Source of the DNA: Gemmobacter caeni
GTDB taxonomy: Bacteria; Pseudomonadota; Alphaproteobacteria; Rhodobacterales; Rhodobacteraceae
Reading direction: 5' to 3'
Assembly (NCBI RefSeq): GCF_003054195.1
Contig: NZ_QBKP01000002.1
Coordinates: 265,970-329,969, forward strand
DNA length: 64,000 nt
The stretch's first letter is position 1, and every line of letters starts with the position of its first letter. The notes under the pieces are model-generated. The model was given only the letters and a program-made list of their open reading frames with translations, had not been told where the DNA came from and did not search any database. The position numbers were made by a program, and so were the translations under genes. Positions 1-64,000 of this stretch are shown here, one piece after another.

Positions 1-2
1 CG

Positions 3-782
3 CGCCGCCAGACCGCGATCATGTACATGCTCGCGCGCCAGATCCTGACCCGCGACTTCTTCCTCGACGAGGCGGAGTTCCGCTCCAAGGTGAACGTGGG
101 GGTGCTCCCGTCCCTTTATCTGGAGTATCACGTCGAGCGGGCGCGCCAGAACCTCCAGCTGCCGAAGATCCTGTGCATGGACGAGTTCCACCGGACCGGG
201 AAGATCGAGATGGTCTGTGACCAGATCCTCCAGGACGCGCGTGAGGGTCGAAAGTTCAACGTCGACATCAAGATCGCCTCACAGCTGATCGAGGACTTCC
301 CGCAGTCGATCGTCGAGATCGTCTCCTCCCTGATCGTCTGCAACGCGGGCTCCGAGAACTCGATCAACTATTTTGACCGGATGTACGGCCTGTCCGAGGC
401 GGAGCGCTATTCGATCCGCAACCACCTGACCGGACCGAGCGCGCGCGGCGCCCCGGTCTGGGCGATGTTCCGGCTGAAAGATGAGGGGACGGTCCGCCAG
501 CGCCTCATCCTGACCCTGGGTCCGGCGGAGATCTGGGCCTTCTCGACGACCGCCGAGGACGTGGTCCTTCGCAGCCGGCTCTATGAGGAGATCGGACCGA
601 GACTGACCCGTCAGGTGCTTGCACGCCGGTTCCCCGGGGGCTCCGCGAAGGCGGAGATCGAGGCCCGGATCGCCCAGATGGAGGAACAGGGTCAGCGGGT
701 CGGGGAGAACGAGCGCGGCGACGTGCTCGGCGCCCTGGTCGAGGACCTGAAACGTCAGGCGTTCCTGATGGAAAACGTGTGA
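3..782 (+). CDS. dotO: DotO/IcmB (TraU) type IVB secretion ATPase, C-terminal part
   Basis: The reading frame is open from the left edge, so only the last ~260 residues are present. DotO/IcmB is the VirB4-like cytoplasmic ATPase that powers type IVB secretion at the inner membrane. The fragment has a Walker B-like segment (ILCMDEFHRTG), and its tail with GPAEIWAFSTTAEDVVLR and FPGGSAKAEIE is typical of the DotO/TraU C-terminus. The P-loop must lie upstream of the window. It is followed 27 bp later by an exported protein, probably in the same operon. The family call is firm; the remaining core genes (dotA, G, H, I) are probably further left. Confidence 0.85.
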   Translation, partial: RRQTAIMYMLARQILTRDFFLDEAEFRSKVNVGVLPSLYLEYHVERARQNLQLPKILCMDEFHRTGKIEMVCDQILQDAREGRKFNVDIKIASQLIEDFPQSIVEIVSSLIVCNAGSENSINYFDRMYGLSEAERYSIRNHLTGPSARGAPVWAMFRLKDEGTVRQRLILTLGPAEIWAFSTTAEDVVLRSRLYEEIGPRLTRQVLARRFPGGSAKAEIEARIAQMEEQGQRVGENERGDVLGALVEDLKRQAFLMENV

Positions 783-809
783 TCCCGAGAACGGGACATG
801 GGGGAATAC

Positions 810-2159
810 ATGAAGAAGATCATCGGGGCGGCGCTCCTGTTGCCGCTCCTCTCCACGCAGATTTCGGCGGAGACCGCCGCAGCCGCCCCCTCCGAGCCGC
901 CCCGTGCGGATCTCGTCGTGACGGGGCAGGGGGGCACGCTCCGGGCGGCCGGATACCTGCTTGACGCGGAACAGGTCCGCCACCCGGAACAGGGCGGGGT
1001 GATCCTGTCCGGGGTCACCCTGACCCGTCCCGGACGGGACGGTCTCGTCCTGATCCGGCAGGTCGAGGTGTCAAACCTCGCCATCGCCGCAAGGCTCCTC
1101 GACCCGACCGGGCCCTGTCTTGCGACCGACGCGATGTCCGGGACCGTCACGGCCCGTGAGATCCGTTTCAGGCCCGACCAGGACCTCGGGGTCCCGGATG
1201 GACGTGAGGAGGTCCGCCTCCCGCTCCTGCGCCTTGAGGCGACCCAGATCGGATGCTCCCTTCAGGTCAGCGCCGAGGCGGACGGGGTGAGCGTTTCCGG
1301 TGTGGACGGGTCCCGGATCGATCTTGCGACGATCGAGGCGCGCGCCCGTCTCTCGGGCCCCTCGATGCACAACGTAGACCTGCGCGTCGACCTTTTAGGG
1401 ATCTCCCTCAACACGGTTGAGGGCCCGGGCGGGCTCGCCGCGGCGGAGGCCGGGTTCAGCATGGTCGCCGACCTGGCCCCGGGCGGCCTTCTCGACCAGA
1501 TCCGCTCTGACGCCCCCCTCCCCGACCTGATCAGCGCCGGACGGGACGGGGTTCTGCGGGGCGGGGCCTACTTTCGCGGACTCGAGCTCACCCCGGACCG
1601 GTTCCTCCCCGAAGGCGACCTCAAGCGGGTCAGGCTGGACGGCAAGGGTCCGATCCGCGGCGACTTCGATCTGACCGGATCGGTCGAACGCGGGGAGCTC
1701 CGGTTCCGGATCGCCTCCGACCTGTCCGGTCTCGCGGCCGGGGAGATCGCCCTGATCGGCGGACTCCCGGGCCCGAGCGCACCGGTCATCCCGGAGGCGA
1801 TCAGCGCCTCCGTGCCGATCCCGGCCGATCTGATCGGGTCAACCCTGAGCCGTCTCTCCCTCAGCTGGCGCGACGACGGGGTCTCTGATCTGATGCGGGA
1901 GGTGCTCGGCCGGGACCCGGAGGGGGCCGCGCAGGCCCTGATCGGGGAGCGGGTCGAACGGGTCGCCGGACGCCTTCCGGGGGGGCTCTCCGCCACAGCG
2001 CTGGGCGCCTGGGGGGAGATTCGGAGAATTCTTCGGGACGGCTCCGGCACCGCGGGTCTGCGCCCGGAGCAGCCGGTGAGCCTGCTTGAGCTCGGCGTCT
2101 CCGGCCTGATGGGACCGACCCTGGCGGCCAGCCGGGCCGGGGCCTTCACCGGCCCCTGA
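810..2159 (+). CDS. exported protein of unknown function next to dotO
   Basis: The 449-residue product starts MKKIIGAALLLPLL and has a clear Sec signal peptide, probably cleaved after ISA. I chose the ATG at 810 because GGGGGAA stands 5 bases before it; the in-frame ATG at 798 has a poorer site. The mature part is Ala/Gly/Leu-rich with many short beta-type stretches and no motif I recognise. Its place 27 bp after dotO suggests a periplasmic or outer-membrane part of the transfer system. I cannot assign it to a named Tra/Dot protein. Confidence 0.7.
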   Translation: MKKIIGAALLLPLLSTQISAETAAAAPSEPPRADLVVTGQGGTLRAAGYLLDAEQVRHPEQGGVILSGVTLTRPGRDGLVLIRQVEVSNLAIAARLLDPTGPCLATDAMSGTVTAREIRFRPDQDLGVPDGREEVRLPLLRLEATQIGCSLQVSAEADGVSVSGVDGSRIDLATIEARARLSGPSMHNVDLRVDLLGISLNTVEGPGGLAAAEAGFSMVADLAPGGLLDQIRSDAPLPDLISAGRDGVLRGGAYFRGLELTPDRFLPEGDLKRVRLDGKGPIRGDFDLTGSVERGELRFRIASDLSGLAAGEIALIGGLPGPSAPVIPEAISASVPIPADLIGSTLSRLSLSWRDDGVSDLMREVLGRDPEGAAQALIGERVERVAGRLPGGLSATALGAWGEIRRILRDGSGTAGLRPEQPVSLLELGVSGLMGPTLAASRAGAFTGP

Positions 2160-2167
2160 TCACGGCG

Positions 2168-2186
2168 CCGGGAACCCGATTCCCGG
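2168..2186 (+). terminator. possible terminator hairpin after the dotO operon
   Basis: A perfect 7-bp stem (CCGGGAA / TTCCCGG) with a 5-base loop lies 9 bp after the stop codon. No T-run follows, so termination is only plausible. Confidence 0.35.
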
Positions 2187-2246
2187 GTCCTTGCAGGGAT
2201 CCGCCCCGCCAAACCTCCGGGTTGACGGGGTTCTTCGCGTTGCTGC

Positions 2247-2313
2247 GCGAAAATCGATCATCCTTTTCTTGCCAGAAGTGCAGAAAATGTATATCTGTTC
2301 ACCATATCTAGTG
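2247..2313 (+). promoter_or_regulatory. promoter region with GCGAAAA element and ACCATATCTAGTG box
   Basis: GCGAAAA stands at 2247-2253. Further on, TGCAGAAAA precedes a 13-base box, ACCATATCTAGTG (2301-2313). The same 13 bases recur at 11561-11573, again upstream of a gene. The box contains TATCTA, a fair -10 hexamer. A shared promoter or operator is inferred. Confidence 0.5.
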
Positions 2314-2334
2314 GTGAGGCGCGGGAAGAACCCC

Positions 2335-2868
2335 ATGAGAAATCAGGTTTGCGAACTTCCTCAGGACGGACCGGCCTGGTCCTGCTGCTTTCAGACGGAG
2401 CTGGCGCCCGACCTGCCCTGGACGGACCCGTTCTCCGGCTTCGCCCTGAACGAGACGGACCTCTCCTGGTGGCGGCTTCCGAACTCCGCCCGGATCAGCC
2501 GGGCGCTGCGCTCCGGGGCGGTGCGCAGCATCGGCCCCTCCCGGCTCGCGGACCCGATCGGCCTCATCCTGCTGATCGGATCTCACGCGATGGCGGCCAG
2601 ATCCCTCATCTACCCTCTGCGTGAGCCCGCCTTCTGGGTGCGCCGCACCGCCGAGGGGGGCTTCTCACGCTATCATCGGCCCGCGCTCCCGGAGACCCAG
2701 CTCTCCGAGCTGCTCGAGGTGCCGACCCGTCAGATCGGGCCCGCCCTCGCGCCCCTCCTGGCGGACGGGGCGATTGAGCTGGTCCGCTCCCCGAGGGGGG
2801 TGCGCGCGATCCTTCTGCGGGAGGACATCGTCGATGAGGGGCGGTTCCGGACCCGGCTTCGGGCCTGA
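2335..2868 (+). CDS. hypothetical protein with possible winged-helix C-terminus
   Basis: A 177-residue protein starting MRNQVCELPQDG. The ATG at 2335 follows GGGAAGAA; a longer frame from 2191 would run through the promoter region. Residues ~125-170 (ETQLSELLEVPTRQIGPALAPLLADGAIELVRSPRGVRAI) look like a winged helix: two helices, a recognition-like helix and a basic beta wing. It could therefore bind DNA, but no family is recognised. It ends with its stop codon directly abutting that of the convergent penicillin-binding protein gene. Confidence 0.7.
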   Translation: MRNQVCELPQDGPAWSCCFQTELAPDLPWTDPFSGFALNETDLSWWRLPNSARISRALRSGAVRSIGPSRLADPIGLILLIGSHAMAARSLIYPLREPAFWVRRTAEGGFSRYHRPALPETQLSELLEVPTRQIGPALAPLLADGAIELVRSPRGVRAILLREDIVDEGRFRTRLRA

Positions 2869-5205
2869 TCAGTAGGTCCGGAACACCCCGCCTGACCAGT
2901 CCGGTTCCGCCTCCCGTGAGAACGGGTCCGGATCCTCGACACGACCACCCCAGACCTCCTCTTCGGGCTCCGGCCGCGACTCGATCCGCTCAAAGAGGTC
3001 CTGCGGGTTCTTGAACGGGTCCCCGCCCGCCTCGATCGCCCGCCGACGCGCCTCCGGGTCCGGTTCGAAGATCAGCGCCCCGTCCTCGGTGGGGGGGAGG
3101 AGCGCGGAACCGGATCCGACCTCCAGGAGCGCGGGGGGCCAGACCCCCTCATCGCTCGTCCGTCCCGGGCGAGTCGTGAGCCCCTCCCGCTGCGCCCCCT
3201 CCAGGATGCGGGCGACGATCGGGGCGGCGGCGGAGGCGCCCGTGGTCTTCTGGGGGAGTGGTCCGTTGTCGTCCCGGCCGACCCAGACCCCGATCACCAG
3301 GTCCGGCGTGTATCCGATGAACCAGGCGTCCCGGTGCGCGGAGGTGGTCCCGGTCTTCCCCGCGATCGGGGTCTGCCCGAAGGCGCGCGCTGCCGTCCCC
3401 CGCACGGTCACCCCGTAAAGCATGGAGGAGATCAGCTCGGCGGTACGTTCCGTCACGACCGGGGAGTCGGAGGGGTGCTCCGGGACGAGGAGCGCGTCGC
3501 CGGAGCTGATCAGGTCATGGGCGTGCGGGGTCACCCGCATCCCCCCGTTGGCGAGCGCGGCGTAGCCGGCGGTGATCTCGATCAGGGAGGTCTCGGAGGC
3601 GCCCAGGGCGGAACTGGGATGCAGACGCATCCCGCCCGGCGGGTAGACCCCGGCCGCCTCGGTGATCTCGGCCAGCGCCACGGGCCCCAGCTGATCGATA
3701 AGCCGGGCGGCCACGTTGTTCGAGCTCTCCTCAAGGGCGACGAAGAGGGGGATCCAGCCGGTCTCCTTCCGGTCGTAGTTCTGCGGGGACCAGATCTCCC
3801 CGGTCCCGGTCATGTAGGATCCGCGCGTGTCCGACACCATGTCGTCCGGGGCGTATCCGGCCTCGAGGGCGCGCGCCCAGAGGAAGGGCTTGAGCGCGGA
3901 GCCGACCTGGCGACGGGCGGCGGTCCGGTCGAAACGGGACGTGTCCGGGTTGGCCCCGCCGATCACCGCCAGAATCGCACCGCTGCGCGCCTCCATCACG
4001 ACCGCGGCTGCGTTCACCCGCGGCGCGGGGATGAGCGTGATCCCGTCCGGACCGCGCCGATAGGCGAAGACGTCGCCGATCCGGGGCTTCCCCTCCGCCT
4101 TGACCCGCTCCTCCGTCTCGAGCGGACCGAAGCCCCTATCGATCAGGACCCGCAGCGGCTCCGTGGAGAGGATGACGGCACGTCCGATTTGCGTGTTCGC
4201 GTCCACGTAGCGTGCCATCTCGCGGCGGATCCGGTCCTGATCCCGGGTCGCGAGGAGCGCCTCCGGGATGTTCCCCGCGGGACCAACCCCGTCGATCCGC
4301 TCCGCCCCCCAGCTCACCGCCTCCTGGGCGATCCGCTGCCAGGCGGGGGAGATCGTGAGCGATGCGCGCGCCTGATCGGAGGCCGGTAGACCGGCGGTCC
4401 GGATCTCGCGGAGGACCGCTGCCTCAGCCCAGGGGTCCGTCGGGGCCGCGGCCGCGCTCGCGGTCTGGATCGGGGTCGTGCGGGCCGCCTCCGCCTCCGC
4501 CTCCGAGATCACCCCCTCGGCGAGCATCCGTCCGATCACCGCGTCCCGTCTCGCGCGGGCACGTTCCGGGTTGCGGGACGGGTCGTAGAGGCCCGGACCC
4601 TTAAGGAGGCCGATCAGCATGGCGGATTCGGCGATGCCGACCTCGCTCCAGGTCCGGTCGAACCAGGCCCGCGGGGCGGCCACCGTCCCGAAGGCGCCAC
4701 GTCCGAACCAGGACCGCGCCAGGTAACCGTCCAGGATCCGCTCCCGACCGATCCCGTGGACCGCGCGGACCGAGACGATCGCCTCGAGGACCTTGCGCTC
4801 CAGGGTCCGGCTGTTGCCGATCAGCTCGTTCTTGACCGCCTGCTGGGTGAGGGTCGATCCGCCACGAACGCGTCCCTCCCCGGAATCGGCAAGGGCCGCG
4901 AGGATCGCGAACGGGTCCACCCCCGGATGCTCATGAAACCGCGAATCCTCGGTCGCGATCAGGCCCGGAACGAAGCTCGGATGCAGAAGGTCGGGCCCCG
5001 GAGAGCCGCCGCGGGACGCGTCGATACGGCCCATCTCCCCCCCGTCCTGGGCGACCAGCTCGATCACGATCCCGGGTCCCTGGGCCGTTAGGGCCTGCTC
5101 AACGGATCCGGGCGGGAGGTCCAGGGTCCCGAACGGACCGGTCATGAGGGCTGAAACCCCCCCAAGAACCGCCTTGGTGAGGGCGTAGATGCCGGCCTCA
5201 GACAT
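2869..5205 (-). CDS. class A penicillin-binding protein (PBP1A-like)
   Basis: A 778-residue bifunctional peptidoglycan synthase. The glycosyltransferase-51 domain shows ATEDSRFHEHPG (catalytic Glu ~86) and GGSTLTQQAVKNELI (~116-129). The transpeptidase domain has S436-A-L-K439, SSN (~494-496) and KTGT (~617-620), so both active sites look intact. The N-terminus has only a weak hydrophobic segment (residues 7-27) in place of a strong anchor. Chromosomes normally carry this enzyme; here it sits inside a transfer locus, perhaps for local wall remodelling around the secretion channel or pilus (inference). The small gene at 5221-5637 lies just upstream on the same strand, 15 bp away. Confidence 0.93.
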   Translation of the reverse strand: MSEAGIYALTKAVLGGVSALMTGPFGTLDLPPGSVEQALTAQGPGIVIELVAQDGGEMGRIDASRGGSPGPDLLHPSFVPGLIATEDSRFHEHPGVDPFAILAALADSGEGRVRGGSTLTQQAVKNELIGNSRTLERKVLEAIVSVRAVHGIGRERILDGYLARSWFGRGAFGTVAAPRAWFDRTWSEVGIAESAMLIGLLKGPGLYDPSRNPERARARRDAVIGRMLAEGVISEAEAEAARTTPIQTASAAAAPTDPWAEAAVLREIRTAGLPASDQARASLTISPAWQRIAQEAVSWGAERIDGVGPAGNIPEALLATRDQDRIRREMARYVDANTQIGRAVILSTEPLRVLIDRGFGPLETEERVKAEGKPRIGDVFAYRRGPDGITLIPAPRVNAAAVVMEARSGAILAVIGGANPDTSRFDRTAARRQVGSALKPFLWARALEAGYAPDDMVSDTRGSYMTGTGEIWSPQNYDRKETGWIPLFVALEESSNNVAARLIDQLGPVALAEITEAAGVYPPGGMRLHPSSALGASETSLIEITAGYAALANGGMRVTPHAHDLISSGDALLVPEHPSDSPVVTERTAELISSMLYGVTVRGTAARAFGQTPIAGKTGTTSAHRDAWFIGYTPDLVIGVWVGRDDNGPLPQKTTGASAAAPIVARILEGAQREGLTTRPGRTSDEGVWPPALLEVGSGSALLPPTEDGALIFEPDPEARRRAIEAGGDPFKNPQDLFERIESRPEPEEEVWGGRVEDPDPFSREAEPDWSGGVFRTY

Positions 5206-5220
5206 GATGTCCTGACCCTC

Positions 5221-5637
5221 TTAAGGAAACGGGATGAACGCGCGAAGCTCTTCGGGCTTCACCCCCATGATCACGGCGGCGCGGAGGAACTCGCTCGGGG
5301 TGATCTCCTCAGCGCCGAAGATCCGTTCGACGCTCAGGACCATCTCACGCGGCAGCCAGACGATCGCCTTCACCCAGTCGACCGAGGTCGCGTTGCGGAT
5401 CATCCGGCGCTGGCGGGGTCCGCTCAGATCCACCACGCGCCGAACCTCCGGAACGATTTTCGCATTTCCGTTGTCATGTGCGGTGATCAGGATCGAGGCG
5501 AAACGGCGAACCGCCTGACTGCGGTTCTCGTAGACGCCCCCATCAAGGACCGCCCGGCAGGGGGAGGTCATGAAGATGTTCACGGACTTCATGGCGAGCC
5601 CGTCCTGAACACCTTTTGATATTTTCATTTTTCGCAT
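5221..5637 (-). CDS. small protein, possible tandem ribbon-helix-helix DNA-binding protein
   Basis: A 138-residue protein. The ATG at 5637 is chosen because GGAG precedes it and the longer frame adds only an Arg/Pro-rich run. Residues ~16-45 (VNIFMTSPCRAVLDGG...SQAVRRFASILI) and ~85-125 (KAIVWLPREMVLSVERIFG..TPSEFLRAAVIMGV) each show a beta strand followed by two helices, the pattern of a ribbon-helix-helix fold. Its first codons read ATGCGAAAAATG, so the conserved TGCGAAAAA element overlaps its own start codon. This makes it a candidate self-regulated repressor. The fold is a judgement by eye only. Confidence 0.6.
   Translation of the reverse strand: MRKMKISKGVQDGLAMKSVNIFMTSPCRAVLDGGVYENRSQAVRRFASILITAHDNGNAKIVPEVRRVVDLSGPRQRRMIRNATSVDWVKAIVWLPREMVLSVERIFGAEEITPSEFLRAAVIMGVKPEELRAFIPFP
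5628..5637 (-). promoter_or_regulatory. GCGAAAAA element overlapping the start codon of the gene ending at 5637
   Basis: On the - strand the sequence is ATGCGAAAAA, and the ATG is the chosen start codon. A protein bound here could block translation initiation or early elongation of transcription. It belongs to the dispersed motif family described in the findings. Confidence 0.4.
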
Positions 5638-5702
5638 CCTGGGTCTCCTGGGTCTGCGGGGGCGTTGTGCGGGGCGCACCGGTCACCCGGTGCGCTTGAC
5701 GC

Positions 5703-5966
5703 TCAGACGGACAGGGCCGAGGAGGGCTTGAAGTTAAGGACCCGCTTCTCGGGGACCTCGATGGTCGCGCCGGTCGCCGGGTTGCGGGCGCTGCGCGCGG
5801 GGCGGGTCTTGACCTTGAAGGTTCCGAAGCCCGCGATCGCGACGCCGCCAGCATCCGCCGAGCCCCGCGCCACCTCGGCGAAAAGCACGTCGATGACCTC
5901 GCCCGCCTGCTTCCGGTTCAGACCGGTCTTCTCCGCTACGCTCGCGATGAGCTCACTCTTCTTCAT
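5703..5966 (-). CDS. HU-family DNA-bending protein
   Basis: An 87-residue HU/IHF protein: MKKSELIASVAEKTGL at the N-terminus, GFGTFKVKTRPARSARNPATGATIEVPEKRV in the DNA-binding arm (residues ~47-75). The length is normal for HU. The ATG at 5966 follows AAAGGGAA; the longer frame has no support. HU condenses DNA and assists replication, recombination and repression. Its own copy on a mobile element is common on large plasmids. It is divergent from the helicase gene, sharing a 244-bp control region. Confidence 0.95.
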   Translation of the reverse strand: MKKSELIASVAEKTGLNRKQAGEVIDVLFAEVARGSADAGGVAIAGFGTFKVKTRPARSARNPATGATIEVPEKRVLNFKPSSALSV

Positions 5967-6210
5967 GTTGTTCCCTTTCTTTATATGCGAAGGACATGAG
6001 CCCTTGTCGCAAAACAATATGTGATCAATAGCCGCTTTCACCTCGGTTGTCTTGACCATGTTAAGCGGAGGTCTTTTCATTTTTGGGGATAACCGGATCC
6101 ATTTTTCGCTTTTTCCCCCATGGCCCGAGCCCGCATCGCGAAGGACTGTATGAGTTTTCGCACACTCCGCATAGCTCTAGGCCAAAGGACCGTTTGCGGG
6201 AGGGGCAGGG
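5967..6210. promoter_or_regulatory. divergent control region between HU and helicase genes
   Basis: The region holds three variants of the dispersed element: TTGTCGCAAAAC near 6006, TTTTTCGC at 6102-6109 and TTTTCGCACAC at 6155-6165. For the HU side, TATTGT directly precedes TTTTGCGACAA on the - strand, the same -10/element arrangement as at other promoters. No open frame with a ribosome site is seen. Confidence 0.45.
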
Positions 6211-8817
6211 ATGGATGTCAGAGGGTTTGTGAACTCCCTCTCGGAGGAGCAGCGTGCGGCGGCCCTGCACACCCGTGGTCCCGTCATGACCCTCGCGGGG
6301 GCCGGTTCCGGAAAGACCCGGATGCTGGTCGGCCGACTTTTGCACCTGATCGGTCCGGAAGCGGACGGCGGCCTCGGGGCCGACCCCTCCTCCGTGATGA
6401 TGGTGACCTTCACCAACAAGGCGGCCCGCGAGATGCGGGAGCGGGTCCTGCCCGTTCTCGAGGAGCTCCAGGAGCGCGAGCCGAACCGGCGGATCGGGGA
6501 GCCCTGGATCGGCACCTTTCACGGCCTCTCATTGCGCATTCTGCGCGTTGAGGCGTCGCGTGCGGGTCTCGGTCCTAACTTCTCGATCTTCGACGAGGCG
6601 GACGCGCGCAGCCTCCTGAACGACGTCATCGAGGAGATGGGGATCGACCAGTTCGACGCGGACGAGTTCTTTCGTGATCTTGAAACCGCGAAGGCGCGGG
6701 TCCTCTCGCCGGACTTCCTGATGAAGGGGCGGGTCGCTGCGGAGGCGGGCGGTCCGACCGCCGACCGGTGGCGCTCGGTCCTCGCGCATTTCCGCTCCGA
6801 CCGGTTCATCGAGGTCTATGATCGCTATCAGCGCGCGCTCGAGGAACAGAACGCGGTCGACTTCTCGGACCTGCTCAACCGGACCACGCGGCTCTTCCGG
6901 GACGTCCCGGAGGTCCGCGACAGCTGGCGCTCCACCTTCCGTCACTTCATGGTCGATGAGGTCCAGGACATCAACCGCGCCCAGGTCGCCTGGCTCATGG
7001 AGCTGACCGGGGGCGGGGAGGAGACACGGGTCGAGGACGCCTCCCGCGGTCATGAGCACGCGGAGGCCGGGGACGGTCTTCACGAGATCAACACCTACCG
7101 TCTGCGTCGCTTCCCCCGGCCGACCATCGCCTTCGTCGGTGACGATGATCAGAGCATCTACGGGTTTCGCGGCTCAGAGGTGGCGGTGATGCACGGGCTT
7201 CGGGACCGGTTCGCCGATCTCGACCTGCGGTTCATGGGGACCTCCTATCGCTGTCAGCCGATGATCCTCGACGCCGCCAACGCCCTCGTGCGTCAGAACT
7301 CGGACCGGTTCGGGAAGGACCTGACCCCGCACGGGAAGGCGGAGCGGTTCGGCAAGGTCCGGTTTCGCAAGGCGGCTGACCCGGCCGCCGAGATCCAGCA
7401 CCTCGCCAAGGAGGCGGAGGCCTATATCCGGGACGGGGGCGAGCCCTCCGAGTTCGCGATCCTGATCCGGACCCGGGACATCGCCAAGCAGGTCGCCAAG
7501 GAGCTGCGTGCACGCGGTCTCCCCGTCGTCGAGGGGAAGTCCTCCGACATCCGCAAGACGATGGAGGTCAAGGACGCGATGTCCTTCGTCACCGCTCTGG
7601 TCAACCCGGACGCGGAGGTGCCGGTGCGCCGGATCATCAACAAGCCCTCCCGCGGTCTCGGGCCGACCTCCCTGCGCAAGGTCAACGTCAACGCGCGGCT
7701 GAAGAACGTGACCTTTCTTCAGGAGCTGCGCTCCGTCATGATGGGTCGGGTCGAGGTTCCGGACGGGGGGGAGCCCTATCCGACCCGGTTCACCCGGGAT
7801 GTCCGGGACTTCGGGCTCCTGCTTGATCGGGCCCGCACGGAGGCGTCACGCGCCCCGAACGCGGGCGCCGCGATCGTAGCGGCCCTGAACGCCACGGGTT
7901 ACCTTCCAGACCTTTACCGCAGCGCCCTGAAATCCGCCGGTCTCGTCCGGCATGAGGCGGAGACGGCGGATCTCGGCCCGCGCGAGTTCCTGTCCTGGAT
8001 CATCGCGCGCGAGTCCGCCGAGAAGGACCGGGCTGCCACGCAGATGCGTCTCGGGGAGATGTCCGGCGAGGACCTCGCCGACCGGGCCGGACAGCTCTCC
8101 GAGGTGGCCCGCCGGATCGGCAACATCTCCCTTCTGATCACCGAGGCCTCCGGCTTCCAGACCCTCGAGGCCTTCGCACAGGAGAGCGTTCTGGAGATGA
8201 GCCAGACCCAGGCCTCCGCCGGCATCCAGGTGATGACCGTGCACGCCTCGAAAGGGCTCGAGTTCGACCACGTGCGGCTGCCGTTCTGGATCGAGGGGGT
8301 CATGCCGCACGGCCGCGCCGTGGAGGAGGGGGGGGAGGCCGTCGAGGAGGAGCGACGTCTCGCCTATGTGGCGATCACACGTGCCCGGAAGACGGTCGGG
8401 GTCTCCGCCCCGATCTCGGTCCGGGGTTGCGGGTTCATCCGTCAGAACGGTGCGGAGACCTCCCGCTTCGTGGACGAGATGGCCGGGAACCGTTCCGTGC
8501 ATTTCATCCGGAAAGGGGAGAACCCTCCCCACCTTTACCTGTCGGCCGGATCCCCGCAGCCGAGACCCGAGCCCGCCCCCGCGGCCGCGCCTTCGACCCG
8601 CGCTCCGATCCCGACCCCCGTACCCGTTTCGGTGATCCTGTCGGAGCCGCCGCAGCTCTCCGAGGGGGAGCGTTTCCATGCGGAGGATCCGGGCTGGGCT
8701 CCGGATGACCTGTTCCAGCCGGGTGACCCGGGCTGGTCGGAGGCGGACGCTGACCTGATCCCGGATTTCGGTCCGGACGTTCCGTACGAGGAGGAGGGGA
8801 TGGAGATCCCCTTCTGA
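6211..8817 (+). CDS. uvrD: UvrD/Rep-type superfamily 1 DNA helicase
   Basis: An 868-residue ATP-dependent 3'-5' DNA helicase. Motif I is AGAGSGKTR (~28-36), motif Ia VTFTNKAAREM, motif II DEVQD (~249-253, usually DEYQD), motif III GDDDQSIYGFRGS (~310-322), motif IV TSYRCQ, motif V VMTVHASKGLEFD and motif VI EERRLAYVAITRAR. About 30 extra Gly/Glu/His-rich residues lie between motifs II and III. The last ~110 residues are a Pro-rich then acidic tail, perhaps a partner-binding tail. The start follows GGGAGGGG. It probably acts in replication or recombination of the element. Confidence 0.93.
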   Translation: MDVRGFVNSLSEEQRAAALHTRGPVMTLAGAGSGKTRMLVGRLLHLIGPEADGGLGADPSSVMMVTFTNKAAREMRERVLPVLEELQEREPNRRIGEPWIGTFHGLSLRILRVEASRAGLGPNFSIFDEADARSLLNDVIEEMGIDQFDADEFFRDLETAKARVLSPDFLMKGRVAAEAGGPTADRWRSVLAHFRSDRFIEVYDRYQRALEEQNAVDFSDLLNRTTRLFRDVPEVRDSWRSTFRHFMVDEVQDINRAQVAWLMELTGGGEETRVEDASRGHEHAEAGDGLHEINTYRLRRFPRPTIAFVGDDDQSIYGFRGSEVAVMHGLRDRFADLDLRFMGTSYRCQPMILDAANALVRQNSDRFGKDLTPHGKAERFGKVRFRKAADPAAEIQHLAKEAEAYIRDGGEPSEFAILIRTRDIAKQVAKELRARGLPVVEGKSSDIRKTMEVKDAMSFVTALVNPDAEVPVRRIINKPSRGLGPTSLRKVNVNARLKNVTFLQELRSVMMGRVEVPDGGEPYPTRFTRDVRDFGLLLDRARTEASRAPNAGAAIVAALNATGYLPDLYRSALKSAGLVRHEAETADLGPREFLSWIIARESAEKDRAATQMRLGEMSGEDLADRAGQLSEVARRIGNISLLITEASGFQTLEAFAQESVLEMSQTQASAGIQVMTVHASKGLEFDHVRLPFWIEGVMPHGRAVEEGGEAVEEERRLAYVAITRARKTVGVSAPISVRGCGFIRQNGAETSRFVDEMAGNRSVHFIRKGENPPHLYLSAGSPQPRPEPAPAAAPSTRAPIPTPVPVSVILSEPPQLSEGERFHAEDPGWAPDDLFQPGDPGWSEADADLIPDFGPDVPYEEEGMEIPF

Positions 8818-8837
8818 AAACCACAAGGAGAGACGAG

Positions 8838-10298
8838 ATGAGCCTGTTTGAGGCCTTTGGGCGGGTCAGCCGTGAACATGATGACCAGTTCCTGGAGATG
8901 ATGGCGAACCGGCCCGAGCCGGAGCCGGACCCGGACGAGGAGACGGCCGAGGTCGCACCGGCCGTGCCGGCGGCGTCCGATCCGGTTACTGCGCGAGAGG
9001 GCGCTCCCGATCGGGAGGCCGAACCGGCCCCGGCCCCTAATGCGGCAGACCCCGCTCCCACGGGGCCCGGGCCTTCCGATGCGGTTTCCGCAGCGCCCGA
9101 TGAGACGGTCGTTAAGGAGGGGGCGCCCGTTCCGGCCCCCGTCGAGGGTCCGGAGGCGGGGGCTGCGGTGACCGCGCGCCCGGAGGGGATCGCGGCCGCG
9201 GCGGAGGGGCTCCTTCAGACGGAGGCGGAGCGGGCCGCCGAGATCGCCGATATCCGGATCCGGGGCAGCGTTGTGGACGGCGGGTCCGCGCAGGACATGC
9301 TGGACGGGAAGCACCCGAGGCCGTCCGTGATGTCGCAGCGGGAGATCGACCGGATGAACCGGTTGCGGAGCCTCGGCCTTGAGCTGGAGCAGCCCTACCC
9401 CTGGCCGGACTTCATGCCCTATCCGACCGAGGCGGAGCTTCGGGAGCTTCTCAACCCCGACACGACCCCGGAGATGATCCGCGCCTTCGAGATCAACAAG
9501 CAGAAGGAGGCGGATGACATGGCCGCCCGGGCGGCCGAGATCAACGACTGGATCTTCCGCTCCGGGACGATGCGGCTCAACGAGGAGGCCCAGATGCGCC
9601 GGGCCGCGCGCCGGGACGCGGCGATCACAGAACGCAACCGCGGCAGACGTCCCGAGGACCGGCTTCAGAACGAGACCACCGTGGAGGACGTCTCGGATCT
9701 CGACCTTTACGGGGACCACTTCTACGGGGTTCGGTTCGCCATGCTGCTCCGGCTAGATTCCGCCAACGTCAGCCGCCTCGCGACCGCTCCGGTCGCCGCC
9801 TGGGGACATGACCGGCTGATCACCCTGGACGGCGGGCGCATCCGGGCGCGGGACGGGGAGCTCGTCGTGACATCCGTCTCCGCGCAGGCCGCGCAGATGC
9901 TGGTGATGGAGGCGAAGGCGCGCGGATGGGAGACGCTTCGGGTGTCCGGTGACAACGAGTTCTGCGCCGCGGTAAAACTGGCCGCCAAACAGGCCGGGAT
10001 GGGGGCGATCATCCACCGGCGCGGCCCGCTCGGGATAGGGCCCTTCTCGCGTCCGGAGGTGATCATGCCCCTGCCGCCACGCAGCCGGGTCCCGGTCGGG
10101 GTTGACCAGGGCGCGAAGCCCGACCAGGCCCGCAAGGAGGCGGAGGCGATCGCACCCCCTGAGGACGTCGAGGCCGCGAACGCGCTGGGCCAGCTCCAGC
10201 GACAGAACCGGGAAAGACAGACGGACCGGAAACGGCTGACGGTATCTGACCCGCTGGTACGGCGGGAACCCGCCCCCGAAGCCCCGTCGCCGAACTGA
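8838..10298 (+). CDS. LPD7-domain protein of unknown role
   Basis: A 486-residue protein, 20 bp after the helicase gene and probably in one operon. The first ~130 residues are acidic, Pro/Ala-rich and disordered-looking. Residues ~335-400 (VSAQAAQMLVMEAKARGWETLRVSGDNEFCAAVKLAAKQAGMGAIIH) match the LPD7 pattern, a domain often fused to relaxases and other plasmid or phage polyvalent proteins. No relaxase HxH motif is visible, so this is not itself a relaxase. A role alongside DNA processing is inferred. Confidence 0.7.
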   Translation: MSLFEAFGRVSREHDDQFLEMMANRPEPEPDPDEETAEVAPAVPAASDPVTAREGAPDREAEPAPAPNAADPAPTGPGPSDAVSAAPDETVVKEGAPVPAPVEGPEAGAAVTARPEGIAAAAEGLLQTEAERAAEIADIRIRGSVVDGGSAQDMLDGKHPRPSVMSQREIDRMNRLRSLGLELEQPYPWPDFMPYPTEAELRELLNPDTTPEMIRAFEINKQKEADDMAARAAEINDWIFRSGTMRLNEEAQMRRAARRDAAITERNRGRRPEDRLQNETTVEDVSDLDLYGDHFYGVRFAMLLRLDSANVSRLATAPVAAWGHDRLITLDGGRIRARDGELVVTSVSAQAAQMLVMEAKARGWETLRVSGDNEFCAAVKLAAKQAGMGAIIHRRGPLGIGPFSRPEVIMPLPPRSRVPVGVDQGAKPDQARKEAEAIAPPEDVEAANALGQLQRQNRERQTDRKRLTVSDPLVRREPAPEAPSPN

Positions 10299-10306
10299 GG
10301 TGCCTG

Positions 10307-11482
10307 ATGCGCGTCAACGCCAAAGCGCTCATGCGGGTCGGTGAGATCCGCTGCCATCATCAGGACCCCTCCGGTCACAGACGACCGGCGCGCGCCTGCC
10401 TGATCACGGAGGAGACCGTTCGCCAAGCCCGCGAGATGGGGGAGGCGGACCCGTCCTTGCGGTCGAGGGAGACCTCCCCGGACGTGCGCTACGGGGGGGT
10501 GCTCGCCTATATCTCGGACGCCGCGGGCGCAGCCAGGTGCGTCTTCCTGCCCCCCGGTCAGGACGGGGGTCTGACCCTCACGGACGGGACCCGCTTCCTC
10601 GGCCCGGACATGTTCTCGGCCGAGGCGGCGCTCGCCGCCACGCCCGGACCCGATCCGGATCGGGTCCGGGCCCTCCTTGGGATCCGGTCCGTCTTCCGGA
10701 TGGTCGCCGCCGCGCCCGACGAGGAGCGGTTCCCGGTCGGCCTGATCGCTCAGGCCTACCGGTCCGCGTTGCGCTCCGCCTTCGGACCGGCGCTCCTGCC
10801 CGTCGGGGAGGAGGGGCTCGTGCGCAAATGCCAGGCGGACCTGGTGCGGGCCCGGATCGCGGAGCTGGACCCGTCAAGCCCGGACGCGATCGGTCAGTGC
10901 GAACCGTTCCTTCGGGTGCTCGATCGGGCCGGAGCGGACGCCCGCGCCGAGGCGGTCCGCCTGCCCGGTTCGGAGCGGATCACCCGGGAGGAGGCGCGTC
11001 TCCTTCTTAACCGCGCCCCGTTCCGGGACCGTCTCTTCGGGGCCCTGGCGCTGACCCCGACCGAACGGATCGAGGCGGCGGTCCTGCCGATCCCGGAGGT
11101 GGAGGAGATCGAAAGGTCCCTCGCGGGGTCCCGTCTCGGCGGTCTCTGGGCGGACCGGATCAACCGGATCGCCTCCGAACTGACCGGATCCGGCGCCGGG
11201 TCCGGCTGGTACCGGATAGAGCTCACCCTCTTCGTCTCAGGCGGTCGGGACCTGATGATCCTGTCCGACAGCGTCGGCCGCGAGGCGGGGATCGCGCTGG
11301 CCTATTCCTGGCCGAGCGCGGAGCGGCGCCCGGTCCTTCAGGCCCCCTCCGGGCCGGTCTACGCGATCAGTCCCCAGGAGGTGCCTGACGAGGAGGAGCT
11401 GATTCGCCTCAGGCGCGTCCTGTCGGAGCTGGAACAGGCCAGAACCGCGAAACCCTCCCTGCGGGAGGCCCTCGACGCCTGA
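10307..11482 (+). CDS. hypothetical protein downstream of the LPD7 gene
   Basis: A 391-residue soluble protein with no signal peptide or membrane segment and no motif I know. The ATG at 10307 follows GAGGTG and lies 8 bp after the previous stop, so it should be translated from the helicase-LPD7 transcript. The sequence is rich in Arg, Glu, Ala and Pro. Its link to the helicase suggests a DNA-metabolism role, which is only a guess. Confidence 0.65.
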   Translation: MRVNAKALMRVGEIRCHHQDPSGHRRPARACLITEETVRQAREMGEADPSLRSRETSPDVRYGGVLAYISDAAGAARCVFLPPGQDGGLTLTDGTRFLGPDMFSAEAALAATPGPDPDRVRALLGIRSVFRMVAAAPDEERFPVGLIAQAYRSALRSAFGPALLPVGEEGLVRKCQADLVRARIAELDPSSPDAIGQCEPFLRVLDRAGADARAEAVRLPGSERITREEARLLLNRAPFRDRLFGALALTPTERIEAAVLPIPEVEEIERSLAGSRLGGLWADRINRIASELTGSGAGSGWYRIELTLFVSGGRDLMILSDSVGREAGIALAYSWPSAERRPVLQAPSGPVYAISPQEVPDEEELIRLRRVLSELEQARTAKPSLREALDA

Positions 11483-11540
11483 ATCCCCCCCCTTTTTCAA
11501 GGGGAGAGCATGTGTCGTCGTGCGTTTTTCACAAAAAGTG

Positions 11541-11573
11541 TTGCGAAAAAGAATTTCCATACCATATCTAGTG
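11541..11573 (+). promoter_or_regulatory. promoter with TTGCGA -35 inside the GCGAAAAA element
   Basis: TTGCGA (11541-11546), an 18-base spacer and TATCTA (11565-11570). The -35 is part of TTGCGAAAAA, so a protein bound to the element would cover it. A second, near-palindromic TTTTTCACAAAAA lies just upstream. The box ACCATATCTAGTG (11561-11573) is shared with 2301-2313. Confidence 0.6.
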
Positions 11574-11596
11574 TCAGTCTTAACGTGGAGGCAGAG

Positions 11597-12085
11597 ATGT
11601 CCAACCGTTCTTTCGTGGTCAAGGGGCTCAAATACGCCTCCGGCAGGGAGATCACCTTCGAGGTGCAGTTCTTCACCTATCTGGTTTGGACCGCGCCGGA
11701 GCGGGGGATGACCGCACGCGATCTGCGAAAGGCCTTCAAGCGGGTCTGTGAGGTGGTGGGGGAGCGTCCGACCTGGTTCGCGACCCAGCGGTTCGCCTGG
11801 TCTCTGATGAGCAGCTGCTATGTGCGGGCATATTGGCTCCGTCCTGGGTTCTACCTGGATGATGAGGCGATGGAGCTTCGACAGCGCTGCGTCTTCCAGG
11901 AGCTCCTGCGGGACACCCCCTTCGACAAGATGGACAGGATCCGCAAGCGCTATGAGACCCCGGGGGTCCCCTACGCCCGTCAGGGGCGTGAGACCTGCGA
12001 GCCGGAGGAGCTGATCCGGTTCCTGGGCGGTCTGAAGGAGGGGGACGTGGAGCGGATCAGACGAGCCGCAGCCGCGATTGCCTGA
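11597..12085 (+). CDS. hypothetical protein
   Basis: A 162-residue protein starting MSNRSFVVKGLKYASG. The ATG at 11597 follows GTGGAGG and lies 26 bases after the -10 box, so longer frames are excluded. It is rich in Arg, Phe and Trp, with no signal peptide and no recognised motif. Its 3' end overlaps the convergent DnaA-like gene by 29 bp. It could be a small nucleic-acid-binding protein, but nothing proves this. Confidence 0.65.
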   Translation: MSNRSFVVKGLKYASGREITFEVQFFTYLVWTAPERGMTARDLRKAFKRVCEVVGERPTWFATQRFAWSLMSSCYVRAYWLRPGFYLDDEAMELRQRCVFQELLRDTPFDKMDRIRKRYETPGVPYARQGRETCEPEELIRFLGGLKEGDVERIRRAAAAIA

Positions 12086-12815
12086 GAAGGATGTCCATGC
12101 TTGACCAGATCCCGTGATAGTCAGAGTCGTTTGCGATCCGTTCTGACTGGTCCAGCGTCCCCTTCTCCGTCTTGCGTCGGAGGTCGACCTGGCTCACCCC
12201 GTTGATGACGGAGGTGTGGTCCTTCCCGCCGAGGTGCTCCCCGATGACGGAGAAGGAGGTCCCGCTCACCGTACGCAGGACCCACATCGTCATGAACCGG
12301 GCGTTGACGATGTCTTTTGACCGTCTCTTCGAGATGATGTCCTTCACCGAGATCTTTGTCACCTCCTCGGTCACCTCGAGGACCTGCGCGGCGGAGGGGG
12401 TCGTCCCTGCCGGCTTGAGCGCGCGAACGGGGAGGCCTTCATCGATCATTCCAATTTTTCGCAAATGATCGATAACGCTCCGGCGGGTGGCCGGGATCGC
12501 CACCCCGTCCTTGTTGCGCAGGCGGGGGATATCGTTGAGGAGCCGCAGATAGGCCTGCGCCTGGCAGGACAGGACCCCCTTCTCTTGAAGCCGGAACACC
12601 ATCGTCCCGATCCCGTATTCCAGAACCCCGCCCGCCTCGGCGGCGACGGACATCTGGGACGCGCCCGCAAGCAGCCGATCGGTGACCTCACGGGCGCCGA
12701 GAAGGACTTCCTCCGCGTCATGGCCGCTCATGGTCTTCAGGGGAGGGCAGGAGGGGAAGGGCAGGGCCCCACGTTGGGTCGGTCTGAGGTCCTGTACGAT
12801 CGCTTTCGCCTGCAT
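12057..12815 (-). CDS. protein carrying only the DnaA DNA-binding domain (domain IV)
   Basis: A 252-residue protein. Residues ~150-215 match the DnaA C-terminal domain: ISVKDIISKRRSKDIVNAR, then the helix-turn-helix part and GGKDHTSVINGV (~196-207, compare GGRDHTTV in DnaA). There is no AAA+ ATPase domain: residues 1-145 are helical and unrelated. It therefore cannot act as a full DnaA. It may recognise DnaA-box-like sites as a regulator or help start replication (inference). The start follows GGAG. A perfect TTTTTCGCAAA copy lies inside the coding sequence (12455-12465). Confidence 0.85.
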   Translation of the reverse strand: MQAKAIVQDLRPTQRGALPFPSCPPLKTMSGHDAEEVLLGAREVTDRLLAGASQMSVAAEAGGVLEYGIGTMVFRLQEKGVLSCQAQAYLRLLNDIPRLRNKDGVAIPATRRSVIDHLRKIGMIDEGLPVRALKPAGTTPSAAQVLEVTEEVTKISVKDIISKRRSKDIVNARFMTMWVLRTVSGTSFSVIGEHLGGKDHTSVINGVSQVDLRRKTEKGTLDQSERIANDSDYHGIWSSMDILLRQSRLRLV

Positions 12816-12837
12816 GTCAGCTCCAAATGTGATATGA

Positions 12838-12848
12838 TTTTTCGCAGA
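12838..12848 (-). promoter_or_regulatory. GCGAAAAA element upstream of the DnaA-domain gene
   Basis: On the - strand, TCTGCGAAAAA ends about 22 bases before the start codon of the DnaA-domain gene. No good -10 abuts it, but TATCAC lies between it and the ribosome site. Confidence 0.45.
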
Positions 12849-12920
12849 TCGCGGGTAGATGTAACGCTGACCCCGGAGTCCGGAACAGAAAAAATGATCT
12901 GAGACGGAAAAATCCGGAAT

Positions 12921-12931
12921 TTTTTCGCAAA
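12921..12931 (+). promoter_or_regulatory. TTTTTCGCAAA element upstream of the exonuclease gene
   Basis: The element lies ~22 bases before the ATG of the YqaJ-type gene. The preceding hexamer CGGAAT is a weak -10. With the copy at 12838 it forms a divergent pair in the 137-bp gap. Confidence 0.45.
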
Positions 12932-12952
12932 CCAGTAAGGGCGGAGCGAGAC

Positions 12953-14458
12953 ATGAGCGCGAAACAGGACAAACGGGACCGCTACCAGGCCTTCGATGCG
13001 GCCGCGCTGGCGGAGGCGGCGGCCCCTGCGCCGACCGATTTCCCTCAGATGGAGCGGCGCCTGCGCGCGCTGATCGACCTGCTCCCGCAGCGTCCGGTGA
13101 TCCAGGATCACCACGTGAACCGCTGGCTTGACCGCACCATCGCGATGTCGATCGGCCGGGTGGAGATGGAGAACGGGGAGGGGAACGCCTCCGTCGGTCA
13201 CGTCCACGCCCACGCGCTCTGGCACGTGCGCCGCGCCTCGGCGATCGGCGGGTCAGAGATGGGGACGATCGTCAAACACTTCCGGGGCGACCGCGGAAAC
13301 TTCACCTCTGCGAAAAACCTCGCCCTCGAGAAGCTCCTGATCATGTCTCCGCAGCGCTCCACCCCGGAGATGGCGCGAGGGAACCGGGCGGAGCCCTGGC
13401 TCCAGCGGATGTATCACGAGGAGCACGGGGTCCGCTCGGACGAGCAGGCGCTGGGTCTCCTCAAGGGCTACCGCTGGTCTCGCCTGCCCCAGATGGTCGG
13501 AACCCCGGATGACATCGTCATCCTGCCGGACGGGCGGCGTCGTCTCGTCGACTACAAGTGCCCCTCCGCTGACGTGAACGCGGATTACGAGAAGAACGGG
13601 GTCAGCTTCGACTACGTCTGTCAGGTCCACCACTACGGGATCCTCTCCCAGTCCGCCGGCGGCCGGTTCGACGAGATGGAGGTGGCGGTCTTCGACCCGC
13701 GTTACTTCGTGATTCACCAGTACGCGGTCCCGCGGGATACGGACCTCATCCAGGAGATCATGAAGTCCGCCCGGGCATTCTGGGACGATTTCGTGATGAA
13801 CGGGCTCATCCCGGACGACATCGCCCCGGACGCGCTCGAGATCCGGGAGGGGGAGATGTACGAGCTCGGGATGCAGGCCGCGATCCTGAAGATGATGGCG
13901 GACGAGGTCGATCTGCGCAAGACGGAGCTCCTGTCCCGGATCTCCGCCATGGGGTCCGAGTGGCATGAGCTCGCGACCGGCAAGCTCGATCTCGGCTTCG
14001 CCTCCTTCACCCGGGCACGCAAATGGGACGAGGCGGTCCTCTCCGAGCTCGCCCAGTCGGTCGGGATCGATCCGCAAGCGCATCTCAAGGAGACCGGAAA
14101 GCCGGATACGGACAAGGCGGTGGCGCTGCTCGCCGCGCTCCACAAGCGGATCGTTGACGGTCAGGACCCGGGGCAGATCCTGGCCGATATCGCGCGTGAC
14201 GGGGTCCCGATGAAGTCCGCGGTGGACCTCGACGCGCTCGAGGCGGCGCTGCGCGAGGCGGGCGTTAACACCACCCCCGCCGCCGGTCTCAGTGAGAAGT
14301 TCCTGATCTCCCAGAAGAAGAAGGGCCCGGACGCGGATAACGTCCGGGCCATCAAGGCGCAGGCGATCGATCTGGCGGACACGCTGGAGGAGGTGGTCCG
14401 CAATGAGGGGAACAGGATCCTCCAAGGCGATCCTGACGAGGACCCGAACCCGGTCTGA
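12953..14458 (+). CDS. YqaJ/lambda-exonuclease-type nuclease
   Basis: A 501-residue protein with the core of phage-type 5'-3' exonucleases (PD-(D/E)XK fold): GNRAEPWLQRMYHEEHG with Glu ~147, GTPDDIVI with Asp ~186, and VDYKC (Asp200-x-Lys202). The ~100 residues before and ~290 after are extra; the tail holds helical segments. Such enzymes resect double-stranded ends for single-strand annealing. No annealing protein is seen next door. The start follows GGAG-like bases. Convergent with the gene at 14475. Confidence 0.85.
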   Translation: MSAKQDKRDRYQAFDAAALAEAAAPAPTDFPQMERRLRALIDLLPQRPVIQDHHVNRWLDRTIAMSIGRVEMENGEGNASVGHVHAHALWHVRRASAIGGSEMGTIVKHFRGDRGNFTSAKNLALEKLLIMSPQRSTPEMARGNRAEPWLQRMYHEEHGVRSDEQALGLLKGYRWSRLPQMVGTPDDIVILPDGRRRLVDYKCPSADVNADYEKNGVSFDYVCQVHHYGILSQSAGGRFDEMEVAVFDPRYFVIHQYAVPRDTDLIQEIMKSARAFWDDFVMNGLIPDDIAPDALEIREGEMYELGMQAAILKMMADEVDLRKTELLSRISAMGSEWHELATGKLDLGFASFTRARKWDEAVLSELAQSVGIDPQAHLKETGKPDTDKAVALLAALHKRIVDGQDPGQILADIARDGVPMKSAVDLDALEAALREAGVNTTPAAGLSEKFLISQKKKGPDADNVRAIKAQAIDLADTLEEVVRNEGNRILQGDPDEDPNPV

Positions 14459-14461
14459 GGC

Positions 14462-14496
14462 CGGGCTCGCCCCGTCAGGCCATTTGGCGGGGCCCG
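14462..14496. terminator. probable bidirectional terminator between convergent genes
   Basis: Stems CGGG (62-65) with CCCG (93-96) and CCCCG (70-74) with CGGGG (88-92) can form one bulged hairpin right after the exonuclease stop. It overlaps the end of the opposite gene. Confidence 0.4.
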
Positions 14497-14918
14497 CTCG
14501 AGGGCTGGACCATCGGGGAGAGGGGGGCGATCGCCGCCCGCTCCGCGATGAGCGCGCCCCCCGACAGGAACCCGATCGCGCCGATCAGGGCCCGCTCCGG
14601 GATCCGGGACTCACCCAGCGGCAGGGCGAGCTTCACGGGGAGGAGGCGGGCCTCGTCCCCGTCGACCATCATCACCCCCTCATCGGCCACGCCCGGGCTC
14701 ATCTGGATCGGGCCGCGGCACATCATGGCCCGTCCGCCGAGCGCGGAGATCTTGTGGTCGCGCTGGTGGCGCAGGTTGTGCAGGAGCACGTCCGCGTCCT
14801 GACGGTTGCGGACCTCAACGCGGCGCCGGTCGGCGCTGTCGGTCGCGCTGATGAAGTCGATCGAGGCGACCCGGTCCCCCAGGGTCAGCGTTTCGGGGTC
14901 GTAATATCCGATGGGCAT
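14475..14918 (-). CDS. hypothetical protein
   Basis: A 147-residue soluble protein, MPIGYYDPETLTLGDRVASIDFISATD at the start, with a Gly/Ala-rich C-terminal third. No signal peptide, no known motif. It has a convincing promoter of its own with the GCGAAAAA element directly after the -10 box, and a CGGAG ribosome site. A beta-rich small regulatory or structural protein is possible; I cannot say more. Confidence 0.65.
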   Translation of the reverse strand: MPIGYYDPETLTLGDRVASIDFISATDSADRRRVEVRNRQDADVLLHNLRHQRDHKISALGGRAMMCRGPIQMSPGVADEGVMMVDGDEARLLPVKLALPLGESRIPERALIGAIGFLSGGALIAERAAIAPLSPMVQPSSGPRQMA

Positions 14919-14940
14919 GCTTTGCTCCGAAGGGGTTACA

Positions 14941-14976
14941 TTTTTCGCATCATATCAGGGGATCAGAAACCGGCAA
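14941..14976 (-). promoter_or_regulatory. promoter with GCGAAAAA element at the start site
   Basis: On the - strand: TTGCCG (14976-14971), 16 bases, TATGAT (14954-14949), then GCGAAAAA directly after it. The element would cover about -6 to +3 of the transcript, a classic repressor position. Confidence 0.7.
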
Positions 14977-15005
14977 CAGGTAATCCCCAGCTTTTCGCCA
15001 CGGGC

Positions 15006-16343
15006 TCATTCCGGGGCGGGGGCGGTCTCCTCCGGACCCTGCTCCGGAGCGCTCCGGGTCGTGTCGGTACCGAAGGCGGCCTGAAGTCTGCGCGCCACCG
15101 TCTCGTCACAGCCGGGGACCCATCCGCCCGATCCGGATCCGGAGCGGGACTGACGGGTGCGGGTCTTCCCGTAGCCCTGGGTCGACCCCCGGGACGTGTG
15201 GCCCATCAGGGCGGCGACCTTATGCATCGGCATGACCCGGCGCGCCCGGGTCGCGAAGTCGTGGCGCAGCGCGTAGAGGTTGATCTGGACGGTCCGGTCC
15301 GCCAGCTCCCGCTCGGCCGTCGTCCGGACGTGCTTCGTGATCATGCTGATCAGGTCCCTCTTGCGTGCCTCCGTGAGCGGGATCCCGTGAAGCCGCGCTG
15401 CGAGCGAGATCAGCCGGAGATCCTCGTCCGGGACCCCGGTCAGGACCTGGGCCCGGAACGCGCGCACCAGGTTCGGGTTCCCGTTGCGAGTCTTGGCGTT
15501 CCGGATCATCAGGACCGGGTCGATCCGGGTCGCCGTCCGCGCGTCGATCACCGCACGCACATGTCCGATCAGCTCCGCCCCGTCGAGCGCCTCCTGCGGG
15601 ATCAGGAGGCCGGACATCGCCGCCTTCTCCGGATTGGTCCGGATCAGGCCGATCTGTGCGTGGGTGTACTCCCGTTTCGGATCGCCGCACATGAGCACGC
15701 AGTCGAACACTTCGGTGGGACGCATGCCGGTGAGCCAGACTACCCTCAGGAAGATCCTGGTCAGGGCGAGGACGTTGGCCCGGCCCGTCGCGAGGGAGGA
15801 GACCCCGTCCTCATGCGGCTGGTCCATCATTGGGAAGTCGATCCGGCTGAGGTCGCTCTCGGTGATCGGGACGTGCTTTTGCCGGTCCGGGCTCGCCTCT
15901 CGTGACCGGTTCGGATAGACCCCGCTGAGCGACTGCGCGAGGTCCTCCTGGCTACCCGGATATCCGGTCTGGGTGAGACGGGCGGTGATGTCCGAGATCA
16001 GCCAGGTCCCCATCTCGATGAGCTCGCTGACCGGCAGGGTGACGAACTCCAGCAGTCGGGCGATATCTTCGCGACTGACCTCGGTGATCGGTGGCTGCTC
16101 GAACACCCCCTCCGGCCAGACCCCCTCCTCGACGAACCGTCGGCAGATCGCCCGGATCGCGGTGACCTCGCGTCTGGCGGAGCTGACGTTGAGCAGGACG
16201 GTCCGGATGGCGATCTGGTTGCCGATCTCTGACGAGGAGGGCCTCGTCCCCTGGATCTTCAGACGGGCGCTCATGCTTTTCAGGATGCGATTGAAGTCCC
16301 CGATATAGGCGGGGTTTACGGGGTCCGGGGTGATGTCGTTCAT
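15006..16343 (-). CDS. tyrosine site-specific recombinase
   Basis: A 445-residue integrase-family protein. Catalytic pieces: TGMRPTEV (first Arg), then NLYALRHDFATRARR (second Arg; Tyr replaces the usual His of HxxR), LMGHTS (third basic position) and Tyr ~391 in STQGYGK. The N-terminal half has the core-binding helices. A ~50-residue Ser/Gly/Pro/Glu tail follows the Tyr. It could integrate the element, resolve multimers or invert segments. The flanking 490-bp gap may hold its site, but no core repeat was found. The ribosome site (AAAGAT) is weak. Confidence 0.9.
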   Translation of the reverse strand: MNDITPDPVNPAYIGDFNRILKSMSARLKIQGTRPSSSEIGNQIAIRTVLLNVSSARREVTAIRAICRRFVEEGVWPEGVFEQPPITEVSREDIARLLEFVTLPVSELIEMGTWLISDITARLTQTGYPGSQEDLAQSLSGVYPNRSREASPDRQKHVPITESDLSRIDFPMMDQPHEDGVSSLATGRANVLALTRIFLRVVWLTGMRPTEVFDCVLMCGDPKREYTHAQIGLIRTNPEKAAMSGLLIPQEALDGAELIGHVRAVIDARTATRIDPVLMIRNAKTRNGNPNLVRAFRAQVLTGVPDEDLRLISLAARLHGIPLTEARKRDLISMITKHVRTTAERELADRTVQINLYALRHDFATRARRVMPMHKVAALMGHTSRGSTQGYGKTRTRQSRSGSGSGGWVPGCDETVARRLQAAFGTDTTRSAPEQGPEETAPAPE

Positions 16344-16588
16344 ATCTTTATTCTGGGCTTTCGTCGGTTATTGAACGTGTTTCCATAGCGGGGGCCTCAT
16401 GGGGGGTGGGGCGACGTCACGCCTCATGGCGAGGACGTGGAATCCCTCTTGGCGGACCCGTCGACCGCGCGGCACTCAGCGCGGCGCTACACCGCAGCCG
16501 GCTGTCTTTATCCCCTCTCCTGGCTGAGGCCGCCGGAAACGCATCCTGCCCTGTCTGATATATGTTCAGGGAATCGGATATTGAACAG

Positions 16589-16598
16589 TTTTTCGCAG
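16589..16598 (+). promoter_or_regulatory. TTTTTCGCAG element
   Basis: TATTGA lies four bases before the element and could be a -10 box; no good -35 is seen. It is the first of two elements upstream of dotD. Confidence 0.4.
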
Positions 16599-16773
16599 AT
16601 GATGATTCATGTTGATGGGGATATCTTCCCCGAAGAGATCAGAAGGATGGCCTGCTGAAGGAAGGATGCGTCCGGACCCGTAGACTGCCAAAATCTCCCA
16701 GGACGGCCCTCTGGTGAGATCTGAAAACACTTGGGTTTTCCACAACTAAACGCGCGATGGTCAAGCAATCCCC

Positions 16774-16785
16774 TTTTTCGCAAAG
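16774..16785 (+). promoter_or_regulatory. TTTTTCGCAAAG element upstream of dotD
   Basis: A near-consensus copy 50 bases before the dotD start, following the DnaA-box-like TTTTCCACA by 30 bases. It probably controls the dotDCB-icmT transcript. Confidence 0.5.
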
Positions 16786-16834
16786 ACGCCAGTTGATAGG
16801 GTGCGGAAGAGAACCCTCAGCGGAAGTGACTGCC

Positions 16835-17323
16835 ATGAGATTCAAACTGATCCTGTTGACCCTGGCGACCGCCACCATCGTTTCGGGCTGCGCCGCCGGC
16901 CGTGGCGACACGGAGGGTCCACCGATCGACGAGGTGGACGCGAAAATCGCTGAGGCGGTTCAGATCTCCGCGAACGCGAACAAGGCGATTTCGGAGGTCG
17001 AGGTTGCGACCGCGGGTCCGGTTCGCGCCGGCCCCGCCCAGCATGTGCCTGAAAATGTCGTGCTGCCTCCGGAGGCGGTCCAGCCGATCACGGTCGACTG
17101 GAACGGCCCGGTCGAGACCTTCCTCCAGGCGATCTCGCAGCGCGCCGGCTACACGCTGAAGGTCACGGGACGTGCCCCCGCGAACCAGGTGATGATCTCC
17201 CTTCGCGCCGAAGAGGAGCCCCTCTTCGGGGTTGTCCGTCGGGCCGGGAACATGGTGCACGGCTACGCCGATATCGCGTTCAACCCGGCGAACGGGACCA
17301 TCGAACTCCGCTACGGGGGCTGA
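16835..17323 (+). CDS. dotD: DotD/TraH outer-membrane lipoprotein
   Basis: A 162-residue lipoprotein with signal MRFKLILLTLATATIVSGC (lipidated Cys19). The C-terminal part (PITVDWNGPVETFLQAISQRAGYTLKVTG...RAEEEPLFGVVRRAG) is the secretin-N0-like domain of DotD. With DotC it helps place DotH in the outer-membrane ring of the type IVB channel. The ATG at 16835 gives a proper lipoprotein signal; the longer frame from 16757 would put the element inside the gene. It is first of four genes in dotD-dotC-dotB-icmT order. Confidence 0.88.
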   Translation: MRFKLILLTLATATIVSGCAAGRGDTEGPPIDEVDAKIAEAVQISANANKAISEVEVATAGPVRAGPAQHVPENVVLPPEAVQPITVDWNGPVETFLQAISQRAGYTLKVTGRAPANQVMISLRAEEEPLFGVVRRAGNMVHGYADIAFNPANGTIELRYGG

Positions 17324-17326
17324 CCC

Positions 17327-18265
17327 ATGAGACACCGCACGCTGATGATCGGACTGATGGCCGGGGTGGCGCTGACCGCCTGCGCGCCGGTCCCGTCCCG
17401 GATGGAGCCGCCAGCCGCGCCGGCACCGCAAGCGATCGGCGGCGGTGAGGACCTGCGCCGTGGCCAGGAGCCGGTGGCCAACCCGTCACAGGTCCGGATC
17501 GACCTGCATGACCCGAAGGACGAAAAGGTGGAGATCACCGAGATCCGGCGCCGCGCGCTCATGGAGGCGGCCCAGGGCTACGGGTCACAGATGGGATACG
17601 CGCGTCGGGTCTGGGAGATCGAGGGGCTCCTCGAGGCGCGTGCCCCGTCCCTGGACGAGGTGTTCAGCTTCGGTCGGGTGGTGACCGAGGCCCCCGTCAA
17701 GGCGGGCTACATCATCCCCCCCATCGTGAGCCGCTCCTTTGACGCGTTCCGGAGCGACAATGAGGGCCGTGAGGCCTCCGTCGCGGACGAGTATCTCACC
17801 ATCGTCGCTCCGGGCCGGATCGTTCCGGTCACGCCGACCTGGCGGGACTACCTTCTCTTCACCGCGGCGCAGCCGGAACAGCCGGCACGCTCCCTGCTGC
17901 CCTCGAACGAGATGGAGCGGAAGCTCTTCACGGAATGGTTCCGGGACGGCTGGTCCGCGGGGGTCTCCCTGGCGGATGAGGAGATCAACCTGCGGCTGAC
18001 CCGGTTGCGGCGGGATTATGAGGGGATGCTTCAGTATCGTCGGCTCGTCTCGATGGGGATGATGGACCGGATGGTTCTGGCCCAGGCGGACTTCGGGGTG
18101 ACCGGCGGGGGTGATGAGCTCCGGATCGGGTCCCGGACCGTTCAGATCGTCTCGGACGCACAGTTTGATGCGAACCCGCGCCGTTGGTCCGTTCGCGAGG
18201 TCGGCGCCCGAGATCGGGGGATCGTCGAACTGGGGGAGATCCCCGCCCTCAGCACGCTCTACTGA
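17327..18265 (+). CDS. dotC: DotC/TraI outer-membrane lipoprotein
   Basis: A 312-residue lipoprotein (MRHRTLMIGLMAGVALTAC, lipid Cys19). Family features: RRRALMEAAQGYGSQMGYARR (~70-90), LDEVFSF, AGYIIPPIVSRS, IVPVTPTWRDYLLF, SLLPSNEMERKLFTEWFRDGW and LTRLRRDYEGMLQYRRLVSMGMM. DotC works with DotD to target the DotH ring protein to the outer membrane. It starts 3 bp after dotD. Confidence 0.93.
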   Translation: MRHRTLMIGLMAGVALTACAPVPSRMEPPAAPAPQAIGGGEDLRRGQEPVANPSQVRIDLHDPKDEKVEITEIRRRALMEAAQGYGSQMGYARRVWEIEGLLEARAPSLDEVFSFGRVVTEAPVKAGYIIPPIVSRSFDAFRSDNEGREASVADEYLTIVAPGRIVPVTPTWRDYLLFTAAQPEQPARSLLPSNEMERKLFTEWFRDGWSAGVSLADEEINLRLTRLRRDYEGMLQYRRLVSMGMMDRMVLAQADFGVTGGGDELRIGSRTVQIVSDAQFDANPRRWSVREVGARDRGIVELGEIPALSTLY

Positions 18266-18272
18266 GGTGATC

Positions 18273-19544
18273 ATGAGCGAGCAGGCGGAGATCAGGCCCG
18301 TCAGAACCCGCCGGGTCTCCCCCGGTGTCGAGCAGGCCCGCAAGGTCCCGATCATCGTCGGTTCCGGGGAGGCGTTCATGCTCGATCAGGACCCGCCCCG
18401 GATCTCCATGGAGGACTTCCGGGCCCTCCTGATGTCCTGTGTCCTCTCGGGCGCCTCGGACGTCACGATCCAGTCGGACCAGCAGCCGCGTGCGGAGATC
18501 CACGGCCTCCTCTACCGGACGACCCGCCGCCCCTGGGGACCCTCGGAGGTGGACCAGGTCCTCATGGAGGTATACGGGGGCGCCAACGCGCGCACGGAGA
18601 TCAACGGGCAGAGGGTGCTGGATTTCTCCTATGAGCTGAACCTGCCGGACGGGTCGCGTCAGCGGTTCCGTTGCAACGCGATCGGGATCTTCGGGCGGGA
18701 CGGGCAGGGGGTTGAGATCACCCTGCGGGCGCTGCCCTCCGTGACCCCGTCCCTGCCGGGGGTCGGGCTCTCCGAGGGGGAGACCCTCGCGCTGTCGCCA
18801 CGCGACGGGATCGTGATCATCGCGGGCGCGACCGGCTCGGGCAAGTCGACCACGATGGCGGCTATCACCCGTTCCCATCTTGAGAACCTGTCCAGGCCGG
18901 TGAAGATCGTCGATATCCAGGCGCCGATCGAATACACCTACCGGGACGTCACCAACGGGCTGACCGGTTCCCCCTCGGTGATCGGTCAGTCCGAGGTCGG
19001 CAAGCATATCCGCGGCTTCGCTGACGGGGTGCACGCGGCGCTCAGGCGAAAACCTCACATCATCAACGTCGGCGAGGCGCGGGATTTCGAGACGATCCAG
19101 GCCTCGATCGAGGCGTCTCTCACCGGCCACCTGGTCTACACGACCACCCACGCAGGATCGGTCGCGGACGCGGTGCGCCGGCTCCTCTCCGTCTTCCCGG
19201 CGAACGAACGGGAGAGCCGGGCCTATGACCTGATCTCCGCGCTCCGTTTCCTGATGGTTCAGCATCTCGTCCCGCGTATCGACCGGCCCGGCCGGGTCGC
19301 GATCCGGGAGTACATCCGGTTCACGCCGCGGGTCCGGGAGGGGCTTCTTGACGCGCCGATCAACGACTGGCCGCTCAGGATCACCGATGAGGTCTATGGC
19401 CGGACCCAGGGGGCAGGCGCCGAGGACATGCGGCTGAGCCTTCTGGACTCGGTCGCCCCGCTCTTTCGGGACGGGGTGATCTCACGTGATGACGCGTTGC
19501 GTCTGGGCGGCCTCGCCGTCATCCGAGGAGGGGGGAAGGCATGA
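18273..19544 (+). CDS. dotB: DotB/TraJ secretion ATPase
   Basis: A 423-residue PilT-like hexameric ATPase. Walker A is GATGSGKST (~185-193), the Asp box/Walker B-like PHIINVGEARDFETI, and a His box region TGHLVYTTTHAGSV. The N-terminal ~150 residues form the PAS-like domain of DotB/PilT proteins. DotB energises the type IVB channel with DotO. GAGGTG precedes the ATG at 18273. Its end overlaps icmT by 4 bp (ATGA). Confidence 0.93.
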   Translation: MSEQAEIRPVRTRRVSPGVEQARKVPIIVGSGEAFMLDQDPPRISMEDFRALLMSCVLSGASDVTIQSDQQPRAEIHGLLYRTTRRPWGPSEVDQVLMEVYGGANARTEINGQRVLDFSYELNLPDGSRQRFRCNAIGIFGRDGQGVEITLRALPSVTPSLPGVGLSEGETLALSPRDGIVIIAGATGSGKSTTMAAITRSHLENLSRPVKIVDIQAPIEYTYRDVTNGLTGSPSVIGQSEVGKHIRGFADGVHAALRRKPHIINVGEARDFETIQASIEASLTGHLVYTTTHAGSVADAVRRLLSVFPANERESRAYDLISALRFLMVQHLVPRIDRPGRVAIREYIRFTPRVREGLLDAPINDWPLRITDEVYGRTQGAGAEDMRLSLLDSVAPLFRDGVISRDDALRLGGLAVIRGGGKA

Positions 19545-19981
19545 TTTTCGGAACCCCCCTGTTCTGGCGTGAGACCCACAAGCCCGGAAAGTTCCTGATC
19601 TTCGAGGGGAGGGTCGTGATCGTCCTCCTTCTGATGGTGATGCATATCCGTCCCTGGACGATCACGCTCGCCCTCTTTGTGATGGGGGTCCTGTGGTATT
19701 TCGACCGGAAAGGGGTCTCCGCCGACTCCATCCTGCGCTACCTGCGCGCCCGGATCGTGGGTCGTAAACGGTCCGCCCGCGGCGTTCATGCCGAACGGGT
19801 CGCGGTCGACTTTCATTTCGAACCGGTCCGGTTCCGCCAGGCCGAGCGTCTGCGTCTGGCGCGCGAAGGGGCCGTGAAGGGGGCGACGCCGCCGGCCACG
19901 TCGAAAAAGAGGGTCGGCCTTTTCGGCGGAAAGAGGGAAGCCCCCGTGAAGACGAACGGGAAGAGGGGTTCAGATGCGTGA
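19541..19981 (+). CDS. icmT: IcmT/TraK inner-membrane protein
   Basis: A 146-residue protein. Residues 1-75 match IcmT: FWRETHKPGKFLIFEGRVVIVLLLMVMHIRPWT, a hydrophobic segment, FDRKGVSADSILRYLRARIVGRKRSAR. IcmT is a small essential part of type IVB systems (TraK in IncI plasmids). The ~65-residue basic tail is longer than usual. It is translationally coupled to dotB and overlaps the next gene by 8 bp. Confidence 0.85.
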   Translation: MIFGTPLFWRETHKPGKFLIFEGRVVIVLLLMVMHIRPWTITLALFVMGVLWYFDRKGVSADSILRYLRARIVGRKRSARGVHAERVAVDFHFEPVRFRQAERLRLAREGAVKGATPPATSKKRVGLFGGKREAPVKTNGKRGSDA

Positions 19982-20483
19982 GGGGGCGGATCGTCACCGG
20001 TTCAGCGTCATCGAGAAGCCGATCGGGATCTTCGCGGAGGAGGTCGCCGCGCCCGATTTCGAGACACGGGACGGGGAGACCCTCGTCATGGTGTCGATCG
20101 GGGTCGGGGAGACTCATGTCACCGTTCTGACCGAGGAGGCCCGTAGACGGGCGCACTGGACGGCCGTCTTCGGCTGGTCCTCCCTCTGCTACGTCCCGAT
20201 CGGGTCCGGGGAGGTTCGTCACCCGCTTGAGGGGGCGGAGCAGATCTCCCGGGCCCTGCGGGGGACGTTGCGGCTTTACGGGCGTCCGGTCAACACGGAC
20301 GGGTTCCTGGAGGCGGCGCGGGGTCATTTCCGCAGTGCGATCGGATATATTCTCGATCGCACCGTCGGGGACGGGTCCGGCTATGACCGGATCGTCATCG
20401 CCGCGCCCGGATGGACTCATGAGGCGCTGCGCGGCTGCCTCGATCTGCGGCCCCATATGTGGCCGGACATTCAGGACCTTTGA
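19974..20483 (+). CDS. hypothetical protein in the dotDCB-icmT operon
   Basis: A 169-residue soluble protein that overlaps icmT by 8 bp, so it belongs to the same operon. No signal peptide, membrane segment or motif is recognised. By position it matches traL of IncI plasmids, but I see no sequence evidence for that identity. Confidence 0.65.
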   Translation: MREGADRHRFSVIEKPIGIFAEEVAAPDFETRDGETLVMVSIGVGETHVTVLTEEARRRAHWTAVFGWSSLCYVPIGSGEVRHPLEGAEQISRALRGTLRLYGRPVNTDGFLEAARGHFRSAIGYILDRTVGDGSGYDRIVIAAPGWTHEALRGCLDLRPHMWPDIQDL

Positions 20484-20494
20484 GGAGGGTCATC

Positions 20495-20740
20495 ATGCGA
20501 AAACTGATCATCTTTTCCGTTCTCGTCACCCTCCCGCTCGCGGCGGTGCCGGCGCAGGCGGGGTTTTTCCTGGAGGGCCTGAAGGCCTTCACAGAGGAGC
20601 CGAGATGTCCTGACCCTTACGCGATGGACAAGACGGAGTGCGAGCGCCCGGACCGGGCCTATCCGGTCCCGCCCAAGAAGACGAACGAACCGAAACCGGA
20701 GGTCCGGACCCGCACGCGGGACGGGCTCGAGCGGAAATGA
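20495..20740 (+). CDS. small exported protein
   Basis: An 81-residue protein with a Sec signal (MRKLIIFSVLVTLPLAAVPAQA) and a charged, Pro/Lys-rich mature part with two Cys (RCPDPYAMDKTECERP) that may form a disulphide. GAGGAGGG precedes the ATG at 20495. Probably periplasmic, in the dot operon; function unknown. Its start reads ATGCGAAAA, a partial copy of the dispersed element. Confidence 0.6.
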   Translation: MRKLIIFSVLVTLPLAAVPAQAGFFLEGLKAFTEEPRCPDPYAMDKTECERPDRAYPVPPKKTNEPKPEVRTRTRDGLERK

Positions 20741-21000
20741 CGGATCGGGTCGCGGAGTTCCTCCTCTCGGACATGGGCGGCGTGACCCTCTCGGTCCGCC
20801 CGCCCCTCCCTTTCGTGCCGGACGCGGTCCGGGTCCGCGGGGGGCAGGTCGAGCTCTACGGGGAGACGAAACGGGTCCTCTTCGCCGCTGATGCCGAGGT
20901 GATCAGCGCGCTGGGTCAGGCGTCGGGCCTCCTTCTGATCGAGCACCCGAGCACCGGACCCGACACCCCGCGCGAGCTCGAGCTCCAGCTTCTCGACTAG
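20737..21000 (+). CDS. small hypothetical protein
   Basis: An 87-residue soluble protein overlapping the previous gene by 4 bp (ATGA). It is acidic with alternating beta-like segments; no motif recognised. The overlap is the main evidence that it is expressed. Confidence 0.55.
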   Translation: MTDRVAEFLLSDMGGVTLSVRPPLPFVPDAVRVRGGQVELYGETKRVLFAADAEVISALGQASGLLLIEHPSTGPDTPRELELQLLD

Positions 21001-21023
21001 AAGACCTTTACGATTTTCACAGG

Positions 21024-21049
21024 TTCGGTCCATCATGACCCGGACCGAA
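21024..21049 (+). terminator. hairpin between the dot operon and the exonuclease gene
   Basis: TTCGGTCC and GGACCGAA form a perfect 8-bp stem with a 10-base loop, 23 bp after the operon's last stop. No strong T-run follows, so it could equally be an operator for the exonuclease gene. Confidence 0.4.
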
Positions 21050-21073
21050 TTCTCATGTCTATAGGAGACCCAG

Positions 21074-22117
21074 ATGCGACCAGATCAGGAGGAGCGGATT
21101 CGCTCCCTTATCGGGACCCTGACCGGAACGGATGCGGGGCGTGAGCTCCTCTCCGCCGCACTCCAGGCCTCCGGTCACGCCCTGATGCGCCAGGCGACGC
21201 TGGACGCCTTCCCGACCTGCACGGATCCGGACCGTCTCGCCCTGGCCCGGACCGGGATCATCCTCGACAGCGAGACGACCGGGCTTGAGAGCCATGACGA
21301 GGTGGTCGAGCTCGCGATGCTCCGGTTCCGGTTCGACGCGGGCGGGATCCTTGCCCTGGACGCGGTCTTCAACGAGCTGCGCGAACCCTCCGTCCCGATC
21401 TCCGAGGAGGCGTCCAGGGTGACCGGGATCACCGCGGAGACGGTGGCCGGATGCCGGATCACCGATGAGCAGGTTAGTGACTTCATGCGGGGTGCGGAGC
21501 TGGTGATCGCGCATAACGCCGCCTTCGATCGGCAGATGGTGGAGCGGACCTTCCCGGGTGCGGGGTTCGATCAGATTCCCTGGCACTGCTCCTTCGCCCA
21601 GGTGGACTGGTTCTCGCGGGGCAAGAACGGGCGCAGCCTTGAGGTTCTCGCCCTCTCGGAGGGCTACGTCTACGGATCCCATCGGGCGGACGCGGACGTG
21701 ATCGCGACCGCGCTCGTCCTGAACGGGGGCGGGACGGAGACCGCCTTCGCGGAGCTGCTGCGCAGAGGGGAGATCGACACGATCCACGTGATCGCGAAGG
21801 ACAGCCGGTTCGAGGCGAAGGACGCGCTGAAGGCGGCCGGGTTCCGCTGGTCGAACGACGGGTCTGACGCCTACGGCCACAGGGCATGGCACAAGGAGGT
21901 CCCGGCCACCCCCGATGAGCTGAACGCGCTCGCGGAGCTGATCCGCAGCCGGGCCGTTTATGGCAAGGAGATGTCCCTTCCGGCCTTCCGGCTGGACGCC
22001 AGAACCCGCTACTCGGGGCGCAAGCCGGGCGTTCAGGAGAACTTCCGGACCGCCGAGTTCAGGAACCTCAAGGAGGAGTTTGAAGCGCGCTCCCCGGATC
22101 AGCCCTGTCTGTTCTGA
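21074..22117 (+). CDS. DnaQ-type 3'-5' exonuclease (DEDDh)
   Basis: A 347-residue protein. Exo I is LDSETTG (Asp65, Glu67), Exo II HNAAFDRQ (Asp152) and Exo III HRADADV (His203, Asp208). The C-terminal ~130 residues (DSRFEAKDALKAAGFRWSND...HRAWHKEV) are an extra domain also seen in phage and plasmid DnaQ-like proteins. It may proofread or trim DNA ends. GGAGA precedes the ATG. The 3' end overlaps the convergent RuvC-like gene by 19 bp. Confidence 0.88.
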   Translation: MRPDQEERIRSLIGTLTGTDAGRELLSAALQASGHALMRQATLDAFPTCTDPDRLALARTGIILDSETTGLESHDEVVELAMLRFRFDAGGILALDAVFNELREPSVPISEEASRVTGITAETVAGCRITDEQVSDFMRGAELVIAHNAAFDRQMVERTFPGAGFDQIPWHCSFAQVDWFSRGKNGRSLEVLALSEGYVYGSHRADADVIATALVLNGGGTETAFAELLRRGEIDTIHVIAKDSRFEAKDALKAAGFRWSNDGSDAYGHRAWHKEVPATPDELNALAELIRSRAVYGKEMSLPAFRLDARTRYSGRKPGVQENFRTAEFRNLKEEFEARSPDQPCLF

Positions 22118-22638
22118 TCCGTACCCGCCGTCCCGGGCAGATCGCCGTCAAACGGGACGTCCCGTCCCGGACCTGACAGGAAATACCACCGCGCCATCAG
22201 GGCCGCCTCTGCGAGCCCGTGGTTCTTTTTTACCCGGAACAGGGGCTTCTGGTCCGGCCAGAGCTCCGTCGCGAGGGCCCGTGCGGCGTCCTTCGCCTCG
22301 TCCCGGCCGAGGCCGCCGAGGCGGGACGCCGCCTTCCAGCGCTGGGGGGAAACCGGCTCGATCGGTACGTGGCGGGCGGAGACGGCGCCGAGGATCGTGC
22401 CCACGCACATGCCGAAGGTGAAGACCGCGCTCGCCCCCTGGTCCGGCCGCGCGCCCACCTCCTCGATGATCGCGCAGTCCGTCCCGATCATCAGCTCTGC
22501 GATATGGACCGGACAGGGGCGCCGGAGCCGTCCGGATCCGATCAGATCCACCTCCCCCACCTCGATCCGGTGCGGGGTCTCCGTGTTCAGGATCGCAAAG
22601 GAGGTGGCCCGGCCCGGGTCGAAGGCGACGATCCGCAT
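22099..22638 (-). CDS. RuvC-like (RNase H fold) nuclease
   Basis: A 179-residue protein of RuvC size. It starts MRIVAFDPGRATSFAIL (Asp7), has IIEEVGARPDQGASAVFTFG (Glu59/60) and ends with SPQRWKAASRLGG...KKNHGLAEAALMA (His140, Glu144), the metal-binding pattern of RuvC-type nucleases. It may cut Holliday or branched DNA intermediates. Its ATG overlaps the dotL stop (TGATG), so it is translationally coupled to the coupling protein, an unusual partner. Confidence 0.82.
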   Translation of the reverse strand: MRIVAFDPGRATSFAILNTETPHRIEVGEVDLIGSGRLRRPCPVHIAELMIGTDCAIIEEVGARPDQGASAVFTFGMCVGTILGAVSARHVPIEPVSPQRWKAASRLGGLGRDEAKDAARALATELWPDQKPLFRVKKNHGLAEAALMARWYFLSGPGRDVPFDGDLPGTAGTDQNRQG

Positions 22639-25600
22639 CAGTCCTGCCCTCGCATGGCCTGTTCCAGGGTCTTCTCGATGCCGGACAGGCGTGATCTCAC
22701 CTCGTCCTCCCCCGCCTCATGTGGCAGGACGGTCGGCCGCATCGGGGCGGCCCGCTCCATGATCTGAGCGGCCAGGTCCCCCTCGGCGACCTCGGAGATG
22801 AGGAGCCGGTGCATCTGCTCCATCTGCCGGGACATGGTCCCGAACATGGCGGCGACCGTCTCCGTCCGGGTGGCCCCCTTGAGCCCCTCCCGGATGTCTG
22901 GTCTGAACCCGGACTCGGCCGCCTGTTTGCGGACCTCATCCTCGAACTCGAACATCCCGATGATCCCCATATGGCGCGCGTTCGGGGTCTCCCCCCGCAT
23001 CGCCATCTGGATGCTCTCCGTGACCCGGGAGGGGACCTCGTTCCGGGTCCCGCTCGGCGGCGGCAGATCGGGGACCCGGGCGGGAGAGGCCGGGGGGCGC
23101 GCCGGCTCGGTCCGCGGTGCGGCGGGCCGGGCCGAGGTGGGGCGTTCCGCCCCCGACCCCTCTGAGGGGGGTACGACCGGTTCAGGCCTGATCGGGGCCG
23201 AGGCGTGACCGCGCAGGTTTCCGAGCCGACCCGCCTGCGCCTCCCGGAGGTCCGCGCCGGGGATCTCCGTGGCGACCGCCCGTTTCCGGATCCCGGCCAT
23301 CTCGCGCAGGTCGTCGAGGTCCGGACCGGAGATCCCGTCCTCGATCATGTCCGACCAGCCCTCCGGCTCCGGGTCGGCGGCGCCCTCCCCGTCCAGGGTG
23401 GCCGCGAGGCCGATCAGGTCCGCCGTGCGCAGGGCGGCCGGGGTCATCTTCCCCGCGCCGGCCCGGGCACGGAACCGTTCAGAGACGGAGAGGGCCAGGG
23501 CGAGAGGGTCCTCGAGATCGATCACCGGGGGCTTCAGGCCGGCCCCCATGGCGGTCGTGATGTCGATCAGGCCCTGAACAAAACTGTTGTCGACGGACTG
23601 GTCCAGGCCCGGCACCTTGTCCGTCGGTCCCCGCACCTTGAGGAACTTGTTGACCGAGAAGTTCTCGCCGAACTCGTCCCCGATGAAGAAGGTCGCCGCC
23701 CGAACCAGCTTCCCGTTGAACAGGAAATAGAACTGGCCCTCCCCGAGGCTCTGGAGCTCATCGATCCGGACCTTGTCCACCTCCTGAAAGGTCGCGTCCA
23801 TCCGGTCCACCCAACGGTTCCCGAGGATCCCGGGCTGGGACTGGAATCCGGAGGCGACCGAGACGGTCGACTTCCCGATCAGTCGTTGTACGAAGCTGAT
23901 CGTCTTGTCCCCGTCCACCGTCTTCCCGACCGCGAGGATCGAGGCGTTCGCGGCCGCCGTCTCCGCTATCTGCGGGGAGGTCTTCTGCATCGCGGCCATG
24001 TCCTGGCCGGCGACGATGATCATGAAGCCGAGCGAACGCGCCTGGGCCATCATGACGTCGATCCCCGGAACCATGTAATAGCCCGCCTCGTCCAGGACGA
24101 CGATATACGGGGAGGGGGCGCGGGTCTGTTTCGCCTCGACGATCTCCTGACGGGTCCCCTGAAGTTCGAAGCCGGCCGCGTTCCCCATCATGATCTTCGC
24201 AAGGGTGACGACGATCTTCCCGCAGTTCTGCATCTCCTCCGGCGCCTTCTGGAGGGCGGGAAGAAGCACGACCAGGATCCGCCGGTTCAGCACGACATCG
24301 TCCATGTCGATCTCGCCCAAGGGCGTGCGGAAAATGTGTCCGTAACCGTCCGCCAGAGACCCCAGCGGTTTGGTTAACTGCATGGAAAGAAAGCCATATT
24401 GTTCGTTACACTTGGTTTCCTGCGGGTCCCCGGCCATCGCCTTTTCGAGCGAGAAACCGGGCAGGGTGTCGAAGAAACCCCGCAGCGCGAGCAGGGTGGT
24501 CTGTGAGAGTTCCCCCTTCATGGCGCGCAGATAGAGCTCGATGAGACCGGCCCGGGTCCGCATCTCGTCCCAGGCCTCCTTGGGGATCTCCTCCACCTTG
24601 GTGGGCTTCTTGCCGCGGAGCTTGGCCTTGTCGACCCCCTTGCCCAGGGCGAGGAAGTCCCGGACCGTCTGGACGTTCAGGAGGATCTCTCCGCTGTCGC
24701 GCAGCTCGCACAGCGCCATCATCTGGGCGGTGACGAGCGAGATCGCCCGGCTCTTCCACATGTCGTTGCCGGAGCCTGCGTCCCCCATCAGGGAGACCAC
24801 GATGTTCATCAGCTGGTCCGGGGACCCCTTGGAGAACGGGTTGAGGGTGTTGGACTGGGTGGAGGGTCCGCCGGCCGGCGCGTCCGGGTCCCCGCCCGGG
24901 TCGGTGAAGTTCAGAACCCGCAGGTCGTCCTCCCGGCCGAACCGTTTGCACAGGGTCCAGGCGCGTGCGTAGAACTCGGTGGTCCCCTTCCCGTCGATGA
25001 ACAGGAACCCGGAGGACCACATCAGGGTCTGGGAGACGACCCCGAGCAGGAGCTCCGTGTTATGGGTGGTGACGTGACCCTCCATCACATAGAGACCGTC
25101 CTCGCGGTCCACCTTGATGCAGGACATGCGGGTCAGCCCGTCAACGGGTTCCACGCCCACGATCGGCAGACCGGTCTCATGAGGCCAGCGGCAGGTGCTC
25201 GCAGCGGGATCGATCAGCTCGACGCCGCGGTACAGGAGGGTGACGTCCGTGCGCCCCTCCGCGGTCAGCCAGGAGGTGGCGAACCCGCCGAGCGACCAGG
25301 CGATCTCCTTGAGGAGCCGCGCCTCTCCGGGGCGGACGCCGATGAGGCGGACCCCCTGAGGGTCGATCCGGGACTCGAGCCCGCGCGACCGCACGAACCG
25401 TGCGAGGAACCGGGACCGCTCCTGCGGCGTGCCGATCACGGAGGGCATGACGAGGAGACTGTCCAGACCGTCCCGGGCGGCCCGATCAGCCGCCGCGTCT
25501 GAAAGGCGCTCGCCCGCGTCCGGCCCCGTGAACGGGGCGGCGAGCGGAACGGTCATGTCAAGGTCGGCCCCGTAGAGGCCGAACAGGATCCCGATGTCGC

Positions 25601-26315
25601 GCGCCTCCATGACACGCCCCTCCTCGGGAAGCGCCTGAGGGCAGGAGAGGCCTGGCTTTGAGGTGGCGCGCACGTGCCAGAGGTGATCCTCGGAGCAGAC
25701 CGCCTCGCGTCCGTCCGCGAACAGGAGCCGGATCCCCGGGATCGCCCCCTGGGGATGGATGGAGAGGACCCGGGAGACCCCGCCGTCCGGGTGCGCGACC
25801 AGGTCGCCCGGGGCCAGATCCCCGTTGCGGACCCAGCCGCCCGGGGTCAGGACCGGGGTGTCGAGCGGGAGCGCCTTGCCGGACCCGGTGGTCCCGATGA
25901 AGAACCCGTGACGTCGCGCGTCCCCGTTCTCGATCCAGAGCTCCTCGAGCCCGGACTCGTCCTGGCCGAAATAGAGGATACCGGCCGCCTTCCCGAACCG
26001 GCCACGGCCGCCCGGCTTGGGCGCCCCGTAATCGGTCCCGCCCCAGGTGATCGGGGTCTTGAAAGGGAGCCGGTATTTTTGGCGCGCGGCCCAGACGTAA
26101 TAGGTCAGCGCGCTCGGCACGACCAGGAGGAAGACGGCCGGGATCAGAAGGGTCAGGAGTCCCGATCCGACCATGATCATCATGACCGTGTCCCGGTGGG
26201 TGAGACCGTCACGAACCCGCTCCCCCATCCCCTTGACGGGGCGCCGGATGTAGCGGTTCTCGACCGCCTCCGAACTGGTCGGAAGGGAGGGCTGGGACTC
26301 CTTGAAGATGGCCAT
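22638..26315 (-). CDS. dotL: DotL/IcmO (type IV coupling protein) interrupted by an intein
   Basis: The reading frame encodes 1225 residues, of which 272 are an intein (148-419). The spliced protein would be ~953 residues. Two N-terminal membrane segments (~45-75) anchor this TraD/VirD4-like ATPase, which brings DNA or protein substrates to the type IVB channel. The Walker A motif GTTGSGK-T is split exactly between Lys147 and Thr420. Walker B is YIVVLDEAGYY. The last ~230 residues are Pro-rich then helical, the substrate-adaptor region in DotL. Without splicing the ATPase would be inactive. The RuvC-like gene overlaps the stop; an exported-protein gene lies 35 bp upstream. Confidence 0.93.
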   Translation of the reverse strand: MAIFKESQPSLPTSSEAVENRYIRRPVKGMGERVRDGLTHRDTVMMIMVGSGLLTLLIPAVFLLVVPSALTYYVWAARQKYRLPFKTPITWGGTDYGAPKPGGRGRFGKAAGILYFGQDESGLEELWIENGDARRHGFFIGTTGSGKALPLDTPVLTPGGWVRNGDLAPGDLVAHPDGGVSRVLSIHPQGAIPGIRLLFADGREAVCSEDHLWHVRATSKPGLSCPQALPEEGRVMEARDIGILFGLYGADLDMTVPLAAPFTGPDAGERLSDAAADRAARDGLDSLLVMPSVIGTPQERSRFLARFVRSRGLESRIDPQGVRLIGVRPGEARLLKEIAWSLGGFATSWLTAEGRTDVTLLYRGVELIDPAASTCRWPHETGLPIVGVEPVDGLTRMSCIKVDREDGLYVMEGHVTTHNTELLLGVVSQTLMWSSGFLFIDGKGTTEFYARAWTLCKRFGREDDLRVLNFTDPGGDPDAPAGGPSTQSNTLNPFSKGSPDQLMNIVVSLMGDAGSGNDMWKSRAISLVTAQMMALCELRDSGEILLNVQTVRDFLALGKGVDKAKLRGKKPTKVEEIPKEAWDEMRTRAGLIELYLRAMKGELSQTTLLALRGFFDTLPGFSLEKAMAGDPQETKCNEQYGFLSMQLTKPLGSLADGYGHIFRTPLGEIDMDDVVLNRRILVVLLPALQKAPEEMQNCGKIVVTLAKIMMGNAAGFELQGTRQEIVEAKQTRAPSPYIVVLDEAGYYMVPGIDVMMAQARSLGFMIIVAGQDMAAMQKTSPQIAETAAANASILAVGKTVDGDKTISFVQRLIGKSTVSVASGFQSQPGILGNRWVDRMDATFQEVDKVRIDELQSLGEGQFYFLFNGKLVRAATFFIGDEFGENFSVNKFLKVRGPTDKVPGLDQSVDNSFVQGLIDITTAMGAGLKPPVIDLEDPLALALSVSERFRARAGAGKMTPAALRTADLIGLAATLDGEGAADPEPEGWSDMIEDGISGPDLDDLREMAGIRKRAVATEIPGADLREAQAGRLGNLRGHASAPIRPEPVVPPSEGSGAERPTSARPAAPRTEPARPPASPARVPDLPPPSGTRNEVPSRVTESIQMAMRGETPNARHMGIIGMFEFEDEVRKQAAESGFRPDIREGLKGATRTETVAAMFGTMSRQMEQMHRLLISEVAEGDLAAQIMERAAPMRPTVLPHEAGEDEVRSRLSGIEKTLEQAMRGQD
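25059..25874 (-). other. class 3 intein in the DotL P-loop
   Basis: The 272-residue insert starts with Ala (ALPLDTPVLTPGGW) and ends VTTHN, followed by Thr as the +1 residue. It has the class 3 hallmarks: no Cys/Ser at position 1, Cys252 in block F (MSCIKVDREDGLYV), Trp66 in block B (DHLWHV) and Thr270 before the final His-Asn. In class 3 inteins the block F Cys starts splicing and the +1 residue is Ser or Thr, as here. The middle (~95-205) resembles a LAGLIDADG endonuclease that has lost its acidic residues (GLYGADLD, RFVRSRGLE), so homing is probably dead. Splicing looks intact. Confidence 0.9.
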
Positions 26316-26350
26316 GCGCGCGTCCTTTCAGGTGTTCGGCTTTTCGCCGC

Positions 26351-27517
26351 TCACCGCTCGTTCAGGGAGGCGAGGATCAGCGCGTTCACCACGGCGTTGC
26401 GGTTCTCGAGCTCCAGGCGGATGTAGTTGATCCGGGCGTTGATCGCCATGATCGTGTGAAGCTCCTGAAGCCAGCCCTTCTCGTTCATATGGACCAGCCC
26501 GTTCTGCTGACCGTTCGTCCCGTTCACCCGGTTCGGACCGGGCGCGTAGTGATAGACGGTCCGGATATCGAGCTGCTGAAGCTCTGAGAGACGTTCCGGG
26601 ACGGGCCGGTTGTAGGCGCTGTCATCCGCCATCGACCGGAACGTCCCCTGATTGTCGGTCAAGGCGGGGGTCCGCATGTTGAGCGACATGTTGATCGTCT
26701 CGATCGCGGCCCGCTGACGGGCGATCCGCTTCTGGGCCTCCGCGGCCATCGACATCCCCTCCGGGGTGTCAAGTTCGGCCGCTGTCATCTTCGGCTCCGG
26801 CAGTGGGTCGACGGAGTTGGTCACGACCCAGCCGAGCACGTCCTGCATCTGCGGGTCCGACAGGTCGATCGTCGGCTCGTTCAGCATGAAGGACCAGTCC
26901 GTCGTCGCGTTCTCGGACCCACGGAAACCGGAATAGGTGTCCCTTGCGTTCACGACGCTGACCGCGATCTGGGTCCCGCCCGCCTGTACGTCCTCATCAT
27001 CCCCGCTGAGCCGGCTCACGGCGCGTTGTGTGACCCCGTCTCCGGTCATGGGCGCACCGGACCCGCGGCTCGACTCGAAGATGTCGAGAAGTGAGCAGCT
27101 GAACGGGTTCGGGTCGAACTGACCGGATTCCGCGCTCGCGCGGACCTCCTGACGCATCCGGTCCGTCGCGTTGAGCTCCTGCGCGTCCGCGACCCGCCTC
27201 TGGGACTCCGTCTGCTGGCGGATATGGGCGGAGTTCTCCTTCGCGGCGAGGGTCAAGGCCTCGATGATCCGGAGGGTCGTTTCCTCCATCTTCTCGGTCA
27301 GCGCCTCGGTCTGCTCCTCGATCGCGTCCATGATCGCGTTCCGGGTCGTCTCATGCTCCTCCCGGATCACGTCCCGCGTCCCGCTATGTGCGTTGGAAAC
27401 CTGGGTCGGGGAGGCGCAGTTTGCCCCGCCGCCGAACAGGGCGAAGGCGGGGCTCGCGGAGACGAGAAGCAGCGCGGTGGCGCCTGCGAGAGCGGTGCGG
27501 GTTCCGGGTCCGGCCAT
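26351..27517 (-). CDS. exported coiled-coil protein upstream of dotL
   Basis: A 388-residue protein with a signal peptide (cleavage near SPAFA), then a long predicted coiled coil (~45-115; EEHETTRNAIMDAIEEQTEALTEK and on). The C-terminal half is soluble with a conserved-looking end (INARINYIRLELENRNAVVNALIL). It is probably periplasmic. Its place between dotL and another exported protein makes it a likely type IVB component, but I cannot match it to a named Dot or Tra protein. Confidence 0.7.
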   Translation of the reverse strand: MAGPGTRTALAGATALLLVSASPAFALFGGGANCASPTQVSNAHSGTRDVIREEHETTRNAIMDAIEEQTEALTEKMEETTLRIIEALTLAAKENSAHIRQQTESQRRVADAQELNATDRMRQEVRASAESGQFDPNPFSCSLLDIFESSRGSGAPMTGDGVTQRAVSRLSGDDEDVQAGGTQIAVSVVNARDTYSGFRGSENATTDWSFMLNEPTIDLSDPQMQDVLGWVVTNSVDPLPEPKMTAAELDTPEGMSMAAEAQKRIARQRAAIETINMSLNMRTPALTDNQGTFRSMADDSAYNRPVPERLSELQQLDIRTVYHYAPGPNRVNGTNGQQNGLVHMNEKGWLQELHTIMAINARINYIRLELENRNAVVNALILASLNER

Positions 27518-27519
27518 GA

Positions 27520-28155
27520 TCAGTTCCCCCCGTTGAGGCTGTTGTAGATCTGGTTGATCGTGTTCTGGACGTCAGAGTTGACCGGTGCGGAACGGGGGGC
27601 TGAGCTCGGTTGCGGGGTGGTCCCGCCGCCGTTGATCACGATCCCTGTCCCTGGCGCCCCCTGGGTCACGTTGATCAGGGCGAAGTTGCTGGTGAAGGAG
27701 GGGGAGATGTCCCCCAGAAGGTCATCGACGGACAGGTTCAGGGATTTGGTCACCTCCCCCCACTTCTCCGCGGCGAACTCGCAGATCTGCCGGGTGACCG
27801 CCCCCTGGATCCCCTCAAGGGTGACGTTCTGCAACCCGCTCATCAGGTCGCCGAGGATGGAGCTGATATCGAACATACGCCCCGACAGGAAATCGATGTC
27901 GATGTTCATCAGGTCATTGAGACAGGAGAGGTCGCCGACGGGCGTGGGGGGCTGGATCGATGCCTCCGCCCGGGCGACGCGGCTCTCCACGTTCAGGCGG
28001 GCCGCGTTCGCGACCGCGTCCCGGGAAGCGGCGGAGCACCGCTCGTTGGTCATGGAGCGGAAGATCTCGGTCTGCGCGGTGGCGGTGATCGGGGTCAGCC
28101 CGACGAGGGCCGCAACCGCGACGGCCGAGAGGGCTCTGGTCCTGGAGGTTTTCAT
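27520..28155 (-). CDS. exported protein in the dotL operon
   Basis: A 211-residue protein with a Sec signal (ending TATAQ). The mature part has CLNDLMNIDIDFLSGRMFDISSILGDLMSGLQN and an Asn/Gly/Ser-rich tail. It ends 2 bp before the next gene starts, so the two are co-translated. The ATG at 28155 lies just after a good promoter; longer frames would cross it. Probably a periplasmic transfer component; family unknown. Confidence 0.7.
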   Translation of the reverse strand: MKTSRTRALSAVAVAALVGLTPITATAQTEIFRSMTNERCSAASRDAVANAARLNVESRVARAEASIQPPTPVGDLSCLNDLMNIDIDFLSGRMFDISSILGDLMSGLQNVTLEGIQGAVTRQICEFAAEKWGEVTKSLNLSVDDLLGDISPSFTSNFALINVTQGAPGTGIVINGGGTTPQPSSAPRSAPVNSDVQNTINQIYNSLNGGN

Positions 28156-28177
28156 CGGGGTCCCTGCGCTTGACGGG

Positions 28178-28214
28178 TTTGCGAAAAAATAGACGGTTTC
28201 CGGTTTCAAATCAA
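28178..28214 (-). promoter_or_regulatory. promoter with TTTTTCGCAAA element at the start site
   Basis: On the - strand: TTGATT (28214-28209), 17 bases, TATTTT (28191-28186) running straight into TTCGCAAA. It should drive the two exported proteins, dotL and the RuvC-like gene. A CTGTCCACA DnaA-box-like site lies 25 bases upstream (28239-28247). Confidence 0.7.
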
Positions 28215-28251
28215 TCTGAGATCCGGATATCTGGTCGGCTGTCCACAAGTC

Positions 28252-29706
28252 TCATGTTGCGGGACCTTTCCGGAGATCGGGGGCGGGCGGCTTGCCTCGG
28301 GCCTCCAGGGCGCGGCGGATCCGCTCCTCGGGGGTCATCGCGAGATCCCGCTTGATGGCGCGCATCTGAAGGCGCGCCTCCGTCACGTCCAGATAATCCT
28401 CGCGCAGGGCTCGGGCCGCCTGGAACACGGCCGGGCGACGGATCGGAAGTCCGATCTGGACCTCCGCCTTGAAGTGCGACATGGCGCCGGCGGATTCGAT
28501 CATGACCGCGTCTGATCCGACGTTGTCGAGGATGTACCACAAAAGCCGGTCCTCCCCCTTGAGCCAGAGGAAGGCGGCCGCGGGAAGGACTCCGCGGTCC
28601 TTGCGGGCGACCTGAAGCATCGCCGGGAAGGCGGTCTCGACCCAGGCGTGGCGGGCGGCCACCTCCGCGAGCGCCCTTCCGGGCTTGCCGTCCAGGATCT
28701 TGCGGATGCGTGGCATGAGGCCCTCCTCGGCCAGAATGGCCTTGTCCATGCCGCCGGGCTTCGCGCCGATCGCGTCATATACCCCGCCGAGATCGTTCAG
28801 AAGGGCGTTCCCGCCGGTGATGTCGAAACTGTAGAAGCTCGCCATGACGGCACAGATCGCCTGATGGCCGGGGCGCAGGTCCTTGAAGCCGGTCCAAGGG
28901 GTGCGCAGCTGTGCGGCAAGAAGCTCGCACAAGGATTCGATATCTGTCTCCGGCCAGCGGTCACGCGCCTCGAGAAGGCGCGACGGGTACTCCCAGTCCT
29001 TTTTTTCGGCCGCAGCCGCGTGCTCGGGTGAGAAGCACATCCCGGCCCCGAGCAGCCACTCCTCCGGGCGGAGCGCGCGTTGCCAGGCCCCCTGGCGTTG
29101 CGCCGGCTGATCAAGGCTGATGAGCGCACCCACCTCAGGGACCGTCTTCGTCTTTCTGCGCTGCGCGAGGACCCCCTTCGCGAGAGATGTGGCGGAGACC
29201 TCCGGGACCCTGAGCGGGTTCACGTGACGGCTCATTCGGGAGGTGAGCCAGTGCTCCGACTGGGCCCGGATCATCGTCTCGAGCGTGTAGCCGACCCGGT
29301 AGACCACGTCGGGACGAAAGCTCCGTCCCAGGGTGCCCGCGATCAGCAGGAGGGGGACGTAGAGCGGGATGGCGCAACGTCCCGCGATGGTGAGAAGCAT
29401 CATCCGCTGTTCGGGGGTCATCGCGACGTAATTCCCCTGCTCCAGGAAACGCAGCGCGTGATGCGCCTCCTCGAAGACGGAGGGTCCGATGAGCGGGATC
29501 GCCCCCAGAACGGGCAGGGCCCGGTAGGCCATCGCATAGGGGAGGATATGGGCCCAGGAGATCACGCCGGAAATCACGTTGATCTCCGGTTGAAGATAGG
29601 TCCATGCGAAGAGGGTGATCAGAAGGAGCGCGATCGAGATGAAGAGCCAGCGCATCGACTCCTGGTCGGCGTTCGGCCCCTGTCCGGCGTTCGGGTTCTG
29701 GCTCAC
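28252..29706 (-). CDS. dotM: DotM/IcmP (TrbA) coupling-complex protein
   Basis: A 484-residue inner-membrane protein that forms the coupling complex with DotL. Membrane segments lie at ~17-38 and ~108-130. The cytoplasmic part shows the family's pattern: RPEEWLLG, AICAVMASFYSFD, and HAWVETAFPAMLQVARKDRGVLPAAAFLWLKGEDRLLWYILDNVGSDAVMIESAGAMSHFKAE. The C-terminal tail is basic. It overlaps the upstream gene by 4 bp and is separated from dotL by two exported proteins and a promoter. Confidence 0.9.
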   Translation of the reverse strand: MSQNPNAGQGPNADQESMRWLFISIALLLITLFAWTYLQPEINVISGVISWAHILPYAMAYRALPVLGAIPLIGPSVFEEAHHALRFLEQGNYVAMTPEQRMMLLTIAGRCAIPLYVPLLLIAGTLGRSFRPDVVYRVGYTLETMIRAQSEHWLTSRMSRHVNPLRVPEVSATSLAKGVLAQRRKTKTVPEVGALISLDQPAQRQGAWQRALRPEEWLLGAGMCFSPEHAAAAEKKDWEYPSRLLEARDRWPETDIESLCELLAAQLRTPWTGFKDLRPGHQAICAVMASFYSFDITGGNALLNDLGGVYDAIGAKPGGMDKAILAEEGLMPRIRKILDGKPGRALAEVAARHAWVETAFPAMLQVARKDRGVLPAAAFLWLKGEDRLLWYILDNVGSDAVMIESAGAMSHFKAEVQIGLPIRRPAVFQAARALREDYLDVTEARLQMRAIKRDLAMTPEERIRRALEARGKPPAPDLRKGPAT

Positions 29707-30134
29707 CGATCCTCCCCCCCCTGCGGCAGGCCGCTCTGGACCGGACCCTCGATCTGGTTGATCCGGACCTGAGCCAGAACACCGATCATGCGGACGAGCT
29801 CCGGATCAAGCTCCGGATCGACGAAACGGGTCGTGAGGTATTTCGCATGGGCGATCACCCCGCTCGCGTCGATCACCCGATCCTCCCCCTCAATGCGGGG
29901 GGAGACGTCGATCGCATAGGCGGTCGTCATCAGGAGCGTCTTCGGAAGCGCCGGGACCTCGACCCAATCAAGAATGCCCGGAGCCGCCTTCTCCAGGCTC
30001 ACGAGCCCGATCTTCAGGAGAGAGCTCATGAACTCAGACGACCGTGCCGCTGACGGGAGGTCGACCCGGATTCCGTTGTACTCTACCATCCCGCCCTCGT
30101 CGATCAGCAGGTTCAGAACATGTTCGGCGCTCAT
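29703..30134 (-). CDS. hypothetical protein coupled to dotM
   Basis: A 143-residue soluble, acidic protein. The ATG at 30134 is preferred; the longer frame from 30332 crosses the promoter region. Its end overlaps the dotM start (ATGA), so the two products are made together. It could be a chaperone or adaptor of the coupling complex (by analogy with IcmS/IcmW), but the sequence is not recognisable as either. Confidence 0.6.
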   Translation of the reverse strand: MSAEHVLNLLIDEGGMVEYNGIRVDLPSAARSSEFMSSLLKIGLVSLEKAAPGILDWVEVPALPKTLLMTTAYAIDVSPRIEGEDRVIDASGVIAHAKYLTTRFVDPELDPELVRMIGVLAQVRINQIEGPVQSGLPQGGEDR

Positions 30135-30391
30135 CAGGTCAATCCCCCTTGCTGTCCGGTCGACGGGATCCGCCCTCCGGCGGCCACCCCCTCTTTGACG
30201 GGACATATCGTAAAAGAGAAAAAATCGCAAATCCGCAAAGAGGATAAAGGGGGGGCGTACCGCATGTATCCCGGTCCCTGTCCACAAAAAACTGCACGGA
30301 CACGCTCTCCTCCGCGACTGAATGGATTGCATAGACGGTTCGGCTGTGGCACATCAAGATTTGCGAAAAAGGATAAAACCGGAGATCTGCG
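30135..30391. promoter_or_regulatory. divergent control region between the dotM and pilus-accessory operons
   Basis: For the - strand, TTTGCGATTTTTT (30220-30232) precedes TACGAT. For the + strand there is a perfect TTTGCGAAAAA at 30360-30370. A DnaA-box-like CTGTCCACA lies at 30278-30286. No coding frame with a ribosome site is present. Confidence 0.5.
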
Positions 30392-30853
30392 TTGCGCCCA
30401 TTCCCGATGAACGTGACCCGGGCGATCATCCAGGCGTCGGAATGGCTCAAGACGCAGGAGCACTGGGTCGTGCGCGGACAGGTGGCCGATCTGGGCGACC
30501 GGCTCCAAAGTGCAACCTCGCTGGCCTTCCAGATCGGCGCCGGAACCCGGATCGGGCAGATGCCCGCGAAGATGCGCCGGGACCTCCTGTTCGTCCTGGC
30601 CTATCTGCCGGCGGATATCCGGATCGGTTTTCTGATCTCCATGTCGGAGCGGGATCCGGAGGCGCTCGAGGCGCTTCTGAACAGCCCCTACGATCCGAAG
30701 TCGGAGCCGGCCCTGCACAACATCGTCTCGACGATAGGAGGGCTCGCGCGACACGGGCTGCTCGCGGACATTTTCACCCAGGAGCGCATGGAGAGGGTGG
30801 AGCGGATCGTCAGGGAGGGCGTCGTCACGCCCGAAAGAAAAACGGGGGAATAA
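30392..30853 (+). CDS. hypothetical helical protein
   Basis: A 153-residue protein with mainly helical, amphipathic sequence. I use the TTG at 30392 because GGAG stands 7 bases before it; the ATG at 30407 has no ribosome site. No signal peptide. It is first in an operon that leads to a PilL-like protein, so a cytoplasmic pilus or transfer factor is possible. Family unknown. Confidence 0.6.
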   Translation: MRPFPMNVTRAIIQASEWLKTQEHWVVRGQVADLGDRLQSATSLAFQIGAGTRIGQMPAKMRRDLLFVLAYLPADIRIGFLISMSERDPEALEALLNSPYDPKSEPALHNIVSTIGGLARHGLLADIFTQERMERVERIVREGVVTPERKTGE

Positions 30854-30857
30854 CGGT

Positions 30858-31796
30858 ATGTTGCTCAAGAGGATCGGAAACGTCGTGATGGTCGGATGTG
30901 TCCTGTCCGGACCCGCCATCGCGCAGACGACCGCCCCAGACCCGGTGCGCGACCGGATACGGGCCCTTGCGCAGGCGGTCCCTTTCGAGGCGGTCAACGC
31001 CTCGCCCCGCGAGGATATCATCGCCCATATCGGGGGGATGGGGCAGCGCAATACCGATGGGAGCGCCTTCGCCGTTCCCGATCTTGATCTTGAGCTGATC
31101 ATGAGCTCCGGGTCCGGTTCGGACGTGCTGATGGATCCCCGCATTCTGGACGCGATCTCCCGTATGCCGGCGGAACGCGCCGCGCAGGTGCTGCGCCTGA
31201 TCGAGGATCGCCGCAACGGGGTAACCCCCCTCCAGGACATCCCGTCCCTTTCGGGCCGGGACGCACAGGGGGGAGAGCGGGAGCCGCAGACCCTCGCGCT
31301 TCGCGGCTGGGCCTTGGATCGGGACCCCTCCGGGGCCCCGTTCATCCAGAACGGGGCGGACACCACATCACGGATCATGATCGTTCCGAGTATGATCCTC
31401 GGGGACCTCGGACGGGTCCTGTCGGTCCAGGATGACGAGACCGCGTTCCGGGTCACGCTCGAGAGCGGCGACGTCCTCGAAGGGCCCCTTCTGATTGCGA
31501 ACTCCGGCGAAGAGACGGAGGATGAGGCCTCGGCCTCGGCGTCGACGGAGGCGGCCGCCCCCGCTGAAGTGGCCCTGCCGACCTCAAGCGCACCAACCCG
31601 ATCTCTGCGTCCGCTGCCGCGCCCTGAGGGGCTCGGCGCGACCCGTGCCGCCGACCCGCTGCCGGTGGCCGCGCCGATCATCGAGGTCACCCCCAAAACC
31701 GCTGCCGCGCGTAGCATCCGGCCGCGTCCGCGTCCGGCCGAACTCGCCGTGGCCCCCAATCCCGCCCTTGAGGAGGAGAAGGAAGATGCGAGTTAA
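30858..31796 (+). CDS. exported protein, possible pilus-assembly partner
   Basis: A 312-residue protein with a signal peptide (cleaved near AIAQ). Residues ~140-215 (LALRGWALDRD...IVPSMILGDLGRVLSVQDDETAFRVTLESGDVLEG) form a small beta domain. The last ~100 residues are Ala/Pro/Arg-rich and disordered. It overlaps the PilL-like gene by 11 bp. By position and type it could be the periplasmic partner of the secretin, but this is an inference. Confidence 0.6.
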   Translation: MLLKRIGNVVMVGCVLSGPAIAQTTAPDPVRDRIRALAQAVPFEAVNASPREDIIAHIGGMGQRNTDGSAFAVPDLDLELIMSSGSGSDVLMDPRILDAISRMPAERAAQVLRLIEDRRNGVTPLQDIPSLSGRDAQGGEREPQTLALRGWALDRDPSGAPFIQNGADTTSRIMIVPSMILGDLGRVLSVQDDETAFRVTLESGDVLEGPLLIANSGEETEDEASASASTEAAAPAEVALPTSSAPTRSLRPLPRPEGLGATRAADPLPVAAPIIEVTPKTAAARSIRPRPRPAELAVAPNPALEEEKEDAS

Positions 31797-32184
31797 GACG
31801 CGCGTCAAAGGGGTCTGCTCCCCACTTGTGATCACCCTCTGCGCTGCCGCCCTGATGACCCCCGCCGGGTTTTCGGCCGTGCGCGCGGACCCGCCTCCGG
31901 TCCCGCAGGTCGAGGATCCCGTCGCGCATCAGGAGGTATGGGCGGTGATGTCCGGGGCCAGCCTCAAGGGGACCATCGAGGGTTGGGCGCGGATCTCGGG
32001 CTGGACCGTTGTCTGGGATAACCCGCTCGACTACCGGATCAGGGCCTCCGCCACCTTCCACGGGGGGTTTGAGGAGGCGGTCGCCCGCCTTGTCGACGCG
32101 ATTCATCAGAACAGCCCGGACATGACCGTCACCCTCTATCGCGGGAACCGGGTCCTGCATGTCGAGGACGCCGCGGGCGGCTAA
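31786..32184 (+). CDS. pilL: PilL/TcpQ-like pilus protein
   Basis: A 132-residue exported protein. After the signal, WAVMSGASLKGTIEGWARISGWTVVWDNPLDYRIRASATFHGGFEEAVARLVDAIH is the TcpQ/PilL C-terminal domain, which supports the secretin of type IVB pili. The ATG at 31786 follows AGGAGAAGGA; the longer frame from 31495 only shadows the upstream gene. PilL in IncI plasmids is longer and lipidated; this one consists of the signal and the domain alone. Confidence 0.8.
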   Translation: MRVKTRVKGVCSPLVITLCAAALMTPAGFSAVRADPPPVPQVEDPVAHQEVWAVMSGASLKGTIEGWARISGWTVVWDNPLDYRIRASATFHGGFEEAVARLVDAIHQNSPDMTVTLYRGNRVLHVEDAAGG

Positions 32185-32194
32185 GTCTTCGTCC

Positions 32195-32231
32195 TTGACG
32201 GGAGGAAGCGAAAGTAATAATTTTTCGCAAA
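32195..32231 (+). promoter_or_regulatory. promoter with TTTTTCGCAAA element at the start site
   Basis: TTGACG (32195-32200), 15-16 bases, AATAAT/ATAATT (32216-32222), merging into TTTTTCGCAAA (32221-32231). It drives the gene at 32245 and tmk. Confidence 0.65.
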
Positions 32232-32244
32232 TTCCTATGGGGCC

Positions 32245-33171
32245 ATGATGACCGTGACGAGACGAACCGCAATTCAGCGAAAAACGAGAAGCCCTGAGCT
32301 CGAGCGTCTCATCCGCACGCTCGAGGTGGTCGCGACCGACCTTCCCCGGATCCTGCGCGAGGAGAAGGCGGTCGCCTTCACGCGCCTGGAGAGCGTTGAG
32401 GCCTTCGAGGCGCATATGCGGCGGATCTCGCAGATCCCGGCCCAGCTCGAGACCCTCTCGCGCACGATCGGGATGTCCCTTCAGGTGGAGGGGGCGACGG
32501 ATCACCTCTCCCGCATCTTCCGGGCGATCGCCGCGGCGCGCGGCGTCACCTCGCCGGAGGTGGAGGCCGCCCAGGTCGAGGTGGCGAACCCCTCGGCCCC
32601 GGTGATCCCGGTTCCGGCGGCGGTGCCGGAGCAGGCGCAACCGAAAGCGCCGCCCCAGGCGTCCCAGCCCCCGCACGTCCATATCGACCAGAACCCCGTT
32701 CGCGTCGACGCGACCGGTCACGTGATCGCCACCGTCGCGTCGACGCGAACGGGGTTTCACCCGATCGACCTCAATCTCCAGAAGGTGCGTGACGCGCTCG
32801 TCCCGGGCGGGGAGATCTGTGGCCGCAGCATGTATGAGAGCTCCCGCGTCCGTCTCGTGACCGCCCGGGCCTCCGGGGAGGGGCCGTGGCGCTTCCAGTT
32901 CCGGCGCGGCTCCCTCGAATGGGCTGCACAGGGGGAGGAGAGCGGCCTCAAGGCGATCGCCGCGCTGATCTGTGCCGATCGCGGCTATATTCAGGTTCCC
33001 GCAAAGCTTCTGCTGGAGAAGGGCCAGTCACATCTCATGCGCTCAACCAAGGGGAACCCGATCCTGCGCCCCGGCGTCGCCGTCTACGGGTCCGAGGCGA
33101 TCCTGCATCCCGGCGCGATGGCGAAGACCAGGCCCGGAGATGCGACCAAGCACGTCTTCGTGGAGTTCTGA
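32245..33171 (+). CDS. hypothetical protein containing a long DNA inverted repeat
   Basis: A 308-residue soluble protein (start 32245 or 32248). The N-terminal ~110 residues are helical, then ~45 Ala/Pro-rich residues, then a compact C-terminal domain (GFHPIDLNLQKVRDALVPGG...WRFQFRRGSLEWAAQGEESGLKAIAALICADRGYIQV). No family is recognised. The linker DNA includes a perfect 23-bp inverted repeat (32692-32756). It is followed 3 bp later by tmk. Confidence 0.65.
   Translation: MMTVTRRTAIQRKTRSPELERLIRTLEVVATDLPRILREEKAVAFTRLESVEAFEAHMRRISQIPAQLETLSRTIGMSLQVEGATDHLSRIFRAIAAARGVTSPEVEAAQVEVANPSAPVIPVPAAVPEQAQPKAPPQASQPPHVHIDQNPVRVDATGHVIATVASTRTGFHPIDLNLQKVRDALVPGGEICGRSMYESSRVRLVTARASGEGPWRFQFRRGSLEWAAQGEESGLKAIAALICADRGYIQVPAKLLLEKGQSHLMRSTKGNPILRPGVAVYGSEAILHPGAMAKTRPGDATKHVFVEF
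32692..32756. repeat. perfect 23-bp inverted repeat inside a coding sequence
   Basis: Arms 32692-32714 and 32734-32756 are exact reverse complements, separated by 19 bases that themselves contain the palindrome TCACGTGA. Each arm holds the 12-base palindrome CGCGTCGACGCG. The structure could extrude as a cruciform in DNA or form a stable hairpin in mRNA. Confidence 0.9.
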
Positions 33172-33174
33172 CCC

Positions 33175-33834
33175 TTGCGAAAAGGGGTGTTCATCACCTT
33201 TGAGGGTATCGACGGGTCGGGCAAGTCCACCCAGTCCCGGCTCGCGCACAAGGCGCTGATCGCGCGTGGTCATGAGGTGGTGCTGACCCGGGAGCCGGGC
33301 GGAAGCCCCGGAGCGGAGGAGATCCGCGCCCTGCTCGTCCGTGGGGAGAGCGACCGCTGGTCCCCCGAGACGGAGCTCATCCTGTTCAACGCGGCGAGAC
33401 GGGACCATGTCGAGAGGACCGTCCTGCCGGCCCTGGACCGCGGAGCGATCGTTCTCTGCGACCGTTATGTGGATTCCACGCGTGGTTATCAGGGCGGGGA
33501 TCCGGCCCGTGCGCGCCTGATCGACCTGATGCATCGAGAGCTGATCGGTCTCGATCCGGACCTCACGATCCTGATTGACCTTGACCCGGCGCTCGCCTCC
33601 GCGCGGGACGCCTCCGTCAAGGGGGCGGAGACCCGTTTCGAGGGGCGCGGAGATCCGTTCATGGCGGCGGTGGCGGGGCGCCTCAGGGCCCGCGCCCTTC
33701 AGGAGCCGGACCGGTTTCGGGTCCTGGACGGGGCGATGACGGCTGAAGCCCTGTCGGAGAGGGTGGTCGCGGAGATCGACTCCCGACTACAGGAAAAAAG
33801 GGGCGGGCCGGGACATTCCGGGCCGTCGCTGTAG
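33175..33834 (+). CDS. tmk: thymidylate kinase
   Basis: A 219-residue dTMP kinase. The P-loop is FEGIDGSGKSTQ (~9-20), the dTMP-site REPGGSPGAEEIR (~44-56), DRYVDSTRGYQGGDPAR and the lid RDASVKGAETRFE. Length is normal. Start is a TTG at 33175 (TTGCGAAAAGG) with GGAG 9 bases before; a GTG at 33187 is the alternative. It makes dTDP for DNA synthesis and may support replication of the element. The TTG start overlaps a near copy of the dispersed element. Confidence 0.92.
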   Translation: MRKGVFITFEGIDGSGKSTQSRLAHKALIARGHEVVLTREPGGSPGAEEIRALLVRGESDRWSPETELILFNAARRDHVERTVLPALDRGAIVLCDRYVDSTRGYQGGDPARARLIDLMHRELIGLDPDLTILIDLDPALASARDASVKGAETRFEGRGDPFMAAVAGRLRARALQEPDRFRVLDGAMTAEALSERVVAEIDSRLQEKRGGPGHSGPSL

Positions 33835-33870
33835 ACAGTTTCAATCCGTCTGTCTATAATCTGCGAAAAT
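33832..33870 (+). promoter_or_regulatory. strong promoter of the adhesin operon with element at the start site
   Basis: TAGACA (33832-33837), 17 bases, TATAAT (33855-33860), then CTGCGAAAAT directly. It is the closest match to a sigma-70 consensus in the window. The AGACAG / CTGTCT inverted repeat (33833-33838, 33850-33855) spans the spacer. Confidence 0.8.
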
Positions 33871-33902
33871 CTGAAAAAGGCTCGGGGCGGTCCCGTCTCG
33901 TC

Positions 33903-33915
33903 TTTTGCGAAAAAG
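33903..33915 (+). promoter_or_regulatory. second GCGAAAAA element in the adhesin leader
   Basis: TTTTGCGAAAAAG ends just before the ribosome site GAAGGG of the adhesin gene, 42 bases after the first copy. Two sites ~4 helical turns apart would allow cooperative binding. Confidence 0.5.
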
Positions 33916-33927
33916 AAGGGTGTCCAT

Positions 33928-36828
33928 ATGCTCAGACTGCTGACCGGGATCATCGTCGGAACCGGCCTCGCCGCCGGGGCCGTCTCGGCCCAGACGACCA
34001 CCTCGACAGTTCTGACCGGAGAGGCGTTCGGCTTCGTCGCGGCAGACAGCACCATGCCGGACCCCTTCGCCTTCGGCCCGGTCAGCGGGGTCACCCCGGA
34101 CGGTATCCCGGTGGTCTCCAACATCATCACGATCAGCGGGATCACCGAGCCGGTCGAGGCGAGCGTCTCGGACCTCGGGACGGGCGGGGACCCCAGGATC
34201 AGCGTGAACGGCCAGATTTACGTCACCTCCGCCACGGTTGAGGATGGGGACTCCATCAGGGTCTCCATCCTTCCGACGATCGGCGGCTACAGCCAGACCT
34301 ATCAGGCCGAAGTGACGGTTGGCGAAGGTTCGGCCATCTTCCAGGTCACCACGCGTGCGGCGGACACGATCCCTGATCCGTTCTTCTTCGCGGCGGCCGC
34401 GAACCAGGACCCGAACACCCTCATCGCGTCTCAGCCCGCCACCATCACCGGCCTTGAGGCCACCGCATCAGTATCCGTCTCCGGCGCAGGGACCCCTCAG
34501 GTCAGCCTTGACGGGGGGGCGAGCTGGGTGAGTGCCGGATCAGTTGCGAATAACGGAACGGTTCAGGTTCGTCTGACCTCTGGCTCTTTCGGGGAGACCC
34601 GCACGGCGACCGTCACCATCGGCGGTGTCCCCTCGACCTTCGAGGTCACCGTACGCAGCTCGAACGACACCCCGGTTCTGACCGCCTTCTCGGATCAGAC
34701 TGGCGTCAACCCGAACGTGGTTGTCGTCTCGGACCCGATCACCGTGACCGGGATCGAAAGCGAGGTGACCGGGTCAGTGTCGGGTGACGGTCTGCCCGAG
34801 CTGAGCGTCAACAACGGCCCCTGGGTCAGTGCGGGGAGCTCAACCCCCGTCGCGAACGGCGCGCAGGTTCGGATCCGTCTGACCTCCGGGGATTTCGGTG
34901 AGACCCGCAGCGCGACGCTCAACGTGAACGGGGTCACCGGTGCGTTCAGCGTCACAACGCGCAGCGCGGATACGACCCCGGACGGGTTCACCCTCGCGGC
35001 CGTCACCGGCGCCGACCCGAGCAGTCTTGTCGCCTCCGCCCCGGTCACCATCGCCGGGATCGAGGCGGCCGCTTCCGTATCCGTCTCGGGTGACGGGTCG
35101 CCGGAGTTCAGCCTTGACGGCGGGACCACCTGGGCGAGTTCGGGAACGGTCAGCGCGGGGCAGGAGATCACGGTCCGCCTGACCTCTGGCGGCTTCCTTG
35201 AGACCCGGGTTGCGACACTGACGGTCGGCGGGGTCAGCGGGGAGTTCTCCGTGACGTCGCGCGCACAGGACACCGCACCGGACAGCTTCCTCTTCGCCTC
35301 CCGGCTCGCCGCGCCCGGCGCGACGGTGGCGTCTGACCCGGCCACCCTTTCCGGCTTCGAGGGGTCCGTCGCCATCAGCGTTTCGGGTTCTGGCTCCCCG
35401 AGCTATCGGATCGACGGGGGGGAGTGGACCACGGAGCCCGGAACCGTGACGGTCGGCCGCCAGGTTCAGATTCGTCTGACCGCGGCGGAGACGGAGTCCA
35501 CCTCCCGCAACGCGAGCCTGACGGTCGGGACGACGAGTGGCACCTTCACGGTCACGACACAGGACCTTACCCCGAACGTCTTCTCCTTCGCGCCGGTGAC
35601 CGGCGCCGAGGTCGCCACGCTCGTCACCTCCGCGGACGTGACCGTCAGCGGGGTGACCGGTACCGTCCCGGTCTCGGTCGGCGGGGTGATCGGGGCTGAA
35701 TACCAGATCGACGGCGGCGCATGGACCTCCACCAACGGCTCCGTCGAGGCGGGTCAGACGGTTCGTGTCCGTTTCACCTCCTCCGGCTCTTTCGGGACCG
35801 AAAGCGTCGCAAACCTGACGATCGGAAGCGTTTCAGCGCCCTTCTCGGTCACGACCCGGACCCAGAACGCGACCCCGGACGACTTCACCTTTGCGGCCGC
35901 TCTCGTCGGACCTGGTGGGGAGGCGGTCTCCGATCTCGTAACGCTGACCGGTTTTGAGGGTTCGGTGGCGATCAGCGTTTCCGGTGACGGGTCACCCGTC
36001 TACAGCATCAATGGTGGCGCCTACACGTCAGATCCCGGTCTTGTCACGGCCGGGCAGACGGTACAGGTCCGCATGACCGCCTCCTCCACCGAGGGGGGCA
36101 CCCGTACCGCCTCCCTGACGGTCGGGACGATCACGCGGGACTTCGTTGTCACGACCCAGGACCTCTCGCCTGACGCCTTCGCCTTCAGCGCCGTCACCGG
36201 CGGTGCGCTTGGCGCGCAGGTCAGCTCAGATCCCGTGCAGGTTGCCGGGGTCACCGGGGCGGTCGCGGTCTCCGTCTCCGAGGGGAACGGCGGCCAGGTC
36301 CGGACCGGAACCGGGCCGGTCGGTGAGGTCGTCTGGTCCGACTGGACGGATCACACCGCCCCGCTGACCGTCACGAACGGGGGATGGGTGCAGGCGCGCC
36401 TGACCACCGCCTCCGCCTATGAGACGGAGCGTTCGGTGACGATTGCGGTCGGGACCGCCTCCGCGAGCTTCAGCGTCACGACCGGGTCCGAGCCGGTCAG
36501 TCTCGAACTCGGCACCGCACAGATCCCGGACGGGGAGGAGGGGGTCGCCTATGTCGGTTTCGACCTCAAGACCCTGATCGCCTTCACGGGTGGCGGGTCC
36601 GGCTCGCCGCCGAGCGCGGATGAGCTGACCTGGGCCGTGACCTCCGGGGCTCTTCCGACCGGTCTCGGCCTCGGTGCGGGGACGGGTCTGATCTCCGGGA
36701 CCCCGAGCGCGATCGGCGCCTACAGCTTCACCGTGACCGCCACCTATCCGGGCGGGGTCGCGGCGTCCCGCGCCTACACGATCATCGTCAACGATCCGGA
36801 AGGGTCACTCGTTCTTGAGGGAGGCTAA
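33928..36828 (+). CDS. large secreted adhesin-like protein with eight repeats
   Basis: A 966-residue protein with a signal peptide (cleaved after VSA). From residue ~44 it has eight repeats of ~95-100 residues with the pattern PDxFxFAxVTG...VxSxPVTIxGI...SVSGxGxPxxSxDGGxWxS...VRLTSGxxxETRxATLTVGGVxGxFxVTTR, each an Ig-like beta sandwich. The last ~100 residues are a putative-Ig (He_PIG) domain (LPTGLGLGAGTGLISGTPSAIGAYSFTVTATYPGG), ending IIVNDPEGSLVLEGG. No membrane anchor is visible. A surface or pilus-associated adhesin is inferred. First gene of the adhesin operon. Confidence 0.85.
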   Translation: MLRLLTGIIVGTGLAAGAVSAQTTTSTVLTGEAFGFVAADSTMPDPFAFGPVSGVTPDGIPVVSNIITISGITEPVEASVSDLGTGGDPRISVNGQIYVTSATVEDGDSIRVSILPTIGGYSQTYQAEVTVGEGSAIFQVTTRAADTIPDPFFFAAAANQDPNTLIASQPATITGLEATASVSVSGAGTPQVSLDGGASWVSAGSVANNGTVQVRLTSGSFGETRTATVTIGGVPSTFEVTVRSSNDTPVLTAFSDQTGVNPNVVVVSDPITVTGIESEVTGSVSGDGLPELSVNNGPWVSAGSSTPVANGAQVRIRLTSGDFGETRSATLNVNGVTGAFSVTTRSADTTPDGFTLAAVTGADPSSLVASAPVTIAGIEAAASVSVSGDGSPEFSLDGGTTWASSGTVSAGQEITVRLTSGGFLETRVATLTVGGVSGEFSVTSRAQDTAPDSFLFASRLAAPGATVASDPATLSGFEGSVAISVSGSGSPSYRIDGGEWTTEPGTVTVGRQVQIRLTAAETESTSRNASLTVGTTSGTFTVTTQDLTPNVFSFAPVTGAEVATLVTSADVTVSGVTGTVPVSVGGVIGAEYQIDGGAWTSTNGSVEAGQTVRVRFTSSGSFGTESVANLTIGSVSAPFSVTTRTQNATPDDFTFAAALVGPGGEAVSDLVTLTGFEGSVAISVSGDGSPVYSINGGAYTSDPGLVTAGQTVQVRMTASSTEGGTRTASLTVGTITRDFVVTTQDLSPDAFAFSAVTGGALGAQVSSDPVQVAGVTGAVAVSVSEGNGGQVRTGTGPVGEVVWSDWTDHTAPLTVTNGGWVQARLTTASAYETERSVTIAVGTASASFSVTTGSEPVSLELGTAQIPDGEEGVAYVGFDLKTLIAFTGGGSGSPPSADELTWAVTSGALPTGLGLGAGTGLISGTPSAIGAYSFTVTATYPGGVAASRAYTIIVNDPEGSLVLEGG
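34057..36492 (+). repeat. eight tandem ~290-bp repeats encoding Ig-like units
   Basis: The repeats are clear in protein but diverged in DNA. Related units recur in the gene at 37836-42167. This would allow recombination within and between the two genes. Confidence 0.75.
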
Positions 36829-36829
36829 G

Positions 36830-37819
36830 ATGCCCAGATCACGTCAACCCGGACCCCGGTCCCTGACACTTCGGGCCGCCCTTCTCGGTGCGGCCCTCCT
36901 CGCGGCCCCGGCCGTGAGCGCACAGACCACCATGACCCTGCCCCTTTACGGGGACGGGACGAACGGGGTCAACGCGATTATCGACTGGGGGGACCCGGCC
37001 GCGAACGCGTCCTGCCAGCGGGTCGTCACGACGGAGGGGCAGGTCAGCTGCACCTACCCGGCAGAGGCGGGCCCGCCCCCCTATCAGATCCGGGTCTCCG
37101 GGACCGTCCCCCGTTTCGGGAACGGGGACGCGGGTTATCCGAACGCGGACAAGATCACCCGTCTGGTCCGTTTCGGGGACGTCGGTCTGACCTCGCTGGC
37201 GGGGGCGTTCCGGGGGGCGGAACGGCTGACCCAGGTGGCGGCCGACTTCCCGGACACGGTCACGAACATCTCCTATATGTTCAAGGGTGCGGTCTCGCTC
37301 GATGACGCGAACGTCCGGAACTGGGGGATGCGCACCCGCAACGTCACCAACATGGTCGGGACCTTCCAGGACGCGCTCTCCTTCTCGCGCGAGCTCGACA
37401 CCTGGTGTGTGAAGCGGATTTCTGACCTGAGCGCGGTCTCCGCTTTTCGAGACAAAACGATCGACGGGGGATCTCTGACCCAGATCCGGAACCGGCTCGG
37501 CCAGATGGGGAGCGCTCTGACGGATGAGATGAAGCTCACCCAGGAGAAGGAGCCGCGTTGGGGTCAGTGCGGCCTCTCTATCGCCGCCTCCGCTCCGCCG
37601 GCCGCACAGGCCGGCGCGGCCTATTCGCTCGACCTGCGCTCGCGTCTCTCCCTCTGGGCGAACGCGCCGGCGGAGGCGAACATCAACGCCGTCACCTTCG
37701 AGATTGCGGCCGGGTCCCTCCCGCCAGGGATGACCCTGAACCCGACCACCGGTCTGATCAGTGGGACCCCGACCACCCCGGGGACCTACAACTTCACGGT
37801 CCGTGCGGCCCAGAACTGA
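36830..37819 (+). CDS. secreted protein with BspA/DUF285-type and He_PIG domains
   Basis: A 329-residue protein with a signal peptide (cleaved after AVSA). Residues ~110-190 hold DUF285-type pieces (LAGAFRGAERLTQVA, ISYMFKGAVSLDDANVRNWGMRTRNVTNMVGTFQDALSF), then a linker with two Cys, then a He_PIG domain (ITFE..GSLPPGMTLNPTTGLISGTPTTPGTYNFTV). The same domain pair occurs in the pilin-like gene at 49784. GGAGG precedes the ATG one base after the previous stop. Adhesion is the likely role. Confidence 0.8.
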   Translation: MPRSRQPGPRSLTLRAALLGAALLAAPAVSAQTTMTLPLYGDGTNGVNAIIDWGDPAANASCQRVVTTEGQVSCTYPAEAGPPPYQIRVSGTVPRFGNGDAGYPNADKITRLVRFGDVGLTSLAGAFRGAERLTQVAADFPDTVTNISYMFKGAVSLDDANVRNWGMRTRNVTNMVGTFQDALSFSRELDTWCVKRISDLSAVSAFRDKTIDGGSLTQIRNRLGQMGSALTDEMKLTQEKEPRWGQCGLSIAASAPPAAQAGAAYSLDLRSRLSLWANAPAEANINAVTFEIAAGSLPPGMTLNPTTGLISGTPTTPGTYNFTVRAAQN

Positions 37820-37835
37820 GTACGTGGAGATTGAC

Positions 37836-40800
37836 ATGAGGAAGTTCCGGAACGGCACGATCGCAGGACTACTGATCGGTTCAGCTCTTATCGGTGGCCT
37901 GGCCATCCCTGCGGTTTACGCACAGGTGGTGGTCGGCTCCCAGGACTTCTCAATCACGGTGGAGAACCCAAGTGATACCCTGCCGAACACGTTCACCTTC
38001 GCGAGCGTGACGAACGCGGAGCCCAACACCCAGGTCATCTCCAATCAGGTGACGATCACCGGGATTGATACGGTCGTACCGGTCACGATCTCCGGGTCCG
38101 GTACGCCTCAGTTCAGTCTGGACGGCGGGACCACCTGGGTCACCTCCGGCGAGATCGAGAGTGGCGGAACGCTCCAGGTCCGTCTCACCTCTGGTCCGCT
38201 TTTCTACTCCGGATCCCCTTTCAACACGACCCGGACCGCGACCGTCCAGGTCGGGACCGGCTCCGCGAGCTTCTTCGTTCAGAACCGGGTCGGCGACACG
38301 ACGCCGGACGCCTTCGTCTTCGCGAGCACCACGGGTTCCCCCATCAACACGGTCGTCGCTTCAGGGGTCGCCACGATTACCGGGATCGAGTCCGCCTCCG
38401 CCGTTACCGTGAGTGGCGCCGGGAACCCGCAGATCAGCATCGCCGGCGGCTCCTGGGTGACGAGCGGGGTGATCGAGAACAATCAGGAGATCAGGGTCCG
38501 CATGACCTCGCCGCGGACCTATGAGACGCTGCGCTCCGCGACGGTTACGATCGGCGGTGTGCAGGGGACCTGGTCGCTGACCACCGCGGATTGCGTGACG
38601 GGTGACCTCTTCTCCCTCGCGGTCGGGCAGGGGACCTGCTACAATAATCTTGAGGTCGTCAACGCGGGCCCCGGTCTCATCACCGTCGGCACGGTCGGGA
38701 CCGAGTATCCGAACTGGGCTGAGGCGACGGCGCTCTGCGGTGCGCTCGGCTCTGAATGGGGCCTCCCGCCGGATTCCGTCATGACCGGAACGGGCTCGAT
38801 CAACGTCAACCGGGACGTGGCCGGCGTGAAGGCGGTACTCGACCAGTCCAACTCGAGCACCTACTGGACCTCCACCTCCAGCCGGACCGTGACACTTGGG
38901 CTGATCCCGCAGATCCTGACCGGGGTCAACAGCAGCGCCTCCGCCTTCTGCTTCACGCAGCCCTGGCTGACCTCCCAGTTCGTTCCGGAAGATTACGTCC
39001 CTGACGCATTCTCGATCGCCTCCGCGAGCGGTGAGCCCGGCACGCTCGTCACCTCCGCCCCGGTCACCATCTCCGGTCTCGCCTCCGGACGGACCGTGCA
39101 GATGAGCGTCGCGGGTGATGCTGCCATCACCCCCACCTTCTCGATCAACGGGGACGCCTTCTCGAACGTTTCCCGACCCGTAAAAACGGGTGACAGCGTC
39201 GTGTTCCGGGTCGCCGCGAGCCAGTTCAACGGCGCGGATGTCGTTCTTACCGCGGAGACGCGCGATCCGGCCGGAACCATTACCGGCTCCGCGACCTTCA
39301 CCGTGACGACGGTGGCGCCGGCGTCGCAACTCGTCGACACCTTCGCCTTCAACTGGCAGTACTTCCCGCAGACCTATTTCGGCACCTTACCGGGGGACAT
39401 CTACCAGTCCGAGATCATTACCCTGTCGGGCGGATCGGGCACCCGTCCACTTCGGGTCCTGGGCAGCTCCGGTTACTACAACAGCGGTTCGCTGAATCGC
39501 TGGCCCCGGGTCTACGGATCGCGGATCTTCTACAAGAACACCAACGTGACGATCACCACCTCGCTGACGGATGACGCCAACGCGGTGATGTGGTCGACGG
39601 CGAACACGAATTATCCCAACATCGTCACCGATGTTGGCCGGACACTCAGGTTGAAGTTCGCGCCTGCGAACCAGAGCAACGAGGGCTACTCCGTCCTCTG
39701 CGTCGGGGCGACCTGTGCGGAATACATCTGGACGAACTCGGCCACCCGGTCCGACCCGCGTGCGGCCAACCCCTTCGACATCGTCGACGTGACCGGTGCG
39801 GAAAACAACACGCTCTACACCTCCGCCCCGTTCACCGTCTCCTGGGCGCCACGCACGGCCGGGGTCCAGCCGCCGAACATCCCGATCTCCGTCTCGGGGA
39901 CCGGCGCTCCGGAGTACCGGATCAACGGCGGGGCCTGGACGACCGCGGCCGGCTGGGTCCGGTCCGGATCGACCGTCGAGGTGCGGCAGACGAGTGCCGC
40001 CACGAACGGGACCGACCGGGTTGCGACCCTCAGCGTCGGGACCACCACCTCGACCTATGTCGTGCGGACTCAAGACATCCTGATCCCCGACGCCTTCGCG
40101 CTCGTGGCCGCCACCGGTTCCACGCCGAACACCCTTGTCACGTCCGCTCCGGTCACGATCACCGGGATCTCCGCGGCCGTCCCGGTCAGCGTGAGCGGGG
40201 AGGGCAATCCGCTCCTCTCCGTGAACGGCGGCGACTGGGTGAGTGAGGCGACCGTCGGGCCGAACGCGCAGGTTCGGGTTCGCCTGACCTCCGCCTCCGC
40301 CTATGAGGCGACACGGACCGCGACCCTGGACGTGAACGGGGTGACCGGGAACTTCGCTGTCACGACCGCCCCGTTCAGCTTCGCGGTGGCGCCGGTTACG
40401 GACGTGCTCATCAACGCGACGGCGACCTCCGAGCCGGTCACCATGCCCGCCTTCCTGCCCGCCTCCGCGATCAGCATTGTCGGTGACGGTTCCCCGAGCT
40501 ACAGCCTCAACGGGGGTGCGTTCACGGACCAGGCCGGGACGATCACCGCCGGTGACGTCCTTCGGGTTCGCCTCACCGCGGCCGGCACGAAAGATACGGC
40601 TCGTCTTGCGACCGTGACGATCGGGTCCGCAACGGCGGGTTTCAGCGTGCGCACCGCCCCTCCGGAGGCCTGCGAGACCGGAGCGGTCGGCTCCGTCTGC
40701 TCTGACGGGGCGGTCTACGCCGGGCTCGTCAACGGGTACAAGATCTTCGCCGCGCCGAGCTCTGACATCGGGGTGATGCTGAAGTCGACCGCGTCTGTGA

Positions 40801-42167
40801 CGATGGGGTCGATCTCGAACGACGGGCTCATCAACCATCACGCGACCACCCTCGCCGGGATCTCCAACCACCCGGCCGCGGCCGCCTGCGCGGCGCGGGG
40901 GCCGGAGTGGGTGGTCCCCTCCGCGACGGAGCTCCAGACCATGTATACCAACCGGGCCTCCGCACCGGCCGGGACCTACGTCCTGTCCGGGTCGACCGCG
41001 TCCCGTTACTGGTCCTCGACGGAGTTCACCACGGATCCGCGGCGCGGGACCTACCGGATCTTCGACGGGGGGACCACCGGGGACGCATCCAAGAACACCG
41101 CCTACCAGGTCCACTGTGTCCGCTACTCCCGCGAGGAGCCGCGGGTCTATCAGGACCCCTGCGCCTCCGGGGCCCCGGCGATCGGGACCATGTGTGCGGA
41201 CGGGGCTGTCTATGCGGGCGCGCTTGACGGGAAGGACGTCTACTTCGAGAGCACGGTCAGCGCGAACAACGTCGCCTACAAGACGGCGGCCACGTTCACG
41301 ACCGGGACGAACACCATCGGGGACCCGGTTCAGGCCAGGCTCGCGATGGAGTTCGCCGGGCTGTCCCAGTTCCCCGGCCAGCAGGTCTGCGCCGCGAAGG
41401 GGGTGAGCGCTTACGGGTCTGAATGGTACCTGCCGACCCGGCGGGATCTCCAGCACCTGATCACCAACCGGAACTCCGGGGTGCTGCGTCAGATGACCGA
41501 CTCGAACACCCGTGGCGCGACGGAGGTCCCGCAGTACATCATGGCGGCGACCCAGGAGGCGGATGCGCGTTATGCGGAGTACCTGGACAAGGGGACCTCC
41601 GGGGTCCCCGCCTTCGGGACCTCGACCATCTACCGGGCCAAGAAAAGCGCGAACAAGGGGGTCCTCTGCATGCGCTTCGACTCCCCGCAGACCTATGCGG
41701 ACCCCTGTGCGGGGACCCCGGCGGTCGGGGCGTTCTGCGCGGACGGGACCGTGTACGCCGGCAACGGGTACTACCTGCCGAACGTGGGGACCCTGTCGAG
41801 CGAGCTTCAGCTGAGGACCACCGCGACCTCCCTCGCCGGGACCACCAGCGCGTCGGACGGGATGGCGAACACAAACGCCATGATCGCCGCGGGCAATCAC
41901 CCGGCGGCCCAGGCCTGTCGCGCGCTGGGGTCCGACTGGTTCCTCCCGGCGATCGATCAGCTGACCTACCTGTCTTCTGTTCGGACCATCGGGGAGATCA
42001 ACGGGATGTATGGTCGTAACACGAGCAGTACCACGCCCGGTGGGGAGTACTGGTCCTCGACCCAGTCAGTCACTCCAACGGCGAGTCAGACCCGCATTCT
42101 TGCGTCAACGACGATCAACAGCAGGCTTAAATCGGGGGTTGAGGGGGTCATCTGTCTCCGGCAGTGA
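37836..42167 (+). CDS. giant secreted adhesin with Ig-like repeats and four Lcl/DUF1566-type domains
   Basis: A 1443-residue protein with a signal peptide (cleaved after VYA). About seven Ig-like units like those of the gene at 33928 are mixed with one Lcl/DUF1566-type domain (~residues 250-385), and three more stand in tandem at the C-terminus (~945-1443). Each begins like ACxxGAxGxxCxDGxVYAG and carries EW.LPt, YWSST and CVR-type patterns. Such domains occur in bacterial surface and pilus-tip proteins. GGAG precedes the ATG at 37836, so the frame from 37761 is too long. A strong terminator follows. Confidence 0.82.
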   Translation: MRKFRNGTIAGLLIGSALIGGLAIPAVYAQVVVGSQDFSITVENPSDTLPNTFTFASVTNAEPNTQVISNQVTITGIDTVVPVTISGSGTPQFSLDGGTTWVTSGEIESGGTLQVRLTSGPLFYSGSPFNTTRTATVQVGTGSASFFVQNRVGDTTPDAFVFASTTGSPINTVVASGVATITGIESASAVTVSGAGNPQISIAGGSWVTSGVIENNQEIRVRMTSPRTYETLRSATVTIGGVQGTWSLTTADCVTGDLFSLAVGQGTCYNNLEVVNAGPGLITVGTVGTEYPNWAEATALCGALGSEWGLPPDSVMTGTGSINVNRDVAGVKAVLDQSNSSTYWTSTSSRTVTLGLIPQILTGVNSSASAFCFTQPWLTSQFVPEDYVPDAFSIASASGEPGTLVTSAPVTISGLASGRTVQMSVAGDAAITPTFSINGDAFSNVSRPVKTGDSVVFRVAASQFNGADVVLTAETRDPAGTITGSATFTVTTVAPASQLVDTFAFNWQYFPQTYFGTLPGDIYQSEIITLSGGSGTRPLRVLGSSGYYNSGSLNRWPRVYGSRIFYKNTNVTITTSLTDDANAVMWSTANTNYPNIVTDVGRTLRLKFAPANQSNEGYSVLCVGATCAEYIWTNSATRSDPRAANPFDIVDVTGAENNTLYTSAPFTVSWAPRTAGVQPPNIPISVSGTGAPEYRINGGAWTTAAGWVRSGSTVEVRQTSAATNGTDRVATLSVGTTTSTYVVRTQDILIPDAFALVAATGSTPNTLVTSAPVTITGISAAVPVSVSGEGNPLLSVNGGDWVSEATVGPNAQVRVRLTSASAYEATRTATLDVNGVTGNFAVTTAPFSFAVAPVTDVLINATATSEPVTMPAFLPASAISIVGDGSPSYSLNGGAFTDQAGTITAGDVLRVRLTAAGTKDTARLATVTIGSATAGFSVRTAPPEACETGAVGSVCSDGAVYAGLVNGYKIFAAPSSDIGVMLKSTASVTMGSISNDGLINHHATTLAGISNHPAAAACAARGPEWVVPSATELQTMYTNRASAPAGTYVLSGSTASRYWSSTEFTTDPRRGTYRIFDGGTTGDASKNTAYQVHCVRYSREEPRVYQDPCASGAPAIGTMCADGAVYAGALDGKDVYFESTVSANNVAYKTAATFTTGTNTIGDPVQARLAMEFAGLSQFPGQQVCAAKGVSAYGSEWYLPTRRDLQHLITNRNSGVLRQMTDSNTRGATEVPQYIMAATQEADARYAEYLDKGTSGVPAFGTSTIYRAKKSANKGVLCMRFDSPQTYADPCAGTPAVGAFCADGTVYAGNGYYLPNVGTLSSELQLRTTATSLAGTTSASDGMANTNAMIAAGNHPAAQACRALGSDWFLPAIDQLTYLSSVRTIGEINGMYGRNTSSTTPGGEYWSSTQSVTPTASQTRILASTTINSRLKSGVEGVICLRQ

Positions 42168-42188
42168 CCCGCGGGGCGCAGAAGAGAG

Positions 42189-42214
42189 ACGGGGCGGGCC
42201 TTGGCCCGCCCCGT
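42189..42214 (+). terminator. terminator of the adhesin operon
   Basis: A perfect 12-bp GC stem (ACGGGGCGGGCC / GGCCCGCCCCGT) with a 2-base gap, 21 bp after the stop, followed by GTCATTTCTG. Confidence 0.8.
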
Positions 42215-42254
42215 GTCATTTCTGCCGTAGGGCCGTCCGATCCTCATTTTTTGG

Positions 42255-42284
42255 GTTGCGAAAAAAAATATGCAATCCTAATTT
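42255..42284 (+). promoter_or_regulatory. promoter with the element as -35
   Basis: TTGCGA (42256-42261), 17 bases, TAATTT (42279-42284). The -35 is part of GTTGCGAAAAAAAA. The start would fall near 42291, which argues for the GTG start at 42315. Confidence 0.6.
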
Positions 42285-42314
42285 CATGAAATGGACCTCA
42301 ACCGGGAGCGGAAG

Positions 42315-42914
42315 GTGAGCCGGCGATTCGTGACCCCCTTGACCGCTTGCGGGCGCCGGATCGGCGCGGGTCTCCTGTCGGCCCTGCTCGCCTGCGCCCC
42401 GGCGCTCGCCGATCCGGCCCTCGGGGAGACCTGGCTCATCGGGGTCTCCCTCGGGTCCGACCTCTCCCCCCTCCCGAGCGAGACGCGACATCTCGGCTAC
42501 GAGCTGTCCGGCGGGGAGCGGGTGAGCTTCGAGGACTGGTACCAGGTCCGGGTCCCGGACCTGCGGCTGGATTTCCTCACCGAGCTGACCCCGGATCTCG
42601 GCCTCATCTGGGGGGTCGGGACCGGGGAGTACGGGGAGAAGTACCGCATCGACCCGAGCCTTCGCGTGGGGCTTCTCTACACTAGACCTGTGGGGCGCAA
42701 CGGGGTCCTCTCCCTGCGCCTCACGACCCGCGTCGGCGGGCGCCTTCGGGAACGCGCCTGCACAGCCGATTACGGGGATATCGGCGGGGTGCAGCGGGTC
42801 AACTGCCGCCTGGCCGCCACCCCCCTCGAGCCGAGCGAGACCCTCGACTATCTCTGGGACGAAAAGCCCGGAGATCGCCTTCAGGCCTCCGTCGGCCTCA
42901 TCTTCCGTTTCTGA
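42315..42914 (+). CDS. small outer-membrane beta-barrel-like protein
   Basis: A 199-residue exported protein (signal ending APALA). The mature part has alternating beta strands and ends in Phe (GLIFRF), as outer-membrane barrels do. I choose the GTG at 42315 (GGGAG 6 bases before) because the predicted transcript starts near the ATG at 42291. Function unknown; it lies between adhesin and protease genes, so it may help anchor or display them. Confidence 0.65.
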   Translation: MSRRFVTPLTACGRRIGAGLLSALLACAPALADPALGETWLIGVSLGSDLSPLPSETRHLGYELSGGERVSFEDWYQVRVPDLRLDFLTELTPDLGLIWGVGTGEYGEKYRIDPSLRVGLLYTRPVGRNGVLSLRLTTRVGGRLRERACTADYGDIGGVQRVNCRLAATPLEPSETLDYLWDEKPGDRLQASVGLIFRF

Positions 42915-42915
42915 T

Positions 42916-42930
42916 TATCATGCGAAAAAG
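42916..42930 (+). promoter_or_regulatory. -10 box and GCGAAAAAG element before the protease gene
   Basis: TATCAT (42916-42921) is followed directly by GCGAAAAAG, then the ribosome site GGAG. No good -35 is visible, so an activator or a different sigma factor may be needed. Confidence 0.5.
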
Positions 42931-42939
42931 GAGAACAGC

Positions 42940-43854
42940 ATGACGTTTCGCAAAATCGCCGCCCTGGCGGCCGCTCTCACCGCCTGGACCGGGTTCGCCC
43001 AGGCCCAGGATCTGACCTTCGGGACCCTGTCTACCCCGCCCGTCCAGTCCTGGATGAGCGCGGACATCGGGGCCGCCTGGTCCCAGGGCTATCGCGGGAA
43101 GGGGGCGACGGTGACCGTGATCGACGATTTCACCTCCTCCTCCTATCTGGTCGGTCGCCTTTCGGGCGGCTGGACGGTCGGAACCCACGGGACGATGACC
43201 TATCTCCAGTCCTCGCTGGTGGCACCTGAGGCCGCCTTCCGCATTCGGGACTTCTCGAACACCCGTTCGGTCGCGCTGGCCAAGGGGTTCAACGTGATCA
43301 ACCTGAGCTACGGTATGTTCGCGGAGGCCGGTTATGACGTCGGCAACATCTGGTGGGGAGCCCGTGAAGGGTCCGTGATCAACCACGCCCGGACCGGCAA
43401 CGCCCTCGTGGTGAAGGCGGCAGGGAATGACGGGATCGCCCTCGGCACCGCGACGATCTTCGGGGATCAGGACTATCTGTCCTCCGCCCTGATCGGGACC
43501 CGTTCCGCGATCTTCGTGGGTGCGCTCGAGCGCAACGGCAGCGTGGACGCCCCCGCCGCCCTGGCATCGTACTCGAACACGGCAGGATCGGACGTCCGGG
43601 TGCAGAACCAGTTCCTGACGGTCGGGGTCGATACGGCCACGATGAACCTTGCCGGCACCTCCTTCGCCGCGCCGATCATCTCCGGCTACGGAGCGATCCT
43701 GCATTCGAAATTCCGGACCGCGACCCCCACCCAGATCGCGAACCGGCTCCTGGACACCGCCCGGACGGACACGGTGATCAACTACGACCCGTCCGTTTAT
43801 GGTCGGGGCGAAGCGAGCCTGAGCCGTGCGCTCGCCCCCGCCTCGATCAACTGA
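42940..43854 (+). CDS. secreted subtilisin-like serine protease
   Basis: A 304-residue S8 protease with a signal peptide (cleaved after AQA). The triad is VTVIDDF (Asp), VGTHGTMT (His) and LAGTSFAAPIISG (Ser); KAAGNDG is the oxyanion Asn region. All key residues are present. There is no prodomain, no autotransporter barrel and no anchor, so it is probably free in the periplasm or medium. Processing of the neighbouring adhesins or pilins is an inference from context. Confidence 0.9.
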   Translation: MTFRKIAALAAALTAWTGFAQAQDLTFGTLSTPPVQSWMSADIGAAWSQGYRGKGATVTVIDDFTSSSYLVGRLSGGWTVGTHGTMTYLQSSLVAPEAAFRIRDFSNTRSVALAKGFNVINLSYGMFAEAGYDVGNIWWGAREGSVINHARTGNALVVKAAGNDGIALGTATIFGDQDYLSSALIGTRSAIFVGALERNGSVDAPAALASYSNTAGSDVRVQNQFLTVGVDTATMNLAGTSFAAPIISGYGAILHSKFRTATPTQIANRLLDTARTDTVINYDPSVYGRGEASLSRALAPASIN

Positions 43855-43884
43855 CCCTCTCCCCGAAAAGGGACGGGAGCCACA

Positions 43885-43906
43885 GGGGCCGCCCGAGGGC
43901 GGCCCC
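43885..43906 (+). terminator. terminator after the protease gene
   Basis: A perfect 10-bp stem (GGGGCCGCCC / GGGCGGCCCC) with a 2-base gap, followed by TTT, 31 bp after the stop. Confidence 0.8.
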
Positions 43907-43924
43907 TTTCGCGTCTCAGGTTTA

Positions 43925-43958
43925 TGTGGATAACGGGGTGAAGATACTTTTTCGCAAC
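43925..43958 (+). promoter_or_regulatory. thin-pilus operon promoter with DnaA-box and TTTTTCGCAA element
   Basis: GATACT (43943-43948) runs into TTTTTCGCAAC (43948-43958). The -35 is weak and the region is overlaid by TGTGGATAA (43925-43933), a perfect DnaA box on the - strand. DnaA or the DnaA-domain protein of this element could regulate here. Confidence 0.55.
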
Positions 43959-44031
43959 TGATGTGCCCCGTATAACCGGGCATGGAGAGGTCCGGCCCGC
44001 CCGGGCCCTGACAGGTTCATAGAGGGGCTTC

Positions 44032-44571
44032 ATGCGAACAAGGTTCAGGAAGACGGGGGTCGTGATCCTCCTCGCGCTGCTGGGGCAGGCGGTGTCCGCA
44101 CAGGAGGTGGCCGTCAATCGCGATCCCTTCAGCGCGCCGGATATCGGAGAGGTGGTCCGGGCCGCCGACTATGATCGTGTTGCGAAAATCACCGCTGAGC
44201 TGGTCGAGCAAAAGCTTTCCGACCTTGAACAGTCCATCATCACGGAGGTCGAGCGTCGCCTCTCGTCGATGCTCGACCGTCGCCTGACCGAGTTCTCGCA
44301 GCAGATGGACGAGCGGATGGAGGCGCGACTGTCCGAGATGGCGGGTGTCGTCTCCGGCCTTCGGGATGAGGTCCCGGCAGAGATCGAACGGGCGATCGCC
44401 GAGCGGGTGCGCGCCGGATCCTCGGACGCGGCCGCGATGGGACTGTTGCCCGAGGGGTCCGCCTTCGTCGCCTGTGTCGACGGCAAGGCGCTCTATCGGG
44501 ACGCCGGCGGCTCCACCTTCTACGCAGATGATTCCATGGGGGGCTCCGGTGTATCGCGTTGCAGCAACTAG
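44032..44571 (+). CDS. exported coiled-coil protein at the head of the pilus operon
   Basis: A 179-residue protein with a signal peptide (cleaved after AVSA), a long coiled coil (~50-125) and a C-terminal segment with two Cys (FVACVDGKALYRDAGG..CSN). It overlaps the secretin gene by ~23 bp. Position suggests a PilM-like role, but I see no sequence match. Probably a periplasmic pilus-assembly factor. Confidence 0.65.
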   Translation: MRTRFRKTGVVILLALLGQAVSAQEVAVNRDPFSAPDIGEVVRAADYDRVAKITAELVEQKLSDLEQSIITEVERRLSSMLDRRLTEFSQQMDERMEARLSEMAGVVSGLRDEVPAEIERAIAERVRAGSSDAAAMGLLPEGSAFVACVDGKALYRDAGGSTFYADDSMGGSGVSRCSN

Positions 44572-46036
44572 CGTTCTGATCCTGCTGGCCGCCTGCGGCC
44601 CGCTCCCTGATCCCAAGCCCCTCAAAGGGGCGGACACCACCGCACGTCAGGTGAACCAGCGATTCACCGAGCGTCAGACCGAGGCGGTCACCCGGGTTCC
44701 CATTTCGAGGAGCGCGTTTCGGGCGGTGGAGATGGACACGTCGATCCGCTCGGACCTGGCGAACAGAGAGCTCGATCTCCGTTTCGCGGAGGGGGCGACC
44801 CTCAAGGACATGATCACGGTGCTCGGCACCGTAAACGTCCCCATCGTGGTGAACGGTGAGGAGGGGATGGACGGGGTTCTCGAGAGCAGGCTACCCTTCT
44901 CCTCCTACAAGGGGACGCTCGGGAACCTGCTCGACATCCTGCGTCGTGCAAACGCGATCATCTCTGTGCAGCGGGGGGATTTCATCTATCTCGGCACGCT
45001 GGCGCGCTACTCCGTCGACCTGCCCCAGGACGCGGACATCATGGGGACGATCGCCTCCGAGATCGAATCCCTCGGCGGCGAGGACGTGGTGCAGTCCGTC
45101 ACCAGCGGTCAGCTGATCTACAAGGCGAAGCCCGACGTCCATGACAGCCTGATCGGGCCCTTCCTGAGCCGGGTGTCGAACAACCTGGCCATGGTCACCA
45201 TGCAGGTTGCCGTGGTCTCCCTCGCGCTGAATGACAGCACCTCCCAGGGGTTTGACTGGAACGCTTTCAAACTGGGCGTGACAACCGTCAACCAGCAGGC
45301 CGCCTCAGGCGGAACGGGCGGAGCAGACGGTGGCGGAGCAGACGGTGGCGGAGCCGACGGGCCGAGCACAGCGGACGGGGTCCCCTCGCTCGGCAGCGTG
45401 ATCGATGCGAGCGCGAACGCCTTCCGCATCGGGCGCACCGTCGAGGGGTCCCTGTTCGGGAAGGCGGCCACCTTCACCATCGGCGGCGCGCTCAACTTCC
45501 TGTCCACCTTCGGCGATACGGAGATCTCCCAGAACGTGGAGCTCAGGACCGTCTCCGGCCAGGAGGTTGTGCTCCGCTCCGGCCAGGAGGTCCCCTATGT
45601 CAAGGGGGTCAGCAACACCGTCTCTGACGGGACGACGACCGGATCAGTCGAGACGGAGAAGATCCAGACCGGCCTCACCCTGACCATGCGCCCCTTCTTC
45701 GACAGCGCGACCGGGCTCGTCACGCTGAACATGAACATGGAACAGCGCCAGATCCTTCAGTTCGTTGAGCTGAGCGCGGGGGACGGGGTCGGCACGATCA
45801 CCCAGCCGCTCACGCAGGACCAGAACCTCACGGACCTGATCCGGACCCCGGTTGGCCAGACGATCGTGGTCGGCGGGATCCAGAACGACAGCGTGTCCCG
45901 CACGATGACCCAACCCTCGATCATCCGCAACACGGCCGCGGGGGATCTGCTCGGGTCGGAGAACCGCAATATCTCCCGCAACGCCTTCTTCGTTGTGGTG
46001 CGCCCGACCGTGACCATTTTCGAGAGGGTCGACTGA
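44549..46036 (+). CDS. pilN: PilN-type secretin lipoprotein of the thin pilus
   Basis: A 495-residue outer-membrane secretin. The signal VYRVAATSVLILLAAC gives a lipidated Cys16. The N-terminal half carries secretin N-domains (TLKDMITVLGTVNVPIVV; LGNLLDILRRANAIISVQRGDFIYL). The C-terminal half is the secretin barrel, with VELRTVSGQEVVLRSGQEVPYV and TPVGQTIVVGGI. A Gly/Ala/Asp repeat insert stands at ~255-270. Start is GTG 44549, with GGGGGG before it; ATG 44528 is the alternative. It overlaps pilO by 1 bp. Confidence 0.88.
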   Translation: MYRVAATSVLILLAACGPLPDPKPLKGADTTARQVNQRFTERQTEAVTRVPISRSAFRAVEMDTSIRSDLANRELDLRFAEGATLKDMITVLGTVNVPIVVNGEEGMDGVLESRLPFSSYKGTLGNLLDILRRANAIISVQRGDFIYLGTLARYSVDLPQDADIMGTIASEIESLGGEDVVQSVTSGQLIYKAKPDVHDSLIGPFLSRVSNNLAMVTMQVAVVSLALNDSTSQGFDWNAFKLGVTTVNQQAASGGTGGADGGGADGGGADGPSTADGVPSLGSVIDASANAFRIGRTVEGSLFGKAATFTIGGALNFLSTFGDTEISQNVELRTVSGQEVVLRSGQEVPYVKGVSNTVSDGTTTGSVETEKIQTGLTLTMRPFFDSATGLVTLNMNMEQRQILQFVELSAGDGVGTITQPLTQDQNLTDLIRTPVGQTIVVGGIQNDSVSRTMTQPSIIRNTAAGDLLGSENRNISRNAFFVVVRPTVTIFERVD

Positions 46037-47532
46037 TGAGCGAGAAGGAGACGCGTCCGGACACCGAAACGGGTCCGGATCAGACCTGGTCCGAGGTGAA
46101 GGGATCGGAGGCTCAGCCGACGCAGCCCGCGGCGAGCGCATCTGAGGCGGACTGGTTCCGCGACCTCGCCACGATGTCGTTCCACGCGCCGAGGACGGAC
46201 GGTGATGAGCCGGAGAAAGGGCCCTCACCGGTGGAGGAGGTGAGTGTCGCCCCTGAAGACGGTCCCGACACGAGCACGCCGTCGCGCCCTGCGATCAGGA
46301 AGCGCCTGAGCGCCCTGTTCGGAAGGCGCCGGACAGAGCCCCCCGCCCCCACCGGAGTGGAGACCTTTTCGACCGATACGCCCTCCCACGAGGACCATCC
46401 TCAGTCGAAAACGCAGCTCGCTGAGAGCGGTGGCGACGGGGACATGTCAGACCCGGATCGCGAACCCGAAGCGCCCGCTGATGAGCCGGTCCCTCGGAAA
46501 CGGGGCGTCCCGACCCTTCGCTTGTTCCGCGCGAAAGCGTCGCGTCCGATCGAGGCCGAGGGCGATCAGGCGGCGGGTGAGCCTGACCTGCCCGAGGCGT
46601 CGGCGCTGGGCGAGGGGGCGGATCCCGTCACCCCCGGTCCTGACGCGCGCCCCCCCCTTGTACAGCGCCTGAAGACCGGTCTCGACCGGGGCGACCTCGT
46701 CACCCGTGGCCTCAGGGGGGCGCGCGCGCAGAAGAAAAGGCGCGAGCCGGGTGGGACCGGGACGGACAAGGCGCGCGGCTACCCCCCGATCCAGGTCATT
46801 CTGGGCTGGATCGAGGAGAGCTCCCGCAAGGACGTCCTGGAACACGCACGCGGTTTCGCGGCCGACCATATCGAGACCCTGGAGACCGCCTGGATCGCCA
46901 TGGCGGAGTTTCGGGGCGGGACCCTGTTCGAGATCCATGAGGGGGGCGGGGGCTACGCCTACCTGCCTGAGCTGATCGAGGGGATGAGCCGGGATCCGGA
47001 TCAGATCCTCTGGGTCCCATCAGGCATGAAGATGAACCGGGTCGTGACCCTCTCGATCGTCGAGGGCCGCCCCTTCTCGATGATGCTGAACGAGGCGGAC
47101 AGCGCCCGCGTGCGCGCCTCCGGCCAGCTCCCCGTGGAGCGGACCGGACGCATGAAACGGCTCCAGCCGCGCGGCACCCCGGTACTCGTTCTCGGCGCGA
47201 CCCTGTTCGGGTTGAGCTTCGCCGCCCTGAGCGCCTCCGCCTACCTGGCCATCGGGATCGACCAGCAGCCGATCCCGTCCCTCTCCTACAACCCCGAAAA
47301 CCTGCCGCACGCTCAGATCGTGACCCTTTCGGACGCGCTGCGCGAGGACCGTTGGGTGTCACGCATTCAGTTCGAGAACGGGACCTGGCGGGCGGAGTTC
47401 GAAACCTTCGATGAGCTGATCCTGCCCGAGGATACCGAGGCGGCTCAGAGGATCATCGACGAGGCGGTCGAGCGGGACGGGGTCCTGCAAGAGGAGCGGG
47501 AACGCAAGATCAGGGAGATGCAGGCGCGATGA
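46036..47532 (+). CDS. pilO: PilO (PilO2-type) thin-pilus assembly protein
   Basis: A 498-residue protein. The first ~235 residues are charged and disordered, longer than in IncI PilO. Then come an actin-like/bitopic domain (~250-370, YPPIQVILGWIEES...YAYLPELIEG...LWVPSGMKMNRVVTLSIVEGRPF), one membrane segment (~380-410) and a small periplasmic domain. PilO links the ATPase side to the secretin. It overlaps neighbours on both sides (TGATG, ATGA). Confidence 0.78.
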   Translation: MSEKETRPDTETGPDQTWSEVKGSEAQPTQPAASASEADWFRDLATMSFHAPRTDGDEPEKGPSPVEEVSVAPEDGPDTSTPSRPAIRKRLSALFGRRRTEPPAPTGVETFSTDTPSHEDHPQSKTQLAESGGDGDMSDPDREPEAPADEPVPRKRGVPTLRLFRAKASRPIEAEGDQAAGEPDLPEASALGEGADPVTPGPDARPPLVQRLKTGLDRGDLVTRGLRGARAQKKRREPGGTGTDKARGYPPIQVILGWIEESSRKDVLEHARGFAADHIETLETAWIAMAEFRGGTLFEIHEGGGGYAYLPELIEGMSRDPDQILWVPSGMKMNRVVTLSIVEGRPFSMMLNEADSARVRASGQLPVERTGRMKRLQPRGTPVLVLGATLFGLSFAALSASAYLAIGIDQQPIPSLSYNPENLPHAQIVTLSDALREDRWVSRIQFENGTWRAEFETFDELILPEDTEAAQRIIDEAVERDGVLQEERERKIREMQAR

Positions 47533-47966
47533 GAAAACGGATCATCATCGGGGCGCTCCTCGCGCTGGGCGCCCTCGGACAGGCGGGCCTCGCCTGGAAC
47601 ATGACGCGGCTCGCGGCAGACAATGAACGGCTCGCTGCGACCGCCTGGACGAAAGCGGATGCGCTTTGTCGGCAGGCGGTGGAACAGGTCGGGACCGTGA
47701 CCGAGGGGACCGGCTTCTTCACCGCGAACCGGGCCCTGACTCCGGATGAGGACTGGCGGGTCGTCCTGATGGACGCCTCGAGTGTCATCTCGCACTGCTC
47801 AACTCGTCGGATGACCTTTTTCTGCATGGGACGCGCCTGCGGGGAGATCACCGATCGGGCGACGACCCTGTCGAACCTGGAGGAGCAGCTCGTCGCCCCG
47901 TCCCCGTCCGACATCTTGCGGACGGAGCCGGTCAAGATCTCCTTCCGCCTTCAGGAGGTGCGCTGA
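47529..47966 (+). CDS. PilP-position exported protein
   Basis: A 145-residue protein with an N-terminal signal or membrane anchor (MRKRIIIGALLALGALGQAGLA). The mature part has four Cys (CRQ, CST, CMGRACG) that may form disulphides. It overlaps pilO by 4 bp and the next gene by 1 bp. The position is that of PilP, which helps secretin assembly in IncI plasmids, but the sequence match is not clear. Confidence 0.65.
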   Translation: MRKRIIIGALLALGALGQAGLAWNMTRLAADNERLAATAWTKADALCRQAVEQVGTVTEGTGFFTANRALTPDEDWRVVLMDASSVISHCSTRRMTFFCMGRACGEITDRATTLSNLEEQLVAPSPSDILRTEPVKISFRLQEVR

Positions 47967-48193
47967 TGCGCCTGAACCCGCTTTTCTTCCTTCTGCGCAT
48001 GAACTGGTCCTCCGGCCGGATGCGGGCCTTTGACCTCGCCATCGCGCTCCTCTCCCTCGGCTACGGGCTCTGGTCCGGCAGTCATCTCCTGATCTGGGTC
48101 GGCGTCGGGGCGGTGATCCTGTCCCTTATCAACCCGATGGGTCGAATCCAGAGGGGCCTCGCCTCCTTCCGCAAACCGGCCGGGAGGGGCTGA
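47966..48193 (+). CDS. small two-segment membrane protein
   Basis: A 75-residue protein with two hydrophobic segments (~20-38 and ~42-56) and a basic C-terminus. It overlaps both neighbours by 1 bp, which supports translation. It sits between the PilP-like protein and the ATPase, so it may be an inner-membrane platform part. Family unknown. Confidence 0.65.
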   Translation: MRLNPLFFLLRMNWSSGRMRAFDLAIALLSLGYGLWSGSHLLIWVGVGAVILSLINPMGRIQRGLASFRKPAGRG

Positions 48194-49779
48194 TGGATCA
48201 GGACCTCCTGACGAAGTCGACACCGCATCCGAACGATATCCGCCATCTGATCGGGGACGGGACCCGGGCGGATATCGGGGAGGAGCTGGTCTCGCGGGGC
48301 CTGATCAGCACGCGGGCACTTCAGGCGGCCCAGATGGAGCGCCAGGTAACGGGGGGACGTCTCGGACCGGTCCTCGTGCGCAACGGACTCCTGTCCCAGA
48401 AGGACCTGATCGGGACGATCCTTGAGGTCGCCCCGGAGGAGCTCGCGTCCGAGCGGGTCTCGCATTCCCGGATCCCGATCAAGGTCCTGCGTCAGTACAA
48501 GATCCTGCTCGCCGCGGAGACGGACGAGGTGATCTATGTGGCGACGCGGAACGACGAGCGGGTCGCCGCACAGGTCGTCCGCGAGTGGTACCCGGACCGG
48601 GAGATCCGCTTCGTCTCCTACAACCCGGGCCATATGACCGAGTTCCTGACCCGGATGCAGATGACGATCGGGGCGATGGGGGATGAGGAGGTCTCCGAGG
48701 ACGAGCGTCTCGAGGACCTGATTTACCGGGCCTATGAGAAGGGGGCGTCGGACATCCATGTCACCCCGAAGCCGCGCTCCTACTCCGTCTTCTTCCGGAT
48801 CCTCGGCGAACGTCACCTCGTGCATGAGGGGCCGCTGTCGGAATACCGGGCGCTCGTCGCCCAGATCAAGAACCGGGCCGGGATGGACATCGCGGAGAAC
48901 CGGCTCCCCCAGGACGGGGTCTTCAACATGGAGTTCGCCTCCAAGGTGGTCGACTTCCGGACCGTGACCGTTCCGGTTCAGGACGGGGAATACGTGGTGC
49001 TCCGGATCCTCGACCCGGACGCGGTGAGAAACAACCTCGACACGCTCGGGATCAGCCGGGTCGAGCAGTGGCGGCGCGGCTTCCGGCAGTCGAACGGGCT
49101 CTGCCTCATCTGCGGACCGACCGGATCGGGTAAGACGACCACGCTCAACGCGACCGTGTCAGAACTGGACCGGTTCGGGGAGGCGATCTTCACGGTCGAG
49201 GACCCGGTCGAATACCCGATCTCCTACGCCGGACAGGTCACGATCAACGACTCGATCGGCCTGACCTATCCGCGTGCGCTGCGCGCCTTCATGCGGGCGG
49301 ACCCGGACATCATCAATATCGGGGAGGTCAGGGACGAGGAGACGGCGCGGACGATGATCCGCGCCGCCGAGACAGGGCACATGGTGCTCGCCACCCTGCA
49401 CGCCTCCACGATCCGCGGCGCGATCAGCCGTCTGGAATACCTGAACATCCCCCCGCACGATCTGCGCTATATCACCCGGTCCATCATGGTGCAGAACCTG
49501 GTGAAGACCCTCTGCCGCTCCTGTGGCGGGGCGGGGTGCGAAAAATGCTTTGATACCGGGTATGCGGGCCGCACGATCGTGAGCGAGGTGCAGTACTTCC
49601 AGAACGAGGACGAGTTCGACCGGATGGAGCGGGGCGAGATCTTCTGGCCCTCCCTGATCTCCGACGCGGTTGATCTGATGGATCGCGGGGTTACCGACCT
49701 GCGTGAGCTGGACCGGGTCTACGGGGCCGCGGTCCATGAGGAGATCGCGCGGCGACGGGCTGGACGCGGCGAGGGGTGA
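48193..49779 (+). CDS. pilQ: PilQ-type (GspE/PilB family) pilus assembly ATPase
   Basis: A 528-residue ATPase. An MshEN/GspE N-terminal domain (DIGEELVSRGLISTRALQAAQMERQ..GGRLGPVLVRNGLLSQ) precedes the core: Walker A GPTGSGKTT (~308-316), FTVEDPVEYP (Asp box), DPDIINIGEVRDEETA (Walker B), TGHMVLATLHAST (His box) and the zinc site CRSCGGAGCEKC (~441-452). It drives pilus extension. In IncI plasmids this gene is called pilQ, which is not the secretin. Confidence 0.92.
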   Translation: MDQDLLTKSTPHPNDIRHLIGDGTRADIGEELVSRGLISTRALQAAQMERQVTGGRLGPVLVRNGLLSQKDLIGTILEVAPEELASERVSHSRIPIKVLRQYKILLAAETDEVIYVATRNDERVAAQVVREWYPDREIRFVSYNPGHMTEFLTRMQMTIGAMGDEEVSEDERLEDLIYRAYEKGASDIHVTPKPRSYSVFFRILGERHLVHEGPLSEYRALVAQIKNRAGMDIAENRLPQDGVFNMEFASKVVDFRTVTVPVQDGEYVVLRILDPDAVRNNLDTLGISRVEQWRRGFRQSNGLCLICGPTGSGKTTTLNATVSELDRFGEAIFTVEDPVEYPISYAGQVTINDSIGLTYPRALRAFMRADPDIINIGEVRDEETARTMIRAAETGHMVLATLHASTIRGAISRLEYLNIPPHDLRYITRSIMVQNLVKTLCRSCGGAGCEKCFDTGYAGRTIVSEVQYFQNEDEFDRMERGEIFWPSLISDAVDLMDRGVTDLRELDRVYGAAVHEEIARRRAGRGEG

Positions 49780-49783
49780 GATC

Positions 49784-50971
49784 GTGTATCAGCTGGTCAT
49801 GACGCTGATCACGATCGGCCTGTTCGCCGCCCTCCTTCTGGCCGGACAGTCCTATCTCGACCCGCAGCGGATCGTCTCCGTGGAGCGGGCGGAGTTCCTG
49901 CTGGCCGAGCGGAACCGGATCAACATCGCCCTGCGCGCCTATCGGGTGGCAAACGGGGTCCCCCTCGACGGCACGGGCTGGGAGGAGCGGGTCACACCGT
50001 TCCTGAAGGCCCCGATCCGTCCCCTTCCGGACGGGATGAGCTGGACTCTCCGATCTGAGGCGTCCGGTGGCAGCGTCTGTATCCAGCTCACCGGCGGGGT
50101 CAGCCTGCCGCCGATGTCGGAGAGCGTGACCTGTGAGCTCTCCGGTCCGACCGCCTGTTATGATCCGTTGGCGGTGGGCCTCATAGGTCAGCCCGGCTGG
50201 ACCGGCTGTGAGGGGATGCTCATCGTTGATGACGCGCTTCTCCGTTCCGTCGCCTCCCCGGCCGCCGGCGGGGACGGGAGTTTCGCCCTGACCGGCCCTG
50301 ACGGGGAGACCTACGGGTTCGGGGCGGGGGCCAGGACCGTCTTCACCGGACAGGTGACGGACATGTCGGACCTGTTCGAGGGGACCCTTTTCAACGGGGA
50401 CCTGTCGCACTGGCTGACGGGGCGCGTCACGACCATGTCGGACATGTTCCGTGGCGCCTCGGTGTTCAACCAGGCGATCGGGGAATGGGACACGAGCCAG
50501 GTCGTCTCCATGGACCGGATGTTTGACGGGGCGGCGGACTTCAACCAGGACCTGTCCGGATGGTGCGTCCCCCTCATCGGGTCCGCCCCGCCCGGTTTTG
50601 ACTCCGGTGCCGCCTCCTGGACCCTTGCGCGTCCGCTCTGGGGGGGCTGTCCGAGCGGTGAGCCGGTCATCTCGGTCACGCTCGGTGCCGGATCCGTCCC
50701 GGACGGGGAGATCGGGGTCACCTATCCGGGGTTCGATTTCTCGGGGCTCCTGACCCTGAGCGGGACGGAGGCCTCCGCGCTCAGCTGGACGGTGAGCACC
50801 CCGCCGCCGGGACTCGCCTTGAACCCCTCTGGCGTTCTCACGGGCACCCCCACCCAGGTGGGCGGTTTCAGCTTCGCCGTCGGCGTCTCCCACACGAGCG
50901 GGGTGTCGGACGCGCGCAATTACACGATCATCATCAATGACCCGGACGGGGCGCTCATCGTCGAGCCGTGA
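49784..50971 (+). CDS. pilin-like adhesin with BspA/DUF285-type and He_PIG domains
   Basis: A 395-residue protein. The GTG at 49784 follows GAGGGG by 7 bases. The N-terminus (MYQLVMTLITIGLFAALLLAGQSYL) is a pilin-like membrane helix with no leader peptide. A pilin-like globular part follows, then DUF285-type units (~180-265: MSDLFEGTLFNGDLSHWLTG, MSDMFRGASVFNQAIGEWD, MDRMFDGAADFNQDLSGW), then a He_PIG domain ending IIINDPDGALIVEP. The fusion puts an adhesin on a pilin stem, so a pilus-tip role is inferred. It lies between pilQ and pilR. Confidence 0.82.
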   Translation: MYQLVMTLITIGLFAALLLAGQSYLDPQRIVSVERAEFLLAERNRINIALRAYRVANGVPLDGTGWEERVTPFLKAPIRPLPDGMSWTLRSEASGGSVCIQLTGGVSLPPMSESVTCELSGPTACYDPLAVGLIGQPGWTGCEGMLIVDDALLRSVASPAAGGDGSFALTGPDGETYGFGAGARTVFTGQVTDMSDLFEGTLFNGDLSHWLTGRVTTMSDMFRGASVFNQAIGEWDTSQVVSMDRMFDGAADFNQDLSGWCVPLIGSAPPGFDSGAASWTLARPLWGGCPSGEPVISVTLGAGSVPDGEIGVTYPGFDFSGLLTLSGTEASALSWTVSTPPPGLALNPSGVLTGTPTQVGGFSFAVGVSHTSGVSDARNYTIIINDPDGALIVEP

Positions 50972-50998
50972 GCCGGGACGAGGGAAGGGGAGGGGCGT

Positions 50999-52156
50999 AT
51001 GCCGGTATTCATCGCGAAGGTCTCGGTCGGGGGCAAGACGACCCAGATCACGCTGAGCGCCAGCAGTCGGGCGGATGCGGAGCGTTCACTCAAGCGGCGC
51101 GGCCGGATCATCTCGCTCAAGCGTCAGGCTTTCCTTGACCTTCAGCCGGGGCTCTCCCCCTATGAGCGCTACGTCTTCCTGGTGAAGCTCTCGACCATGG
51201 TCGCCTCGAAGGTGTCGATGGGGAAGGCGCTCGAGCTGATGGGGCAGGCCTTCACCGGGAACATCCGGCGCGTCTCGAAGTCCCTCTCCGACCGGGTGAA
51301 CGCGGGGGTGAACTTCATCACCGCGATCGAGGAGGAGCGCAAGAGCTTCCCGGCCAGCCTGACCGCCCTGATCCGTGCCGGCTTTGCGGCCGGGAACGCC
51401 TCGAACGCGCTCCGGGAGGCGGCGGAGTTCGAGCAGATGATGCAGAACATCCGGAAAGGGTCGATGAAGGAGGTCTGGACCGGGTTCGGCTATTTTGCCG
51501 CCTCCGCCGCCCTGACCGTGGCCACCGTGGAGTATTTCGGGCCGATGGTGACCGGGAACGCGATGTTCCAGACCCCTGGGGTCAACACCGCCTGGATCGA
51601 GTCCTTCGGTCGGGTCTTCATGTGGGTCAATATCGTGCTGTTGGCGATCATGAGCTTCATGGCCTTCATGGGGACGATCGGGAGACGGGCGAGTCCGGCC
51701 CTGATCGACCGGGTCATCGCCAGGATCCCGTTCTACTCGGACCTGATCCTCGCCAAGAGCAACTACATCACCTTCTACAAGCTCTCCCTCCTTATCAAAT
51801 CCGGGGTCCGGATCGAGGAGACCCTCGAGATCACCGCATCGGACATGGGGCCCGGGTCCCTCAAGAGCGACATCATCAGAGCCCTCGACATGGTCAGGAA
51901 GGGGAGGCCCTGGGCGTCCGGGATGGAGACCCTTGACCCGACCGATCGGGCCTCGCTCCTGGCCTCCTCCGACCGCGACGACGTCGCGCGAACATTCCGT
52001 CTGCTCGCGGATCAGTTCCGCGACCTCTATATCGCCCGCATGCAGACGCTCGGGCCCGCGCTGAACATCCTGGCAGCGCTCTTCATGTCGATCGCCTCCG
52101 CGATCCTGTTCGGCCTTACCATCCTGCCGATGTTGCAGCTCGCCGCCAGCATCTGA
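50999..52156 (+). CDS. pilR: PilR (GspF/PilC family) inner-membrane platform protein
   Basis: A 385-residue protein with two T2SSF domains. Membrane segments lie at ~162-182, ~205-230 and ~358-382. The duplicated pattern YVFLVKLSTMVASKVSMGKALELM... and YITFYKLSLLIKSGVRIEETLEITA... is typical. It anchors the ATPase and the growing pilus. GGGAGGGG precedes the ATG. A terminator follows. Confidence 0.9.
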   Translation: MPVFIAKVSVGGKTTQITLSASSRADAERSLKRRGRIISLKRQAFLDLQPGLSPYERYVFLVKLSTMVASKVSMGKALELMGQAFTGNIRRVSKSLSDRVNAGVNFITAIEEERKSFPASLTALIRAGFAAGNASNALREAAEFEQMMQNIRKGSMKEVWTGFGYFAASAALTVATVEYFGPMVTGNAMFQTPGVNTAWIESFGRVFMWVNIVLLAIMSFMAFMGTIGRRASPALIDRVIARIPFYSDLILAKSNYITFYKLSLLIKSGVRIEETLEITASDMGPGSLKSDIIRALDMVRKGRPWASGMETLDPTDRASLLASSDRDDVARTFRLLADQFRDLYIARMQTLGPALNILAALFMSIASAILFGLTILPMLQLAASI

Positions 52157-52170
52157 TCAAAACCGTCTCG

Positions 52171-52197
52171 GACGCCCCTGGAGACCCCCGGGGCGTC
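52171..52197 (+). terminator. terminator of the pilN-pilR operon
   Basis: GACGCCCC and GGGGCGTC form an 8-bp stem with an 11-base loop, followed by TTCGCTCT, 14 bp after the pilR stop. Confidence 0.7.
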
Positions 52198-52390
52198 TTC
52201 GCTCTCAGATACTCCACGTTGAGAAAATAAATAAGAAATCAACAATTTCCTGGTGGGGCCTGCGAGAATCTGCGTTGTCCCATTTAAGAAAACCGGTAAG
52301 TCTTCCTATGTGCCGGTGCCCCCGGGACAGCATCAACCCCCGCGTCGCGTTTGCGAAAAACGGACGCCCTTCTGAAGAGGACGACTCCAC
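52198..52390 (+). promoter_or_regulatory. long leader and promoter region of the pilin cluster
   Basis: An AT-rich block has two candidate promoters: TTGAGA-N17-ACAATT and TTGTCC-N16-TAAGTC (about 52219-52310). A perfect TTTGCGAAAAA lies at 52350-52360, ~30 bases before the first pilin, in the presumed leader. A leader of ~80 bases or more would suit mRNA stabilisation for an abundant pilin (inference). Confidence 0.5.
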
Positions 52391-52963
52391 ATGTTCAACC
52401 TGATCGTCGCGGTCATCTCGATCGCTCTCATCGCCGCGATGGCCGCGGCCTCGATCTTCTACGGCGGCGCTGCCTTCGGCAGCGGGACCGCGCAGGCTCA
52501 GGCCTCGACCCTGATCAACAATGGTCAGCAGATCTCGGGCGCCCAGCAGCTCTACATGATCGAGAACTCGGGCAACCGGAACGGCGTGAACAGCATGACG
52601 GCGGCCAACGGTCTGGTCACGCAGGGCTATCTCCAGGCGATCCCGACCCCGCCCGCGAACTCGACCGGTGCCAACGCGACGGACGTGGGCACCTGGCTGG
52701 TGTCGGCTGACGGCACATTCGCTTATGTGCCGCTGAACACCGAGACCGCCGGCGCGACCACCTCGCCCGCCGCGACCGTCTGCGGTGAGCTGGTGGCCCA
52801 GGGTGGCGTGACGCTGACCCTGACCGGTTCGGCTGCGTTGACCGCCGCCTCCACCTTCGGTACGGACGGCTTCGCCATCGACCAGAACCAGTTCGCCTGC
52901 GTGGTGGATGCTGGCGCCGCGAACATCAACGGCTCGACCGCCCATTTCGTTTTCAAGCTCTGA
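52391..52963 (+). CDS. leaderless type IV pilin-like protein 1 (probable major pilin)
   Basis: A 190-residue protein that starts directly with the pilin helix, MFNLIVAVISIALIAAMAAAS. An in-frame TGA 18 bases upstream excludes a longer start, so there is no prepilin leader. Residue 5 is not Glu, unlike most type IV pilins. Then QAQASTLINNGQQISGAQQLYMIENSG and two C-terminal Cys (VCGEL, FACVV) match the pilin plan. Low use of Lys and Trp and a strong terminator fit an abundant structural pilin. Confidence 0.82.
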   Translation: MFNLIVAVISIALIAAMAAASIFYGGAAFGSGTAQAQASTLINNGQQISGAQQLYMIENSGNRNGVNSMTAANGLVTQGYLQAIPTPPANSTGANATDVGTWLVSADGTFAYVPLNTETAGATTSPAATVCGELVAQGGVTLTLTGSAALTAASTFGTDGFAIDQNQFACVVDAGAANINGSTAHFVFKL

Positions 52964-52986
52964 TCGGGGCCTGATCGCGGGGACAG

Positions 52987-53015
52987 GGGCGCCGCCGGCT
53001 TCGGCGGCGCCCTTT
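52987..53015 (+). terminator. terminator or attenuator after the first pilin
   Basis: A perfect 11-bp stem (GGGCGCCGCCG / CGGCGGCGCCC) with loop GCTT, then TTT. The next pilin has no clear promoter of its own, so partial read-through could set the ratio of major to minor pilins. Confidence 0.75.
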
Positions 53016-53089
53016 CCTGTTTCATCTCAGGAAAACAGGCGGGATGACCCGCCACCGGCAAGGCCCGTCTCAGAAGGAGAAGCCTCCCC

Positions 53090-53626
53090 ATGTACAACCT
53101 GATCGTCGCGATGATGTCGATCGCCCTGATCGCCCTGACCGGCTACACCGCCCTGTTCCTCGGTGGGGGCCAGTTCTCCCGAGGCGCTGCGGGGAACACG
53201 GCGCGGGCGCATGCGGTCACCCTGGTCAATAACGCGCAGCAGGTGGCCGGGGCGCAACGGGTCTACGGGATCCAGAACGCGGGGGCCTATGCGGTCAGTT
53301 ATGAGGTCCTTCTTGAGGGGGGGCATCTGAGCGCGATCCCCCAGCTCCCGGTCGGCGCGGTGACGGGCGGCTGGTCGATGTCCCCGGACGGACGTGTCGG
53401 GATGATCCCGCTCAACATAGAGCGTCCCGGACAGACCGGGAGCCCGGCGGACCGGATCTGTGAGCAGATGCCGGTTCTGGGGGGCACCCCCTTCGTCGCG
53501 GCGAACGGCCCCTTGCCGACCCATGACGACATTTCCGGTTCTGAGGCCTGGTTCGGCTGCGTGACCAACCCGGGCGCCACCTCCGTGGAGACAGCGACCG
53601 CGGTCTGGTTCGTCCATACGAACTGA
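53090..53626 (+). CDS. leaderless type IV pilin-like protein 2
   Basis: A 178-residue paralogue starting MYNLIVAMMSIALIALTGYTALFLGG. AAGGAG stands 10 bases before the ATG. The globular part shares QAQxVxGAQxxYxIxN and two C-terminal Cys (ICEQM, FGCVT) with pilin 1. Probably a minor pilin. The start coordinate is fixed by the ribosome site. Confidence 0.8.
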   Translation: MYNLIVAMMSIALIALTGYTALFLGGGQFSRGAAGNTARAHAVTLVNNAQQVAGAQRVYGIQNAGAYAVSYEVLLEGGHLSAIPQLPVGAVTGGWSMSPDGRVGMIPLNIERPGQTGSPADRICEQMPVLGGTPFVAANGPLPTHDDISGSEAWFGCVTNPGATSVETATAVWFVHTN

Positions 53627-53629
53627 ACG

Positions 53630-53683
53630 TGTGGAAAACCGGAATATTTTGCTTTGTCAACGCCGGCCCCTGTGCGAAAAAAC
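53630..53683 (+). promoter_or_regulatory. DnaA-box-like site and GCGAAAAAA element before pilin 3
   Basis: TGTGGAAAA (53630-53638) is the complement of TTTTCCACA. TTGTCA follows near 53655, and TGTGCGAAAAAAC lies at 53671-53683. A hairpin GCGGAT-N4-ATCCGC lies just downstream near 53700. Confidence 0.45.
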
Positions 53684-53732
53684 AAGTTGACCTGATTTGC
53701 GGATCGTCATCCGCGAGGCGGAGAGCTGATAG

Positions 53733-54302
53733 ATGTTCAACCTGATCGTCGCCGTAATTTCCATCGCGCTGATCGCGGCGCTTGCCGCCGCGTCCCTGTT
53801 CTATGGCGGGGACGGCTTCTCGAAATCCTCAGCCCGTGCTGAAGCGGCAACCCTCATCAGTCAGGCGCAGCAGGTGGCCGGTGCGACCGCCCTGTTCCGG
53901 ATCGATAACGCGGGTGCGAGTGTCTCCTCGACGGAGCCGGACTGCTCGACCGGGACCCAGTCCGCCTGTGCGATCACCCGGCTGGTCGACGGCGGGTATC
54001 TTCAGGCCAAACCGGTCGTCCCCCCCCAGATCGTCTCGAAGGATCCGCTCGCGCTCGGCTGGATCCGGAACTGGTCGATCTCGCAGGACGGGGACTCGGT
54101 CTACGTGTTCCTCAACGAGGACAATCAGAACGGGATCTGTGATGAGGTTGAGCGCCAGGGCGGCGCGGCCCGCACGACCGTCACCGGCACCCTGACCGCC
54201 GAGGATTTCGGACTTGATGACGGGTCACTTCCGCCCTTCCGCTGCGCGGATCTCGACCTCGGCGGCGGCCTCGTGCTGACCGCCTTCGGGGCCCGGATCT
54301 GA
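53733..54302 (+). CDS. leaderless type IV pilin-like protein 3
   Basis: A 189-residue paralogue starting MFNLIVAVISIALIAALAAASLFYGG. TGA and TAG codons stand directly upstream in frame, so no leader exists. It has QAQQVAGATALFRIDNAG and Cys pairs. The N-terminal 24 residues are nearly identical to pilin 1, which suggests recent duplication. Confidence 0.8.
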   Translation: MFNLIVAVISIALIAALAAASLFYGGDGFSKSSARAEAATLISQAQQVAGATALFRIDNAGASVSSTEPDCSTGTQSACAITRLVDGGYLQAKPVVPPQIVSKDPLALGWIRNWSISQDGDSVYVFLNEDNQNGICDEVERQGGAARTTVTGTLTAEDFGLDDGSLPPFRCADLDLGGGLVLTAFGARI

Positions 54303-54326
54303 CCCCCATAAAGGAGACTGTTTCGC

Positions 54327-54776
54327 ATGTTTAACCTGATCGCCGTCATCTTCTCGATCGTTCTCGTGATCGCGCTGGGGGTCGCCGCCTTCTACTACGG
54401 GGGGGAGGCCTATTCGACGAAAACGCAGGAGACCGATTATGCGGAGATCGTGAACGGGGCCTCCCAGATCAAGGCGGCGATGGAGATGTACCGGGTCCGG
54501 AACGGGGAATACCCGGGCGGGATCGAGGACGCGGTCCTGGGCGTGAGCGCCACGGAGGAGCTTCTCTCCCGGCTCGTTGCGGAGGACTATCTCTCCGGTG
54601 TGCCGCGCGGGAACTGGACGATCGTCGACATGGCGATCCAGCGGGAACTCACCGACGTCCAGCAGTGTCTGAACGTCAACCGGATCGCGGGCCTGAACAC
54701 GGATCTCGCGCCGAACGGCTGCCCCCCCTGTACGGACCCGGAGTTCTTCAGCTGGCCCGCCTGTGAGAACATCTGA
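54327..54776 (+). CDS. leaderless type IV pilin-like protein 4
   Basis: A 149-residue paralogue starting MFNLIAVIFSIVLVIALGVAAFYYGG. An in-frame TAA lies 18 bases upstream, and GGAG precedes the ATG. It has YRVRNGEYPGGIEDAVLG, a stretch close to that of canonical pilins, and four C-terminal Cys (CLN, CPPC, CEN). Likely a minor pilin. Confidence 0.8.
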   Translation: MFNLIAVIFSIVLVIALGVAAFYYGGEAYSTKTQETDYAEIVNGASQIKAAMEMYRVRNGEYPGGIEDAVLGVSATEELLSRLVAEDYLSGVPRGNWTIVDMAIQRELTDVQQCLNVNRIAGLNTDLAPNGCPPCTDPEFFSWPACENI

Positions 54777-54812
54777 CGTCGCGGTTACTGGCGGACAAGG
54801 GGGAGAATTCAC

Positions 54813-56423
54813 GTGATCGGCTTTTATGTCCTGATGGTGGCCGCCCTCGTCCTCGCGGGCGCGGTCGGCTACACCCTGCTCTCCTCGGTGCAGACCGCGA
54901 ACGCGCTCTCCCTGGCGGAACGGAACGCGGCCCGGCTCGAGATGACCGCGAGTGCGCTGCGCCAGGTCGTGATCGCGGATGCGGAGGGGCGGTTCTTCGT
55001 GCCGATGGGGGTCCCCTCCTTCCCGTCAAGCCTCACCTCCCGGACCTCTCTCCCGGACTGGGTCAGCGGTGAGCGCGTCACCCCCTGGGGGACCCCCTAC
55101 GGGTACTGCCCCTACGCGCCGGTGACCGCCCCTGGCGGGTCTTCCGCGACCGTCTACGGGGGCGCGAACTACGCCGTGTCCCTCACCTCCGATCCGGTCG
55201 TCTACGGTGCCGCACGCCCCTACGTGATCTCGGGCGCCCGACCGTCGAACCCTCTGGACGCGCCCGACGCCCCGACGGTCCTCGCATTTCTGATCTCCCC
55301 CTCGAACAACGCCTCAGCGGTCCCGGCCTGCAACAACGTGTATTGGGACGGGAGGGCCTGGCTGACGACCGGCCCGGTCACCGGTTCCGTCCGTGCGGTC
55401 ACCGTGGACGCGCTCTCGGACAGTCTTGCTCAGGCGCCCCGTGTTCTGCGTCGTCACGCCGCTCAGGGGGCGAGCGGGTCCGGGCTCTCCGCCTCCGACC
55501 CCGCCGCCCTGAGCACGGTCCTGACGGAATGGCGCTATCTGCGTCCGCACCGCCTGACCGTGGTCCTGGATGACGCCGGCGGCCCCTTCCTGATCAGCCC
55601 GACCGCGACGGATCTCGGCGCGGGTGCGGGCGGGACCTCGCCGCATCCGGACGCCTTCGGCCGGCACCTCATCCTGGAGGCGGCAACGGGGGACAGTCCG
55701 GTGATCAACACCTATCCGTCCGATGCCGCCGGCGTTCTGCGGTTCCCCGCGGATACGACGATCGACGGGGTCAGCTTCGGGACCGGTCTCGGCGTCTCCG
55801 GCATGGCCGGGTCCCGCCTGCTGATCCGGGACTCGCAGCTCCCCTCCCTCGCGACCGGCGGGGGGGAGGTGATCCTGGCCTCAGGGGTCAGCGTGACCGC
55901 CCCGTCCGGGGCCTCCTCGCCCCCGGTCCTCGTCAACGGGGGGAGCCTCTCCGTTCAGGGGCCGGTCTCCATCGACGGCTCCGAGCCGGGGGGCGCGGGT
56001 ATCCGGCAGCGCGGCGGCCTCATTCAGGTCGCGGCCCCCCTGTCGGTCACGACCGGGATCGGCTCTTCGGTCTTTGACGCGCTGAGCTACGGGGAAGTGT
56101 CTCAGGACGCGGGTGGAGCTCTGACCCTGACCGGTTTGGGAGATCAGAACCTCGAGGCCTATACCCGCGAGATCGAGGTGCTCAGCTCCGGCTGTGTGAC
56201 CGGGGATCTCACCTGCTCGGTGACCTGCCCGGACGAGCGCCCGCCGCTGTCCGGAACCTGTACCACGAGCGGGGTCACCAACGTGTTTCTGCGCGGGACG
56301 CAGATCTCCGGCTCCGTCTTCAGCTGCGCCTGGTCGCAGGTCTCGGAGCTCGCGGATGAGGTGACGGACCCGGCAGGCCCGGTCTCCCCGGTCGCGCGTG
56401 CGATTTGCGGACCAAAGCGTTGA
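54813..56423 (+). CDS. large leaderless minor pilin (PilV-position)
   Basis: A 536-residue protein starting (GTG) MIGFYVLMVAALVLAGAVGYTLLSS, a pilin-type helix with no leader, after AGGGGGAG. A pilin-like domain (~25-125) is followed by a repetitive Gly/Ser-rich part (~240-460) that reads like a right-handed beta helix (ILASGVSVTAPSG.., LVNGGSLSVQGPVSIDGS, GIRQRGGLIQVAAPLSV). The last ~80 residues are Cys-rich. By position it matches PilV, the tip adhesin of thin pili; no shufflon repeats are seen. Confidence 0.75.
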   Translation: MIGFYVLMVAALVLAGAVGYTLLSSVQTANALSLAERNAARLEMTASALRQVVIADAEGRFFVPMGVPSFPSSLTSRTSLPDWVSGERVTPWGTPYGYCPYAPVTAPGGSSATVYGGANYAVSLTSDPVVYGAARPYVISGARPSNPLDAPDAPTVLAFLISPSNNASAVPACNNVYWDGRAWLTTGPVTGSVRAVTVDALSDSLAQAPRVLRRHAAQGASGSGLSASDPAALSTVLTEWRYLRPHRLTVVLDDAGGPFLISPTATDLGAGAGGTSPHPDAFGRHLILEAATGDSPVINTYPSDAAGVLRFPADTTIDGVSFGTGLGVSGMAGSRLLIRDSQLPSLATGGGEVILASGVSVTAPSGASSPPVLVNGGSLSVQGPVSIDGSEPGGAGIRQRGGLIQVAAPLSVTTGIGSSVFDALSYGEVSQDAGGALTLTGLGDQNLEAYTREIEVLSSGCVTGDLTCSVTCPDERPPLSGTCTTSGVTNVFLRGTQISGSVFSCAWSQVSELADEVTDPAGPVSPVARAICGPKR

Positions 56424-56437
56424 TCTTGTCGTCGGGA

Positions 56438-56450
56438 TGTGCGAAAAATG
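56438..56450 (+). promoter_or_regulatory. TGTGCGAAAAATG element
   Basis: The element lies 62 bases before the gene at 56512. GGATGT precedes it as a poor -10, and TTGATC/TTGTCG lie upstream at unsuitable spacing. Confidence 0.4.
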
Positions 56451-56511
56451 GATAAGAAAGCCTGGCTTCCGTTATGAAAGAAGGCCGGGACCGGGTGAAA
56501 TGGAGTCGCTG

Positions 56512-56931
56512 ATGATCAGGGCAAACCTCAAGACGACGGCGGTGGCGGCCGCCCTGTCCCTCTCTCTGGCCGCGGCCGCCTATGCGCAGAGCTTCGTGTT
56601 TCGCACGACCGTCACCGGAGCGACCGGGACCCCGGCCGTGCTCGTGACCCTGGTCAACTCGACCGGGATCGGTTTTCTTCTCGACGCGGACGGGGCCGAA
56701 CCGGGGACGATCGTGAACGGGGAGATCCGGACCCTCACCTATCGCAATCAGGTGTCGCGAGACGTCCAGATCACCGGCGTCACCGTGAGCCCGAGCAACG
56801 CCAATTTCGTGATCCTGTCGGACGGCTGCACCGGGACCCTCGTGATGGGGGCGCAATGTCCGGTCCAGGTCCAGTTCCGCGCCTCCGAGGACGGGGATTA
56901 CACGGCGACGCTGAACGTCATCGCCCAGTGA
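56512..56931 (+). CDS. small exported beta-sandwich protein
   Basis: A 139-residue protein with a signal peptide (cleaved after AYAQ). The mature part is one beta sandwich of the choice-of-anchor/ASPM-SPD-2 kind (VQITGVTVSPSNANFVILSDGCTGTLVMGAQCPVQVQFRASEDGDYTATLNV) with a Cys pair. The ATG at 56512 follows GGAG by 6 bases; 56500 is possible. It closes the pilus region and may be an accessory surface protein. Confidence 0.7.
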   Translation: MIRANLKTTAVAAALSLSLAAAAYAQSFVFRTTVTGATGTPAVLVTLVNSTGIGFLLDADGAEPGTIVNGEIRTLTYRNQVSRDVQITGVTVSPSNANFVILSDGCTGTLVMGAQCPVQVQFRASEDGDYTATLNVIAQ

Positions 56932-56953
56932 TCCTTCCCGGATCGACCGAACC

Positions 56954-58027
56954 CTAGTCCAGAAGCCGATGCAGGGCGCGGGTCTCGACCCTCACCCGTG
57001 ACCTGATCCCGTCCGGCAACCGGTCCTGAAGGTCCAGGTAAAGCCGCAGGATCTCTTCCGCGTCCCAGACCCGGAGCCGAAACCCCATCCCCTGCGCTCG
57101 CGCCCGGGCCTGACGGGTCAGCCCGGACCAGGAGACGATAAGCGCCGCGTCAGCGCCGGAGCCGTGCAGGTTCCCGATCAGCGCCTGGAGGGTCTCGTCC
57201 CCGGCGACCTGAAGCCCGGATTTCACCTGGCCGACGAGGCGGGGCGGGGCGAGGCCGAGCGGACCTCCGCCGGCGATCAGATCGACCCCCCCGTCGGGCC
57301 CCGGCGTTCCGACCTGAACGGTAAGCCCCTGGGCCCGCAGGAGCGCCCCGGTCAGCTCCGCCATCGCGTGCCCGGTGAAAACCGCCCCGATCCGGTCCCG
57401 GATCCGGGCCGTCTCGGCGGCTATGAGCGCCTCGAGGGAGGCGGGTCCGGTGAGAAGGGGTCCGGTTGGTCCCGGATCCCTCCCGTCCCTGATCAGGCCG
57501 CGCAGCCGGTCCAGGATGCCCGGACGGGTCACCTCGGTGATCGGCACATAGGACCCGGTCACGGTGAGAAGGTCCGAAAGGACCGCGTCACGCGGGATCG
57601 GGTCGCGCAGCCAGCGCAATGACCGGGCGGGTCTGCCGTCCGGGTCCTCCGCCAGGCCGGGACCAACCTGCCCGATCCCGAACCGGGGCGCCCCGGGGAG
57701 GGCGCAGAGGACCAGGTCACCCGGCTGCATCTCGTTGACGAGCGCGTTCAGCTGTGTCGACATCGACCGGATGCGGGACCGGGCCTCATGCGGGTTCGCC
57801 TCGGTGACCGCGTCGAGGATCTGTCCGGGTTCGTAGTGCTCCGAAAGGTCCGCGCGAACCCCGAACTCCGCCGTGATCAGCCCCCCCTCCATCAGCAGGC
57901 GACCGAAGTCCCCGTCCCGCTGTGGCCTGAAATACCAGACCCGCGGGGTGACGCCGCGCGTCGAGACCTCAAGGGCGGCGTCCCCGCCGGCCGGGTCGGC
58001 AGCCGTTCCGGCCCTTATCTGCATCAT
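56954..58027 (-). CDS. Mrr-type restriction endonuclease
   Basis: A 357-residue protein. The C-terminal domain (~225-335) has FTGHAMAELTGALLRAQGLTVQVGTPGPDGGVDLIAGG then LVGQVKSG, the D...QxK catalytic pattern of Mrr enzymes. The N-terminal part (~25-135: WYFRPQRDGDF..FGVRADLS...LVNEMQPGDLVLCALPGAPRFGIGQV) looks like a PUA/EVE-type base-sensing domain. Such enzymes cut foreign or modified DNA. The ATG at 58027 (or 58024) follows GGAG. It is divergent from the HD gene. Confidence 0.82.
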   Translation of the reverse strand: MMQIRAGTAADPAGGDAALEVSTRGVTPRVWYFRPQRDGDFGRLLMEGGLITAEFGVRADLSEHYEPGQILDAVTEANPHEARSRIRSMSTQLNALVNEMQPGDLVLCALPGAPRFGIGQVGPGLAEDPDGRPARSLRWLRDPIPRDAVLSDLLTVTGSYVPITEVTRPGILDRLRGLIRDGRDPGPTGPLLTGPASLEALIAAETARIRDRIGAVFTGHAMAELTGALLRAQGLTVQVGTPGPDGGVDLIAGGGPLGLAPPRLVGQVKSGLQVAGDETLQALIGNLHGSGADAALIVSWSGLTRQARARAQGMGFRLRVWDAEEILRLYLDLQDRLPDGIRSRVRVETRALHRLLD

Positions 58028-58056
58028 GAACAAGGCTCCTCTCCCGCAACTACGGG

Positions 58057-58094
58057 TTTGCGAAAAAATATACGCTTCCCATTCCTCAAGGCAA
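58057..58094 (-). promoter_or_regulatory. promoter of the Mrr gene with TTTTTCGCAAA element
   Basis: On the - strand: TTGCCT (58094-58089), 16 bases, TATATT (58072-58067) running into TTTTCGCAAAC. The element covers the start site. Confidence 0.7.
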
Positions 58095-58122
58095 AGGATA
58101 AAACACGAACCGAACCGTCCCG

Positions 58123-58133
58123 TTTTTCGCAAG
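58123..58133 (+). promoter_or_regulatory. TTTTTCGCAAG element before the HD gene
   Basis: The element lies 37 bases before the ATG at 58171. No -10 abuts it. It is the divergent partner of the copy at 58057. Confidence 0.45.
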
Positions 58134-58170
58134 TGACGTGTAAGGTTCCCGAAACGAGAAGGGGGATCCC

Positions 58171-58911
58171 ATGGGCACAGAATTCACAGGCAGCTGGCTT
58201 GCGACCTCACGCGGGGGGATGTGGTCGATCGAATCGCCCCAGGAGTCGCAGGTCTATCTTGAGGACATCGCGGCCGGGCTGTCCCGGACCTGTCGATATG
58301 CGGGGCAGATCTCCGAGGAGGTCACCTTCTACTCGGTCGCAGAGCACAGCGTGATCATGACCTCCCACGCTCATCGTTCGGGGCTGATCCGGACCCGCTC
58401 CGAGGCGCTCTGCTATCTTCTCCATGACGGATCCGAGGCCTTTTTCGGGGACATGCCGACACCGATGAAAGCGCTGATCCCACAGTTCCGTGTTTATGAG
58501 GATCTGGCCCAGTCCGTCATCTTCTCCGCCTTCGGGCTCGGCCCGGATATGGTCGCCCGGATAAAGCCTGATCTGAAGCGGATCGACACCCGGGTCCGGA
58601 TCGACGAGCGGGAGGTGATGATCTGTGAGCCGGCGCTGAGCGCTGGCAGGGAGGCGCTCTGGAGGCAGGACCCCTCCCTGAAACCGCTCGGGATCACCCC
58701 CGCTCTCCTTGAGCCGAACCTGGCGCGTCAGGTCTATCTCGAGGCCTTCGCCTGGGCGCTCGATGCGCTGCCGGACGACCTCGGGGCCCCGCGCGCCGTG
58801 CGGGACGCGGGGCGTTACCTGGCGGAACGGGGGGTGGCCCCGAAACTTCCGGATTTCACCCCCTCGCACGCAAAGGAGGCCTCATGCATGCCAGAATTCT
58901 CCCCCTGCTGA
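58171..58911 (+). CDS. HD-domain phosphohydrolase
   Basis: A 246-residue protein of the YfbR-like type seen in phages and plasmids. The metal site is SVAEHSV (His59), LLHDGSEAFFGD (His85, Asp86) and a later Asp. Such enzymes are usually deoxynucleoside monophosphate phosphatases, so it may alter nucleotide pools together with tmk. GGGGGATCCC precedes the ATG. It overlaps the DUF192 gene by 28 bp. Confidence 0.85.
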   Translation: MGTEFTGSWLATSRGGMWSIESPQESQVYLEDIAAGLSRTCRYAGQISEEVTFYSVAEHSVIMTSHAHRSGLIRTRSEALCYLLHDGSEAFFGDMPTPMKALIPQFRVYEDLAQSVIFSAFGLGPDMVARIKPDLKRIDTRVRIDEREVMICEPALSAGREALWRQDPSLKPLGITPALLEPNLARQVYLEAFAWALDALPDDLGAPRAVRDAGRYLAERGVAPKLPDFTPSHAKEASCMPEFSPC

Positions 58912-59378
58912 CGATCGCCCTCCTTTCGGGCGCGCCGCTCCAGGCAGATGAGGCGGAGGTCCGGGACTGCGCGCCGGATCGGATCATGATCGTCGGATCT
59001 GACGGGATGGAACGCGCCAGCTACAAGGTCAGCCTCGCGGACACCCCGGAGACCCGGGAAAAGGGTCTGATGTTCGTCGAGGAGCTGCCGCGCGAGGAGG
59101 GGATGCTGTTCCTCTTCGATACGGTCGGCGAGGTCGGGTTCTGGATGAAGAACACCCTCATCCCGCTCGATATGCTTTTCATCACTCCGGAGGGGCGGGT
59201 TGCGACCCTGTATGAGGGCGCGATCCCGCATGATGAGACCACGATCTGGTCCGGCCATCCGGTCAGCGCCGTGCTCGAGGTGAACGCGGGCGAGGTGGCA
59301 CGCGCAGGCATCCGACCCGGGGACTGGGCGCTCTCACCGCGTCTCGGCACCGGATGTATGCCCGCCGCGGGCGGGTGA
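58884..59378 (+). CDS. DUF192 exported protein
   Basis: A 164-residue protein with a signal peptide (cleaved after LQA) and a full DUF192 domain: TREKGLMFVEELPREEGMLFLFD, FWMKNTLIPLDMLFITPEG and GIRPGD. The family is common in alphaproteobacteria; its role is unknown. GGAGG precedes the ATG at 58884, inside the end of the HD gene. Confidence 0.92.
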   Translation: MHARILPLLTIALLSGAPLQADEAEVRDCAPDRIMIVGSDGMERASYKVSLADTPETREKGLMFVEELPREEGMLFLFDTVGEVGFWMKNTLIPLDMLFITPEGRVATLYEGAIPHDETTIWSGHPVSAVLEVNAGEVARAGIRPGDWALSPRLGTGCMPAAGG

Positions 59379-59402
59379 CCCGATATTTCGGTTGAAGATC
59401 AG

Positions 59403-59462
59403 ATGCGAAAAAGAGTAACACATGTAATATCCGGCCCATAAAGAGGTCTTGCGAGGAGCAGC
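59403..59462 (+). promoter_or_regulatory. GCGAAAAAG element and possible promoter
   Basis: ATGCGAAAAAG (59403-59413) is followed by TAATAT near 59427. ATGCGA and TAATAT are 16 bases apart, a possible -35/-10 pair like that at 42256. Confidence 0.45.
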
Positions 59463-59564
59463 ATGTTGTCAGATCACCAGCAGAAACGGGCCAGGACGGG
59501 TCGGCCGGGCGAGGCGTTACGGGCCGATGACCCGATGATCTGTCCATGTCCGGATCACGCGTGA
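59463..59564 (+). CDS. small open reading frame (33 residues)
   Basis: GAGGAG stands 5 bases before the ATG, a better ribosome site than many larger genes here have. The product is hydrophilic and contains CPCPDH. It may be a leader peptide or small protein in front of the phosphatase operon. Evidence rests on the ribosome site and promoter only. Confidence 0.4.
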   Translation: MLSDHQQKRARTGRPGEALRADDPMICPCPDHA

Positions 59565-59587
59565 CGGGTCCGGTCGGAATGTCCCGT

Positions 59588-60418
59588 ATGTCGATTTGCG
59601 AAAAAGCGAATCGGTCAGACTCACGGCGCAGGCGCCTGGTCGCCTGCCTTTTTCTCGTGATGTCCCTCGCCCCTTCTTTTGGCGCGCGCGCGTCTGATGA
59701 GGCTGAGGCCCGCTTCACGGAGGCGATGTGGGGGGCGGACCTTCTGCTGACGCTCGCCGCGGGACCCGCGGTTCTTCCGGCGGGTCTTGATCTCGGCCTC
59801 CCGCCGGTCCCGAGCCCGCAGGAGACACGCGATGAGCTTGACCGGCTCCAGTTCGTCCAGACAGCGCTCCGGGACGAGGCGACCCGTCGGCTGATCGCGT
59901 TCGAGGCGGAGACGGATGCGGTCAGCCTGCTCCGCGACTACGGGATGATCCCGGCCCGGGAGGCCGCTCCCGAGTTGTGGTCGCTGCTCGAGGTCACCGG
60001 AACGGAGGCGGCCTGGTTCACGTTGCGTGCGAAACGTGAGTCCTCACGTGCACGGCCGACACAGATCCGGCCCTCCCTCGGAGCGGTGATACCGGTGCCC
60101 GCGCACCCCTCCTACCCGTCGGGCCATGCGGCGCAGATCTACGCGCTGGCGGAGGTTCTGGGTCGGATCGTCCCGGACTGCGTTCCGGACTACCGCCGTG
60201 TTGCGGCCGGGGTCGCGATCCGACGTGAGATCGCCGGGGTCCACTTCCCCTCCGACACCAGGGCGGGCGCTCATCTCGCGGAACGGGTCACGAGCGCGCT
60301 TTTCGGGAGGGAGTCGGTGGGGGGTCTGCTCGCGGATGCGGCCCCCGTGCAGCGTGCGCATGTCGCAAGCTACGGCTGCGCCCCCTCTGCGCCGGACGGA
60401 ACGGGGGGGCTCAGATGA
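59588..60418 (+). CDS. exported class A PAP2-type acid phosphatase
   Basis: A 276-residue protein with a signal peptide (RRRRLVACLFLVMSLAPSFGARA). The three PAP2 motifs are present: KRESSRARP (K-x6-RP), YPSGHA (PSGH) and RREIAGVHFPSD (R-x5-H-x3-D; Arg replaces the usual first Ser). Such enzymes release phosphate from nucleotides or lipids in the periplasm. The start is uncertain (59579 or 59588), and the element TTTGCGAAAAAG (59595-59606) would lie in the first codons. It overlaps the next gene by 4 bp. Confidence 0.82.
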   Translation: MSICEKANRSDSRRRRLVACLFLVMSLAPSFGARASDEAEARFTEAMWGADLLLTLAAGPAVLPAGLDLGLPPVPSPQETRDELDRLQFVQTALRDEATRRLIAFEAETDAVSLLRDYGMIPAREAAPELWSLLEVTGTEAAWFTLRAKRESSRARPTQIRPSLGAVIPVPAHPSYPSGHAAQIYALAEVLGRIVPDCVPDYRRVAAGVAIRREIAGVHFPSDTRAGAHLAERVTSALFGRESVGGLLADAAPVQRAHVASYGCAPSAPDGTGGLR

Positions 60419-60618
60419 CCGTCAGGTCCAGATCTGATCGTCCGGTTCCTGCCGCAGGCCACCAGGTGAGACTTCTGGTGTTCCCTGACCTTTGGGAGCC
60501 GGATCCGCATGAGCTTGCGTCCCGGGACGGGATGCGTCCTGCGGAGGAGTCCCCCTTCTGGTGCGAGGAGGAGGCTCCCGGCCCCCTGGTGTCGCCGCTG
60601 AGACGGGGCCTGGCATGA
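60415..60618 (+). CDS. small protein between phosphatase and sigma factor
   Basis: A 67-residue soluble protein joined to both neighbours by ATGA overlaps, which is the main evidence for translation. It contains FPDLWEPDPHEL and one Cys. It could be an anti-sigma or coupling peptide by position, but nothing in the sequence shows that. Confidence 0.5.
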   Translation: MTVRSRSDRPVPAAGHQVRLLVFPDLWEPDPHELASRDGMRPAEESPFWCEEEAPGPLVSPLRRGLA

Positions 60619-61472
60619 GCGGGGGGGTCTCGAGCCGGCTACGAAGTGAGCGGCTCTCCCCTGAGGAGGAGAGGGAGCTCGCCCTGAGGTGGCGACGTGA
60701 CGGGGACCTGGCGGCCCGGGACCGGATCATTCGGGCCCATTTCGACCTGATCCGAGGGGTGATCGCGCGGCTCAGGTCCCGCGCAAGGTCCCCTGAGGAC
60801 CTGTTTCAGGACGGGGTCATGGGGCTGATGCGGGCGCTGGACCGGTATGACCCCGACAACGGGAACCGCTTTTCCACCTATGCGGTGTTCTGGGTCCGGG
60901 CAGAGATCCAGAACGCGATCGGTCAGACCGCCGGGCTGATCCGGGTGCCGAGATCGGAGAAGACCCAGAAGGTCTTCGCCTGGTATCAGCAGACCCGGGC
61001 TCGGGTCGAGTCGGACGTGGCGCTCGGGCGCATCCCGCTCCCTGAGGACGGGATCGAGCGGGAGGCGGCGCGGCGGATCGGGCTCTGCCCGGACCAGATC
61101 AGGTCGCTCCTGACGCTGACGCAACTTCAGGAGATCCCGGTGGAGACGCATCCGGGATCGGAGGACCCGAGCGACGAGCGTCCGGGCAGGGTCCTCTATA
61201 CGGAGGAGACCCCCGAGACCGAGCTCTTCGGGGAGCAGAGTCGGACGCTGTTCCGGAGCCTCGTAGAGGACGGCCTGGCCGAGCTGAAGCCGCGAGAGCG
61301 GGAGGTTCTGGAGCGCAGGCACCTTTTTGATGAGCCGCAGACCCTTCAGATGATCGCGGAGGAGTTCGGGCTGACCCGCGAAAGAATACGGCAGATCGAG
61401 GTGAGGGCGCTTGAGAAGCTGAGACGCCGACTGCGCGGAAACCGGACCCTGCGTGACACGCTGGCGAACTGA
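60615..61472 (+). CDS. RpoH-like alternative sigma-70 family factor
   Basis: A 285-residue sigma factor. Region 2 is DLFQDGVMGLMRALDRYDPDNGNRFSTYAVFWVRAEIQ (~62-99), then an RpoH-box-like TQKVFAWYQQTRAR (~117-130), and region 4 LKPREREVLERRHLFDEPQTLQMIAEEFGLTRERIRQIEVRALEKL (~224-269). Region 1.1 is lacking, as in RpoH. It could direct host polymerase to promoters of this element. It overlaps the small gene before it by 4 bp and may be controlled with the phosphatase. Confidence 0.92.
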   Translation: MSGGVSSRLRSERLSPEEERELALRWRRDGDLAARDRIIRAHFDLIRGVIARLRSRARSPEDLFQDGVMGLMRALDRYDPDNGNRFSTYAVFWVRAEIQNAIGQTAGLIRVPRSEKTQKVFAWYQQTRARVESDVALGRIPLPEDGIEREAARRIGLCPDQIRSLLTLTQLQEIPVETHPGSEDPSDERPGRVLYTEETPETELFGEQSRTLFRSLVEDGLAELKPREREVLERRHLFDEPQTLQMIAEEFGLTRERIRQIEVRALEKLRRRLRGNRTLRDTLAN

Positions 61473-61488
61473 TCGAGGAGAGCCGAAA

Positions 61489-61779
61489 ATGCGAGAAAAG
61501 ATAACGAGGGAGGCGCTCCTGAGCGCGGAGATCGAGGGACCGTTCCGCGTCGCCGGCGAGGACCGGTTCCGGGCCGAAAAGCTCTTCGAGATCCGGCTCA
61601 CCGGACGGGAGGACTGTCCCGACCTCGTCCTGAGCGGTCCGGACGGGGGCGCACTTCGTGTCGTTGATGAGGACGGGACGGAGCTCGGCGAGGAGGAGGT
61701 TCAGGTCCTGCTCTGGGAGCGTCTGGAGGGGTTTGACGAGGTGATCGAGCGCCTCACGGGCCCGCTTCCGGCCCCCTGA
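61489..61779 (+). CDS. small acidic hypothetical protein
   Basis: A 96-residue acidic, soluble protein. GAGGAG precedes the ATG, 16 bp after the sigma factor stop, so it is in the same operon. It has a compact alpha/beta look; no family is recognised. The end overlaps a terminator. Confidence 0.6.
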   Translation: MREKITREALLSAEIEGPFRVAGEDRFRAEKLFEIRLTGREDCPDLVLSGPDGGALRVVDEDGTELGEEEVQVLLWERLEGFDEVIERLTGPLPAP

Positions 61780-61790
61780 TCAGCGGGCCC
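61758..61790. terminator. bidirectional terminator between convergent genes
   Basis: GGGCCCGCT and AGCGGGCCC form a perfect 9-bp stem with a 15-base loop that contains both stop codons. Confidence 0.6.
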
Positions 61791-62121
61791 AGGGCGGGAC
61801 CGGGCCGCGGCGCATCTGTGCGCCCGGGTCCTCGAACGGGGTCATCCCCCCCGCGTCGGATCCGGCGAACGGGTCAGCGACAGGCCCCACGCCCGGATCC
61901 GCTTGGCGCAGAAGATCCGCGACCTGTTTCTCCGGCAGCCCCAGTCCGCGCATCCCCTCCCGCAGCGCCGACCTGTCGATAGGCCGGACCAGATCAGCGG
62001 TCCGCTCCGGGTCTATCAGGAGCGCGTCCCGGATCAGTGACTGTCCGGTTTTTGACCCGGGCGGAACGGTCCCGGCGCACAACGGGGCCAGAATCCTCTC
62101 GATATTCGTCTTTTCGGCCAT
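61780..62121 (-). CDS. hypothetical protein
   Basis: A 113-residue soluble protein starting MAEKTNIERILAPLCAGTVPPGSKTGQ. GGAGG precedes the ATG at 62121, so the frame from 62319 is too long. The centre is helical (ALREGMRGLGLPEKQVADLLRQAD) and the tail is Gly/Pro-rich. Function unknown. Confidence 0.6.
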   Translation of the reverse strand: MAEKTNIERILAPLCAGTVPPGSKTGQSLIRDALLIDPERTADLVRPIDRSALREGMRGLGLPEKQVADLLRQADPGVGPVADPFAGSDAGGMTPFEDPGAQMRRGPVPPWAR

Positions 62122-62284
62122 GGGACCTCCGTGGTTCTCCGGTCGCGGGTGGCGGCGTGCCCGCCCCCACAGGAGATGGTGCGGATCGAGAAATCCACAA
62201 TGATCTTTCGGGGAGGGGAAACGGTGCGTTGCGGCGGTTCCGCCTGATCGCATAGGATGAGGGGTAGAAAACAAGAGGTTCAAT
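62122..62284. promoter_or_regulatory. divergent intergenic region
   Basis: It contains AAATCCACA (62191-62199), matching seven of nine bases of a DnaA box, and TAGGAT near 62260 as a weak -10. No dispersed element is present. Confidence 0.3.
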
Positions 62285-62632
62285 ATGTCGCAACCCGTCG
62301 TGCAGCCCTCCCCCGTCATCCTCCCCCCTGCGATCCCGACGAAGACGCGCAGTTTCCAGCAGCGCGTGGATTATGCCGGGAAGGCGCTGCGCAGGGGGCG
62401 CTGGGGGCGGCGCTTCGACTCCTGTTTCGAGGGGCCGGACGCGGCCCATGTGGCCGCGGTTCTCGTCCTGCGCGCGGAGCGCAGCCGGGACCTGAAAGAG
62501 GCGATCCTGCGCGCCTTCAAGACGCAGGAGTGGCAGGAGGTCCCCTGGGTGAAAGCGATGGACCGGTTCTCCGGGATGGGGGCAAGGGAGATCGGACAGG
62601 ACGCCTTGCGTGTGCAAGCCGAACAGGGATAA
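62285..62632 (+). CDS. hypothetical protein
   Basis: A 115-residue basic protein. A Pro-rich N-terminus leads to a helical domain (~24-100) with several Arg and Trp. AAGAGG precedes the ATG. It might bind nucleic acid, but no motif is recognised. Confidence 0.55.
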   Translation: MSQPVVQPSPVILPPAIPTKTRSFQQRVDYAGKALRRGRWGRRFDSCFEGPDAAHVAAVLVLRAERSRDLKEAILRAFKTQEWQEVPWVKAMDRFSGMGAREIGQDALRVQAEQG

Positions 62633-62668
62633 ATTTTCGCAAAACCTATTGATAAAGATTTTCGCAAA
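62606..62668 (+). promoter_or_regulatory. promoter with two TTTTCGCAAA elements
   Basis: TTGCGT (62606-62611), 16 bases, GATAAA (62628-62633), then TTTTCGCAAAA directly (62634-62644). A second copy lies at 62659-62668, 25 bases on and in the same orientation; GATAAA also stands just upstream of it. Confidence 0.65.
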
Positions 62669-62712
62669 TAATAGATGTAGGGGGACTCGAACATCACAGG
62701 AGAGGGTTCCCC

Positions 62713-63243
62713 ATGTTTCTCGGCCTCAAGTCCGTCCTGACCGTTTCCCTGCTGGCCGCAACGGTGGCCGGCTGCACGACGCAGACCCAACCCTTGCAGA
62801 ACGGCGCCTCCGTTTATCGGGCCTCGGAATCGCAACGTGCGATGTATGCGGCCTCCTGCCGGGTCATCTCCGCCCGCTACGTGGCTGTTGTCGGGGACAG
62901 CCAGGAGGACCGCAACCGGAGCGCCGCAACGACCGGGGTCGGGATCGTTACCGGCGCCCTGATCGGAAATGCGATCGGTCGTGAGATCGGCGGCGGGTCC
63001 GGCAATCGGCTGGCGCGCAACCTCGGAACGGTCGCGGGCGCTGCGATCGGCGCGGGCGCGGCGGACGCGGCGAACCAGCGTCGGACCACCCGTCAGGGCG
63101 TGGAATATCTGGTCGCCCTCGATCGCGGAGAGCGTCGGGTCATCGTCCAGAACCTCAACCCGGGCGAGGCACCGATCCCCGCTGGCGCCGCCTGCGACCT
63201 GGTGGGCGGCCGCGGGCATGACCGGGTCGTTCCCGCATATTGA
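62713..63243 (+). CDS. glycine-zipper outer-membrane lipoprotein
   Basis: A 176-residue lipoprotein with signal MFLGLKSVLTVSLLAATVAGC (lipid Cys21). Residues ~76-122 form a glycine-zipper (GVGIVTGALIGNAIGREIGGGSG..LGTVAGAAIGAGAADA) of the Rickettsia 17-kDa/SlyB kind. A C-terminal domain with one Cys follows. Such proteins sit in the outer membrane and may stabilise the envelope. It may also act in entry exclusion, but there is no proof. Confidence 0.82.
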   Translation: MFLGLKSVLTVSLLAATVAGCTTQTQPLQNGASVYRASESQRAMYAASCRVISARYVAVVGDSQEDRNRSAATTGVGIVTGALIGNAIGREIGGGSGNRLARNLGTVAGAAIGAGAADAANQRRTTRQGVEYLVALDRGERRVIVQNLNPGEAPIPAGAACDLVGGRGHDRVVPAY

Positions 63244-63314
63244 GCGAAAAACCGAGTCTCTGGGAATTTTCGGCAAACCGGTCTATGATGATCGGGACGC
63301 CGGGATCCCCAGAG

Positions 63315-64000
63315 ATGCATGACCTCCTTAACAGAACGGGCCCCTACCTCCACGCCCCCGATGACGTCTCGAGGCTCAGCTTCGAGACGGGCGGGACGCC
63401 GCGCGTCTTCACCCTCCTGATCGCGGCTGCGACGGAGAGCCGTCGGGCCGACCGCTCCGTGGGCGGGATCGTCATCCTCGATGAGGACGAGGGGGCGGTC
63501 GTGCTCGATAGGCACCTGGTCGCGGAGCCCGAACGTCAGGACGCGGAGTTCTACCGGATCCGGGGGATGGGCTGGCCTGAGTTTTCCGCCTTCTGCCGGA
63601 GCCATGAGCGCTTCCGGAGTCGGGCCTTTGACCTGGTCGATCCTCATGATCGGCCGCTGCCGGGGAGCCGTCGGCGGCAGGCCGCGCTCCCGGCCCCGGT
63701 GCCGCTCGCAGTCCGGGCGGGGGAACTGCGCTCGGACCTGATGATCCGTTCCCGGACCGCCCCTGATGGCACCCCCCTTTTCCCGCGCACTGATCGCTCC
63801 CAGGCGATCGAGGAGCTCACAGCCTCGCCCCTCTCGGCGGGTCCGCATGGCCTCCTCATGATGAGCTGGCCGATCCGGTTCCCTGAGCTGGCCGACCTGT
63901 CCGGGCTTCAGGGGGGCAGGGCGGTTGATCGCGCCCTTGATCCGGCCTGGTCTGAGCTGATCGGACAACGGCCGGAACTGATCGAGGAGGCGCGACTGGA
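63315..64000 (+). CDS. hypothetical protein, 3' end beyond the window
   Basis: The frame is open for 228 codons and runs off the right edge. ATG 63315 is used; in-frame ATGs at 63285 and 63288 are possible and none has a good ribosome site. The start of the protein (MHDLLNRTGPYLHAPDDVSRLSF) is soluble, with no signal. A GCGAAAAAC element (63244-63252) lies upstream. The opposite-strand frame 63093-63968 looks like a shadow. Confidence 0.5.
   Translation, partial: MHDLLNRTGPYLHAPDDVSRLSFETGGTPRVFTLLIAAATESRRADRSVGGIVILDEDEGAVVLDRHLVAEPERQDAEFYRIRGMGWPEFSAFCRSHERFRSRAFDLVDPHDRPLPGSRRRQAALPAPVPLAVRAGELRSDLMIRSRTAPDGTPLFPRTDRSQAIEELTASPLSAGPHGLLMMSWPIRFPELADLSGLQGGRAVDRALDPAWSELIGQRPELIEEARL

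Follow-up and report, generated by a model that had tools for sequence, protein, structure and literature searches.

The interrupted coupling protein gene and its surroundings

The window, which here means the whole analysed stretch of 64,000 nucleotides from Gemmobacter caeni, contains on its minus strand a gene (22638..26315) matching the NCBIfam model TrbC_conju (NF041447) and the solved IcmO/DotL structure 6sz9. Translation of positions 22641-26315 of this strand yields a precursor of 1225 amino acids that falls into three parts. The N-extein (25875..26315, minus strand; residues 1-147) carries the Walker A residues GTTGSGK at its very end (141-147). It is followed by an insert of 272 residues (25059..25874, minus strand; residues 148-419), which starts with ALPLDT and ends with VTTHN. 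Thr420 of Walker A is the first residue of the C-extein (22638..25058, minus strand), where the sequence continues as T420ELLLG and the Walker B motif VVLDE is located at residues 739-743. Walker A, GTTGSGK/T, is interrupted between Lys147 and Thr420.

A phmmer comparison of the whole protein with the PDB detected 6sz9 at 1.9e-111. The alignment consists of two blocks, query residues 27-149 and 420-900, and since these join at chain residues 140-141, the insert sits between K and T. The position proposed in the preliminary description proved exact to the residue, and Trp213, Cys399, Thr417 and a spliced length of about 953 residues (1225-272 = 953), also named there, were recovered from the translation. 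The match to NF041447 (8e-104, 348 bits) is strong though below the curated cut-off of 800 bits. As judged by this relationship and by the P-loop and Walker B motifs, the protein is a DotL/IcmO/TrbC-type coupling ATPase.

Further genes of type IVB transfer systems are predicted nearby. DotM/IcmP, the partner of DotL, is predicted at 28252..29706 on the minus strand (NF033890, 7.4e-31, under the cut-off; PF23127, 1e-36, over the cut-off). Genes for DotD, T4SS_TraI and DotB are predicted on the plus strand at 16757..19544 (NF033882, 9.6e-19, and TIGR02524, 1.9e-78, both below the cut-off; PF16932, 3.1e-54, over it). The T4SS_TraI match is presumably DotC-like. With DotD, T4SS_TraI, DotB and DotM present, the region appears to encode a type IVB transfer system of the IncI/Dot-like kind. 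Other matches in the window, to secretin, T2SSE and T2SSF, are of the sort found in a type IV pilus.

Features of the insert

Class 3 inteins are defined by Trp at B:12, Cys at F:4 and Thr at G:5 (PMC3196547 and PMC5222942). All three are encoded in the insert, in each case on the minus strand: Trp213 (25677..25679) with His211 (B:10) two codons upstream, the block F nucleophile Cys399 (25119..25121), and Thr417-His418-Asn419 (G:5-7; 25059..25067). Position 1 of this type needs no Ser, Thr or Cys and is Ala148 here; in one close relative, G085, it is Ser. His at B:10 and G:6, Asn at G:7 and Ser/Thr at +1 are represented by H211, H418, N419 and T420.

Compared alone with the PDB, the insert matched two solved inteins, gp41-1 at E 7.2e-8 (6riz) and one of class 3 from DnaB at 1.4e-7 (6bs8). 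The first 69 residues of the insert account for most of the aligned part, and the resemblance is not due to chance. All 15 inteins that were aligned have His B:10, Trp B:12 and Cys F:4, among them the eight of the close clade described below. Thr-His-Asn is likewise found in 15 of 15, a count that is not independent evidence because the pattern used for extraction demanded [TS]HN. The alignment and the intein tree were made without a terminase intein of G015, which was not extracted, and without those of Curtobacterium, Burkholderia vietnamiensis IcmO and a second Pseudomonas.

PHROGs families (terminases, helicase loader, primase) matched the beginning of the insert together with at most 20 of the residues that precede it. 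An AlphaFold2 model of the intein calculated from four sequences reached a mean pLDDT of 64 and a pTM of 0.63; its last 15 residues are below 50 and the C-terminus is unreliable. Foldseek searches with this modest model returned PI-SceI (1.9e-6, TMq 0.46) and class 3 DnaB inteins (7.3e-6, only 69 columns, rmsd 6.0). The Pfam intein model PF14890 had no match anywhere in the genome, and at E 1 neither Pfam nor NCBIfam named an intein in the window protein; annotation relying on these models would overlook it. Taken together with intein-free homologues, the catalytic residues and the PDB matches support, at the sequence level, the earlier assignment of the insert in Walker A of DotL as a class 3 intein.

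Probable remnant of a homing endonuclease

Intein residues of about 142-204 (25263..25451, minus strand) probably represent the eroded half of a LAGLIDADG endonuclease, with a motif devoid of aspartate. A profile comparison by hhalign of this remnant with the endonuclease regions of three class 3 inteins gave a score of 39.05 and a probability of 70 over 52 columns, while the best of 30 column-shuffled controls scored 18.14, which supports an endonuclease origin. According to the alignment, the first LAGLIDADG domain is absent from all eight inteins of the Rhodobacterales type (272-312 amino acids). At the second motif the window intein has FVRSRG where those of Methylorubrum extorquens AM1 and of TraD from plasmid pKAZ5 have LMDTDG, and no member of the clade has aspartate in these columns (0/8). 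In the AM1 and TraD inteins (365 and 369 amino acids) each of the two expected positions carries a LAGLIDADG motif; the first was recognized by eye, and for the second Pfam LAGLIDADG_3 scores above its cut-off. In the window protein LAGLIDADG_3 had no match at E 1. In the inteins of Xanthomonas and Pseudomonas (145 and 150 amino acids) the remnant region is missing altogether. An active endonuclease, with two LAGLIDADG motifs and their aspartates, is ruled out for the window intein by the missing first domain and the Asp-free second motif.

In pairwise comparisons of the eight inteins, nonsynonymous differences amount to 0.17-0.39 for the N and 0.13-0.52 for the C splicing block (0.52 in distant pairs), to 0.24-0.63 for the remnant and to 0.35-0.67 for the linker; for the C-extein they are 0.10-0.28. 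Relaxed constraint on the remnant is merely indicated by these values, because synonymous sites are close to saturation and the C splicing block itself reaches 0.52. Within the remnant, WSLGG is invariant in 8/8 clade members, which is not what complete neutrality would predict.

Occurrence in related genes

Class 3 inteins at the same K/T junction were found in eight DotL genes of the Rhodobacterales type, the window included. The same junction of DotL is occupied in M. extorquens AM1 and on plasmids of Xanthomonas and Pseudomonas, and the P-loop of TraD on pKAZ5 is split likewise. A search of genome contigs identified named relatives of the window protein at three loci in Rhodobacterales, all three with intein. 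This search was biased toward intein-bearing matches, as one of its six query peptides was taken from within the intein. A protein search of 41 relatives gave three matches: the window's own genome, G024 (DotL with intein) and G015 (only the intein, in a terminase).

Surveys with the family model NF041447 are less biased, with at most a few candidates scored per genome. Among 61 genomes of the host's family DotL was detected in four; weak matches in three more (G015, G045 and G081; E 3.7e-4 to 8.3e-4), presumably other ATPases, were set aside. At E 1e-8, 394 genomes of the family yielded DotL in six, the same four being found again. Five of the six (G000, G024, G085, G300 and G407) carry the intein and G048 does not; G407 has a second, intein-free DotL copy in an open frame of 462 amino acids, placed just outside the clade. 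In 190 genomes of the host's class DotL was found in nine at E 1e-10, and in all eight other than G000 the P-loop is uninterrupted. These homologues, and the intein-like nature of the other copies of the segment, rule out that the insert is a normal domain of DotL proteins.

Of 72,556 plasmid records 3918 matched the whole window protein and 27 the insert. The 27 comprise DotL genes of Xanthomonas (6), Pseudomonas (2) and Methylorubrum (1), six records led by TraD of pKAZ5, and 12 that are mostly helicase and ATPase genes by annotation. Sequences were examined for AM1, for pKAZ5 alone among the six records of its group, for one Xanthomonas protein and for two from Pseudomonas, the first in full and the second at its junctions. 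The insert also matched 431 of 50,697 phage records, the best-ranked lying within a gene annotated as terminase; a scan of viral contigs (one stretch) returned no relatives.

In the tree of the 15 inteins the eight of the Rhodobacterales type form one clade (100/100), and the AM1 intein is the sister of the TraD intein (96/97), which suggests transfer of this type between two families of coupling proteins. The C-extein tree comprises 22 proteins (G106, locus L045, was left out; G407b fills 45% of the columns, and G048 is on a long branch). It recovers the clade of eight at 86/84 and requires three changes of intein state: in this clade, in AM1, and in Xanthomonas plus Pseudomonas. Inside a five-member subclade the trees are discordant: the 15-row intein tree joins the window to Defluviimonas (91/88), the extein tree joins it to Thalassovita, Boseongicola and G300 (98/97), and an 8-row intein tree left its grouping undecided. 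Some exchange of inteins within this subclade is therefore possible. These results fit a history in which class 3 inteins reached one P-loop site more than once and one old lineage has become immobile.

Comparison with known inteins

The preliminary description knew of no intein in a type IV coupling protein. This claim to novelty fails, since a class 3 intein of IcmO (= DotL), encoded on plasmid pBVIE03 of B. vietnamiensis G4, was described in 2016 as splicing in E. coli (Tori and Perler, PMC5222942), and public plasmids carry further ones, including that of TraD. According to the same paper, Cys F:4 is required and splicing was poor in a model precursor. The IcmO intein shares class and protein family with the window intein and differs in length (142 amino acids), in Pro1 and Cys+1, and in location. 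It follows QARSLGF, and its flanks ARSLGF and CITFA map to position 764/765 in the window protein. This site is remote from Walker A, which is uninterrupted in the B. vietnamiensis protein.

Closer in position is the class 3 intein in DotL/TrbC of the AM1 megaplasmid (NC_012811), presumably an entry in InBase. It occupies the same K/T junction of the same protein and differs from the window intein by its greater length, its LAGLIDADG motifs at both places and its affiliation with the TraD intein. The mini-inteins of Xanthomonas and Pseudomonas plasmids agree in class and junction and differ in size, in Pro1 and in lacking any endonuclease remnant. That of pKAZ5 (typed IncC, MPF_F) is also of class 3 and at the K/T junction of a coupling protein; its host is TraD and not DotL, and it is longer and has LAGLIDADG motifs. 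The Lys/Thr junction is used in phage terminases as well: TerL1-a inteins of mycobacteriophages lie between the invariant P-loop Lys and Thr, an insertion termed "classic" in PMC5050341, which also cites ATP-binding proteins as the hosts of about 70% of the inteins of bacteria and archaea. The class 3 relative Arth_1007, an inactive pseudogene (PMC3196547), lacks Cys F:4, which the window intein has as Cys399. No report of an intein in Walker A of DotL was found in the literature searched, which did not extend to InBase and most subscription papers. The window intein is thus a new example and not the first in a coupling protein.

Discussion

The exact position of the insert, its full set of catalytic residues, the relatives with and without it and the loss of endonuclease motifs can be read directly from the sequences. 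From these data the insert is very probably a class 3 intein, most likely competent for splicing, with a dead homing endonuclease, in the P-loop of an IncI/Dot-type coupling ATPase. By established class 3 chemistry, Cys399 would attack the Lys147-Ala148 bond, the N-extein would pass to Thr420, and cyclization of Asn419 would free a DotL of 953 residues with intact Walker A. Since Walker A is split in the precursor, established P-loop chemistry predicts that this form would lack normal binding and use of ATP. Probably the intein is an old passenger inherited together with the gene, because an insertion in the P-loop can be removed only through exact deletion; selection on DotL would maintain splicing while the endonuclease part decays.

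The intein might instead be kept because DotL, and with it conjugation, depends on a signal such as the redox state at Cys399, the remnant having turned regulatory. Consistent with such conditional splicing, the intein is present in 8/8 clade members without an intact endonuclease motif, three of them found through a search that used an intein peptide; WSLGG is conserved throughout; and oxidants and zinc reportedly influence how DnaB inteins of mycobacteria splice (PMC6195587, PMC8557812 and PMC7360933). However, most of the remnant evolves fast, the same-site mini-inteins of Xanthomonas and Pseudomonas do entirely without it, and G407 also has its intein-free DotL, so that we consider this explanation unlikely. 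A more elaborate version, in which the endonuclease-dead intein was co-opted as a post-translational gate, leaving DotL blind to ATP until a cue such as relief of Cys399 oxidation, with the WSLGG remnant tuning the rate and conjugation timed by splicing, appears quite improbable. Free variation of most of the remnant rather favours a stuck passenger, and remnant decay, the intein-free second copy in G407 and the mini-inteins elsewhere point to a retained one. An intein that lost its endonuclease and was retained explains the data no worse than a conjugation switch does, and splicing as a regulator of conjugation is possible but unsupported.

A non-splicing relic in an inactive gene is very unlikely. 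Inactive class 3 inteins exist (PMC3196547), but the catalytic set is full, the gene is a single open frame, and the N splicing block and C-extein are conserved. Two observations on relatives do count against splicing, namely the poor splicing of the B. vietnamiensis IcmO intein (PMC5222942) and the inactivity of Arth_1007 (PMC3196547). Least credible, and hardly to be expected at all, is an intein that still homes into empty DotL alleles: a single insertion point in several lineages and the LAGLIDADG motifs kept in the AM1 and TraD relatives would suit it, but the first such domain is missing here, the second reads FVRSRG instead of LMDTDG, and the whole clade lacks the aspartates.

Taken alone, the intein of the window adds little mechanism beyond the published IcmO intein. 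In the wider comparison, class 3 inteins have settled repeatedly in the P-loop of conjugation coupling proteins, at three places of the DotL tree and in TraD of pKAZ5, and a series from endonuclease-bearing inteins through an eroded half to mini-inteins is found at one site. The group should therefore lend itself to the study of how inteins decay and to tests of whether splicing ever limits DNA transfer.

Inteins in other genes

Inteins of class 3 were also detected in P-loop ATPases of plasmids. TraD of plasmid pKAZ5, which is typed IncC/MPF_F, contains a LAGLIDADG-bearing class 3 intein in its P-loop (L033:3446-6418), and searching plasmid records with the DotL insert of the window yielded, at the level of matches, five more Enterobacterales plasmid records with about equal identity. 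On a Miltoncostaea oceani plasmid, an ATPase from the T2SS/T4P/T4SS family likewise has its P-loop split by a class 3 intein with LAGLIDADG (L034:2341-4662). On plasmid pBVIE03, the IcmO gene region that holds the published Bvi intein (L056:1406-5968) is interrupted: an annotated integrase gene lies between the part encoding Walker A and the part encoding the intein.

A second class 3 intein of 214 aa (AQPLDARILTP...IVTHN) is present in the genome containing the window, inserted after GLGK in an SNF2-type helicase (G000:C2:193461-194102; L008, L015:9010-12009 on the minus strand). It is on the same contig as the window, about 72 kb before it. In another genome of the family, G015, a phage-type terminase carries a class 3-like intein with LAGLIDADG (L006 / L016, contig C8). 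The N-terminal part of this terminase and the remainder are in two different frames, which could indicate a split gene, a broken gene or a sequencing error.

Large frames near pilus-like genes

Large frames lie close to pilus-like genes in the window (33928-36828, 36815-37819, 37761-42167 and 49703-50971). Among them, matches to the PARCEL repeat (1.8e-7) and to DUF285 (7e-25), a model named for Mycoplasma, were obtained. One frame of 966 aa has evident repeats, and an NCBIfam search with the frame of 1468 aa gave no match.

An intein with serine at position 1

The DotL intein of a further genome of the family, G085 (L046:6710-9817), has Ser at position 1 and at +1, but the Trp-Cys-Thr set is complete. 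Class 3 inteins usually lack an N-terminal nucleophile, and this one is an exception.
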